In this document: piece by piece, positions 1 through 64,000 of the stretch
Layout: each line of letters opens with the position of its first letter
How positions within the stretch are numbered: position 1 is the first letter of the stretch
Assembly: GCA_950295325.1 (NCBI GenBank)
Contig: OX485808.1
Location: forward strand, 9,364,501 to 9,428,500
Direction: 5' to 3'
From: Polytrichum commune
Taxonomy: Eukaryota > Streptophyta > Polytrichopsida > Polytrichales > Polytrichaceae
Length of the DNA stretch: 64,000 nucleotides
Made by a program: the position numbers and the translations under genes
The notes under the pieces: generated by a model
Told to the model about the DNA's origin: nothing
The model's database searches: none
Seen by the model: only the letters and a program-made list of their open reading frames with translations

Positions 1-1168
1 CCTCTGTAGCTAAATCCCTCAAACTTGGACGCTTGACCTTGAGCTGAACAATTATAGCCTGAGCGGACTTGTGCAACAATTTTTGACTCTTAAGTTCCCT
101 CCTGAGGTTTCGACCATGCCCAGCGAGTTCCGAAATGGACAGGTAAGCAAGTCGCATTCTGGCTCCTGTGCTTCTTGATCCCCGCTTTTCTACACTAAGC
201 CCTTCCCTCACAACTCGTTTGTAGAAGTCATTTTCCTGCGGGATAGAAGAGCACATTCTGCAAGAGAGATTCGGGAATCCCTTACCAAATTTATCAACCC
301 TAATACATGATGTATGCCTAAACGCACGGGTAGATCACTCTAAGGCATTTTTGTGCACCACGTGCGGCTGGGGATTTTTTGTTTTGGGGCTATTTACCTT
401 CAAGGGTTGAATTAAAGCCTCCCTATAATTACTTAAATTTCAAAAATGGCCCATTTGTTAGCACCCTTTCATGACTTATATTGTCCAAGTCACTGCAATT
501 TCTTGTACTCTATATTCCTTTTAAGTAATAAAAACTAATCTACTTCCTAACGCAATTGACGAGTGTTGAGGGAAAGCATGGAAACAAAGAAGGGTGCAAA
601 CAATAATACCATCGCAAACAAAATTATGAAAAAAACACATAGGAGACCATAGGGGAAACTTAGTAGTGTGAGCGTAGAGCGGAAATTGGAGAGCGGAAAT
701 TTTTGACTTTGTTGGGTAAAAATAGGACAAGCAGTGCCTATTTCCGTGGAATTTATAGATAGTTTGAATTCAATTTGTTGGAAAGGCACCCCAATCCCGT
801 GGAGATATTAACCCAACCTAGGTCGAGGAACAAACGGAACCTAAAGGCGTGTAGGAATGTATTTGTTATCAAAGATCTTATAGTCTAGGTTTTGAAATGG
901 TTTCATATTAAATTAGGGTTGACGTCAGCAATTGAAATCAAACATCAAAACATATGATGAAGAAGAAGTTGAATGGTACGGTACTCTTTCCAAGATGTCC
1001 AGAATTCCCATACATAAAATATTTGATTGGCCGAGATAATGTAGGTGAAGTTAGGTGCCAAAGTCAAGACTTACAAAAATGTGTATCCAGTTCAATTTGC
1101 TATAAACAGTTTACTCTAGAATAAAAAAAAAGTGTGCGCAAAAAAATCCATTTGGCTCCTCCACGTGT
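1..1168. other. intergenic, no supported gene
   Basis: AT-rich sequence with only short frames full of low-complexity residues. I see no protein-like frame, tRNA, or terminal repeat. Confidence 0.5.
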
Positions 1169-1732
1169 CTACACCCTATCGGCCGGGCATGTCCAATACG
1201 GTGCACGTGGATGAAAGCTCATGCCATAGAACTCCACCGCATAGAATGACATCTCCAATTCATCCCTTAGCTTAGCCAATTTCCGCAATTTTAAATCCCC
1301 CAAGTCCGACATAAGAATCCTCCGCGAAATCCGTGAGCTGACGTGGCGGCTATGTGAGAACCACATCAAGTTTAGTTGAAATTGAGTGATGAGGTTATGT
1401 TCGCGTGGCAAACAAACCCTTATGACAGCATTGGGACCCATCGCGTATTCATATTGAGCCAAACGAAGAGCATTGAACTCCGCACTTTTATCCACAATCA
1501 TTTTCCATGCTTTGCAAGATAGCCTCAAACTATGGATTAGCAACAAACGGAGTTGGGTGTCCAATGCCGTCTCTACACCCATATCCACCTTTGCGGGACC
1601 CACCAACAAGTTTGAGACCAACACCGTCAATTGTACATCTTTGTCCAAATACAATACAAGTGGCTCCATTACGTGGGATTGGCGCGATTTTCCCCACCCT
1701 GATACGTCATCCAAGCCACAAACATTCATCAT
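1169..1732 (-). CDS. hypothetical protein, weak F-box-tail resemblance
   Basis: An open frame of 187 codons starts at a tandem ATG ATG and ends at a TAG just after a Cys-Pro-Ala-Asp segment. The middle reads like the second half of an F-box (LSCKAWKMIVDKSAEF) and is followed by a charged Arg/Leu/Glu-rich helix-forming region. There is no complete F-box, signal peptide or membrane segment. I do not recognise the family with certainty. The 80-bp tandem array begins directly upstream, and each array unit carries the same ATGATGAAT string as the start region, so the N-terminus may derive from the repeat. The opposite-strand frames over the same bases are shorter and less protein-like. It could be a gene, a single exon of a larger gene, or a repeat-derived frame. 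Confidence 0.4.
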   Translation of the reverse strand: MMNVCGLDDVSGWGKSRQSHVMEPLVLYLDKDVQLTVLVSNLLVGPAKVDMGVETALDTQLRLLLIHSLRLSCKAWKMIVDKSAEFNALRLAQYEYAMGPNAVIRVCLPREHNLITQFQLNLMWFSHSRHVSSRISRRILMSDLGDLKLRKLAKLRDELEMSFYAVEFYGMSFHPRAPYWTCPADRV

Positions 1733-1734
1733 AT

Positions 1735-2490
1735 GAATGAAAGTTGAGAATCTGGCCTACCCATCTAGGCTCTCGGAAGTGAGAGCATCCAAAAACACAC
1801 AAAATTCATCATATGAATCAAAGTTTAAAATCAGGCCTACCCATCTAGGCTCTCGAAAGTGAGAGCATCCAAAACAAAACAAAATTCATCATATGAATCA
1901 AAGTTGAAAATATGGCCTACCCATATAGGCTTTCAGAAGTGAGAGCATCCAAAAAAACACAAAATTCATCATATAAATCAAAGTTGAAAATCTCGCCTAC
2001 CCATCTAGGCTCTCGGAAGTGAGAGCCTCCAAAAAATCAAAAAGATTCATCACCTGAATCAAAGTTGAGAATCGGGTTCACACATCTAGTCTCTCGGAAG
2101 TGAGAGCATCCAAAAAATTAAAAAGATTCATCATCTGAATCAAAGTTGAGAATCTGGTTCACACATCTAGTCTCTCGGAAGTGAGAGCATCCAAAAAAAC
2201 ACAACCATTCATAACATGAATCAAAGTTGAGAATGTGGCCTACCCATCTAGGCTCTCGGAAGTGAGAGCATCCAAAAAAACACAAAATTCATCATATGAA
2301 TCACAGTTGAAAATCATGCCTACCCATCTAGGCTCTCGGAAGTGAGAGCATCCATAAAATAAAAAAGATTCATCACCTGAATCAAAGTTGAGAATCTGGT
2401 TCACACATCTAGTCTCTCGGAAGTGAGAGCATCCAAAAAATCAAAAAGATTGATCACCTGAATCAAAGTTGAGAATCTGGTTCACACAAA
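1735..2490. repeat. 80-bp tandem array, about 9.5 units
   Basis: The core CTAGKCTCTCGGAAGTGAGAG recurs at about 1766, 1845, 1925, 2005, 2086, 2167, 2248, 2328 and 2409, a spacing of 79-81 bp. Each unit has a CTCTC...GAGAG inverted repeat and most have an ATTCATCATATGAATC near-palindrome. Two subtypes occur (GCCTACCCATCTAGG and GTTCACACATCTAGT). The array abuts the start of the minus-strand frame at 1732. Confidence 0.9.
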
Positions 2491-2764
2491 GTTGAGAGTC
2501 CGAACACTCACCAGGATGGAGTAGCATAATGCTTGTGCTTGGAAGTCTTCCATTGTGCTTGGAGCGCTCACATGTGAAAAGGGTGCACGGGGATGTGACC
2601 ATAATTGGTAGGATATATGCTTTGAATGCATTAGATTAATGGGCTCAATCTTAACTTGATTAAGGGATCCTAGCTAGTACACCACATAATGACCGGGGAT
2701 GCAATTATATAACATTATGGCTATAATGCCACATGCAAAAATCTGGATCAAACCCCCAACCCGT
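2491..2764. other. intergenic, no supported gene
   Basis: Unique-looking sequence between the 80-bp array and the first long palindrome. Nothing is recognisable. Confidence 0.5.
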
Positions 2765-4272
2765 GGACCCTCTCGGAACCGAGAGGGTCCCTACATAGTC
2801 CAACCCCTTAACTTGACAAATATCAACCCAACAAAAAAAGGTTTAGGGGGAAAGGCCGTTCAGAAGAGGTAAGATTCGGGATTCTCGGATCCAGGGAGCG
2901 GCCGAAACCTTTGAATTGCGGGAGAGGTCGTTGGCCTCTCTCTCTCGGATGTGCAGGGGAAAGGTGGCGAGAGACAGCAGGAGGAGAGCTGCTGAAACCA
3001 TGTGAGCTCACGGCCAGACATGCCTCTCAGGCGCTGGATAGAGGGCGAACTGAAATGGTTCTTGCCAGCAATGTGGGTGGTAAAGACAGACATCGGCCGC
3101 TAGGAGAATGAGTAATGCCGCAGCCAGGGAGCTGCCAAATTGAGGCCGAGGCCTAAAGGATTGAATTGGTGGTTATGTGAGGAGTCTGAGATTTCAGGTG
3201 CCAAAAACCAAAACCTAGCATTGGCTTGCCGAACCAGGAGGATTCGAGTGTGCTCAGACTCTGGCGAGGATACAGTAACAGGGCGACTTCACAAACTTCG
3301 AAGAGCGAGTTCCTGCATTTTTCACAAGTTGGCGAATGCGAGAGCCTAGTTGAACACTCATGAAAACATCCAGTAATAGCACTCATAGATGTGCGATTGG
3401 TAGAAGGCTAGCAAAGTTCTACGAGGGTTCTGGGTTTAAGGGCTGTGGTGAAAAATCACCATTCCAGCGTTGAGGCCGGAAAGGGGCACACTGGGAGGAG
3501 TCGAGTTTCGGGACCAGAGCTGGTCTGGGAGTTCACAGGGTAGTAGAAGCCAGGACCGAGGGGAGGCTTCTGGGCCCATGCACTGTGATTTTCGGCCGAG
3601 GGATGGACATGGGAAGTTAATCAGTGAAGGGATTAGATTAATTAGCTGCTAATCAGAAATTGCTAGGTAGGTTGGTGGGCCATAGCTGAGTAGTGAATTG
3701 GTTAAGGCACGGAGGAGATCAATTAGGAGAAGTAGAGTTGTTACCACTAGGTGAAGTGCTTAGGTAGGGTTATGAAGGCCAACAAGTGGCATTAGGAATT
3801 AGGCTAATGTTCAGTGTTTCTAAACACTTGGATTTGTGTTGTTTGGAATAAAAGCTAGTTGAATAATGTTGGAGCCATGGTGGTTTGAAGTCATTGACCC
3901 AAGAGTCAGTGTGAGCTCATGTTGGTCACAAGCTCCCATCCGGACTACGACGCATAAGGGTGGGTGTTTGTGGCTGACAACCCTCTCGGAACCGAGAGGG
4001 TCCCTACATAGTCCAACCCCTTAACTTGACAAATATGAACCCAACAAAAAAAGGTTCAACCCGTCAATCCCAACTTGTTTAGACACCCAAAAATGTGGTG
4101 CAAACCCCCAACCCCTGGACCCTCTCGGAACCGAGAGGGTCCCTACATTGCCCAACACCTTAACATGAGAAATATGAACCCAACCAAAAAAGATACAACC
4201 CCATCTACCCGAACCTATCTTAAATCTCGTTCTTGATTCCTACACTAAGACCCTCTCGGTTCCGAGAGGGTC
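2765..4272. repeat. four near-perfect CCCTCTCGG palindromes
   Basis: Strong inverted repeats lie at 2765-2790 (12-bp arms GGACCCTCTCGG and its complement around AA), 3980-4001 (10-bp arms), 4117-4142 (12-bp arms) and 4249-4272 (11-bp arms around TT). The first three are followed by a shared downstream block (TCCCTACATAGTCCAACCCC and onward, about 75 bp). Copies two and three form a 138-bp tandem pair, while copies one and two are separated by 1.2 kb of G-rich sequence that may be an insertion (about 2845-3979). The arm sequence resembles the CTCTCGGAAGTGAGAG core of the 80-bp array upstream. Confidence 0.85.
2845..3979. other. G-rich block between two palindrome repeats
   Basis: This stretch has higher GC than its surroundings and interrupts two copies of the palindrome repeat. 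Short frames on both strands have no recognisable domain. I see some inverted resemblance to the C-rich block at about 6200-7600 (for example the CACCCTTA..TGCGTCGTA..CC string), which suggests two old copies of one dispersed repeat. Confidence 0.4.
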
Positions 4273-4504
4273 AAATTCCAGCCAAAAAACAAACTAGTTG
4301 AACCTATCAACCAACTAGTTGAACATATGTACAAATACAAGCTGTCAACCTTCAAGAGCAATTGAAATCAAACAACAAAATAAGATGAAGGAGGAGTTGA
4401 ATGTGGTTTGAAAAAGGGACATGGAAATTCAACAAATGAAATTATAAAAAACTTAAACATAAAGAATACATAGGAGATGGAGGTTCCAAACGCACGAGGC
4501 GTAA

Positions 4505-4871
4505 TCAACAACTTGGACTACCATATCTATCACTATCCTCGCCCTGGTCGGCCTCTATGTCTAGGAAATCCAAAACTAGTTTGTTGAAAGGGCGGGTGCG
4601 ACTAGGAGGTGGGGACGGTGGTTCCGCCAAAAGATGGGCAAGGTCAGCAGCATACGAAGGGAGCTCAAACGTCGTCGAAGGGGTTGCAAACATGTCCGCA
4701 TTGAGGACACGAATCGGGCTCTCAATATGAACTCTAAAAATATAGAACAAAAAAACAAAAAAATTAGCAAATGCCAAAAATCCGAAATCAAGAATATTTA
4801 AATCCAAGCAAGCAAGTTAGAAGCTAAGAACGAACTTACGCACACAGCAAATCAAAATTGCGCTTCGCCAT
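4505..4871 (-). CDS. possible small two-exon gene, unknown function
   Basis: A short spliced model fits: an ATG at 4871, exon to 4840, a GTAAGT...TTTTTAG intron (4734-4839) and a second exon to the stop at 4505, giving about 86 residues. The codon split across the junction restores a continuous frame (..FDLLCA then VHIESPIRVLNADMF..). The product begins MAKRNFDLLC, has a proline/serine stretch (PPSPPPSRTRP) and ends in an acidic tail. The ATG overlaps the stop of another minus-strand frame (4872-5041) containing GSVIECRSIQRHIVALESDI, which may be an upstream cistron or exon. I do not recognise a family. Confidence is limited by the short length. Confidence 0.35.
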
Positions 4872-5453
4872 CTACCGGGGAGGAGGAGCAAAAACCGACC
4901 CTCGTTGTGGGGCAGCATGTTGAGAAGTGTGTTCTTGCTCAGTCTCACGCATGGGGAGGAGGATGGACTTGAAGATGTCAATATCCGACTCAAGCGCCAC
5001 AATATGGCGTTGAATAGATCGACATTCAATGACGGAACCTCTTAGAAAAACAAAATACGAGAAGGTGAGCATAAGGGAATGAACGGGAAATAAAACAAGT
5101 AAAAAAGAAAGCAAAACAATAAAAAACAAAGACATGAGAAACAAGGAGAAGAAAAACCAACGAAGGCCACATTGCCAATCCATGATAATGTCGTCCTTCC
5201 TACACTTGAGGATGCCCTATTATCTCATTTTCCAAATTCTCAATCCAAATTCGGAGGAAGTTAGGTATTGTGTTTTCTTAAACCTTAAATATGCATCATT
5301 TCTTGTTGTTTGGTTTTGTATGGATTTTTGAATGAGCATGTTCAATTCTATAAATATAAAAATCTAGTTTTCTGGCCATGGAATTATGGAAATTAAGGGT
5401 GGCACGTGGTTGAAGACTTTTAAGGTTGCCCCCCTCATGCCATTAGCTACTTT
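4872..5453. other. region upstream of the possible small gene
   Basis: It contains a minus-strand frame (4872-5041 is its protein-like part) and AT-rich sequence up to the target-site repeat at 5454. No other gene is supported. Confidence 0.4.
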
Positions 5454-5545
5454 TAAAGATCTAGAGGGAAGCTATCTTATGAGCGACGAGCAGTGAGCGG
5501 TGAGCGGTGAGCAGTAACACATGAGCAATGAGTAGTAACATATGA
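5454..5545 (+). repeat. left target-site repeat and terminal inverted repeat
   Basis: The target-site repeat occupies 5454-5463 and the terminal repeat starts at 5464. From about 5481 a cluster of GAGCAGTGAGC, GTGAGCGGTGAGC and GAGCAATGAG motifs follows. The same motifs occur in the opposite orientation at 21010-21062. Subterminal motif clusters of this kind often serve as transposase binding sites. Confidence 0.65.
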
Positions 5546-5679
5546 GCAATGAATCCAAATTTAGTAAAAACACACGGGTTTAGGGTACACAACCAAATTT
5601 TTGACAAATTAATTGCATATTTTCAATTGTAAATTGCCAATATTTTAAATGAAGCACAAGTCAAATGGCCCTATTTCCA

Positions 5680-5865
5680 TGGATCATTTAAAATACTTTC
5701 AATCTATTGCTGGTGTTTATTATAATAATCCAAACCAATACATGTCATTTATTGACATCCTTATACATGTAGTTACAACTAACACTTGCACAACTACTCA
5801 CATTTCACAACATCAGCAAGTTCAAGTAGGTGCATAACCTCATTATACGTATATGTAGGTGCCAT
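5680..5865 (-). pseudogene. partial second copy of the transposase 3' end
   Basis: This stretch is about 80% similar by eye to 7650-7845, the last codons and 3' flank of the SWIM transposase. On the minus strand it still reads YNEVMHLLELADVVKCE followed by a stop, against YNEVMRLLELAGIVECE in the main gene. It is cut off upstream of the SWIM motif. It is either a tandem partial duplication or the edge of a second, nested element of the same family. Confidence 0.7.
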
Positions 5866-5984
5866 AATTGTGAGCCACTCAAACCGCTCACGGGTTGAGT
5901 TAAGGCCCAGAATCTACAAAAGAAAGGAAATTAGATATTAGAAATAGTCAATATGTAGGTAACTACTAGGTTTTGAGACATCCG

Positions 5985-6165
5985 CCTGTGGATGCGAGTT
6001 GTGTAAGAGACTGGTATTAGGTCTGGATCAACCCGGGTTCGAATCCGGTTGGTTACATTGACTGGTGCTATCCCAAATTGAGCTAGTGATAAAGCAGGAA
6101 TAATCTATAGGCGGATACCAAGAAGACGTTACTACGCGGATGTGCGTAGAATCTTCTCAATTTTA
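5985..6165 (+). repeat. possible tRNA-derived SINE
   Basis: A perfect Pol III B-box-like string GGTTCGAATCC lies at 6036-6046, downstream of a G-rich, tRNA-like stretch, and the segment ends in an AT-rich tail (TTTTATTTTATTTTT). No convincing A box or full cloverleaf is visible, so it is not a functional tRNA gene. Confidence 0.35.
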
Positions 6166-6182
6166 TTTTATTTTTAGAAACT

Positions 6183-7600
6183 TGTTATTATTTATCCATG
6201 TGAATCAATCAAACCTGTGAGCTAGGATCACCCCCACCCTTAACTGCGTCGTAATCCAGGTGGGGGATCACCATTTCACAGTTTGGAACATGCCCACCTC
6301 CAATGGTGGTTCTTTCCACCTCTAGGTGACCCTTAATAATGAATAACCGTTTACTTTATTACTAATACTCATGCGTGTCATAACACGAACGTGAGAATCA
6401 ACACATTAAGTCACACATTAGCTTTTCACCTAAATTCCTAGCTTAACTATCACCCTTCACTACTTCACTAATATTACTACCTTAGCTTAAATCGGTTAAT
6501 CCAGTTTAGTTCTCAGTTGACCGTTGTCCTTTCATGCCCTTGGGCCTAATCACAACCAGCTCCTGGCCTCTTAGACCAACCCCGTTACCGGCCCTGTTAC
6601 CGGCCATGTTACCAGCCGTGGCTAGGCTGATCCCTTGCACCCTTCCTACCACACGTGGCTCTCGCCTATCTGGTCTAAGCACCCTTCCCATGCGTTCACA
6701 ACTGTTGAGACCCCAGCCACAGCTCTCGGCCATGCAGCCATCAATTCGCATTTGTTCACACTACGACCCCCTCGCATTTGTGCAACCTCCTCTCTGTGCT
6801 GATTCACCATTTAAATGAGGCTTGTGGCCTGGGCTCTTCCCCGCTCAATTTTGATCATTCTTCACATTAGTCATGTTGTAGTGCCCTCCGAACCACTTGT
6901 TTCGAACAATGTTGGTCGCAACCTGTGGAATTCACCTTCTCCTTTCCAGCTCGCCCATGCCTTGTGGCATTGTGCCAAGTTCTTTTTGGAAGGCCGAGGC
7001 CTCCAGGCATTCGAATTCAAACAATCCCTATCCCAGCTGCGCCCTCGGCAACCTCTATCATTTGCTCCAGCTTAGCCTCCAGCCTCCTTCCCCTCTTTGG
7101 CACAACACTTCCTCCTCATTCTCGGCGGCACCCACCTAGCTACCTACTAACTCCTCCAACATCCATCACCAGCCTCGCATTCGGCAGCGCCTTACTCCTC
7201 GGCGGTATCGTCCCCCTCCCCCTGCTAGCTTGCTTGTTCGAGAGAGAGCTGAGTTGTGAGAGCGGCGGCCTCAATCGCGCCCGTCTGAGTCCCTGGATCC
7301 GCACTTTACTAGGGTGCAGTGGCACCTGCCTAATTCGAACAGTTCCCAAGCCTTTTCAAGTCACATAAACCCCAGGCTTACAAGGCCTAAGGTCTAAGCC
7401 TAAGAACCACCTTAATCACCTCCTAGTCAATTCCCTTACACCTGCTCTCATTATTCAAGCACTAAGTACTAACCTCCTATCCCTAACCTTAATTCTAACA
7501 CAACTCCAATCCTCCACACTTTTTATGTTTTGATTAATTGATGAAAACTCCAAATCTAAGTTTTAATGTGTTTTTCAGGTTGAGAACACATGTGGCCACA
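6183..7600. other. C-rich block without a supported gene
   Basis: GC-rich, C-biased DNA with several overlapping open frames on both strands (the longest is 6925-7368 on the plus strand). The translations are Pro/Ser/Leu-rich with no domain. It lies between the partial and the main copy of the transposase 3' end, so it may be an insertion into the element. Confidence 0.4.
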
Positions 7601-7774
7601 GAGTTTGGGCTCACAAAACCGCTCACGTTTGGGTCGTAGTCTAAATAGAAATGAAGTTACTGAATCATTTGAAATACTTTCAATCCATTGCTAATTTTTA
7701 TTATAATAATCCAAACCAAAACATGTCATTTATTGACATTCAAATATATGTTGCTTAATACAACACTTGCAATA

Positions 7775-10700
7775 CTACTCACATTCTACAATACCAGCAA
7801 GTTCAAGTAGTCGCATGACCTCATTATAGGTATATGTAGGTGCATGAATGAACTTGTCACTCTCGTAATCCACCTTGCACAAAAATCTAAACACATAATA
7901 AAGATGTTTACAATACACCCATTTTCCTTTCTTTCCCAATGCATGAGAGGACATTTTCGTGAAGTCCGGGCATGTGCAATACGGGATGTCACCAATTGTG
8001 ACACGGTATGTAATATCCTCTTTGGAGACAATGTTGATTATCACTCCAAAACCTGGATATGGAATGGCAGTCACCCCAACTACAAAGTAACCATCCATGA
8101 GTCCGGCGCTCTCCCATTTGTTTTTGTGATCCGCTGTCGGTACGGTCAGATTGCGACGAACTGTCTTTCCGAACCTGAATGTAGGGTGGGCGTCTGGGTT
8201 GGATGGCATACGAAAATGCGAGCGAGGGATGGGAAGGGTTGCAATTGTAGAAAGCCTACGACGGGGGGATAATGCTTCCCTTTGCTGTAGTTGAAATCCA
8301 GCGTCCTCAAGCGCCAACACCTCCTCTCTTGATAGATTGGTGCCTATCTTCACCGGCCAAGTGTTAGGCACTATCGGCCAATCCAACACATATTTCTTCT
8401 TACTACCACTCACACAACGCTTGATGTCGTCAGGGCAGAACCAAAATTCATACTCCACATTGTTGGGAGAGCGAAATTCCTTCTTGAACCCTTTGTATGT
8501 TGGAGCAGGTGTGCCATGTTTTCCAGTACCGACTTTGGCATTGCACATCGTTCCTGTAATGGCCTGTAATGCCCAACATCATCTAGCTAAGTTGGGTGGC
8601 AATCTTGCAATGTGCCAATTAGAAGCAAGACAATCAATCTCTAACACGGATGTAGTATGAGTCACACCATGTTATGCAGAATTCAACGATTCCTCTATGC
8701 GTTGACGAGTTGCACGAGTGTTAGGGCGAGGAATTGAAAAATTCACTTTGTCAGGTCGATGAGAATCGCAATCAGCACCCGGGGGCATGTTGAGTTTTCG
8801 TTTGGTGGACCCAAATAGCTCGGACCCTTCCAATGCACAATCTCTAGTGTTGACGTCTTCTGCCCCCGGGAAAGACTTCATGGCATCAGCCAAAATTTTT
8901 GGATCTCCACACCTGGCAGCCGCCTTAAGTTTCAAGGACGCCGAATCAGGACCTTTACCATAAGACCCCCCTTTCAACCATGCACGGTAATTCGCGATTT
9001 GCATGAAGGCACGGATCATGTCATCAACAGTAGCTTCATACATGCAAGTCATCTTGTTGCCGGATTGTTGGAGCCATTTGTTATGAACAGTCTCGGCAAG
9101 GTTGCATGTTGGCATTTCTGCATGCTCATCTATTGTCATATCCTACGAACAACATACAAATATGGGGTTAAGAAAAAACAAGACACAAATTTATAAAAAT
9201 GGAAAAAATACGGGGAATGACATTGAATAATGCAATGTGGTATGCACTTACAAGTAGCATATGACCACCCCATTGTCTATAACGGAAGTGCCAAAATCCA
9301 AACCACTCCGAAAGGCCAAGGATGCCTTCTTCTGTGGCAGCTCCAGATGACAACCACCAAGAACGAATCACGTGATACTTAGTCTCGGCATCGTCCATTG
9401 TTACCGCGTCCTTGTAATCCTTGCATATTTGCTTGTGTTGAAACTCCAAGGATGGTTTGATATATTTTTGTGTCACCTTATCCAAGCTTGCAGACCAGTG
9501 GAAAAGGCATGTGCGTTCACGTGCGACCATGGGCATGCTTGGATCGCCGTCCCCATAAACCTTCCGCACCGCATTCCAATTGGCTTGAGCACTATCTGCC
9601 ATGAACCCTTTGAAGTTTGTTTTTGGAACACCATTCTCGGCCATAACAACATTCAGATTTTCCCAAAAGAGAGTTTGTGCTGCACCATCTTCAGATTGCA
9701 TGTCACAACACGCAATGGTCAACACCTTACAGTATCGACTGTCGTACACATGGCAAGCCATTGTCGTCCAATCCTTCAAACGTTTGACATGGTTAAACAT
9801 GATCCAAGAATTCTCCATATCTCCCCCGACTTGCATCCTCTTTACAAGCTCCACACCACTGCCCGGAAGGTCTACGGACATCTTGAAAACAAAAACCTTG
9901 TTTTTCGATTGCCCTGGGAACCGACTATCATGGACGAACTTGAAAGCAGAATGGTCTTTGAGTGCTATAATACTATCCATAGTTCCCATTCCACTACGCA
10001 CAAAACGTTTTGATCCAGATACAAAATTACGACAATTTGGGGAGGCTAGAGTGCTGAATTTGTCCATGACCACCTCTAAGGAAGAACCAACCAAGTGATG
10101 GCTTTCTCCAATTGTGGGAGATCTAAGAAGGTAATCGGCCAAGAATTGTTTGCTCGCGGCCATAACTATGGCGGAATTTGTGGCTGTGGGTGTTTTCAAC
10201 ACTTCATTGGCAACGCACTGGTATGCCATGTCCAATGATTCACGACATGTACCATTGGATACAGGGTGATCATGTACACCAAGATGAATGCAAGCTCTGG
10301 ACATCCCAGCAGAGGCGGAATGAATGTATATAATGCGAGCAGGGCACAAAGCAATGCACACAGGTGTTGAACGACATACCTTACACTGGATAGTAGATCT
10401 AGTAGGGGCAACATTACCCACAAAAAATGACAGAGGGGTTGAACCGGCCCATTCAGTGGTGTTGCGCAGACCCCCATTGCGATGCATGTAATCACAGTAG
10501 TCATTAGGACATTGGAGATGACCTGCACAAGTAGAACGCCGAAAGGATAATCCAAAATCATTTTGGATATTCGTGGTTTTGGTGGTGCACCAAGGGTGAC
10601 CGTCGCACATTTTATCCATACCATCCATGGAGTGGCCATACGTATTTGGAACTCCAAGTGCCACAGAGGGCAAAACAAATTAAACGTCGCCGTCAAAAGA

Positions 10701-11407
10701 AGATGGCAAGTATTTGACATCACGGACATCTATATTGTCAAAATCAATGAATGCAAGATCTGACTTTGACCTTTTCCTAGACTTTGTGAACTTCAAGGCA
10801 TCAACGATAGTCAAACCTGTAGATGATGGTGAAGGGTGCAATGGAGGGCGCTGAGAAGGTGTCATACGGTGAACCAATGTGTTGCACATAGGACTGAATG
10901 GGAATTTGGGAAGTTGTGAAGGAGTGAAGGAGTGGAGTTTTTACTTTCAAATGGAAATAACGATATGTCTGAAAGATCAACAGCAGCACAAATATCATCT
11001 TCTGAATCAGACAGCACCAATACACTATCATCATTGGGCTCCAACTTAACAGTTGCAACAGTGGGCATTTGAACTGTGGATGTACCGGATTCATTGGTCA
11101 ATAAGACAGTTGGAGCTTGCATCTGCGATTCAGAAAGACCTATGACCCTAAATGAACCAGGCCCTAAAATCCACACAAATCCATCTTCAGTTCTGGTCTT
11201 TTGAACCAAAATCGTTTCATACACCTCTCCATCCGCAGAGTACATCTCTTGTTCTAAATACATGCTTCTTAGTTGGAGATTGAATCTCAAACTAAGCAAA
11301 TCTTCCGAGACACACACAAAACCATCATCCTGAAGTGGTAGCAGGAAAGGAACAAAGGATCCGGGAGCTCTAATGGTAGCCATGGAGAAAGAAAGCAATA
11401 GATGCAC
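7775..11407 (-). pseudogene. MULE transposase with SWIM zinc finger, decayed
   Basis: MULE transposases cut and join the ends of Mutator-like elements. Reading leftward: an N-terminal region from about 11380 (acidic, LVLSDSEDDI), a Cys/His-rich region from about 10640, the catalytic core with GFMADSAQANW and RERTCLFHW, then, after an intron (9143-9251, GTAAGT...GTAG, phase 0), NLAETVHNKWL and finally the SWIM finger CTCPDF...VYCKHLYYVF, whose Cys-x-Cys...Cys-x-His pattern is typical of MULE proteins. The frame is broken by a shift near 10880-10950 and in-frame stops at 10680-10682, 8672-8674 and 8579-8581; elsewhere the frame stays open, so decay is recent. The stop at 7775 is shared with the partial copy at 5680. 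It faces away from the kinase gene. Confidence 0.8.
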
Positions 11408-12500
11408 GCCACAATAATATTGGATGGACGGAGATTATTATACTGAATGGTATGTACTAAAAAATGGGGTGTAGATCAAAACTTTGAATACTATAGCATC
11501 CAATCATACACAAGTAGACAACTCACACTGACAGTCAAAGAATAGATTAGGCCAAACATAGAACCCTAAATCAAACCCAATAAACTATCTCATTTGGAAA
11601 CAAAACCATAGCAAACCCCAATGCAGAAGTGAGATGTGGATCTTAAGTTCATTACACCATAAGTCATGTCCATTATAACATTGGGAAGAATATATGAAGA
11701 AGAGATTTAACTAATGTATATAACTTAATAAAAATATAAACTATTTAGAATATAGATCTATATATCTATGTCTATATGTCTATATCTATATATGTATATG
11801 TCTATATGTCTATATCTATATATCTATATGTCTATATGTCTATATATGTATATATGTCTATATATGTATATATGTATGAATTTCTAAATGAAAACGGAAG
11901 AAACACGGGCACGGACATCATTGAAAAACGTGTTATATAATGAACAAATACATATAAATCGAAACTAACAATTTGGCGAATAATTTCACTTTTTATATGA
12001 TGTTGGGGAAGTGAAGGATTTAAACCCTATAACCTTCTTAGAATGTTCCTCAATCATGTGCAAAAAAATGATTTCGGAAAATTTCCAAAATGTACCGTAT
12101 AGGAAGATTTCCCAAAAATCTACGATGTCATCAATTTCAGAGTTTTTAGAAATTCATAAGAATTTGAAATTTAATGAAAAAAATCTAATTTTTTGTATAT
12201 CACTACATATGATGGGTGTAACTATGAAGAAAAAATTTCAAGCTAATTAATTTTAATATGTAGGAGATATACCTATCTAAAGTTTTCTAAGATCTATGGG
12301 TTTTGTATATATATATTTTTTATATTTTTTATATTTTTTATTTTTTTTCAACCTTTCATTCCCCTCTGAACCTAAACCTAAACCTAAATCTAAACCCCTT
12401 CGCATTCACGGCCGCCATGGCCGAGGCGTATAAATAAGGATCAGAAGGTGTTTCTACAACAAACTTACATTAGCGACCTTCTGTTTAGCACTACGTATGA
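11408..12500. other. AT-rich spacer with TATATGTC microsatellite
   Basis: About 11755-11878 is a run of TATATCTATATGTC-type repeats. 12300-12350 is T-rich. This is the divergent promoter side of both the transposase and the kinase genes. No gene is supported; a 79-residue frame at 12011-12250 has no domain. Confidence 0.6.
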
Positions 12501-12538
12501 GAGCAAGTTTGTAGAGAAGTTGCTGGTTGGATCTGCTT

Positions 12539-13609
12539 GTGCGCTAGTGCACAAGCCTGCATTAGGACTACTTCTGTTCATTTTTCCTTTCAATGCTATC
12601 ACTTACATAAGATTTGTTTCGCCTTGCTGCTGAGAGTTGTTTGTGCGCTAGCGCACAAACATCCTAACATTCTTTGTGTTTACTTTGTTATTAAGATCTA
12701 TCATTTGCATACGATTTATTGCGCCCTTCTGCTGGAAGTTCTTTGTGCGCTGGCGCACAAACATCTTTTAGGACTCTTTTTGTTTACTTTGTTCTTCAGA
12801 TCTATCATTTGCATACAATTTGTTGCGCCCTTTTGCTGGAAATTCTTTGTGCGCTGGCGCACAAATATCCTTTAGGACTCTTTTTGTTTAGGGTGATCTT
12901 TAGATCTATCATTTGCATATAATTTGTTGCGCCTTTCTACAGAAAGTTCTTTGTGCGCTGGCGCACAAACATCCTTTAGGACTCTTTTTGTTTACTTTGT
13001 TCTTAAGATCTATCATTTGCATACGATTTATTGCGCCCTTCTGCTGGAAGTTCTTTGTGCGCTGGCGCACAAACATCTTTTAGGACTCTTTTTGTTTACT
13101 TTGTTCTTCAGATCTATCATTTGCATACAATTTGTTGCGCCCTTTTGCTGGAAATTCTTTGTGCGCTGGCGCACAAATATCCTTTAGGACTCTTTTTGTT
13201 TAGGGTGATCTTTAGATCTATCATTTGCGTACAATTTGTTGCGCCTTTCTACAGAAAGTTCTTTGTGCGCTGGCGCACAAACATCCTTTAGGACTCTTTT
13301 TGTTTACTTTGTTCTTTAGATCTATCATTTGCATACGATTTGTTGCGCCCCTCTGCTGGAAGTCCTTTGTGCGCTGGCGCACAATCCTTTCTTAGTACTT
13401 CTATTCACTTTTCTGTTTTAGTTCTTACATTTAGTTTAGGCTTCATTTTATTTTCTCTGGTTTGCACTTCATCTGCCTTGCTGTTGGATTCTGCTTGCGC
13501 GCTGGCGCACATTAATCATGTATTTTTCCATTGATTTTTTCTTTACTTCTATCAATGCTTTTAAGCTTGTTCTGCCCTGCTCCTGCTTTCTGGTTGTGCG
13601 CCAGCGCAC
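12539..13609. repeat. array of GTGCGCTGGCGCAC palindromes, mostly 104 bp apart
   Basis: Fourteen-base palindromic or near-palindromic sites begin at 12539, 12643, 12745, 12849, 12953, 13057, 13161, 13265, 13369, 13497 and 13596. Seven of the ten gaps are exactly 104 bp and two more are 102 and 99. The intervening DNA is also repeated (AGATCTATCATTTGCATACG, TTAGGACTCTTTTTGTTTA). Three consecutive units recur with the same variants, a 312-bp higher-order repeat (12745-12966 against 13057-13278). Outer sites vary (GTGCGCTAGTGCAC, GTGCGCCAGCGCAC) but mostly keep the dyad. The array lies upstream of the kinase gene. Confidence 0.9.
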
Positions 13610-13849
13610 AACCATCAATGATAACTAGTTCGATTTATATATTATGGTTCATCTACTAATATTTGTTTGAATCTTGTTCTTAATTTCTTTTAGAACATTT
13701 TACAACTTCTGTTTTGCTTTGTTATTTATAATTGGATTTTTTTTAATTGATGTTCTGAACTTCATGTGTAGCACTACACCTCCGATCTGGTTATGTGCCA
13801 AGTACAAAGGCATCAACTTTCATTCCAGGTATTTTTCCACTCCATTATG

Positions 13850-14160
13850 TTTTGTTTTGTTTTGATTTGTTTTGTTTTGCCTTGTTCTATTTTATTTTGT
13901 TTTGTTTTGTCTTGCTTTGTTTTTCTTCTAAATTCCGAATCATCTCAGCTGGCGTGGATGGATGTTTTATGCTTCCTCACGTCCTGGGTGTTAGGACGTG
14001 TAATTACATCATACTCATCATTTCCAGCTGGTATGGTCCACATGATTATAATTTTCATGTGCATATCATGGTTTTGATTTTTAACATTCAACTTCAAATG
14101 GCCCTAGTAGACGTGGATGGATGTTTCATGCATTCTCACGTCCTAGGTGTTCATATATGT
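13850..14160. repeat. TTTTG microsatellite and a short direct duplication
   Basis: 13850-13925 is a (TTTTG)n-like run. The string CGTGGATGGATGTTT...TCACGTCCTRGGTGT occurs twice, at about 13954 and 14111. The stretch lies in the kinase 5' region; a plausible splice acceptor (TTTATATGCAG) at about 14318 suggests an intron in the 5' UTR. Confidence 0.6.
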
Positions 14161-14379
14161 ATTTCTATAATATATTTTCTTTCTATCCGTGTACCAATCC
14201 ATTTTTTAACTGACTTTTAAGATGTGTATCTAAATCCTAAATTTCATTTTTTCAACGTTAAGTATACAACCCATACTGTATGGTAATTTCATGTGGTTTA
14301 TTGACTTTTATATGCAGGTTTTCATTGTTCGTTGATGCTATCTTCAACATACTATTCAAGATGATTATTGCTTACAACT

Positions 14380-15876
14380 ATGGAAGCTCTTCTCAATAAG
14401 CCTAATCAAATGGTTACTTTGAGTGTGCAAAGCTTCCTTGTAGAATGGTGGGGTGACATGTCTTGGGATTCAATCCATCAAAATTTTGTATCGATAGGTA
14501 TATCCGGCCCTATCCTTTTGCGTGAGCGTGTGAAGATCATGATTGATGATTGCATCTCGAGACGTTTTCCATCATGCAAAGAAATGTCCAATTATAATAC
14601 TTGGAAAGACAACGTCTCTTCTAATTTTGTTGGACAAATGCCCGATGTGGTTTCAAAGGTGCATCGGAAAGTCACGCATGGTTGGACATTGGACAAGTTA
14701 GAAGCGCAAAAATTTAATTCCGATCGGTGGCGAGTGGAGATTCCACAACTTTCAAGACGTAGAAAAACTCATGTCAAAAATTTGAACCGTGTTGATCGAC
14801 ACGTCATTCCTGGAGGTGATGCTTTTCTTTTTGCTTGGAGAGATGTTGTTATTGAGAAGCATGAACGACTAGGCCATGGTTCATATGGAGTGGTGTGGAA
14901 ATGTTTCATTAAGGACAATTCAGATACTGATCCATTCGTACCCTATGCCATTAAATTTTTCTTGGATCATAATGGAAATCCTCATCATGCAAGCATGAAG
15001 GAGTTCTATTCTGTGGCTTCCATAGATGATGGTGGTGTTATCAAACCGTTTGCTTTCCAAATGACACCCGCACCCGCCATTTTCTTGCCTTATTGGAATG
15101 GTGGGACATTAGGAGATATGTTCAAAAGTGTGAAAGACCATGGAACTAATGAGTATGATGTTTTTCAACGTCTTACAATACTCAAGAAAAATCATCCAGA
15201 ACAAATCTCTAAGATTCAAGAATTGGAACGGTTAAGGCTTTTTTTGTTAAACCGTTGTACCCTTGCGATTACCTTCATTCAAATCATGGCCGATGTACTC
15301 ACCATTCACAATGTATATCATTGTGATTTATCCTTTACAAACATCTTATTCCATTTTGGTGAGATGGATGACAAAGATGAAATTTACATAGGCATTGGTG
15401 ATTGGGGATCGGCAACAATATCGTCGGATAGACGACATTCAAATCATTTCTTGCAGTCGGAATCTTTTAGACGTTCTAGGCTCCAAGAACGTTGGTGGGT
15501 AGATCCTGAGTTGTTCTTCACCAAAGACCACAATGCTCGTCCGTGCCATACCGAAAAGACAGAGTCATATTCTGTATCAAAAATTGCAGAGGCTATTTGG
15601 GGTTTATATATTGATCCAATATATCTCAAAGTCATTCACTCCCGTTCTTATAATCTTTTGTTATATTGTATTCGTCGAATGTCATGCACTTCAACCACGG
15701 AGCTTCGCATGACCCCTACTGATGTCATGAATCGATTGTCTCGCGAACCAGATTTTCATACTTTTCCCTTCAACAAACACATCCGTAAACGTTATCTTAC
15801 TCTACCAGAACGGAATAGGGTTCATAGTCGTCAAATTGATTGTGATGATGAAATCCCTTTCAAACGTCAGAAATAG
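14380..15876 (+). CDS. atypical protein kinase within the element
   Basis: An uninterrupted frame of 498 residues starts at the first ATG after a likely 5' UTR splice acceptor. The first 160 residues match nothing I recognise and include a basic stretch (SRRRKTHVKNLNR). The kinase fold follows: glycine loop LGHGSYGVVWK (about residue 163), YAIKFF lysine, catalytic loop HCDLSFTNILF (about 313, Cys in place of the usual Arg of HRD but Asp and Asn kept) and GDWGSA in place of DFG. The metal-binding and catalytic residues are therefore present and activity is plausible. The C-terminus ends in a basic PFKRQK. Its neighbour on the same strand begins about 135 bp downstream. It does not look like the receptor-like or PNL kinases of the same window, and its substrate cannot be inferred. 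Confidence 0.85.
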   Translation: MEALLNKPNQMVTLSVQSFLVEWWGDMSWDSIHQNFVSIGISGPILLRERVKIMIDDCISRRFPSCKEMSNYNTWKDNVSSNFVGQMPDVVSKVHRKVTHGWTLDKLEAQKFNSDRWRVEIPQLSRRRKTHVKNLNRVDRHVIPGGDAFLFAWRDVVIEKHERLGHGSYGVVWKCFIKDNSDTDPFVPYAIKFFLDHNGNPHHASMKEFYSVASIDDGGVIKPFAFQMTPAPAIFLPYWNGGTLGDMFKSVKDHGTNEYDVFQRLTILKKNHPEQISKIQELERLRLFLLNRCTLAITFIQIMADVLTIHNVYHCDLSFTNILFHFGEMDDKDEIYIGIGDWGSATISSDRRHSNHFLQSESFRRSRLQERWWVDPELFFTKDHNARPCHTEKTESYSVSKIAEAIWGLYIDPIYLKVIHSRSYNLLLYCIRRMSCTSTTELRMTPTDVMNRLSREPDFHTFPFNKHIRKRYLTLPERNRVHSRQIDCDDEIPFKRQK

Positions 15877-15894
15877 ATTATACATTTTTATATT

Positions 15895-15900
15895 AATAAA
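15895..15900 (+). terminator. candidate poly(A) signal of the kinase gene
   Basis: AATAAA occurs 19 bases after the kinase stop, in a short AT-rich spacer. Plant signals are loose, so this is a candidate only. Confidence 0.4.
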
Positions 15901-16011
15901 GTATCGGATTTGTAAAATCCATTTTGTATTATTTTGAAGTATATATACGATGAAATTATTTCTATCATTTGTTGTTTGCATTTTCATTTATATTTTTTGT
16001 TTGCAGAAAAT

Positions 16012-19000
16012 ATGTTTCCTAAAGGAAAACAAAAAGACCCATCCTCCAATGCGTTACAACCTCTCTCACCAAGAATACAAACTATCCATCAACAAGGCGT
16101 TAAATCAACAACTAGGAAAAGAAGACAAGGTGAAAACTCCACCCCTACGCGAAGGTGTCATCGCAACAAGGGACTTCAACCTGATGTTGTTCTTGAAACA
16201 GTGGAAGAAGATTGTGCATCTTCCATGCATTCAAACGATCAACCACAAGTCCATTCTGAAGTAAATACAATGACATTGTCGCAAAGATTGGAGCCACTTT
16301 TGGGACAACATCAAAATATCACTGAAGATGTTGCAACAAAAATTGTGGATAATATTGTAGATTTAGTTGCAGAACAAGTTATTGAGGAATCCACTTTAGA
16401 GAAATCGCATGAAGAAAATCAAGACAATCTGCAATATGATGATACACAAGACTCTCAAGAGAATCAACACTTTCAAGTGACACAAACTTCTCCAGAGAAT
16501 CAACAATTTCAGGAGACACAAACTTCTCCAGGAAATCAACACTTTCAAGAGACACCAAATTCTCAACATACTGAACAATTCTAAGAACAACAACATTCTC
16601 TTGTGAATCAACGATCACAGCATAGAGAGCATTCTTTGACATTGTCTCAAGGGACAATATCTACATCTCAATTTACTGGTGGACCTTCTGAAGGTGTAAC
16701 TAATCGACGCAAAAAAGAGAAGGTACATTTTATTTTCATTTGTATTTAACGGTTTGAGTTTTTTAATTTATATATATATTCTATTATTATTAGGTTTATA
16801 ATTTCTTACATACATGAATATTGTGCAGAGTGGAAAAAATGATATTCATGAAGGATTATGGACACATCCGCCTACATTGGAGAACCCAGCTGAACATGAA
16901 GGAAAATCCATCAAGTACACGAGAATGAGACTCTTGGAGCGAAAACAAAAAATCAACTCGACATTGAATGATATATGTGTCATGAAATATCCTGTGCCTA
17001 TCCCTTTTTGTCGAATGATTGGCATGGAGGTGGTTAGGCCCGCATTGGACGATGATGTATCAATTTTGTCACGTTCGTTTCTCAATGGTTATATTCCTGG
17101 GTTTGCATCATTTTATGTCTCAGTAGAGCATGAAGAGGGATACACGATTGATGTCAATGATGATATTGTGAATGAATGGGATGAAATTTGGAAACAAAAA
17201 AATGAAGAATTTGAAGCGTATCTGACAGAGCATGGTTTGCATGCATTCAAAAATAAAATGTTTCACATTTGGGATGGAAATCATCGCTTTAAAGCGTGGT
17301 ACAATACCAAAGAGATGAAGTTGGGTGGTGTTGAATATCATATAAGCCCTACATCGATAATCCTTGATGGACGAAAAGAAAATCATTCTGTTATCACATG
17401 TCTCTGCGATGATATCAACATGTAAGTATTTTATTCATTTGTATTTTGATTATCTTATATTGTTAATTTTTTTTACATGTTTCATCTCTAAGTTTTTCAT
17501 ATTTTTATATTTATGTTTATATTTTGAAATGATTCAGATCAACAGAGAAAAATGTTGTCAAACCTCGATTCATTCACACACTCTTCAAAGTGACAAAATA
17601 TGGAAGTCAACCGCTGGAATGGTGGGAAGGAAGGATTAGTCCTGAGCAAATGGCTTTGTGCAAAAAGAGAAAATCAGTAAATTCCAAAAAGTGGTATAAT
17701 GTCACACAAGAGATCCTGGTCGAACATATTTACAAGGTAAATTTTGTATTTCCTTATTTCTTTAACTATGTCAATTTATATTTATGGATTTCTAGATTTT
17801 CTTTCTTTGTGCTCATCAATACTTTGTATTGTACAGAGTGAAATTGAGGACGAGGTTGCAAAAGCAACTGAAAACTATATCAACTTGGAGGTTGCAGATC
17901 ACATCGGATTGCAACAAATAATTGCAACAGCGTCACAATCCATCAAAACTAAAAAACGGTCAACACTGGTTAAAATTTTGGCCATCGCTGATCCCGAAAA
18001 TGGCACAGATTTTTTTGATGAAATCAAAAAACACTATGACAAAAATGGAGACAATGTGCAAATGACCCTTGATCGCCTCCATCGTCTTTGTCAATCTCAG
18101 GTTGACTCCAAAGAGAAAACGAATTGGCTAAAGCTCTGGAATGCTAATGATGACACAAAACATGCTGCATCGTTTCCTTTAGAAATTGGAGGAAATGATG
18201 CATTGGATCCATGGCTGACAAGAAGAACATTTTGGTGGCAGGTATTTATATATGAAGTTTACTATTTGATATGTAATATATTTATGTATCAGATATATAA
18301 TATATATGTATGTTTGATATATGTATGTTTGATATATGTATTATGATACATAACTATTTGTATATTGTATATTAATTATTTTTATGTATGTTATACAGCT
18401 CAAAGAGGAGGCATACAAAAAAAATTGACTACTATATCAATCATGATGATGCAACACAACGATTGGTGTTGGACAATATGACTTCGGATGTTCCGGATGT
18501 TGTCTCATATATTAGAACATGGGAGGAAAAAATTGGGAACATGGCCTTTTTAGTGGAAATACCCACTAAGGTGAATGCAAAGACTGTGTGGAGGAACAAT
18601 ATATGGAAAGATCAACCAGGTTCTGCTGCAATCATGTGTCGTATAATTTATCGATACATTAAATTCATTTTGATTGCAAATGGAAAACTTCGAGGTCGTC
18701 CATCATGGTGGTCTTCTTGGACACTTGCAGAAGGAATGCTTTGGAATATTGAACAAAGAAAATGGCCATCTGCACATCGCGAAGGGGGAGGTTGGTATTT
18801 GGACCTTCCCAACGGTTCTTTACCAGAAGAAGAAACACAATTGTTTCAAGATTGCAATGCAAGAGTTGAAGAACAAAGAAGTGTTGGTATTAATGTGGGT
18901 GAAATGCCAACATTTGAAACCGAACAACCATCGGAGTCCTCCAAACAACCATCGCAGTCTTCCAAACCACATATTCAATTGAGGAAAAAAAGAAAAATAA

Positions 19001-20399
19001 TCGATACAGAAAATGACGAACAAGATATTGTCCCAAATCCAAAGCCACCAAGTGGTCGAGTGTCATCAAGATCACAAATTGCAACTGTACCAAAACCGGG
19101 AAGAAATCTTGATTTTATTCCCAAGGTAGGCCTTGTTAAAGGTGATTGGTACGATTGTCATGTTTTTTATGAAAAACACAAAAAAACATCTCTTGATTTC
19201 AAAAAATTGATGTCATGGATGAAAGATGTTTCTTTGGGAAAAGTAAACAACGTGAATGGAATTGTTACCAAAGCATGTGTGGACCTAATTATCGTTGATA
19301 TTCCAGATGGGATGCCAATCCATGGTATTGACGAAGGGCGTACTATTCCTTCTTGGATGCAATTGAAGACAGATGAATGGTGGGAGACATTGTTTGATTT
19401 TTTGGAATCAATACTTTCAGACAATGGTTGCACGCTTATCATGTGCAATGCCAAGATGCCAAGACTGCAAGAAAAAATTGTGAGTTATGCACTAGGGACC
19501 AGAGATCGTCCAAAACATTTTTGTTTAAGGGAGCATGTCAAAACATTCACAATTGTGAACTGTTTACCACAAAATGCTCCTAACGGTATCCAAACTGCTC
19601 TTTCCAACATTCTTCTCTTGAAGAAACCATCTAGTTCATTTGCCCTCTCGGATGCTGCTAGCTACATAGATCCATTTGTGGACATCAAACAATTGGATGT
19701 TCTGTTCAATCAAATAACGAACACAAACATGTGTTTGAACCAATGTGGACAACCTTGGAGGGGCTAAAGAAAAAAGCCCTTTGGTTATGCAACAACTCAT
19801 TGAAGCATGTTCTCCATTACATGGTCGTATATTGGATTTGTCTGTGGGTACAGGTGCAAGTTTTCACGCTGCAAAAGAAAGTGAAAGACATATTTTTGGT
19901 TTTGAAGCAGACGAAGAAATACACATGGGGTTATTGGATGCTTTATTCCAGAGTTTGAATGTTGAAGCATCCAATGTATTTCAAACACCCTCAGAACCTT
20001 CCTCAAGTATTTGTCCAAATTTTGAGGATGTAGCTCCAAAGCAAGGGCGCAAATTTGTGGCCATCGATGTATCTGATTCTGAATAGTGAGTAAGTCTTCA
20101 AGCTAATTGCAAATTTCATACAATGAATTTGCATGTGTAAATTTATTTTTCAATATATTACTTAAACTCATATTAATATTGTTTTTTTTTGCATGATTAG
20201 CATTGGATTGAAAGATTGGTTTGCAAAAGTACCATCAACTCCAAATTTTGTACAAGACCTACCAATATATGCAAAGTCAATGGCACAACACATGGCACAA
20301 CAACAAGAAGTTTCACTAGAGTCATCAAGCCAATCAACGGATCTTCATCCTAGACGATTAGTAGAAATGTTCATGGACATAGAGGCCCATGAAAAATGA
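16012..20399 (+). pseudogene. ParB-like domain fused to beta-class DNA methyltransferase-like domain
   Basis: Six exons fit: 16012-16722, 16829-17421, 17538-17736, 17837-18241, 18399-20085 and 20201-20399, all with GT-AG ends; phases add up to about 1263 residues if three lesions are discounted. Exon 1 is basic then Gln/Glu-rich (repeats of QETQTSP). Exon 2 holds a ParB/Srx-like core ending WDGNHRFKAW. Exon 5 holds a methylase motif IV-like DLIIVDIPDGMP, then NGCTLIMC, and after it the SAM-binding motif I-like GRILDLSVGTGASFHAA with SPLVMQQLIEAC before it. The order IV then I is that of beta-class N6-adenine/N4-cytosine methylases. DIPD replaces the catalytic DPPY/SPPY, so activity is uncertain. 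Lesions: in-frame TAA at 16582, a one-base shift at an A8 run (18417-18424) and another near 19757. They may be decay or sequence error. Confidence 0.7.
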
Positions 20400-21009
20400 A
20401 ACTTTACATATATATTATGAAGATGTATGTTGAGAGTTCTCCAATGCCAAGTTTTCAATTGGGTTGTAATAATTAAAATCATTATATATCTAATGTTTTG
20501 ACTCTTCAATGTTTGTTGTTGTACATATAGTCTTCAATTTTCCACAAATATATATATATATATTCAATACCACGGTCATGAACATGCACCTGTAATTAGG
20601 TTTGGTTGTGATGAAATTCTTTGTGGTATATTGTACAAGTTGCATATTATGCATCCACTATATTTGAGTGCACACATGAATGCACCCAAATCCATGCACC
20701 CATGCACCAATTCATTGTTAAATTCATTGTTAATTATTTTGCTACAATTGATGATATTATTGAACCACAAAATAAAACATGTGGATGCAATAGTTTATCT
20801 ATAGTTGAAATAAAGATGTATTTATATATGATAAACGTATATATGCCCATAGTCATGTGGGATTTTTTTTTTCTCATTGCTCACTTCTTACAATGTTGCT
20901 TATCATCCCCACACCTCTCCCTATTAAACCCTAAAATCAAAAACTTTTATGCCAAAATTCCACGGTTATAGGATACTAGTGGCCCTATTACCAAATATTT
21001 CACCTTCCT
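20400..21009. other. 3' flank of the ParB-methylase gene
   Basis: AT-rich with a short TATATA run at about 20548-20562. It leads into the right terminal repeat. No gene is seen. Confidence 0.5.
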
Positions 21010-21086
21010 CACCGCTCACAAGTTACCACTCATTGCTCACCGCTCATTGTTCACCGCTCACAAGATAGCACTCCCCTAAAGATCCA
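21010..21086 (-). repeat. right terminal inverted repeat and target-site repeat
   Basis: CACCGCTCACAAG, GCTCACCGCTCATTG and TTCACCGCTCACAAGATAGC run inverted to the left-end motifs, ending in CACTCCCC at 21076. The target-site repeat TAAAGATCCA follows at 21077-21086. Confidence 0.65.
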
Positions 21087-22814
21087 TCGTCATTGATACT
21101 AAATCTCTCACAATTTATTAGTCTCACCATGACATTGTGGAGGATGTTGAACATGTATCTTGAAAGTATTGGAAGGTGCATAATTGTATCATAACCCTTC
21201 ACATTGTAAATGTTTGGTACAAGGTTTGAATGGGACTATACTTGAATTTGTTTGTGAACATAATTAAAGTAAATGTTTTTAATTCTTTGTATATGATATT
21301 CTTGTATTTGAATCCAACCTTGTTTTTTTGAAGTAAGTAGTTGTGCAAAATTTCATATCTTCTCACAGTTGATTGTATTTCTTGTTTTGTTCTATCCGTG
21401 TTTACAACTTCTCTACTTCAACTTGTATATTTTGTTATCTTCGTAGTTATTAGTATCCCTTTAACTAGTATATGATTGCTATTGGTTGTGTTTTGAAAAG
21501 TACTTTGAATGGTTTAGGATTGGTACTACTAATTAAAACTAAATGAATGACAACTTGAATGGTATGGAATGTTTATTGCTCACATAGTCGGTTTCACAAT
21601 GCTATAGTATTCCCTTCATTATTTGGTACTTGTATGATTTATTTTTAAAAAATGCCAAAAATCAACCTCTCTAAACAATTACAAATAAATATAGGGTGCT
21701 AAAAAATACGTCAAAACACCTTTTTATTTACAAATAGGGAGGGAAAAAATATTGAGAGGTGCATAAATATCCCCCCAACAAATGTCCCATTGTCGCATGT
21801 GGTAACGAAACGTAAGGGTGTGTGATCGCCCCGAGCCTTGCTGATGTATGCAACTAAAACAATGAGGAGATTGTTATCATGTAGGAGATACATCATTGGG
21901 AAAGTCCCCACAAAACAAAAATATACAAGGTGTGGACTTATAGAGATTGGGTGAACATGGCAAACAATCACAAATTTAATGCCTTCTTCATCACCATGGT
22001 GCAAAAGCTTGTGAGGGGATCTAACATGGAGAAGGCTTCATTGAAAGAAACAAATGACTTAACAAAAATTCCCCAACAACAAGGTCTTCTACATTTTTAG
22101 GCAACAAATTGTCATCAAGAGGAAGGACTTGAATGAAGTTTTGGAGATTGTGAGGAAATGAGGTATTTGTGATCCCCAAATATAGTATATGCACATAACT
22201 TAATCTATTAACATTGGTGTGGTTTTTCCAATGAACAATTGAATGCGGCTTCTTGAAGATGTTTGAAGACGAGATTGTACAAAATTCTACACCACTGGTG
22301 TTTCAATATTTTTCTTGCTTCATGTAGATGGCAGTAGCATGCATTGGATAGCTTCGTGATCTTCGCATTTGAGATTGTCACCTAGTGGTTTTCTCGCCTA
22401 ATACATAGATTGTCACATCATGGTTCTCTCGGCCAATACAAAGCTTGTCATATCGTGGTTTTTTCACCTAGTGCTGACCTTGAGACTTTTGTGTTACACG
22501 CTTGGGAGACATAAAACCTGGTGTATGTTTCAGTGATATTCGCAAAAGTAGTCATCAAGCCTAAAAAACAAATCATTTGATGAAAATCTTTAGAGTCAAC
22601 AAATTGGTGAACAATGTTCATGCAAAGATGCTCACGCAATCTCCTCTTGGGAACTCGTTGAACTTGGGTATTTAGCTTAGTTTTTTTCTCTTGAAGCTCT
22701 TTGTAGGCAATGCATTAAAATACTCTCAACAATAAATTGGAAGGAATTTGATATTATTGGATATCCACAAACGAGTTCCTACTCACGCATCCAATATAAC
22801 AACTTTCATCCACC
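21087..22814. other. intergenic, no supported gene
   Basis: AT-rich sequence. Three imperfect copies of TTGTCAYATCRTGGTTYTCTC lie at about 22370-22475. A 97-residue minus-strand frame (21711-22004) is hydrophobic but matches nothing I know. Confidence 0.5.
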
Positions 22815-23764
22815 ATGTCAAACCCCATAATCATTTTGGGAGCATCATCTAGGATTTGCATTTATAAAATGCAAATTCCTAGAACGCCTCGAGTGTGCAC
22901 ACTACAGATGATAATTCTTCCAGGGCCTCGCAATTCCACATCACGGGTTTCTTCAAACATGTCAACCCCCTACTCCTTCTCGGATCTTCTTCAATAATCT
23001 TTATCCACAAAAACTAAATTCCTCTAACTCCATGAGCGTGCACAATCCGGATGGAAATTCTTCCAAGGCCTCGCATTCCCACATGTACAGTTTCTTCAAA
23101 CATGCCAAACCCCCTAATCCTTCCGGGATCTTCTTCAATGATTTGCAACCATAGAAATATAATTCCTCCGATGCCACGAGCGTGCACACTCCCGATGGAA
23201 ATTCTTCCAAGGCCTCGCATTTCCACATCCCAAGTTTCTTCAAACATGTCAAACCCCATAATCCTTCCGGGACCTTCTTCAATGATTTGCAACCAAAGAA
23301 ATATAATTCCTCCAATGCCACGAGCGTGCACACTCCGGATGGAAATTCTTCCAAGGCCTCGCATTCCCACATGTCCAATTTTTTGAAACATGTCAAACCC
23401 CCTAGTCCTTCCGGGATCTTCTTCAATGATTTGCATCCACGAAAATTCAATTCCTCCAATGCCACGAGCGTGCGCACTCCAGATGGAAATTCCTCCAAGG
23501 CCTCGCATTCCCACATGTACAGTTCTTGCAAACATGTCAAACCCCCTAGTCCTTCCGGGATCTTCTTCAATGATTTGCATCCACGAAAATTCAATTCCTC
23601 CAATGCCACGAGCGTGCGCACTCCGGATGGAAATTCTTCCAAGGCCTCGCATTCCCACATGTCCAGTTCTTTCAAACATGTCAACCCCCTAGTCCTTCCG
23701 GGATCTTCTTCAATGATTTGCATCCACGAAAATTCAATTCCTCTAGTGCCATGAGCGTGCGCAC
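22815..23764 (-). pseudogene. decayed extension of the PNL leucine-rich repeats
   Basis: The 144-bp LRR units continue past the stop of the PNL gene at 23765. The stop is a GGA to TGA change in the repeated Pro-Ser-Gly codons. A one-base deletion follows near 23683 (CATGTCAACCCCC where other units have CATGTCAAACCCCC), which moves the repeats to another frame that runs to 23001. The last units, to about 22815, are heavily diverged. The units nearest the stop are hardly changed, so truncation of the gene is recent. Confidence 0.8.
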
Positions 23765-25320
23765 TCAGGATGGAAATTCTTCCAAGGCCTCGCATCCCCA
23801 CATCCCAAGTTTCTTCAAACATGTCAAACCCCCTAATCCTTCCGGGACCTTCTTCAATGATTTGCAACCAAAGAAATATAATTCCTCCAATGCCACGAGC
23901 GTGCACACTCCGGATGGAAATTCTTCCAAGGCCTCGCATTCCCACATGTACAGTTTTTTCAAACATGTCAAACCCCCTAGTCCTTCCGGGATCTTCTTCA
24001 ATGATTTGCATCCACGAAAATTCAATTCCTCCAATGCCACGAGCGTGCGCACTCCGGATGGAAATTCTTCCAAGGCCTCGCATTCCGATATCAAAAGTTT
24101 CTTCAAACATGTCAAACCCCCTAGTCCTTCCGGGATCTTCTTCAATGATTTGGATCCACGAAAATTCAAATCCTCCAACGCCACGAGCGTGCACACTCTT
24201 GATGGAAATTCTTCCAAGGCCTCGCATTCCCACATCCAAAGTTTCTTCAAACATGTCAAACCCCCTAGTCCTTCCGGGACCTTCTTCAATGATTTGCAAC
24301 CAGAGAAATATAATTCCTCCAATGCCACGAGTGTGCGCACTCCGGATGGAAATTCTTCCAAGGCCTCGCATTCCCACATCCCAAGTTTCTTCAAACATGT
24401 CAAACCCCCTAATCCTTCCGGGATCTTCTTCAATGATTTGCATCCACGAAAATTCAATTCCTCCAATGCCACGAGCGTGCGCACTCCGGATGGAAATTCT
24501 TCCAAGGCCTCGCATTCCCACATGTACAGTTTTTTCAAACATGTCAAACCCCCTAGTCCTTCCGGGATCTTCTTCAATGATTTGCATCCATTAAATGCCA
24601 ATTCCTCCAATGCCACGAGCGTGCGCACTCCGGATGGAAATTCTTCCAAGGCCTCGCATTCCCACATGTAGAGTTGTTTCAAACATGCCAAACCCCCTAG
24701 TCCTTCCGGGATCTTCTTCAATGATTTGCATCCATTAAATGCCAATTCCTCCAATGCCACAAGCGTGCGCACTCCGGATGGAAATTCTTCCAAGGCCTCG
24801 CATTCCCACATCCCAAGTTTCTTCAAACATGTCAAACCCCCTAGTCCTTCCGGGATCTTCTTCAATGATTTGCATCCATTAAATGCCAATTCCTCCAATG
24901 CCACAAGCGTGCGCACTCCGGATGGAAATTCTTCCAAGGCCTCGCATTCCTCCATCCCAAGTTTCTTCAAACATGTCAAACCCCCTAGTCCTTCCGGGAT
25001 CTTCTTCAATGATTTGCAACCATAGAAATATAATTCCTCCAATGCCACGAGCGTGCGCACTCCGGATGGAAATTCTTCCAAGGCCTCGCATTCCCACATG
25101 TAGAGTTGTTTCAAACATGCCAAACCCCCTAGTCCTTCCGGGATCTTCTTCAATGATTTGCATCCATTAAATGCCAATTCCTCCAATGCCACAAGCGTGC
25201 GCACTCCGGATGGAAATTCTTCCAAGGCCTCGCATTCCTCCATCCCAAGTGTCTTCAAACATGTCAAACCCCCTAGTCCTTCCGGGATCTTCTTCAACGA
25301 TTTGCATTGTAAAATGTTTA
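22815..25320 (-). repeat. 144-bp tandem DNA array encoding LRRs
   Basis: About 17 units of 144 bp, each encoding two LRRs, differ mainly in a few variable codons (for example NFRG, YFYG, AFNG, YFFG). Identity between units is very high, so the antisense strand also stays open over long stretches (several plus-strand frames up to 317 codons), which are shadows. Confidence 0.9.
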
Positions 25321-28300
25321 ATTCTTCCAGAGAAGTTAATTTTTGAAGTCCATTGGGAAACTCATCCAATGTTGTACAGTCTATGAAAGTAAGTTCTTTG
25401 AGTGTTTTGAAATGGATAACATCAAATGGAAGAGATCTTGAAATTCGGCCCTCAGATATTTCAAGTATACTTAATTTTTCCGAATGATTTTTGGCAATTC
25501 TTTTCATGTCATTGTCAAATATATGTTGCGTTGCCAAATAATTATCACATTTCGTATTGAAATGGATCCTCAACCTTTTCAGATTGGTTGTTCCCATGAA
25601 GATAGCAAAAAGAAAGTGCACATCCTCGCAATTTTGAACACTTAACAATCGTAGACCTTGCACTTGTAAAGTTCTTGGATATGTCAATATTTTTTTCATA
25701 TTTGTAAATGACATGCCTTCAATCAATCTTGTGTCCTGCATGGAAAACAAACATTAGACAATGAAACATATATTTATATATCTTAGTTTTTTCTTGGTTA
25801 TGGTTACATTTTTGAGTTTCAAATCATAACTTCATAATGATTTTGTAAAGACATTTGTTTGTGTGCCACATACCTTTTGATTGCAATAATTAATGAATGT
25901 GGATGAAGAAAAATCCCATATTCGAGAGCCTTGGTATTCTTTTTCTTTTTCCACAATCATACGACCCATATCCCGCAATTGATCATGCATATCCAAACCA
26001 CCATTTTGGTCAACTTTTAGCAATGATTTGTCTTGCAACCTTTCAAAAGTTTGCTTTATAATGTTATCATCATCATCATCATCAAAGCATCGAAGTATTG
26101 TGTTTTTTGTAGATCGCAAGCCACCAATCCACGAGTCTTTGCAAAAGAAACAACATATATCCAAGAACATGTTCTTTTCCCTTTCATTAAGCTCATCGAA
26201 ACTTGTGCGTAATGTATTCCAAATTTTGTGATCTCCACTTCCATCATGCCTTGCCCTCAACAATCTTTGCAATCTTCGTTCCCATATTCTCAAACGTTTT
26301 TCCCCATTTAAGGAACTACCCATCACTTCCAAACTCAACGGGAGTCCATCACAAGCCTTCACAATTTCCTTGACTACATATGTCAAGTATGGCAAGCATG
26401 GCTGGTTGGTTGTAAAATTTGCATGCATCGAAAATAACTCCAATGATTGTTGCATGTCAAGGATTTTCACATCCACTTTGCCAACCGTAGGTACGTATGC
26501 TTCCAAGGACTTCCATTCACGAGAAGTGGCAATGAATTTACTTCCATCGCCATCTTGAAACTCATGATTGCCCAATAGTTCTTTGAGTTGACTTGCTTCA
26601 CCAACATTGTCCACAACAATAAGGATTTTTTGTGAACTTTGTAATTGGGCCAAAATCTCTCGTCCTTCCAATAATGTTTTGGTTTCGGGTAGCGTTTTCA
26701 CATTTGTTAGCTTGTATTTCAATGCAAAAGTACAACTTTCATCTTTCAAGGCATTTACAAAGACTGTTGCATCAAATTGGTGGGACATGTGATCACTTAA
26801 AGCAGTTGCAAATGTTGATTTGCCAATTCCACCCATGCCCACAAACCCCACACTTCCAACATGTTGAAGTAGTTTTTCCAATTTTGGCATCTGCTCTTTG
26901 AGGCCAATCAATTTGGGATCCTCCTTTGTGTTGTATCCCCCCTACAAAATGTCAATATACCAAGTTAATTCGTTGTTGTCGAATGAATAACATAAGTGAC
27001 TTGAGCTCTTATATTGTTTTGCATCATGAAGTATGTGATATAATTATTTGTCAAGATTCATCCAATTTTCTTTGCAAATAAAATATTGACAAAGTTGTAT
27101 TCACCTCATGTCGCATTTGATCTGACGATGCGTTTTTTGATTGCTCTTCAATTTCCGATAACGAGGTTGTATTACCAAGCTTTAAACCAAAAAGCAATGT
27201 GGGCTCATTGAATTGCTCGGTGCCTCCAACATCATGGAAAGTCTTAAGGATTGCATCATTCTTTAATTCTCTCAAAGTCTTATGAATATCAAGGAATGTT
27301 GGCCTTCTTGAAGGTTCCCCGGACCAACATTTATGTATCAATGATTTCAATGGTTCCGAACAAGCTTGAGGGAGCTCGGGTCTCTCACCATTCAAGATAG
27401 AATTCTTGTAAGTACGAAAAAGAGAGCCATCAAAATTTCTTTTTCTTAAAAGGATCTCAGAGCACACCATGCCGAAACTAAAGACGTCCATTTTGAATGC
27501 ATCTACATTTGAACTTCTTTCAAGAACCTCAGGTGCCGTATACCCAGGAGTTCCATATAAACCTGTGGGCACCTTTGAAGAGTTTGTCACTTCAATTTTG
27601 GAAATACCAAAATCAACCAGCTTCACATGCACATGCTTCACACTAGTTGAATCGTTTAAAAGTAGGACCACATTATCAGGCTTCAAGTCACGATGGGCGA
27701 CTTCCATGTCGTGAAGGTAGCACATTCCGCTTGCGATTTGCAACATTATATCAATTGCATTTTCTTCATTGAATGAGGTTTGTTGATTTAAGAAACGTAA
27801 CAAATCCATAGTTCCACGCTCGGTGACAATTTCAAACATTCTTTTTTCTTTGCCTTGATTGTTCCTCCTCATCGAGCCACAACACAACAACTTGATGTTC
27901 GGATGATCCTTCGTAAAGCCACAACCAAACAACTTGATGATGTTTGGATGATTCAATCCTCCCAATATACTCGCTTCTTTCCAAACCATTGCTTCATGCT
28001 CTAGGCCTTTCACTTCGATGACCTTTGTGACAGTATCAAATCCTAACCATTTTGTGGAGTATACACTTCCTGATGCACCTCCACCCAAAGGAGCACGACG
28101 CCTTCCATATTCAGGGCAAGGGTAGTCATGAGGAAAAATGATGCTATCCAATTCACCACCTTTTGCCCTTTGAAGATCCTCTACTCGTCCCATTAGATAC
28201 CGTACAAGCGTGCAATCTTTGCAACTTGCACTTTTGCACATTTTCAAGTGCTTTGAAAACCTTTCATACATTGAATTATGGTCCTCGTCAACTTCATCAA

Positions 28301-28712
28301 TGCACGTTGGAAAAAATGTCGTAGAACTTTCAATCCTCAAGATTTCAGGTTCTCGACTTTGAAAAAAATGACAAAATATGTTGCACATTGTGTGGAAGGA
28401 ACACTCAAAGTCCTTGAGAAGTTCTCTGAAGGTCTCTTTGTTATTCATTTGTTTCACGACAACTCGACACCAATCATCATTGCAACATTCTTCTATCACA
28501 CCCCTTGCCTTCTTCACAACGAGGAGCATGTCTTCCTCCACTTGACGAAAGACATCCCCATGTGAACCCTCAACAATTGTTTCAATTGCTTGCACACCCT
28601 TGCGGAAGTTGTCCAACAAATTTTCACATTGTCGTCTATTCAAAACTTCTTCTGGCAATGGCAGATTCGGAAAATTTGCAATCTCCATTGGTACCCGTAG
28701 AAAACTTGTCAT
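23765..28712 (-). CDS. protein kinase-NB-ARC-LRR (PNL) immune receptor
   Basis: Three exons (28712-27105, 26941-25874, 25735-23765; GT-AG introns of 163 and 138 bp, both phase 0) give 1548 residues. The first ATG is at 28712. Residues 1-200 are helical and Cys-rich. The kinase follows with LGGGASGSVYS (about 209), HRDLKPDNV (about 340), VDFGISK (about 367) and a GTPGYTAPE activation segment. A local duplication (HPNIIKLFGCG...HPNIKLLCCG) lies in the kinase N-lobe. NB-ARC has P-loop GMGGIGKST, kinase-2 KILIVVDNV, GSKFIATSR, GLPLSLEVMGSSL and LDMHDQLRDMG (MHD). The LRR has about eleven 48-residue double units such as LKKLGMWECEALEEFPSGV. NB-ARC-LRR proteins sense pathogen effectors; a kinase N-terminal domain is the class described in mosses. 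The stop is a nonsense change within the LRR array, so the ancestral protein was longer. Confidence 0.92.
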
Positions 28713-31700
28713 TCTCAATACTGGTGATTTCTTGTTTCCATAAAATTGTTGTGATAAAAATTGCTAATTGCGCAAATTGAGTAGTATACACCTTCAAGCA
28801 CAATTATAATGAGATGCAAAAGTAAGTGTTATGATTGATTCTAGAAGATATGAATTTCCAATATACAAGGCATATCAATATATTACTAGCAACCCCAAAT
28901 CAAGCATGTTGACATTCAAGTGCTCACATGAAAATCATCAATATGTTATGATACAAAGCAATTGTTGCCATTATTTTATAAAAACAAAAATTGACATGAT
29001 TATAGGAACCACTAAGGGATTGGAAGGCCAAACTCCAATCTCAAGGTTTTTTGGATATTATGTTTGATGTAGAGAATTTCTATTTTATTGGATTCCTTTC
29101 TCCCATAGCTTGTATACAAAAATTCTATATAAATACCCAAGGTACAAAATACACATATGGAGTGTTATTATTTTTTAATCTCATTTCATACTTATAACTA
29201 GTTAACATTTATATGGATGCAAGCTCAATGAACATTTTTATAATGTTTGTCATGAACTCAATCACCTGGCTTATATTGTACATGAAATAACAAGGGATTT
29301 GTTGAATACACTTGCAAAGCATTAAAACATCAAAGAATTGGGGGATGTAATTAAAATTCCAAACCTGATAAAGTGAAAAACCTTGGAGACTTGTTTGAAG
29401 TGAATAACATCGCCTAGTACGCTCGGTCTTTGGAGTCCCATGTTCACCATGGAAAATGCTAATGCTCAAATGTCCTTATAAAGTGGGCATAATGCATGTT
29501 CTAGCTTAACAACAGTTGGCTTCAGGGCATTGATGATTTGCATGTTATGAAATCATCTCATATATGAGTATTGAATTTCAATGTTTATGAACACCTGCAC
29601 ATGGTCATCATGAAATCAACTAAAACCATTTTGAAGTGCATTGGTGTAACTATGAGTTTGTCTTATACAACTAAGCAAAGCAAAGCAACACTCTCTTCAC
29701 AAATTCATCATGACAATTATTTCATTTACGCATAAGGAAGATAGATTACACATCAGCCATACTACTTAGGTCAAGCACTATGTGTCAAAAAGGAATGCTC
29801 CCTACATCCTACAATCTACCTATGTATTACACGGACAAAAAATGAACCTCATACAAGCCACGTAAAGACTACCTTCAAACACCAAATCAAGAATTTCATG
29901 TTGGTCTCTTCATGACTCTTCATAACATGAAATAACCTAGAGAAACAAATAGTCGCAAGTCCTCATATACCCATTCCCCACTAGGATGAAAGCAATACAT
30001 GCATAGAATGTCACTTTAGGTCAAATACAATAAAGTATAATTTTTTGCCTTTAACTATGACAAAGTAGTGCAAAAAATGTATAGAATGGGAGTTTAGGTA
30101 TTAGGCGGAGAAAGTTATATCAACAAAGTCAAACACACATGGTGATCCAATGAAGGACCTACACCAAACTCAACATTGTGCTACATTCAAGAAGGAAATC
30201 CCCCAAGTATGGCTTACAATTAATGATAGCCATGTTGAGGGGTCCATAACGTAATTTGCTAAGCCATGTATAGATTTGTAGTGGACACAGTCCACAAGAC
30301 TAATGCGAGATCTTTAGTGTTGACTTCGGGTTAAAGTTGTTCCAAAAAGAAAAAAATTGAGGTATATGGGATTCTAAAGTTTCAACTTACAAAGCTACCA
30401 CGAATTCTTGGCTCTAATACATGCGACAATCTCAAAAACTTGAACCAACAAATACATGACACAATAAAACCACCTTCAAAACACCATATCAACAAACTCA
30501 AAATCTTAATATAAACTTGATCATACCCTCAAGAACCACTCTATCAAGGTTTGAACAATTTTCCACTTGGAGCATTCACAGTTGTCCAGCTTGAGGTAAT
30601 GTATTGATGCACACCTTGGAGAAAGTTTGATAGATACCTCACCGACGTCTACAACACCACCAAAACATGTCCACTATTGAATCGACCTCATAACCTAAAC
30701 TCCGTATGCCCAACAAAGACGACACCAATCATTGAATAGAACACAACATTTAACTCAATAGTACTACCTCCCAATATTCCAACAACGTGAGTACAAATTT
30801 TGAACAATTTTGCAACACTTTTAGGGATTTTTCAAATGTCTCCCAAATGGCCATTTCCTTGATAGGTTCCAATGATTAACAAACCATTCTAAACATGATC
30901 ATGATCTATTCTTCCATAGACATAAGTAATCTTTTCTTGAATCCTAGTAAAGTGCAACAGAATAAAAATGATGACAACATATCATGGTGTTAAGACGAGA
31001 TGTTGAGTAGCATATGCACACACGGGAGTTTAAAGATGCATGGCTTATGCTACGAATCACTAGCACACCACGACATAGTGTTGAGTTGGTACAAGCAACC
31101 CAACACAACTCTAACAACCACACACTCTATGTCAAGCAGAAAACAAAATCTTTTCCCTACAAACAACCTCTTGCTCAACATGGACGGAAGTGAGGCTTTT
31201 GCCACGACAAAGAAAAGAGACAAAAGAAAGGGGGTAAATTAGTTTACTAATGAGGCTCAACCTAAAAGTTATCAAAATCAGACTCATTGTACCTAAGGGT
31301 TCTGAGACTAGGCACTTGTGGATAATAGTGTTGTCATTTCACTACCACCTAGAGGTTGGCGGGTAGTCTGATCTCACTCTTATTTGTCTTGCTATTGGTG
31401 TGACCTTGTCATATTGGTGAATCACCTAAATGGGGGAACCCACAATGAGTAAGTTAGTGGAGGGAAACTTATCTACTAACTTAGTGATTGTCAGTCCAAT
31501 CTACAAATGCAAACAAAAAGTTTCTAGAGCATCTTAGCACTCCCATAGCTGAAGTTCTTGGGGGCCTTGGCGGTGTGTCAAAGATGGATAGGTTGGCAAC
31601 CCTACGCTTAGTCCATCAACAACAAAACAATTTAAACAAACAAAATGGACGTGAACATGATACCAAAATACAAACGAACATGATGGAAAGATAATTACCA

Positions 31701-31946
31701 CTAAATTAACCTTGTATAATTTTTGCATTCAAATTTGGTTTTTAAACTTGAAATGACTATTTGTATTCTAAGGTCACATGATCCCCACTATTCTAACAAA
31801 TAGCATGACATCCAAGAAATGACATTACATTCAAGAAATAGCATTGCAATCTAAGTAATGACAAGAAACCAAAAAATACAATACAATTCCCTAGTTATGG
31901 TCTTTGAGATGTGAGCATTTTGTGGTCACTTTTGATTGGACGCCTA
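28713..31946. other. upstream region of the PNL gene and non-coding DNA
   Basis: AT-rich sequence with scattered short frames and no domain, tRNA or array. A minus-strand frame at 29209-29469 and plus-strand frames at 31000-31242 and 31488-31694 are not convincing. The PNL promoter must lie at the left edge, but I see no distinctive element. Confidence 0.5.
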
Positions 31947-32010
31947 TACAGTAGCCTCCCACCTAAGTACGCGACTTGAACCTGGGAGGATTGTGCGTAC
32001 TTAGCCGGTA

Positions 32011-32244
32011 GGTGCGCACTTTAGAGTTTAGGGTTCCTAATCGCTTGAAGGTGCGCACTTTAGGGTTTAGGGTTCCTCATCACTTGAAGGTGCGCACTTT
32101 AGGGTTTAGGGTTCCTCATCGCTTGAAGGTGCGCACTTTAGGGTTTAAGGTTCCTCATCGCTTGAAGGTGCGCACTTTAGGGTTTAGGGTTCCTCATCGC
32201 TTGAAGGTGCGCACTTTAGGGTTTAGGGCTCCTCATCGGTTGAT
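32011..32244 (+). repeat. 39-bp array with embedded TTTAGGG motifs
   Basis: Six 39-bp units start at 32011, 32050, 32089, 32128, 32167 and 32206. Most contain two adjacent plant telomere motifs (TTTAGGGTTTAGGG) plus GGTGCGCAC and TCCTCATCGCTTGAA. The array sits within the pogo-like element, so it travels with it and does not mark an old chromosome end. Confidence 0.9.
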
Positions 32245-32262
32245 TCGGTTGATTCGGCTGCA

Positions 32263-32462
32263 ATGTCGAAGAAACCGAGCGGGAAACGCCTCAATGAGTC
32301 CCAACGATGTGAGATCATAGCGAAGTTGAGCAAGACGGATGCACACAGTAAAAGGGCTATCGCGGCGAGTACGATGTTAGTGAAGGAGCTATCAGAAAGG
32401 TGTGGGAGAAGCGGGAGCAAATCCTAGAGCGATCTGCTTTAATGTCTTATGAAGCTAAATGA
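32263..32462 (+). pseudogene. CENP-B-type helix-turn-helix fragment of a pogo transposase
   Basis: Starting MSKKPSGKRLNESQRCEII, the frame reads like the first CENP-B helix-turn-helix of pogo transposases. After AIAAS the pattern continues in a different frame (VSEGAIRKVWEKREQ) to a TGA at 32460, implying a single-base change near 32365. There is no catalytic domain downstream. Confidence 0.65.
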
Positions 32463-32578
32463 CAATCCATGACATGTTGAACTAAATAAATGTGAACCCT
32501 ATTTTTTTGGGAAAATAATACGTACTTTACCGGGATGCGTACTTAAACGGGTGCGTACTTAGGCGGGAGGCTACTGTA

Positions 32579-34451
32579 CTTGAATGGCATATGACAAGGC
32601 TTGTAGTGAAGAATGGACACCAAATATTCATGGCTTGGGATGAGATTGGAATATGTGCTCAAAATTTAGAAACCAACTTAGGCCCAAAAACTTGGGAAGT
32701 TTTTATGATCACTTAAAGAGAGAAATAATTACCACTAAAAGAACTCCTATAATTATTGCGTCCAACTTTAAATGATTGTTTGCGTGCTTCACAATTGTTA
32801 AACTCATATGAGACAATTCCCAATTTGATCCACCTCTCAAGATTGTATGTAATCAAAGATTATAATGAGAAGCATCATGCTCCGCATCATGGGCAACACT
32901 TGCATGATGGTTTGCTTCACAAACACCATCTAGGTATGGGAATGAGCTTACCGCCAAGTTTTAGTGGCGAATTTAGATAATGCAATCTAAATTGCAAGGA
33001 TTATGGGTAAATAATATTCTACAAATTTTTAATATATTGAATCCTACAATGTTTTGAGGCAAGAGTTCTCGTATTTTCTACTAAAGGAAATTGTGTGCAA
33101 TATCATAGTACACTAGTATGCAATTCTTCATAGTTACGTGGTGGAGTCTAACATGGAAGAGTGTTGTTCATGACACTCAAACCATCTTATCCTTGAATCC
33201 TTGGACCACATCAATCGTCGTGCCATTCTTCCATTCACATCTCACTCTGACCATTGGCAATTTAGATTTGCTCCAACCAGGTCAAGGTTGAAGAATTTGA
33301 GTTTTGGCTGAAATATTGTGAAATAAGAATTACCAAACTCCCAAGATTTTCAAAGCTCAAACTCTCAACTCAAGCTACATTGTAAAGGATGCTTAAGTGC
33401 CATTCTTGCTTTGATTACTCACTTAGAGCATGACAACTATACACTTGCACAACCCATTGAGAGCTTGAGGAAAATAGTCAAACTCTCTTTGGTTTGAGCT
33501 TGGGATGGAATCTTGTCCAATTCAAGTATCAAACTCCCTAGAAATGTATAAGTTCTCAACTCAAGTTCGCGTGTAAAGGTGACTAAGAAAATCAACCGCT
33601 CCTACTTCAATTTGAATGATGTAATTCAAAACCAAGGTGTACCATGGAGTTTTTACTTGGGATTTGTAACTCCTCAAAATTTGTCAAGGCTCTTTGTAGA
33701 ATTGCCTACTTGGGAAAGGCCACTAATTGCATTAAACAACACTTTATCCAAAAAATTAATTGCAAACACATATATTAATTGCAAAATTGATATCACGTGC
33801 CAAAGGCTTGAGATTGTCTAAATGCATATTTTTGTGAACATGGAGAAAATCGATCTTTCAGCCGGATCGTAATCATGGTGGGTAGCCCCATTACTTCACA
33901 TCTACACTCACAAAATCCCAAAATTTTCTTGCAATGAGAGACCTACTCGGGTAACCTAAGGATGGCCACATGAAACAAAACACACTTCTTCATTATCTCT
34001 ACACTTACAAAGTGAGAAAATGATTGTGGAAGTTGGGGATTTTAGTGTGGAGGAACGATAAGTGCGGGCACAATCCACACCACACTTGGATGTTTCTCTT
34101 CAGTGCAAGCCCCAACAACTGTTTTGAACAAAAAGATAAGCTTCCAAAAACAACCCACAAGGATGCAAAACATGAAAGAAAATGCAGATCACTGCTTACT
34201 TGTTGGTGCACATCTCCAAGCTTTGTTCTCGCATTCTACCACTTCGAGTCACCTTTTGGGTAGCAAATCACCAGATGATGTGGAAAAAAATATGCCCGTG
34301 AATCCCAACAATGTGTCCCTCCTCCACTTCACTTCACTTGAGTCTCCATGAACTAAGATCTCCATAATCCTTTTGAAAGTGGAGGCTTCAAAAAAACTCA
34401 ATTTTTGCTACACCACTATTTACACATAAACTTCGGCAACAACCAGATGTT
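32579..34451. other. intergenic, no supported gene
   Basis: AT-rich DNA with only short frames lacking any domain. Confidence 0.5.
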
Positions 34452-34859
34452 GGAAGATGAAGAGGATTTGCAAGAGAGAAAAAACAGTTCCTTTCCCCTG
34501 CAATCAAACCACTGCCACTCTCCTCCCCCCAAAGCTGTGGATCAGAGCTCGTGTGCATATCACTTAAGAAACTTCGAAAGAGGTAGTGTGAGTTTCTCTC
34601 TCTCTGCTCCAAACCCTCCCAGACCCACAGGGCAAGCTGACAGCTCTCAACTTGGAAGATGAAGAGGATTTGCAAGAACAAAAAAACAGTTCCTTTCTCC
34701 TGCACTCAAACCACTGCCACTGATCTCCTCCCCCCATCTGAGCTCGTGTGCATATCACTTAAGAAACTTCGAAAGAGGCAGTGTGAGTCTCTCTCTAGAT
34801 CTGTGTCTCTCCTCCAAACCCTCCCAGACCCACAGGGCAGGCTGACAGCTCTCAACTTG
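34452..34859. repeat. 202-bp tandem duplication
   Basis: Two copies start with GGAAGATGAAGAGGATTTGC at 34452 and 34654 and end with GACAGCTCTCAACTTG. They differ by small indels in CT-rich parts. Confidence 0.9.
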
Positions 34860-34975
34860 CGAGGTGCGTGGGGAATCATTGACTCCCGGAATTAATGACC
34901 CCAAACTTGGGAATTAAGTTACGGCAACTTATATTTGTCAGTCTGTACTATGCTAGGGATGGATCATCATGCAAC

Positions 34976-36410
34976 TTATTACGTATGATAATTTACTCTG
35001 ACTTGGTCTACTTTATGCAGCCTTCAACAGGATGAACGGGAGAACCAACCACTGCACCAGATATGGTATTTAGTGTCACGCCTGCTAATTGCCAATACGA
35101 TTCCATTCGCAGTATTGCAATGTTTATTCCACTATCCTAGTAGTGCAAGTCCCAAGTCCCACTCACATTAGCAAGTTCCAACATGGAGGCAAAGTACCAA
35201 CTTTTGAGCCTCAAGACATCATTAAAATATGTTTGATAATTATTAAAGTCGGGTATGTATTACTTTATGCAAAAATATTTGCGGGACTAATGTTGAGAGT
35301 TGGGTCCAGCTTTTTGCTCGATCCAACTTTTTGCTCAACACAAGTCCCAAGCCTCACTTCCGAAAAGTATTGTCTTGAAGACATCCTTGGAACTTAGGAC
35401 TTGAGACCCCATGTGAAGTGGTAAGTACAAACTTCCATGCTCTCAACAATTGAGATTGCATGGATCAACCTCAAGTGACTTGGGACTTGGACTTGGGACC
35501 CCGTGTGAACCGCCCCTCAGTAAAATTCTACAACAATGCCAAACGGTAACCTACACCAATTGGATTATTTATCGTAGTTACAAAGGAAGCAATTGAGTTT
35601 GAGAAACAACCGATTGAAGTCCAAGACTTCAAGAAAATTACCAATCATTATACAAATTCTAGGGAACATATCTCGAATTTATATATATGAAAACCAAAAG
35701 GTGTCAACATGTGTTAGCTGCACTTGGAAACACTAGGATCTTAACCGATTGTGCCCAAAAATTGTTGCAGACAATGGTTTACAATGGCAAATGCAAAAAA
35801 ATTCATCGCAAAGGAAAGGTACGTAGAAGCACATATTGTGGACAATTCGAGCACTAAGATTCCTTACAGCCAAGGCTAGACACCCACCTCTTTGAGTTGG
35901 CCCCTAACACTAACTTATTACCCGAGGTGGAAGTATAGTCAATCCTATTGTAGCATGAATTATAAATATTTGGATAATTTGACTCCAAAATTAACATCGG
36001 AGGTCCCAAATTTGTCTAAGAGGTACCATTTGAGATGAAGAAACTCCAAACCTGTCCAATGGGGCTCATGTTATTACCTTTTACTAGACTCCTTTTACCT
36101 TGGTAAGAATGGTAGGGTGCAACTCAAAGAGGTGGGCATCTAACCCTAGCTAGTCCCTTGCCTCACGCATGCAAATTATCCAATATTTTATTTGGATTAG
36201 CAATTACGTAATAAATACAATGACATTAAGATCACATGAATCATAGCATACCTAGTTTTTATGGGAGTGTTCAAACACACAAACCTCATTTCACCCTTCC
36301 TAGTCACATAGGGCCACCCAAAATGGACAATGTTGATCATTGACATTTTCATTCCTTCAATCAATGAGCTACAATTCTAAACCTTATAATAAGACAATTA
36401 TCTATACATG

Positions 36411-36448
<38 letters not shown>

Positions 36449-38860
36449 TACATAATTTGGCACTCTATGGTGAGGGCGTTTGGGTGTCAATGTAGTCACC
36501 ATTCTAAAGTTTCAAAATGCTCAGTTGTTGAGAATAGCATGTTGAGGGGACATTTTGGGGATGGACTAGGACATTAGTTCATATGCACATATGCAACATG
36601 GAGAGATGGCATGGGTCCAAACTATTGGACCTAATTAGCTATCATGTCAAAGTATCTAGTGGCCCACTTTGGGGTCCAATAAGTGTCGGAATTAATGGAA
36701 GTGGACACTTCTACCTTAAATTATGCAAACCATCCCTTGAAATAATAGTTTAGCGTGGATAGTTATGTTAAATTCAGACAAAATTGAATCATTGTCATTA
36801 GAGCAAGATGCATCTAAACAATTTAGAGTTGGATATTTAACAAAGTAAACACTCGCACGTTCTTGTTATCACCAATCTAGAGGTACCCTTTCCCATCTAA
36901 ACTCTTCCGCACCTTTAAATATGCAACTTAATAGAGAGGAGAGTTTCAACACCTCAATGAGGGATCCATCTATTAATATCTCACAATTATTGATCAAATA
37001 TAATCTTTGCTCTAACTCTTTCTATGTAGGCCCTTGCATGTTGTATAATAATAATTTTGATAATGGGACCCACAACTTCAATTATTCATATATGATGATT
37101 TTTTGGTTGAGCATGATACTCTTGCCCCCAGAAAAAGTTCCTCTCCCACCAAGCGTGAGACCACATTCCTGATAAGTCCTCGCCTTCCCCTCCATGAAAC
37201 TCTTAACTCCTAAGGACCATAAAGCCATATATGGTTTTTCCCACATTCTTCATGAGGTCCATATAGTTGGGCCTAGATATATCATTATAGATTCATAAAA
37301 TTGGAAGGTCGGGGTTCATAAAAGCAATGAGTTTACTTGTTCAAGGAAATGAAAGTACTTTATGATGTATTGATTGGTTTTTTTTTTACCTATTGAAAAA
37401 CATGATGGCATCTCAAGTTATTGAGCATGTTTTAAAACAATGGGGTTGTCTTTTGGCATGGAGGCAAGTACATGTTGATAGGTTTATTTAGAACTAAAAT
37501 GGACCCAAAAATATGATAATAATTATTACTTGTTTAAATATATATATGCAACTTCTTATCTATAGTAGGGTTTCAAGTACTAGAGACATGTGTTTTGAAT
37601 GGACTAGTTTGCTCAAGACAACCCAAATTTGACATGTGCCCATAACAAGTCGAGGAACCACGATAAATATTTTTCAAACGCAAATATTCATATTGTTGCA
37701 CATGGGCTAAACTCGCACACGGAGATCAAGAAGGCAAAATGTTACCTTGGAAAATATATGTAAACCATAAAAAAGGTGACACAAACCGAGGTTGACATAT
37801 GGGCGCACACTTGACCCTCCCACCATTGAAATCTTCACGGTGGAAGTGCCTTCAAATGATGTAATAAAAAAAAATCATGGCCCTCCATACTACTATATTC
37901 AATACATGCAGGTGACTTGAGAAATCATGAACAAACACCCGTTCAACATCGATGCTGAAAACGTGCAAAAATGACACACCATTCTCTTTGCTCTTTCCTT
38001 TAGGGCCGGGTATTTCATGTTTAAGATGTGGCCAAGTTTTTCCTCCTCGCGACTTTGTTTGCTATGCGACCATGTTTTGGGTTAGTTCTACCACTTGACA
38101 TGCCAAGAGATCGCGCATCATATTTGGGTCATGAATATACCATACCAAGGTATGTAATGATAAAATGACATCCCAAGGCTCCAAAGAAGTTATGCTCAAC
38201 ATACTTGACCGTATTTGCACGCCAAGTTAAACTTAATCCATCCATGGAAGAAAGTCATTAGAAGAATAAAGCTATACTTTCGTTAAGGGTATTCTTCTAA
38301 GAAACCATTGAAGATGAAGTTAGCAACAACAAAAGTTCATTATCATGATCTCATTTCTAAGGTTGAACATGCTCATACCTTTACATAAGTTTATCTAGAA
38401 CAATAAGGAAATTAAACGAAGGTCAACGAAATTGCCTAGCCCAATTTACATGCAGGGAATTACCCAATTGAGTCATTTGATACACTAAAATGTACAATCA
38501 TCTTCATCAATACTTAAAAGAATCCAATTGAAAACAATTGGTACAATAATTACAATGAAGAAAATCAACCGAATACAGCATGCAAATACGATCAAGTAGA
38601 GTGAGAATACAGTATTTTATTGACTCAGGATACAATTTCAGTATATAATATCTATGTCTGCATTGTTTATGATCAAAATCCATAACATTTCTCCTTGTCA
38701 TGTCGAGCAAGTCAATTAGAAATTGGTGGCACTAGCTATCATATATGCTAGTGCACTCGCGTTATTTGGGTCAAAAGTGATACTGTCAGTGGACTGTTTG
38801 AGGAGGACGTAAATCCCCATGGTAATTAACCCACACTAATTAGGCAAAACAGTGTAGCAG
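34976..38860. other. non-coding stretch with a TA/CA microsatellite
   Basis: About 36410-36450 is (TA)n(CA)n. The rest is AT-rich DNA with no frame above 103 codons and none with a domain. Confidence 0.5.
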
Positions 38861-39099
38861 TCGGTTCCCCTGGAAGTCTCTTAAAAGGCAGGCCCACGCC
38901 TCTCCACTTGCGAGGTCTGTGGCGGAATCATTGACTCCTGGAAATAGATGAGCAGACATTTGGGAACCACAGTAACTTACACTCGTTCGTGCTTATCCTT
39001 TCACTGTGTACTATGTTTGGGATGGCCGGGATTCCATGCCCCACAAAAATAATCTACTGTAACTGGGTCCGACCTACTCATCATTCTGCAATAATAGAA

Positions 39100-39890
39100 T
39101 AGTGTATTTAGTGTCATTTGGTATTTCATGTCACTGTGGTAGCTTTTCCAATGATATTTCTTATGAAAAATTTCACAAGTATTGTCGTCCCAACTTCCGT
39201 TTACTTCATCCAAATGCCAGTTATATATAAGAACCAAGTCTGGTGTAGTCTGCATCCGGAACGTTTCTAATATGAAACACTGTCATGGGTGATTGAAAAT
39301 TTCGATGGAAAGTCACTTACTAAGTGACAATAATAACAACATGGTAAATCTATAATGCCTAGATTTCTCTACAAGGAATGATGAATAAATGTTAGGTTCA
39401 CATTTAGTGTTGGTGACACTACATAAAATATTTAGCGTACTTCTCTTTGAAACTACATTGTTCATGGTTTTTAGTGTCACATAGATTGTTTGCAAAGGGC
39501 CTAAACTAGGTGCCTAGAGGTCTCAAAGTGTCACGCCCGCTAATTGTCAATATGATTCCAATCGTCAACATAAGTAACTTCTTTAAGTGAAAGAATATCT
39601 ACACTATGAAGTTTGGATGACATTTTTTCCTAAATAAGGCTATAAATATTGTCATCCCAAATTACTTTTAGCCCATCCAAATGCCAAGTATTGGAACAAA
39701 GTGTGGTACACTCTACATCCCAACATTTATGTGATGAGACATTATCAAACATGATTGGAATTTGGATGACAAATCACTTAGTGAGTGAATGGAATTACAA
39801 CATTGATAGTCCATGATGACCAAATGTTTTTATAAGGAATGACAAATAATTGTAGGGTTACAATTAGTGTTGGTGACACTACACGGGCAG
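39100..39890. repeat. diverged tandem duplication of about 480 bp
   Basis: 39160-39425 resembles 39640-39885: shared landmarks are ATTGTCRTCCCAA, CATCCAAATGCCA, GTCACTTA.TRAGTGA and TTAGTGTTGGTGACACTAC. Confidence 0.6.
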
Positions 39891-40946
39891 TTTACAATTA
39901 GTATTGAGAAAGACAAATAGAATTGGAGAGTGTAGTGTGTTTGACATAAAAAGATTCTCTCCTCCCCCGAGGATCCCTTCATGCCAAAGGGCACTACACT
40001 AAATCTTGTATATAGCGTCACTTACCAATCAAAATTATGCAACGCTATGTCCATTTGTTAAATATCTCATATTCTATCAACAAATGCCAGATTGGTTGTT
40101 TGGACATAATAGAACATGAACTTTACTTGGTAAAAACAATTCATGAATACTGTGTAACTCCAAACAGTAAGTGATAGTAAAAAAAACATCTCTCTCTCTC
40201 TCTCTCTAGGCAGGCTGGTAACTCTGAACTTGCAAGGTGTGTGTGCCGGAATCATTGAGTCCCGGAAGAGATGACCGACTTTTAATTTGGGACTTAGATT
40301 CGGTTCGTGCTTATTTTCTTCTCAGTCTGTACTATGTTTGGGATGCGTTACCATGCAACATATGATAATCTAATGGCACCGGGTCTGAGGTAGATGGGTC
40401 TTGATGGTTACTTTTCCCAACTATATATGGTAGGAACACGGAAAACACTTAAAAATAAGTTGATTCGGCCAGAAAGAGTGGATTGAAATCTGTGCATTGT
40501 TTTAGAAAGACGGAGTCAGTGTGTACCACAGTCTGGGGAGTTTTATACAAAAATCGGTACATTTCCGATCTTTTATAAAGACATTCGGATTTTTTTTTCT
40601 TTTCTCGGAAGCTACCTAAATCCAATTTTTATTCTCGGTTAAAAACCGATATTTAACTTTACCATTCGGTAGTTTTCCGACTTTCTGAATTTCATTTCGG
40701 TATGTTTCCAAAGATTTGTATTGTATGTCGGATTTGTTTTTTTAAATATTGTAAAAAAAATCGGTGTTATGCTTTTAAAGGGTTGAATTTGTGTTGATAG
40801 AAAATGCAAGTATCCTTGGAAAGATTTGAACCTTGCCAAGCCCCCACCAACTTGGGGCCAAGGATTTAACCTTTGAAAAATATATAAATCCAAAAATGGT
40901 TCATACATTATTTAGAGGCTAGTTAGTACAACAATACATGCAACTT

Positions 40947-41186
40947 TTAAACATCTGTATCCTCAGAATTAGAAAACATAGTTGAACTTACTGAACAAGA
41001 TGCATCACTTGCAGAAGACACATAACGTGAAGGATTAACATATAAAAACCGGTATTTGGTTCCAATTTTCCACAAATGAATTGCCATTTCAATAATATTA
41101 TCAAAGTTTTCATTTGGTCCCTCTAAAGCAATTCTAAGCATAGCTTCCAAATTTTTACTTGCAAGTTTGTTTCTCACTCGTGTTTT
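40947..41186 (-). pseudogene. C-terminal fragment of a hAT-type transposase
   Basis: The frame reads VRNKLASKNLEAMLRIALEG and then FDNIIEMAIHLWKIGTKYRF, which resembles the C-terminal dimerisation region of hAT-family and ZNF862-like proteins (RNRL..KNLEALLRI..NGP). No other part of the transposase is visible. Confidence 0.5.
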
Positions 41187-41472
41187 TATTAAATTTTGGA
41201 CACTAAATCCTAAACCCTAAACACTAAACTTCATCCCACGCTTTGTACTTCACGGCGCCATGCACAAGACGGAGAAGAGAAGCTCTGTACTTCATAGCGC
41301 CATGCACAAAATTGCAGTGTGATGTCACTGTGAAGTCTCAAAATCGCTGTGAGAGATCCAAGAGATTCAAGAATCGTTGTGAGAGATTCAAAAGATCCAA
41401 GAGACGAGCATTGGTTCCGCACAAGTTTGTTTCCTACTCTTCAAGACTTATCTACAAGATTTCAAGAGATTC

Positions 41473-41760
41473 ACGACCTCCGAAACAGATGTCTTCGACT
41501 GGATCGCCGCACCAAACTGGACCTTCACCCTGGACCTCCGAAAGAGATGTCTCCAACTGGATCGCAGTGGATCGCCGCACCAAACTGGACCTTCACCCTG
41601 GACCTCCGAAAGAGATGTCTCCAACTGGATCGCAGTGGATCGCCGCACCAAACTGGACCTTCACCTTGGACCTCCGAAACAGATGTCACCAATTGGATCG
41701 CATGTGGATCGCCGCACCGAACTGGACCTCTGAAGCAAATGTCTCCAACTAGATCGCAGG
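41473..41760. repeat. 68-bp tandem array, four units
   Basis: GGATCGCCGCACCAAACTGG recurs with CCGC at 41507, 41575, 41643 and 41712. The repeat keeps several frames open on both strands; these are not independent genes. Confidence 0.85.
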
Positions 41761-42607
41761 TGGATGCAAAAACAAACAGAAGCGGAAGAGCAGTAGCGAA
41801 AGAACACAAAGAGAAATCCCAGTAGAGGAGTGAGAGGAGTGAGACACTTTGCACAAGGGACTCAAACTCCTTATACTCGTGAGAGAGGGTCCTTGGGTGC
41901 TTAGAGCCTCAAAACCCTAATCAACCTAGTGAACGGAACCAACCCTAAATTAATTAACCTCCATGGTTCTTGACCTTATGAGTCATGACTCTAGTATTAC
42001 CCTAGTAGAAATTTCCGCCCTATCCCTAGTCCCTTCGGCTACTTGCCTAAAATTTTAAAATTGGCTTGGTAAATATCCTAAAATATGATGCCTCAACCGA
42101 CTATATTGCCGATCTTTTCTCATTTGAACCGGTCAATTTCCGACCTTAACAATTTTAAGTCGGTACCCCGTCTGAATCATTGCGAACTCATTCAGAAATC
42201 TCCAAAAACATTCGGCTAGCTCGTAACTAAAGTTCGGTACTCCCCGTTCATTGGTGTGTACTGTATGTTTGACACATTTCATTTCACATTCAATTTCAAA
42301 TTTGAAGTGTCACGTGATATTTTCAAGAACTAAATTGAATGGCAATTGACATTCTTCCTAAAATGTCACCTCGTTATCACATGCCTAGAAGTACGTGTCA
42401 TGTCCATTTTTAACGTGTCAATTGACATGTGGTTTTTTCTTTACAAGTCGCACTACATGTCAATTTCTAAATTGTGCATGTCAATTGATGTGTATTTCTT
42501 TTGTGTTTGAAAGTATTTATGTGTGCAAGTTTTTATGTGTGAAATGTCAAAAACTTGCAAATATTTGTCGAAAATACATGCATGATGAAGTCTAAGCCAT
42601 AGCCCAC

Positions 42608-42850
42608 CACATTCTATGGACCAAACAAAACGTAACATTACAAAGCGTCGGATTGTACATTAGAATCTCAAGCAACGAAATTGTCGACCAACTAGCAAAC
42701 AAAGGAACCATCCACAATAAACATGTCCCGACACCCCACATCCATAAAGCAAACACAATACCTTATTGGCTCAACAAAATCCTAATAGGCAAACACCAAG
42801 GAGGAATCTATAACCTCCAAACATACATAAATAAATGCCAGCAAGAATAA
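42608..42850 (+). pseudogene. RNase H fragment of a LINE
   Basis: The frame contains ISSNEIVDQLANKGT, matching the GNExADxLAxxGT motif at the end of the RNase H domain in plant non-LTR retrotransposons, and stops at 42850. The rest of the element is not seen nearby. Confidence 0.6.
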
Positions 42851-44614
42851 GCACTATGAACCGCAAAAACTAATTCACCTACATCAAGAAATGAATGTCT
42901 TTTGAGGAAATTCATCAAAAGCTCTCAAACCACTTGTAGTTTAGGTTTTTGCTAGCACTTGACTCAACAAGGAAAAACAAATCAAGGTATTAGGTCTCAA
43001 GGAAGATTGGTATAGTGTTTATACCGGTCAATTATCACATTGGGATAGGAAAGCTATAACAACCTACGGTTTTTCACTTTTAATTTCCTCTTAACAAGGT
43101 TGATTATGCTCTCTCTCTCTCTCTATATACTTTGTTTTACCTTAACCATAGATAAACTGAACTAGCAACTTACTTTAAACCCAAGGTAAAGTTACTTTAG
43201 GGTTAGGGAAACCTCACCTAACAAATATCCACCATAGATCTGCGAATGGGCATCTATGGCTACAAGGGATTACCTAAATCTATATTAAGAGGGAACGTCT
43301 AGTAGGACCTCCTCTTATTGTTTAAACTGAGGATGTTGTTTACCCTAAGTAACTTTTGGGTTTAGTGTAAGTGAGGCATAACAATGGAGCTGGGAGGTGT
43401 ATGTAACCCAACTCTCACCTTGTGTGCACAGAGTTCATATGGCTAAGGAACAGTTAGAATACCTCATGCAAAAATATGTTTGTGCTGTACATTGTTGTGT
43501 GACATAGATAACAATTGGGTTCTATTGTTATTCACCTCGTGTGCGTTACTAACCCTCTCTTTGGATTTGGTTGGTGGCATGGGCACAGGTGAGGCAGACC
43601 CTTCACAAGTATGACAACGTCTTTAGGTTTTGCATATCAACTTCTATCAAATAATATGTGTACTTAGGACCCAAACATTCTTTGATTAGGAATGTTGAAC
43701 TACTTGTATGGCAATGATGAAACTTTGAAGTAGATATGGGTTAGATATATACTTGAGAATGATATGTTACGGATATGAAATACTTTAGGGTATATGTATT
43801 GGTGATATAGTATGGGAAAACCATAGTAGCAGTAGTTTACTTATGGTTATTTACCTTTTTACCAAGAAAAGACATTGACCTTGATAGGATGATTGCTAAG
43901 CCAATGCACGGCTGTGGGAAATGAACCCACCCACCCTCCCGGGTTTTGTAAGGAACATAGGTATGCAAAAGAATGGAATGGCCTCTTGTTAAGAGGATGT
44001 GTTGCACAAGGACTAAGTTTGAAAGTAAGCTTAGCCATAAGCAAGAAAAGCCCAGCTCTCTCTCTCTCTTGATCAAGGCTATGATATTAAACACTTTGTG
44101 ATTATAAACTTTCACATTAGTCAACTAAAAATTGTTTTCTTTACAAATAGATGACAATACAATCAAGAGATCCTACATATACATACATGGAAAACGGTCA
44201 TACTTTCCATACCAGATTTGTAACGAGGATGTAGATGAAAGGTGCAAACTAACCATGATTACAACTGTGATCACGTCTGTAACCCATGGTAAATAATAGG
44301 GTTTGGAAAAACTTTCCATAGGTAAGAACTCCAATATAAACCCCTAACCCTAAAGGAAGCCTCCTTTTCTTACCATTCATGCAAGCGCAAGGTGAGGGGA
44401 CTTTGTGCATACTCACTAGAACAGTTGATACGTGTGGAAAGTGAGAGAAACTAGGACGAATCACCAAGAGGAGTATTCTACTTGGAGTAACCTAGTCATG
44501 GCCAAGGATCAGGTTTGAATACCCATATGTCATTTGGCAATGAGTGGTATAATTTGAAATACTACAATACATTTGATGTTGTTTATATGTGTGCGACATG
44601 GATAACAACTGGGT
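42851..44614. repeat. copies of a non-coding repeat family
   Basis: Shared landmarks recur here, around 46665-46760, 48750-48850, 49850-50300 and 50790-50880: GACATRGATAACAAYTGGG, GGCATGGGCACAGGTGAGGC..CCCTTCACA, and CCCACCCACCC followed by GGCCTCT..AGAGG. No coding capacity is visible. Named families are not recognisable from sequence alone. Confidence 0.6.
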
Positions 44615-44619
44615 CCTGT

Positions 44620-46659
44620 AAAACCAATTTTTTGGCTATCGCCTAGCCAAAGTTGGCCATTTTCGAATTTTGATGAGATTCATCTGGCTATTAGCCACTG
44701 GAGGCCATCCAGTGTGAAAAGGAAGGGCTATCGTTGTTGCGGAAACGGTTACAAGGCTAACCGACTGTCTCTCTCTCTCTCAGCACTATTAGGAGAGGAC
44801 AGCCAAGGTAGAAGGCATGCTATTATTACTTTTGAAATCAGGCATAGTCTTGGAAAGATAGCAATAGGCTGATAGAGCATCAACGCTCAGTGATTGAGGT
44901 TGAATGCAATTAGGCAGACTCCGAGTGGGATACTCGAGGGAAAGATAGCAATAGGCAAATGAGGAACCGAGAGATTCGGTGTATTGTGATTGAGAACACT
45001 AAAATGTGGAATATAGCATTTTGATAAGCAATAATCTTGCAGTGTGTGTGCAATGCAATGTTGGTGATGGTAATGACTGTTTGAATGAGAGCAAGTTGTT
45101 TTGAATGGGATGACATTTTAGTAATGACTGGAATAAGTGATGAGAGTTAGTCTTAGTCTGAAATTAATGTCGATAAGGCAAGTTGAGCAGTGAAGCATAT
45201 TGGTGATAGTCAAGAACATTGAAATAAACAAATAATTCACCAAGAAGGTAGAGTAGTCTAAGAGTAAAATCTGGAGTGTAATTGATTCGTGGGTGATGAC
45301 TGATGAGTTAACTGGAGCAAGTTTGTGTCAGAAATTCTGAGTATGACTACTGAGAGGCTAAGTTGAGAGTAAGAATTTCTATTATGGTGATAGGCTGACG
45401 AAGAAGGAGAAGAGTCTGAAAGAGTAGTGTCTGGAGAGTTCAACATTGTCTGAGGATATTTGCAATAACCTGTGGAAGGCAATGGCCGAGAGCATACGGA
45501 ATAGTCAAAAGGGCAAGTAGATTCAATGAGACTGGGAGAGTCTTGGGTCTAGACCAGTGAGTGTACCTTGGGTGATCGCCTGAGAGATTACAAAGTCATG
45601 TAAATCCGGAACGGGAAGTAAAAGTCTTGGCGATGAGCAAGAGCCTATTCGCCATGATCTGAGAGTCCGTGAGAAGAAGACGAGTTGCTTGAGAGGGGCG
45701 ATCGCCTGTTCATTAACAAAATGGCCATATCATCAGCAGTAGGCTGAAGTCTAAGAGAGATCGTGAAAGGAGAGGAAGAGGCCAATAGTCTGAGAAGGAA
45801 CGGCTATATGAGAGAAGCTTGTGAAGAGCGAGGCCATTAACCAGAGAGAGATTAGGAGGCCATAGCCATGAGCAAAGGCGGAAGCCCAAGAGTCAGAGAT
45901 AGACGTACCCGGCAGTTACCTAGGTAAGGGTATAGCCTGGGTAGGGCCATTGAGCTGAGAGAGAGAGGATGTGAGAAGTCAGTAACATGTAGGCTATAGG
46001 CTGCCAAGACGTTACCAAGAAGGAGGAGACATTACCATCAAAGAGTAAGATTATACCTTGTGCAAGTTCTTAGTAAACAACAACAGACTAAAAGCTTTAA
46101 CACATGATATCGCCTAGCTTGTCGTGCGTTGTTTTATGTATTGACAATGTGGATGCTTTTGAGATGAGTTGCCAGGTTTACCGGATAAGTGGAGGTGATG
46201 GCTATTAGCTCTGCGACACTTGCATGATGGTTGTAAGTTGATTAAAGAAGGAATTAAATTGTTGAATTACCGCAATTGTGATTTATGATGAGCAAAGACT
46301 ACGCGGTTACAAAAAGACATTATCCCGGACTTTGTCCTGACTATGAGCCATTGACCACTTGCCAAGCTTTTGAGCTTCACGACTGAATTAGGTCCGAGCT
46401 TTAGAGTGATAGCACCTACCTTGAAGATAGGACAGACAACACTCACTACGGAACCATCACGAATGAATTAATAAGAGGAAGGAACAAAAATGGGATAAGT
46501 TAATATTGAAGAGAGTAAAGAATGAGAATCACCCTAAAATGTTATTAAGAACCTTAATCCAATGTGACATTAACCCTTATAGACACTATCTCAGTCTTCC
46601 TGGAGACTTAGTTCCCTGGGTTTTGTTATTTTGAGCCATAGCAAAAACTTACTACATAA
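44620..46659. mobile_element. 2.04-kb insertion with CCTGT flanks
   Basis: A copy of the repeat family is interrupted here: ACAACTGGGTCCTGT on the left joins TGTTATTTACCTCATG on the right exactly as in the uninterrupted copy at 43508-43540. CCTGT occurs on both sides (44615-44619 and 46660-46664), a 5-bp target duplication. The insert is GA-rich, starts AAAACCAATTTTTTGG, ends TACTACATAA, and has no TG...CA ends, no clear inverted repeat and no coding frame. A solo LTR with unusual ends or a non-coding element are options. Confidence 0.6.
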
Positions 46660-46856
46660 CCTGTTGTTATTTACCTCATGTACATAACTAATCCTCAAAT
46701 GTTTGTTGATTGGTTGCATGGGCACATGTGAGGCAAGCCCTTCACACTCTCAATACGAGGATGTATTGTGATTATGACATTTTAAGCAGTTCTATGGGTT
46801 GATGTTACTAGGGACTTTTCCTTTGTAAGCACTCCATACACGTGGTGGAGTAGATA

Positions 46857-48489
46857 CAGTGACTGCCAAAATTGAGTACGAAAAAACCTAGTCTACCTTT
46901 AGCCATTCATATTTTATAATTTATTGCATTTAATGCTAAATCAGTTGATGGCTCAAGTATACATGCATGTAAATGATGTGGCTACCAAATTACAAGTCCA
47001 ACAATGCAAGATAATTTGAGAAAGATCTAGATCAAAGTAAATTAGCTCCAAAACTCAGTTATGCTCACACTTGGATTACGCAATGAATGCTACAAATCTG
47101 ACATGTACAAGTGGTTTTTTGGGTCCGATTTTTTGGGTGGGCACGTTCTTGGCCTTCACATTTATAATTGTGTCCCCATTCAGTGCACATCATGTATGCA
47201 AATTGAGCAAAATGGTTTCATTGAGGTCTCTCTCTGCTGCTGGTAGAAAGCAAATAGAAGAAGCTACTTTAGAGAAGTTGAGGAGGGGTGAAAGTACTAG
47301 AAATGTTGCTAGAGACTTACAGGTATCCCAAAGTTGGGTTGCACAATTTCGTAAGCAACATTTGAGTGAATTGAGTGATGTCAATCACAGTTTTGGTGGC
47401 AGGCCACAGGTGTACAGTGCAGCTGATCGTAGAGCTTGTGTGAGAGAAATCACTGTGGGTGGCTTAGAAACTGCACACAAAGTTGGAAATTACTTGAGAG
47501 AAGAGCTTCATGTTGGTATGAGCGATAGTACTGTGAGGAGAGTGTTACGAAAAACAAGTTTGAAATGTAAAGTGAAGCAAAAGAAACCAAAGCTCACACT
47601 TCTTCAAATTAAGGGACGATTGGAATTTGCTAGACGTCATTGCCATTGGACTGATGATGATTGGGATCGTGTAGTATTCTCCGATGAAACAAAAATCAAC
47701 CGATTTTGCTCTGATGGTCGCAGTTGGGTGTTGGTTTCGTGATGGACAGAGTAGAAGTGTTGGAATGGTGCAACAAACTGTCAAGTTTGGAGGGGGGGGG
47801 AGTGATGATGTGGGGTTGCATGACTCCGAGTGGCCCTAGTATGATGTGTAGGATTGAGGGAAGAATGGATCAGTACATGTATAGAGAAATTTTAGAGTGA
47901 GAGTTGATTCATATGCTGCATGCATACAATTTGGATCCTGCCAATTTGATTTTTCAACATGATAATGACCCAAAACATACATCCAAGAGTGTGTGCCGTT
48001 GGCTGAATTCGCAAGAATTTATTGTTTTGAAGTGGCCGGCGCAATCTCCAGACTTGAATCCGATCGAACATTTGTGGGCAACTTTAAAACGTCGACTAAA
48101 CCAATATGAGAGACCTCCCAAAGGAATGTTAGAATTGTGGGAGCGTGTTGAGGATTGTTGGGCTTCAATTACTCCCAATGAGTGTAAGAACTTGTATAGG
48201 AGCATGCCTAAGCGCATTGCAGTTGTTATAGCTGCTAAGGGCAGGTGGACAAATTTTTAACTTTGTTCCAGCTTGTGTGAGCAAAACTGAGTTTTGGATT
48301 GAACTTCACTTTACTTTTTGTTTGTACATGCATACTTGTGTGTAATAGGCCTCAATTCCCATGGAAGTACAACTGATTGCAATGTTAATCCTATGCAATT
48401 TATGGTTTCATTCTTGGTGCATCCAATTTCCTTACATTGTTTGTTGAATTTCAATATGTTGTGTTTGTACTCAGTTTTGGCAGTCACTG
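46857..48489 (+). mobile_element. Tc1-like transposon (DD34E), full-length
   Basis: Terminal inverted repeats begin CAGTGACTGCCAAAA; including the TA target site they match at 24 of 25 positions between 46855-46879 and 48467-48491. TA duplications are at 46855-46856 and 48490-48491. One transposase gene fills the interior. Length (1633 bp) and layout are those of Tc1 elements. Confidence 0.95.
47212..48260 (+). pseudogene. Tc1-like transposase, three lesions
   Basis: The N-terminus has a helix-turn-helix (IEEATLEKLRRGESTRNVAR) and a second DNA-binding part (STVRRVLRKTSLK). The catalytic triad is present: VVFSDET, QHDNDPKHTS and PDLNPIEHLW, with 34 residues between the last two acids (DD34E). 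Lesions are a one-base shift near 47730, another at the G9 run 47792-47800, and an in-frame TGA at 47898-47900. Otherwise the frame is close to full length, so inactivation is recent or partly sequence error. ATG 47212 is chosen because the Tc1-type helix starts just after it. Confidence 0.9.
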
Positions 48490-48491
48490 TA

Positions 48492-49234
48492 TGTGTACTT
48501 TGTAGTGAAGCAAGAAGATAGGTGATTAAACCTCAAAGGTATGGGGCAATCAAACTTAAACATTTGTTGTTGGCTACCATGTTATTACGGAAACCCTAAG
48601 TAAGGTACATAGTCTTGCAAAGCAAAGTGAGTTATAACACAAAATATCCAGGTTATACAACACATAGATAAGCATGATTACAAACAACTACACTATGCAA
48701 AATGCTATTGTGTTACCAAGTAGGAAGATGCCATGTAAATAGAAAGAGTCTTGTGGAAGTTCCCACCCACCCACCCTTGTATTGTAATGAAGAAGTTATT
48801 GAAGGATTTGGCCTCTGAAAAGAGGAAGTTCAAACTTTGTAAAAGTTTTGAAAAGTCAGTTGTATATATATATATATATATATATTGCCTTTGAGATATA
48901 ATTAAATGTAACTGTTACGAACCTCTCACCTGTTGACAGTTGGTTTCACGACAACAATATCTCAAAGTAAAGAATTGAAACAAACACAATTTATTTCTTC
49001 CTCTAAGTACAATCCGAGACCAAGTAAGTTTTGGTCAAAGAAGCTCTACCACCCGACCATAGGAGAGAGAGCTAACAATCAAAAAGCCCCTCTCTCCTCC
49101 CCCGAGCTTCCTCTTATGCCAAAGGCACTACTTTTACTTTCTATCTTTACATATAGTAAAAGTATTCTATTCATAGCTCTATCTTCTAGTTCTACTATGA
49201 ATCTTCTATCTTTGGTTCTTCTCAAACCTTCTTC
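48492..49234. other. non-coding, includes a TA microsatellite
   Basis: Contains a repeat-family copy (48750-48850) and a (TA)n run at about 48864-48886. No gene is seen. Confidence 0.5.
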
Positions 49235-49690
49235 AAGTTGGAACTATCCAACTCCAACTTAGTTTATCCATTCCATCTTCTAGTTGGAACTGTCTAATTC
49301 CGACTAGTTCACCCATTCATCTTCTAGTTGGAACTGTCTAATTCCAACTAGTTCATCCATTCATTCTTTTAGTTGGAACTGTCTAATTCCAACTAATTCA
49401 TTCATTCAATCTTCTAGTTGGAATTGTCTAATTCCAACTAGCTTTGTCTATTCATTGAGAGTTGTCTAACTCCAATGAATAACATTCATCTTTCCAAATA
49501 TGCAGTGGTCTAACTCCGTGCACCTCATCGAGAGTTGTCTAACTCATGTGCACATGTTCTCAATTGGAATAGTCTAATTCCAATGCACTAAATGCGGAGC
49601 TATCTAACTCTAGTGCACATGTTGTCAATCTGGAGTTGTCTTACTCCTATCCATTCATCTTCAACTGAGAGTTGTCTAGCTCTCATCTTT
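49235..49690. repeat. array of about 12 short hairpins with a shared loop
   Basis: Units are inverted repeats around a loop resembling CTGTCTAA. Examples: arms CTAGTTGGAA/TTCCAACTAG at 49324-49351 and 49414-49441; TTAGTTGGAA/TTCCAACTAA at 49369-49396; arms TTGGAA/TTCCAA at 49564-49583; GAGAG/CTCTC near 49666-49684; TTCATTG/CAATGAA near 49451. Stems change in sequence while staying paired. Confidence 0.85.
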
Positions 49691-50885
49691 CTCTGCTTAC
49701 ACACTGGCACATGTAGTTAGAATATTCCTTAATAATTCTAGTTACATTACAGTAACATTCTTGAAAATTTGATTAAAACCTTCTACTAAGACTAGGACAC
49801 TTAGTATAATCTACACCACAGTTAAAAAAATTAAATTCAACCTAACCACGAGTTTACTTACCATGGTAAAGGAAACTTACCACGCTCCATGTTTTAGGGT
49901 TTTCAGTGACCTAAAGCGGCCACTATACCTTACTACACCAATACTTAAACCCTAAGCTCCTCCATGTGAAAACTCTTTTACACGCTTGAAGGAGCAAATT
50001 CTTGGCTTAGAATGTGGATACAAGACTAGTGTGGAGGTGCATGGTGTTTGGTGTACTAAAAATTTGTTATTATCCAAGAAGTTACACAATAAGGCAAAAG
50101 AGCAGGTTTGTATACTCATTGTTTTGTAATGAGTATTGGTATTTACAAACATTCAATGGACTTTACAGGTGAGGTAAATGTGTGACATGGATTGCAACTG
50201 AGCTTAGCTGAAAACACCTGACACACGCCTTTCTAACACACAATGGTATGTTTGGGTTGGCACGGGTGCAGGTGAGGCTAGCTCTTCACATTTTCAACAC
50301 CAACAATAGTACATTACTCATGTTTGGATATTCTTTCACTTTATGATCTTATACTTGTGAAAGTTACTATTTTACTTTGAACTAGTATCTTGATATGTAC
50401 ACAAACTCTAGAAAGTAGTTGAGATATTGAGAATACATATAAGTGAGGCATGTAAGTTTACATATTACATCCTTAACTTATTACTTGGTTGTAACAATAA
50501 TTGTTATGCACAATGTAGTGACATACTAAACTATGTTTTGAACTCAGTTGCCATATGTAATGCGTTTTTGTGAGCATGACACACATCATTACATTTTAGT
50601 ACTTTATGCTATCAAACTTTGATTTGAAAGCAAGGAAACGTGATAACATATCTAACCACTCTAATGAGAATACATACACCTTGTTGAAAGTTCAAACTAC
50701 TTCATATGATGTAGAACATATCACTACATTCATGGCTACAATGACAAATACTATGTTTTGGTGAGTAATAGATTTGTGATGAGAGAAAATCCCACCCACC
50801 CACCCTTGCTTTATTTTGATGAAGAATAGAATGAAAAAGGCCTCTGAAAAGAGGAAGATCAAGCTTTGAGAAAAGCTTTGAAAAA
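49691..50885. other. non-coding repeat-family copies
   Basis: Carries diverged copies of the non-coding repeat (49850-50300 and 50790-50880). No gene is supported. Confidence 0.5.
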
Positions 50886-50889
50886 AAAA

Positions 50890-51803
<914 letters not shown>

Positions 51804-52140
51804 TTAATGGTCGTTTTTCCTACCATTTAAACCAATGTCTTGGTTGAAGTCTCCATAGAGAATGTATGTAGGGATAAGCATTATGTTTTCTTTGTGTGAG
51901 GCCATGTATAAGTTTACGAGCAGCCAAAGTTGAAGGGGTTCATTTGCTATGCAAATTAATTGGAGGAATGATGATATGGTTGCATGAGTAGGTGATTTAA
52001 ATAAGTTGTTTGGATACACATATTTGTTATGAATAAGTGTGATGACGTCTCCTTGATGGCCTTTATAAGTCAGTCTTTGGCGCATAGTTTGAGTAATATT
52101 ATGTGTGTTATTGAAGTAGAATTTATAATGTGGGAATAGG
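51804..52140 (-). pseudogene. LINE endonuclease fragment, downstream part
   Basis: The minus-strand frame reads GHQGDVITLIHNKYVYPNN and later ILYGDFNQDI.LNGR, the GDFN motif of AP-type endonucleases of LINEs. It is the continuation of the fragment at 59236-59400, separated from it by the LTR element inserted at 52146. Confidence 0.65.
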
Positions 52141-52145
52141 CTTTG

Positions 52146-53119
52146 TGTCGCGCACCTCTCCATGAGGAGTGCCCGAAACACCATGGGCACAAGGGGGACC
52201 CCGGAGTGACACCCGGGACTTGTGGCGCCGTTGGTGAGAGGGCCCAAGTGATCCTAGTGTGGATGAGGTCCCCGGGCGTTGGGAACGCCTCCCATCCACG
52301 AAGACTAGGAGGCACAAGGGTAAGGCCATGAGCTATGCGTAGCTCATGGCGTGGTGATTCTAGAATGCTCAAGAACACCTCAATCGGAGGTGTGAGCTAG
52401 GAGTTATGGCCATTTGAGTGGGGCGCTGTCCCGGGACAGCGCCCTGGTACAGCAGTGCCTGGGAGTGATTCCCGGGACTGCCAAGGTTCAAACAGGCATA
52501 ACTTCCTCACCACTTGCCCGAATGGGGCAAGTGAGGAGTCCATCGGCATCTACGTGAAGCGTAGATGAAGACGGAGTGGTTGGTTGCTGGAATCAGACAT
52601 CATACAAGGAAGTTATGATGGTCTGAAGCTGCAGGGGGGGTTCTAGGCCCAGCAGCTAAGGGAAAATGTCCACTTGGCCCCAACTCTTGGTAGAGAGACA
52701 AGAGGTTGGTTGACGGTGGGGTAGGGGCCCCGCGTAGAGTCCTAGAGGCTTATATGGGTGAGGTGGTGTGGCCTCACCCACCCGAGGCCGAACGGCAAGG
52801 CCTCCATGGGCTTTGGCCTATTGTGAGGCCATAGTTGCCTAGTATGGTTCGGGTTGTTGTAGTGTTGCTCCGGCAACGCGATGATCAACATAGGATTGGA
52901 CTTCCATGGATGGAAGTCCACATTGGGGAAATGGGTTACCGATTAAGGGATGAGTCCCGAAAGCAAAGTAGGAGGGTTGGTTCCCTCCTATGAACTATTG
53001 GTCCGGGGTAAGAGGAGCTATCCATTAGCATGGCGGAATGCGAATGGTTAGCGCTCGTAACCTTTGCTAGAATTGAAAATTGGCAAGATTGTCAAGGGGG
53101 GCTAGCAAGGGTTGCGACA
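52146..53119 (+). repeat. 5' LTR of element 1
   Basis: 974 bp with TG...CA ends. It contains a strong GCGCTGTCCCGGGACAGCGC palindrome. Confidence 0.95.
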
Positions 53120-53121
53120 CT

Positions 53122-53134
53122 TGGTATCAGAGCA
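53122..53134 (+). other. primer binding site, initiator tRNA-Met type
   Basis: TGGTATCAGAGCA directly follows the LTR and is the usual complement of the 3' end of plant initiator tRNA-Met. Confidence 0.9.
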
Positions 53135-53801
53135 GGGTTCCAAGTTTTGAGCTCGCACTTTGAGGGAAACATGGCTATCAAAAATGCGGGTTATGATGGT
53201 GAGCCCGGGGTTTCCAAAAGGTTGTGAGGCTCAAATTGGAACAAGGATCATGTGCAAATGGAATTTGACCATACCATTGGTTCTAATGACAATGGTGGGC
53301 ATGAGGGTGGATTTGGTAAGGAAAATGGAGGAGTGCTTTGAAAAGGGCTCCCGCAAACCTCAAAGAACATTTGGGGCCTAGAATACCGAAATCACCCAAA
53401 ACCTTGGAGGGCATTAATGTTGGATTGAAATTCCAATTCGAAATGCTTGGAAGGTATTGATGTTGGAATGAATTTGGTGCTAATGAGGCACCCGGGGCCT
53501 CTTAAGGCCTATGTGCGCTATTCAAACGCACAAATGAAGGATACACCTAAAACGGACGAACTTTCTAAGAAATACATCCTTTTAGGTGGGGTTTTAAAAG
53601 CGGGTGGTGGATGCCTTGTTTAAGTCCCCAAGGCTTCTTGAGGACATGGTGGGGACCATCAAGTTTCCAAGAGCATTGAAGCCGATGGTCCCAAAGAGAA
53701 GTTCGGCGGCGCATCACCACAAGTGGCTTTAGCCAAAGTAGGTCCCAAAGAAATGAGTGCAAATTGTTTGGTCCATTTTACTTAGGCAAAACATGTTGGT
53801 G

Positions 53802-54082
53802 CCGCGGACGGAATGTTGAAAGGTGGCTTTATGCTTCCAAAGCAAATCATACTTGTGCCGCGGACGGAATGTTGGGAGGTGGGTTTGTCCTACCAAGGCA
53901 ATTCATGTTTGAGCCGCGGACGGAGTGTGGGAAGGTGGCTTTGTGCTACCAAGGCAAAACATGTTTGTTTTGCGGACAAATTATTAGAAATTGGTTTTGT
54001 GGCACCAAACCAATTTGTCCCGCGGACAAAATGTTTAAAGTTGGCTTTGCGGACCAAGCCAAGCCAAGTTGCCGAGGACCAA
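53802..54082 (+). repeat. 56-bp tandem array, five units, inside element 1
   Basis: Units begin CCGCGGACGGAATGTT and diverge toward the right. The homologous array is at 61158-61438 in element 2, so it belongs to the family. Confidence 0.85.
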
Positions 54083-54240
54083 ATGTTGGACGATGGATTT
54101 GTGGCCAAGGCTAGTAGCCTTAAGCCGAGGCCAAGTATTTTGTACCTTGAGGCTCAAATGAATGGGAGGCTTGTCTCATGGGTTGACAAAGAGTTAAGGC
54201 ATTCTTTCATGACCCCAAAGCTCACAATGGGAGTTGGGGT

Positions 54241-57200
54241 TTGCCGATTGGTAGAGTGGTGAAGCCCACCAAGGTGCGGTTTGGAAAGGGCGAACCGCAT
54301 GAGACAAAGGAGGCCGCGATGCATGTAACCTTTCAATGTGGGACATTGGATTTTTGTCAAAATTTCACACCATGTGAAATAGATGAAATGCATGTCATTG
54401 TGAAGGCCGCCTTCCTTGAAACTCACATGATAGATGTGAGGTGCAAGCCGGTGTGCTTGCCGTGCATTATGATGTGTCATAATGGCAAAGAATTGAGGTT
54501 CAAATTGACAAGGACTCCTATGGTAGGAGGACCCAAGTTGAATTTGGTCTTAATGGACCAAATGAAATATGGTAAACATAATGGTCGTGGTTCAAATTGA
54601 GCAACTCCAAGGAACTCATGGGGAGGCTAGGAAAGATGGGCCTCCCCCAAACCATATTTGTGGGATGTTGGTGAGATACAAGGATGTATTCACCAATGTG
54701 TTGCTCAAAATGTTATCGCCAAGAAGTGAATTGCAATTTTGCTCAATAAAAAATTTAGTTCTTGAGGCATGTGGTGACAAAGGAAGTTGGTGGACAAACA
54801 TGAAGAATTTCAAGGCAGTCCAAGAGGAGAATTGGACCTTGACTCAAAAAAAAAAAAAACCATTGGTTGGCCTAGCCAACTACTACCACCACTTCATTCT
54901 AGATTTGTTTTAAGGTTGCTAGGGCCTTACTCGACTTATTGAGGAAATGGCTATCCCAAGAGTGGGATGAGCCTTGTCACCAAGCCCTTGAGAAGCTCAA
55001 GAGCAAGTTCCCTTCACAAGATGTGGTTAAGTTTCCGGGTTTTCATAAGCATTTTGAGGTGCACATGGAGACGAAGGACTTTATCATTGGCGGATGTTGA
55101 TCCAAGATGGATGACCATTGCTTATGGGAGCATTAAGCTCCATGGTTGTCAAACCTTGTCCGGCTTGTGCAAGAAATGGCTATCCCAAGAGTGGGATGAG
55201 CCGTGCCACCAAGCCATTGAGGAGCTTAAGACGAAGTTCTCTTCGCCGCCCGTGCTCAAGTTCGCGGAGTTTGACATACCTTTTGAGGTGCATACGGGGG
55301 CGAGGGACTTTATTTGGCGGATGTTGATGTAAAAAAAAAAAAAGATGGCCATTGCATATGGGAGCATGAAGCTCGATGGTTGTCCGACCTTGTCCGACTT
55401 GTGAAAGAAATGGCTATCCCAAGAGTGGGACTAGCCTTGTCACCAAGTCTTTGGGGAGCTTAAGAGCAAGTTCTCTTCACCGCCCGTGCTCAAGTTTGTG
55501 GAGTTTGACAAACCTTTTGAGGTGCATACGGGGGCGAGTAACTTTCCCAATGATGGATTGTTAATGTAAGATGGATGGCCTTTGCATATGGGGGCTTAAG
55601 GCTCGATGGTTGTCGAAGAAGACAACCAACTCATGACAAAGAACTTCTTTGCCGTAGTGCATTGCTTGAAGATGTGGAGATATTATTTGGGGTCGCACAA
55701 AGCAAAGGTCTACATGGACAATGTGTCCTAAAAGAATTTTAACATATACAAGCGCAAGTGAGCGCCAAGTCATTGCAGTGACATGATAGTTTGGCGCTTA
55801 CGAAGGTGGATTTGGTCCACAAACCGGACCGTGGAAATGTGGTGCCGGATGCGCGAAGTAGACCGGAAGAGTTCCAAGCAATGAGAACCATCCAAACCTT
55901 GTGGCTAATGTGTGCTGGCAAAGGAAACTTGTGATGCAAGATACGGGAGGGGTAAATTAACTACCCCGAGGCACAAAAGCTTTTAGGTGAGCTTCGCAAG
56001 AGCAAGGTGCTTGAAGAGGTTAAGTTGGTGGACGGATCGTTCAAGTGTAAGCAAAGTCGGGTGTATGTGCCTCAAGGCAAGTTGAGGCTATCGGTTTTGA
56101 AGGAAGAATGTGATAGTCCTATTGCCGGCCATAGAGGAGAAAGAAAAAACCGCCATAGAATGGTGTCTTGGAGGTACCATTGGCGGTGCATAAAGGAGGA
56201 TATAACCCACTTTGTGAAGGCGTGAATAAAGTGCCAAGTGAACCGAGCCTCTTACCAAAAGCAAGGTGGTTTCTTGCAACCGTTGCCTATCCCGTCGGCG
56301 CCATGGCATAGTATGTGCATGGACTTGATCACAAGTTTGCCGGAGTCACATGGGTGTGATGCCATCTTGTTGATGGTAGAGCGGTTTGCCAAGTTGGCAC
56401 ACATGGTGCCGATTGTGGGAACCGCCACCGCGTTGGAAACCGCATAGCCTTTTCTCAAAGGATGGTTGAGGCACCACGGGTCGCCGAGAGTGATTGTGTG
56501 GGATCAAGATCCAAAGTTCACAAGTGCATTTTCAATGTATTTCTCTATGGAGGTCGGAATGAAACTAAGGTTTAGCACGGCCTTGCATTCCCAAATGAAT
56601 GGGAAAGCGGAGCATGTGAATGGAGTCTTGAAGCAATACTTGAGGAACTTGGTGGGGGCGGACCAAGGAGATTGGGCGGACTATGTGGGTCGAGCGGAGT
56701 GTAATTGCAATGTAGCCACGCACTTGGCTACCAAGGGGTGGTCTTTCGTGGTGGCCTATGGAGTGGTCTTTCGTGGTGGCCTATGGAGTGGATGCTCTCC
56801 AACCTATTAACCTAGCTCTCGAGGGGGCACATTCAACACTAGAGTTCAACCAAGATGGTGAGGACTTGGCTAAGAAGCGTGAACAAGTCTTGGAGATGAC
56901 CAAGTTGTTGGTGGAGAAAGCCCGAAGGTGCTACGGAGTGCAAGTCAATGCCGGAAGACGCGAAGTGGAGAATGAGGTGGGCCAAAAGGTGTTGTTGAAT
57001 GTGAACAACTTCACTTAGCCGGAAGGCCTCACTCCAAAGTTCATGTCCAAAATTGGAGCTTCGTTTTCCATGGTGGAACAAGTGTTCAAGAACATGTATA
57101 AGTTGGAATAACCGCCCGAGATCAAAGTGCATCCGACATTTCATGTCTCATTACGAAAGTCATATAAGGACGACACCTTGTGGCCCGATCACAAGCAAGT

Positions 57201-57447
57201 GATTAGGCCACGTCCCGACCTTGTGGAGGTCATTTGGAACATGAGGTAGGAGGGCATCCTCAAGTGTAGGAAGTCCAAGTGAAAATGAAAGAAAATGTAC
57301 AAAGGAGTACTTGGTGAAATGGTGAGGATACCATGAGAAAGAAACCGCTTGGGTGGCGGCAAGAGACATGGTGAACACCAATGAATTGGTGAAGCACTTT
57401 GAAGAAACTAAGGCTAAGGATTCCAATAAAATGAAGCGTAGGCATTG
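54241..57447 (+). pseudogene. degenerate pol of element 1
   Basis: Order along the strand: a protease-like tail (TFQCGTLDFCQNFTPCEIDE), the segment upstream of RT (VRYKDVFTNVLL), then directly the post-RT GLANYYHHFI motif, so the RT fingers and palm with YxDD are absent. RNase H-connection sequence is present three times (near 54950, 55181 and 55411), then the integrase core (DLITSLPESHGCDAILLMV; DQDPKFTSAF; NGKAEHVNG) and a chromodomain (EYLVKW, ETAWVAA) interrupted by stops. Frames are broken throughout. Proteins for copying must come from another element. Confidence 0.85.
54950..55580 (+). repeat. three copies of the RNase H-connection segment
   Basis: GGCTATCCCAAGAGTGGGA..AGCC..CACCAAG recurs at about 54949, 55180 and 55410, period about 230 bp. 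The same triplication is in element 2 (about 62302, 62532 and 62760). Confidence 0.85.
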
Positions 57448-58247
57448 ATGAGGACATCAATCTCCTTTAGTGGGGGAGAGACGCTAGTAGCACACTTAGC
57501 TTCGAGGCTAATTCCTCCACAACATGAACTTGTTCTTTGGCTTGAGGGAATAAAGTCCAAACTTTAGTGGTGCAAAGAGAAAAGTATGAGATGAGGTCCT
57601 AGTCTTGTACTTGTGCTTGGTTAATGGAAGAGGGGGAATAGACATGCCAAACTAGGTTGGGTAAGCCGAGTAATTGGGGCCATGGCTTGGAGGGGCCTTG
57701 GATAAAACCAAGAAACTTCTTAGTTGTGGGCTTGTCCGGGCGGGGACAAGGTGATGGCGCGTGCTCATAAAAGTGCTACCCGCGAGCTAACGAGAGTTGG
57801 CGCATGGGAGTCATGAACCCATGTCTCGAAAGAGCAAAGTGGGAACCGAGTCGGGCGGGACTTGGCATCACCCCCGTGCGATCGAGGCGTGGCTTAACAA
57901 TGGAAAGCCATCTCGGAGTTGCAACCGAGACAACTTAGTGGAAGCGTTGAGGTCTCGCCTAGATGTGTCACGTTAGGCTAGTGGAGCCTAACGGGGGAGG
58001 CCCCAAAGGAGGGGCAACCCAAGTGAGTCCCAAAGTAGGTTGGTCTAGTATAGGTTAGGTCCTTGGATGAAAGATCCAAGGTCGCTAACGGACCACCTAG
58101 GAACGACACCTTTGGGACTATGCCAAATTTGAAGAAGCATTGTGGGGGTCGCGCCCTAAGGTAAACACAATGCCGCACCATAGAGGATGGCAACTTGAGA
58201 ATTGGTGTGCCGACTACGAGTATAGTCGATGAGGGCATCGACTCCGT

Positions 58248-58261
58248 TTGGTGGGGGTGAG
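58248..58261 (+). other. polypurine tract of element 1
   Basis: TTTGGTGGGGGTGAG abuts the 3' LTR, where plus-strand synthesis is primed. Confidence 0.6.
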
Positions 58262-59235
58262 TGTCGCGCACCTCTCCATGAGGAGTGCCCGAAACACCAT
58301 GGGCACAAGGGGGACCCCGGAGTGACACCCGGGACTTGTGGCGCCGTTGGTGAGAGGGCCCAAGTGATCCTAGTGTGGATGAGGTCCCCGGGCGTTGGGA
58401 ACGCCTCCCATCCACGAAGACTAGGAGGCACAAGGGTAAGGCCATGAGCTATGCGTAGCTCATGGCGTGGTGATTCTAGAATGCTCAAGAACACCTCAAT
58501 CGGAGGTGTGAGCTAGGAGTTATGGCCATTTGAGTGGGGCGCTGTCCCGGGACAGCGCCCTGGTACAGCAGTGCCTGGGAGTGATTCCCGGGACTGCCAA
58601 GGTTCAAACAGGCATAACTTCCTCACCACTTGCCCGAATGGGGCAAGTGAGGAGTCCATCGGCATCTACGTGAAGCGTAGATGAAGACGGAGTGGTTGGT
58701 TGCTGGAATCAGACATCATACAAGGAAGTTATGATGGTCTGAAGCTGCAGGGGGGGTTCTAGGCCCAGCAGCTAAGGGAAAATGTCCACTTGGCCCCAAC
58801 TCTTGGTAGAGAGACAAGAGGTTGGTTGACGGTGGGGTAGGGGCCCCGCGTAGAGTCCTAGAGGCTTATATGGGTGAGGTGGTGTGGCCTCACCCACCCG
58901 AGGCCGAACGGCAAGGCCTCCATGGGCTTTGGCCTATTGTGAGGCCATAGTTGCCTAGTATGGTTCGGGTTGTTGTAGTGTTGCTCCGGCAACGCGATGA
59001 TCAACATAGGATTGGACTTCCATGGATGGAAGTCCACATTGGGGAAATGGGTTACCGATTAAGGGATGAGTCCCGAAAGCAAAGTAGGAGGGTTGGTTCC
59101 CTCCTATGAACTATTGGTCCGGGGTAAGAGGAGCTATCCATTAGCATGGCGGAATGCGAATGGTTAGCGCTCGTAACCTTTGCTAGAATTGAAAATTGGC
59201 AAGATTGTCAAGGGGGGCTAGCAAGGGTTGCGACA
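58262..59235 (+). repeat. 3' LTR of element 1
   Basis: Same length as the 5' LTR and apparently identical in sequence. Confidence 0.95.
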
Positions 59236-59400
59236 CTTTGGATGTGTTTTGTGAATTGGTGGCAATATGTTTGATCTCTTGTATAAATATAATAGATGGG
59301 GGTGTATATGAGGTCACTAGGTCTTGGATGCATGGCATGGTGGTGTTGAGTGAGGTGGCATTCCATGTTATAAGATGTGATTCATAGTTCATTAGTGGTG
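59236..59400 (-). pseudogene. LINE endonuclease fragment, N-terminal part
   Basis: The minus-strand frame reads HLITWNATSLNTTM...PPSIIFIQEIKH, matching the start of LINE AP endonucleases (TWNV.GL... LQET). It is cut by element 1 on the left; upstream LINE sequence runs to element 2 at 59500. Confidence 0.65.
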
Positions 59401-59499
59401 TTGGTTATCTGGATGGTAGAGTTGTTGGAATCTTGGGAAGGGGGTGGGTGTGCATAATATGTTAAAGGTTCATTACAACATAGTGTTTCTATGAGGAGT

Positions 59500-60473
59500 T
59501 GTCGCGCACCTCTCCATGAGGAGTGCCCGAAACACCATGGGCACAAGGGGGACCCCGGAGTGACACCCGGGACTTGTGGCGCCGTTGGTGAGAGGGCCCA
59601 AGTGATCCTAGTGTGGGTGAGGGCCCCGGGCGTTGGGAACGCCTCCCACCCACGGAGACTAGGAGGCATGAGGGTAAGGTCATAAGCTATGCGTAGCTCA
59701 TGGCGTGGTGATTCTAGAATGCTCAAGATCACCTCAATCGGAGGTGTGAGCTAGGAGTTATGGCCATTTGAGTGGGGCGCTGTCCCGGGACAGCGCCCTG
59801 GTACAGCAGTGCCTGGGAGTGATTCCCGGGACTGCGAAGGTTCAAACAGGCATAACTTGCTCAAGACTTGCTCAAATGGGGCAAGTGAGGAGTCCATCAG
59901 CATCTACGTGAAGCGTAGATGAAGATGTAGTGGTTGGATGCTGGAATCAGACATCATACAAGGAAGTTATGATGGTCTGAAGCTGCTGGGGGCTTCTAGG
60001 CCCAGCGGCTAAAGGAAAGTGTCCACTTGGCCCCAACTCTTGGTAGAGAGACAAGAGGTTGGTTGACGGTGGGGTAGGGGCCCCGCGTAGAGTCCTAGAG
60101 GCTTATATGGGTGAGGTGGTGTGGCCTCACCCACCCGAGGCCAAACGGCAAGGCGTCCATGGGCATTGGCCCATTGTGAGGCCATAGTTGCCTAGTATGG
60201 TTCGGGTTGTTGTAGTGTTGCTCCGGCAATGCGATGATCAACATAGGATTGGACTTCCATGGATGGAAGTCCACATCTAAGGAATGGTTACCGATTAAGG
60301 GGTGAGTCCCAAAAGCAAAGTAGGAGGGTTGGTTCCCTCCTATGAACTATAAGGTCCGGGGTAGGAGGAGCTAATCATTAGCATGGCGGAATGCGAATGG
60401 TTAGCGCTCGTAACCTTTGCTAAAATTGAAAATTGGCAAGATTGTCAAGGGGGGGCTAGCAAGGGTTGCGACA
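59500..60473 (+). repeat. 5' LTR of element 2
   Basis: TG...CA ends, followed by the same TGGTATCAGAGCA primer site at 60476. Confidence 0.95.
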
Positions 60474-61157
60474 CTTGGTATCAGAGCAGGGTTCCAAGTT
60501 TTGAGCTCGCACTTTGAGGGAAACATGGCTATCAAAAATGCGGGTTATGATGGTGAGCCCGGGGTTTCCAAAAGGGTTGTGAGGCTCAAATTGGAACAAG
60601 GATCATGTGCATGTGGAATTTGACCATACCATTGGTTCTAATGACAATGGTGGGCATGAGGGTGGATTTGGTAAGGAAAATGGAGGAGTGCTTTGAAAAG
60701 GGCTCCCGCAAACCTCAAAAAAACATTTGGGGCCTAGAATACCGAAAGCACCCAAAACCTTGGAGGGCATTAATGTTGGATTGAAATTTCAATTCGAAAT
60801 GCTTGGAAGGTATTGATGTTGGAATGAATTTGGTGCTAATGAGGCACCCGGGGCCTCTTAAGGCCTATGTGCGCTATTCAAACGCACAAATGAAGGATAC
60901 ACCTAAAACGGACGAGCTTTCTAAGAAATGCATCCTTTTAGGTGGGGTTTTAAAAGCGGGTGGTGGATGCCTTGTTTAAGTCCCCAAGGCTTCTTGAGGA
61001 CATGGTGGGGATCATCAAGTTTGCAAGAGCATTGAAGCCTATGGTCCCAAAGAGAAGTTTGGCGGCGCATCACCACAAGTGGCTTTAGCCAAAGTAGGTC
61101 CCAAAGAAATGAGTGCAAATTGTTTGGTCCATTTTACTTAGGCAAAACATGTTGGTG

Positions 61158-61438
61158 CCGCGGACGGAATGTTGAAAGGTGGCTTTATGCTTCCAAAGCA
61201 AATCATACTTGTGCCGCGGACGGAATGTTGGGAGGTGGGTTTGTCCTACCAAGGCAATTCATGTTTGTGCCGCGGACGGAGTGTGGGAAGGTGGCTTTGT
61301 GCTACCAAGGCAAAACATGTTTGTTTTGCGGACAAACTATTAGAAATTGGTTTTGTGGCACCAAACCAATTTGTTCCGCGGACGAAATGTTTAAAGTTGG
61401 CTTTGCGGACCAAGCCAAGCCAAGTTGCGGTGGACCAA
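61158..61438 (+). repeat. 56-bp tandem array of element 2
   Basis: Five units like those in element 1. Confidence 0.8.
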
Positions 61439-61595
61439 ATGTAAGACGATGGCATTGTGGCCAAGGCTAGTAGCCTTAAGCCGAGGCCAAGTCTTTTGTA
61501 CGTTGAGGCTTAAATGAATGGGAGAAATGTCTCATGGTTTGACAAAGAGGCAAACCATTCCTTCTTGAGCCCAAAACTCACAAGGGAGTTGGGGC

Positions 61596-63090
61596 TTGCC
61601 GATTGATAGAGCGGGCAAGCCCACCAAGGTGCGGTTTGGAAAGGGCGAACCGCATGAGACAAAGGAGGCCGTGATGCATGTAACCTTTCAATGTGGGACA
61701 TTGGATTTTTGTCAAAATTTCACACCATGTGAAATAGATGAAATGCATGTCATTGTGAAGGCCGCCTTCTTTGAAACTCACATGATAGATGTGAGGTGCA
61801 AGTCGGTGTGCTCGCGGTGCATTATGATGTGTCATAATGGCAATGAGTTGATGTTCAAATTGACAAGGACTCCTATGGTAGGAGGACCCAAAGTGAATTT
61901 GGTCTTAATAAACCAAATGAAAAATAAAAAACATAATGGTCGTGGTTCAATTGGAACAACTCCAAGGAATGTATGGGGAGGCTAGGAAAGATGGGCCTCC
62001 CCAAAACCACATTGGTGGGATGTTGGTGAGGTACAAGGATGTATTCACCAATATGTTGCCCAAAAAGTTACCGCCAAGGAGTGAAAAATAACTTTGCTCA
62101 ACGAGAGATTGAGTTCTTGAGGTATGTGGTGACAAAGGAAATTGGTGGACGAACATGAAGAATGTCAAGGCAATCCAAAAGAGAATTGGCCCTTGATTCA
62201 AAAAAGGCTTAGGTCATTGGTTGGCCTAGCCAACTACTACCACCACTTCATTCTAGATTTGTTTTAAGGTTGCTAAGACCTTATTCAACTTATTGAGGAA
62301 ATGGCTATCCCAAGAGTGGAATGAGCATTGTCACCAAGCCTTTGGGAAGCTCAAGAGCAAAGTTCCCTTCACAAGATGTGGTTAAGTTTCCGGGTTTTCA
62401 TAAGCATTTTGAGGTGCACATGGAGGCGAAGGACTTTACCATTGGCGGATGTTGATCCAAGATGGATGACCATTGCTTATGAGAGGATTAAGCTCCATGG
62501 TTGTCGAACCTTGTCCGGCTTGTGCAAGAAATGGTTATCCCAAGAGTGGGATGAGCCGTGCCACCAAGCCATTGGGGAGCTTAAGAGCAAGTTGTCTTTG
62601 CCGCCCGTGCTCAAGCTTGCGGAGTTTGCCAAACCTTTTGAGGTGCATACGGGGGCAAGTCACTTTGCCATTGGCGGATGTTGATCCAAGATGAAGGACC
62701 ATTGCATATGAGAGCAATAAGCTCAATGGTTGTTAAACCTTGCCCGGCTTGTGCAAGACATGGCTATCCCAAGAGTGGGATGAGCCGTGCCACCCAGTCC
62801 TTGAGGAGCTTAAAACCCAAGTTCTCTTTGCCGCCCGTGCTCAAGTTCGCGGAGCTTGACAAACCTTTTGAGGTGCATACGGGGGTGAGTGACTTTGCCA
62901 ATGGTGGATTATTTGTAAGATGGATGGCCATTGCATATGGGAGCTTGAGGCTCGATGGTTGTCAAAGAAGACAACCAACTCATGACAAAGAACTTCTTTG
63001 CCGTAGTGCATTGCTTGAAGATGTGGCGACATTATTTGGGGTCGCACAAAGCAAAGGTCTACATGGACAATGTGTCCTAAAAGTATTTTA
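61596..63090 (+). pseudogene. degenerate pol of element 2
   Basis: The protease-like tail, the pre-RT segment, the jump to GLANYYHHF and three RNase H-connection copies occur in the same order as in element 1, with different stops and shifts. The RT core is absent at the same place (near 62090). Integrase is beyond the interruption. Confidence 0.8.
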
Positions 63091-63125
63091 ACATATACAA
63101 GCGCAAGTGAGCGCCAAGTCATTGC

Positions 63126-64000
63126 TGTCGCAACCCTTGCTAGCCCCCTTGACCATCTTGCCAATTTGCATTCCTAGCAAAGGTTACGAGCGCTAACCCT
63201 TCGCATACCGCGATGCTAATGGTTAGCTCCTCCTACCCCGGACCTTATAGTTCATAGGAGGGAACCAACCCTCCTACTTTGCTTTCGGGACTCACCCCTT
63301 AATCCGTAACCAAATCCCAAATGTGGACTTCCATCCATAGAAGTCCAATCCTATGTTGATCATCGCGTTGCCGGAGCAACACTACAACAACCCGAAGTAT
63401 ACTAGGCAACTATGGCCTCTCCATGGGCCAAAGCCCATGGAGGCCGTGCCGTTCGGCCTCGGGTGGGTGAGGCCACACCACCTCACCCATATAAGCCTCT
63501 AGGACTTCACGCGGGGCCCCTACCCCACCGTCAACCAACCTCTTGTCTCTCTACCAAGAGTTGGGGCCAAGTGGACATTTTCCTTTAGCTGCTGGGCTTA
63601 GAACCCCCCCAGCAGCTTCAGACCATCATAACTTCCTTGTATGATGTTTGATCATAACAACCAACCACTCCATCCTCATCTACGCTTCACGTACATGCCG
63701 ATGGACTCCTCACTTGCCCCATTCGGCCAAGTCTTGAGGAAGTTATGCCTGTTTGAACCTTGGCAGTCCCGGGAATCACTCCCAGGCACTGCTGTACCAG
63801 GGCGCTGTCCCGGGACAGCGCCCCACTCAAATGGCCATAACTCCTAGCTCACACCTCCGATTGAGGTGTTCTTGAGCATTCTAGAATCACCACGCCATGA
63901 GCTACGCATAGCTCTTGGCCTTACCCTTATGCCTCCTAGTCTCCGTGGGTGGGAGGCGTTCCCAACGCCCGGGGCCCTCACCCACACTAGGATCACTTGG
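63126..64000 (-). repeat. inverted LTR nested in element 2, runs off the window
   Basis: The sequence is the reverse complement of the family LTR, starting with TGTCGCAACCC, the complement of the LTR end. 875 of about 974 bp are in the window. It is a solo LTR or the 3' LTR of a minus-strand element. ATTGC (63121-63125) would be its target duplication. Confidence 0.9.

Follow-up and report, generated by a model that had tools for sequence, protein, structure and literature searches.

The locus considered here raises the question of whether a transposase, a protein kinase and a predicted ParB-like protein with a methylase-like domain form one mobile unit and, if so, what the additional genes do for it. 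The stretch of 64,000 nucleotides in which it lies (hereafter the window) is C6:9364501-9428500 of the genome that was searched in this analysis (407.8 Mb, 64 contigs). In the reading favoured here, the 15.6 kb at positions 5464-21076 are a degraded copy of a DNA transposon of the Mutator type from a plant genome, probably that of a moss. Its ParB-like protein would bind palindromes private to the element and mark the element as its own, likely allowing it to escape silencing. Taken jointly, these parts are given a probability of roughly 0.55 on the basis of sequence comparison.

Element boundaries and related copies

An earlier note on this DNA had proposed a Mutator-like element with inverted ends and a 10-bp flanking direct repeat agreeing at 9 of 10 positions, and both the ends and the repeat were confirmed. 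The element is delimited by the following features:

5464-21076: whole element, defined by its ends and the 10-bp repeats
5454..5463 (no strand): left target-site duplication, TAAAGATCTA, matching the right repeat at 9/10 positions
21077..21086 (no strand): right target-site duplication, sequence TAAAGATCCA
5464..5552, plus strand: left terminal inverted repeat with subterminal TGAGCRR repeats
21008..21076, minus strand: right terminal inverted repeat

The terminal arms measure 71 nt with 75% complementarity, and 47 of 65 bases pair, against a maximum of 35 among 200,000 random pairs from the window. The 9/10 agreement of the flanking 10-mers was equalled by 13 of 200,000 random pairs. Mutator-like elements produce target duplications of 8-11 bp. 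Perfect 10-bp duplications were found around the relatives C7a, C4a, C6a and C1a (GTGGGGGAGG, CATTGGCGAC, GCTTTGGAAG and TCCGCACGGA) and around C4b and C7b; in C1b, 8/9 bases agree (9 bp with one mismatch).

A genome search with a 147-base query of the left end gave 581 candidates, 40 of which were scored. At all 39 scored places other than the window the match starts at query base 3-11 (exactly at base 11, the first base of the element, in 29 of them, and at base 3-10 in 10), and at none does it include the whole flanking repeat. The uniform start of these matches, mostly at the first element base, indicates that the left boundary is real.

The earlier note had suggested looking for further copies with the same ends, and in the 20-kb stretches fetched from 10 of the 39 places full-length relatives were found. 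C7a, C4a, C6a and C1a are full elements of approximately 14.9-15.4 kb, with main blocks 89-98% identical to the window, and carry the transposase, kinase, ParB exon and methylase exon inside the same ends. The identical gene set is thus present in five full-length copies (the window and 4/10 fetched). C5a has 1.76 kb of the left end followed by foreign DNA, and is probably an interrupted copy because a kinase and palindromes lie 28.6 kb farther along the same strand. Sister elements with the same ends were complete in three cases (C4b, 13.65 kb; C7b, 8.7 kb; C1b, 6.0 kb), none of which gave a kinase match by tblastn at 1e-5; C2a and C3a are sister copies whose right end was not found within 20 kb. 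The sisters keep diverged pieces of the second cargo gene: a ParB exon of 34-37% identity in C4b, C1b and C3a, and a methylase piece of 39% in C7b. The ParB exon within the C2a stretch belongs to a fourth element of opposite orientation.

The claim that the kinase and the ParB-methylase are standing cargo consequently holds for the window-type subfamily, and fails for some sister elements, in which no kinase was found. Ends without these genes, which the earlier note had named as evidence against a unit, were encountered in part: 3/10 fetched elements are complete without a kinase having been found, yet they contain ParB-like or methylase-like pieces, as does the partial copy C3a. The presence of such diverged pieces in kinase-less sisters suggests that the ParB-methylase belongs to a wider family and the kinase to one subfamily.

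At approximately 10.9-18.2 kb of the joined C3a stretch (L027/L028) there is a Ty3/gypsy-like retroelement with frames that resemble, by eye, a C5 cytosine DNA methyltransferase and a PHD finger. No further pieces of the element were found elsewhere in the 64-kb window (blastn, 1e-3). One gene region of the window (23001-28763, minus strand) combines a kinase domain with NB-ARC and a long array of leucine-rich repeats, a PK-NBS-LRR arrangement that occurs in mosses. The window also contains a Tc1-like transposase fragment (HTH_Tnp_Tc3_2; 47041-47742, plus strand). Together with the seven large contigs of the genome, these two features point to a moss as the probable host. In the GC-rich 52-64 kb part of the window there are four occurrences of GGGCGCTGTCCCGGGACAGCGCCC (52421, 58537, 59775 and 63800).

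Coding capacity of the element

The transposase lies on the minus strand and the kinase and ParB-like/methylase-like gene on the plus strand, in the orientation described previously. The transposase features are:

9168..11383, minus strand: first exon (catalytic part), extending slightly beyond the splice site
7778..9142, minus strand: second exon with a weak SWIM motif; two in-frame stops in the window copy
5680..5862, minus strand: second, partial copy of the transposase 3' end, 85% alike to 7661-7843

The first exon of the window copy is interrupted by a frame change and an in-frame stop, one of each, and has Asn in place of an almost invariant Asp. The structural model of the transposase is closest to the ISCth4 fold, which points to an RNase H-like DDE transposase of the Mutator/IS256 type. 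Pfam Transposase_mut was detected in 2/17 transposase relatives (best E 0.034), with no MULE profile among the hits. The Mutator-like assignment is backed by the further copies, their 10-bp duplications and the ISCth4-like model. Of the proposed SWIM transposase, the gene itself was upheld, and the SWIM motif is sub-threshold in Pfam (PF04434, 15.8 bits against a cut-off of 19.6). C-to-T decay was considered as the cause of all stops and ruled out, as one stop faces Leu in relative P0004. The two transposase 3' ends (5680-5862 and 7661-7843) flank about 1.8 kb of foreign DNA. The 3'-end duplicate is common to the fetched relatives, indicating that it is older than the window insertion.

The first gene on the opposite strand encodes the kinase:

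14380..15876, plus strand: protein kinase of 498 aa in one open exon

Its relative P0001 (94% identical) reaches 35.3 bits with Pfam Pkinase against a cut-off of 31.7, and the window copy, with 29.3 bits, falls below it. The intactness of the window kinase is not significant, since by a rough estimate from the other two genes only about 1.4 lesions would be expected. The kinase has 87 matches in the genome, including 12 loci of at least 82% identity (the window among them) and 6 loci of 40-65%. The other 11 close loci are mostly interrupted. At 8/12 close loci, one of the 40 scored left ends lies on the same strand (the five full copies including the window, C5a, C1:9648778 and C7:13717168). 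No host parent gene of the kinase was identified among the 87 matches, the surroundings of the 40-65% identical ones being left out. A second, distant kinase family (23-25% identical) makes up 55/87 matches in dozens of places, many with uninterrupted frames near 708 aa; for one example, L030:4245-6368, the single 10-kb stretch viewed contains no relative of the element's transposase. An AlphaFold2 model of the kinase built from two sequences had a pLDDT of only 34.

The second gene was modelled as six exons:

16012..16722, plus strand: exon 1 (hand model), in-frame stop near 16583
16829..17421, plus strand: exon 2, ParB-like domain with the motif WDGNHR
17538..17736, plus strand: exon 3 (hand model)
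17837..18241, plus strand: exon 4 (hand model)
18399..20085, plus strand: exon 5 with the N4/N6 methylase-like domain; in the window copy, two frame changes
20201..20399, plus strand: exon 6 (hand model)

The gene reported as a ParB-methylase is thus present; its ParB designation is a call by motif, as exon 2 has no ParB profile match in Pfam, PDB, PHROGs, PADLOC or NCBIfam. Because the profile match fails and the motif (D/E)GNHR is kept in the three aligned lineages, the protein is referred to as ParB-like. For the second domain, relative P0002 (97% identical) scores 29.5 bits with PF01555 against a cut-off of 26.7, and the window piece lies below it at 25.8. The catalytic motif IV of N4/N6 DNA methylases is (D/N/S)PP(Y/F/W), for example DPPY. 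The window lineage has DIPD at this point and C4b has QFPD; neither fits this definition, making catalysis doubtful and methylase-like the more suitable name. The window lineage retains DLSVGTG, the SAM-binding motif. No relatives of the kinase, methylase, ParB exon or transposase were found in viral collections; a comparison of the methylase with phages returned 16 records, and among the 15 matches listed all had E values of 1 or worse. Both compact genes of the earlier description are present, and in the window copy the transposase and the ParB-methylase gene are broken.

Palindrome arrays

An array that the earlier note did not mention lies in the non-coding DNA from which the transposase and kinase genes diverge:

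12538..13610 (no strand): 11 palindromes, TGTGCGCNNGCGCACA (9 perfect and 2 with a single mismatch), most of them 104 bp apart

The 64-kb window has zero such palindromes outside the array at up to 3 mismatches. Across all 11 units the arm columns are 0.97 identical, compared with 0.61 for the flanks, and in units 1, 10 and 11 the values are 0.90 and 0.42. The two central bases are less conserved (0.69 in all 11 units; 0.33 in units 1, 10 and 11). Conserved arms, drifted surroundings and variable central bases are the mark of a dyad-binding site, and the palindromes are accordingly candidates for such sites. There is no gathering-level Rfam match in the window.

The four other full copies have 3-4 perfect palindromes each. 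Genome-wide, TTGTGCGCNNGCGCACAA occurs at 37 sites, against 0 for the reversed control, and these sites fall in 11 places (1-9 each), all adjoining a kinase copy. A palindrome lies beside 11/12 kinase loci of at least 82% identity; the remaining locus, C7:38395041, matches in part and contains four stops. No exact palindrome was found beside the six kinase loci of 40-65% identity.

The commonest spacings, 102-104, 64 and 104-106 bp, are near whole helical turns, and spacings of 128, 206 and 227-232 bp also occur. Palindrome clusters were also observed outside these elements, in the C7a flank and at 2765-4272 of the window. The latter cluster consists of four perfect palindromes that share the core CCTCTCGGNNCCGAGAGG and are almost the same as that of the fourth element, and it is perhaps a remnant of an array of that type.

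Co-variation of palindromes and ParB-like proteins

Related elements were found to carry different palindromes. Window-type copies have TTTGTGCGCTNGCGCACAAA, whereas C4b, C7b and C3a have AAACCCTGTGCGTTAACGCACAGGGTTT with a period of 64 bp (C2a has a shorter form) and C1b has GGTGGCCGTTAACGGCCACC with a period of 105 bp. The sister palindromes lie between the transposase and the ParB or methylase genes. The ParB exons of the three lineages are mutually 33-40% identical, compared with 94-98% within the window lineage (window versus C4a, C7a, C6a and C1a) and 79% and 91% for two pieces of C4b versus C3a. The transposase behaves differently: most sister pieces are 69-95% identical to that of the window (56 and 67% in two short C1b pieces that overlap). 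The ParB exon, by comparison, stands at 34-37%, and the palindrome has been replaced. The array would therefore track the ParB-like protein more than the transposase. In two fetched stretches, C7b (where a methylase piece is kept) and C2a, an array is present without a ParB exon of its own.

An array was predicted to the right of the fourth ParB lineage (C2) before this stretch was fetched. In this element the transposase is 37% identical and runs in the opposite direction, and the ParB exon is 32% identical. The gap between the ParB-like and transposase genes contains tandem repeats in which 6 imperfect sites resemble CCTCTCGGNNCCGAGAGG with no more than 3 mismatches (mean after shuffling, 0.01). 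An automatic scan of the gap (arms of at least 7, spacer of at most 2) gave no array, because the dyad spacer there is 4 bases, and the sites were seen on a looser reading. Beyond the gap, on its ParB side, there are 3 more such sites. Given the failed scan and the sites outside the gap, the fourth element is regarded as partial support.

The co-variation bears directly on a rather unlikely alternative, in which the palindromes are bound by, for example, the transposase or a host transcription factor and would drive the transposase and kinase genes in both directions as a promoter or enhancer, the ParB-like protein having an unrelated job. The array does occupy the divergent gap upstream of both genes, where a promoter is expected, and Mutator transposases are DNA-binding proteins. 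However, the sister transposases are mostly 69-95% identical although their palindrome has been replaced, and it is the ParB exon that has diverged to 34-37%.

A possible self-marking function

In the favoured reading, the element brings together a kinase gene, private palindromes and a protein that is predicted to be ParB-like and has a methylase-like domain. The ParB-like protein would bind the palindromes of its own element, as suggested by their joint change between lineages, the non-coding position of the array and the conservation of the arms. Once bound, it may mark the element as its own, likely relieving or escaping host silencing. With less confidence, it is proposed that the bound protein, through its SAM-binding methylase-like domain, could alter the chromatin or base modification of its own element in a VANC-like manner, and the kinase might tune this marking step or the transposase. 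Counting against this explanation are the lack of a ParB profile match in exon 2, the degenerate motif IV, the arrays without a ParB exon in C7b and C2a, the palindrome clusters outside the elements, the six kinase loci of 40-65% identity that have no exact palindrome, the imperfect sites of the fourth element, the mostly interrupted state of the close kinase loci and the limits of the dN/dS comparison given below.

A more general version can be put forward tentatively. Each lineage may own a matched pair of ParB-like protein and private long-palindrome array, constituting a self-address system by which a transposon would find its own copies and place epigenetic marks on these only. Such a pair would be to eukaryotes what ParB-parS is to bacteria, with a methylase-like domain attached, and in one lineage the kinase would have been added as a control switch.

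It is improbable, on the other hand, that the protein acts as a ParB-parS-like device, loading on the array and spreading or bridging to hold ends or copies together for transposition or partition, with a dead methylase-like domain of structural use. In its favour, bacterial ParB typically binds arrays of palindromes, the most frequent spacings here fall close to whole turns of the helix, and the degenerate motif IV would suit a dead domain. Evidence for CTP binding or a ParB profile is absent, however, and the DLSVGTG motif has been kept in the window lineage.

Apparent selection on the cargo

Among the five copies (10 pairs for each region) mean dN/dS was 0.29 for the kinase, 0.29 for the ParB exon, 0.50 for the methylase exon, and 0.67 and 0.65 for the transposase exons. 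The pairs are not independent, broken codons were taken out beforehand, no significance test was applied, and the values of single pairs range from 0.12 to 2.56. On these means, constraint on the cargo genes seems no weaker than on the transposase. Mean dS is higher for the kinase (0.10) than for the first transposase exon (0.035), so parts may have been exchanged between elements.

Gene capture is described as a known habit of MULEs (PMC6431247), and the window copy is decayed, as would be expected if kinase and methylase fragments had been taken up by chance in the manner of Pack-MULEs and were drifting. Such passive capture of host gene fragments is very improbable here in view of the dN/dS of 0.29 for the kinase and ParB exon, the same cargo in 5 copies and the diverged ParB-like genes held by sister elements. 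That the inverted ends merely surround nested, unrelated insertions, a notion to which the partial repeat of the transposase 3' end and the foreign stretch at 5863-7660 might lend itself, is refuted by the identical gene order inside the same ends at four other loci, each with its own 10-bp duplication.

Comparison with known systems

Bacterial ParB-parS systems combine a DGNHR-type motif with a palindrome cluster beside the gene. The element resembles them in both respects, and differs in the failed profile match, its setting in a eukaryotic transposon and the fusion to a methylase-like domain. The bacterial MADS defence, in which the MAD6 kinase occurs with MAD2, likewise pairs a kinase with a methylase, and weak PADLOC profile hits were obtained (mad6, 1.7e-9; mad2, 0.0025). 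This link was rejected as generic kinase similarity: the mad6 score of 35.1 bits is no better than the generic kinase score of 35.3, and NCBIfam MAD6 gave 21.5 against a cut-off of 460. Pack-MULEs share the Mutator-type ends enclosing extra coding sequence, whereas the cargo described here looks selected, is common to the copies and is accompanied by a transposase gene.

Among eukaryotic transposons, the TET/JBP-bearing IS3EU elements also place an epigenetic enzyme and a kinase beside the transposase; these are described as a dioxygenase and an alpha-kinase, in another superfamily and in fungi (PMC12730594). Closer in content is Sola1-1_Ec32, a 21.5-kb Sola1 element of Ectocarpus in which a large protein with ParB-like and N4C/N6A methylase parts is encoded opposite the transposase, and the authors point to further cases in green and red algae. 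The same paper describes nested insertions and transposases in decay for its giant families as well (PMC12477816). The differences are that a Sola1 element of an alga is compared with a Mutator-type element of a land plant, that the likeness is drawn from the description of the protein, and that section 5 of that paper mentions neither a kinase nor a palindrome array. The earlier note knew of no precedent for transposase, atypical kinase and ParB-methylase as standing cargo. The combination with a kinase is unreported in the matches listed, but ParB and methylase opposite a transposase had already been published (PMC12477816). This was the only paper on a ParB-methylase transposon among the open-access matches listed, none of which treats palindrome arrays with ParB-methylase proteins or a MULE with kinase and ParB-methylase; the excerpts of PMC12839542 and PMC4469406 contain nothing on transposon ParB proteins. 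The Ectocarpus authors proposed that ParB-methylase proteins may attach to the transposon that encodes them and modify it, the target DNA being unnamed in section 5 (PMC12477816). The palindrome arrays supply concrete candidate targets that differ between lineages, which makes this proposal directly testable.

The closest functional parallel is VANC of the Arabidopsis VANDAL MULEs; it binds tandem motifs that vary from one related element to the next and demethylates them (PMC5735166). In both cases an accessory protein of a plant Mutator-type element and private non-coding tandem motifs diverge together, the exceptions here being C7b and C2a, with arrays for which no ParB exon was found. Binding and demethylation by VANC are experimental, whereas those of the ParB-like protein are inferred; the VANC21 motif has 9 bases and is non-palindromic (PMC5735166), and the likeness is drawn by function. 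If the favoured reading is true, a bacterial-looking DNA-tagging module operates inside plant chromatin, and sequence-specific self-recognition evolved at least twice in Mutator-type elements, once with VANC and once with a ParB-like protein.
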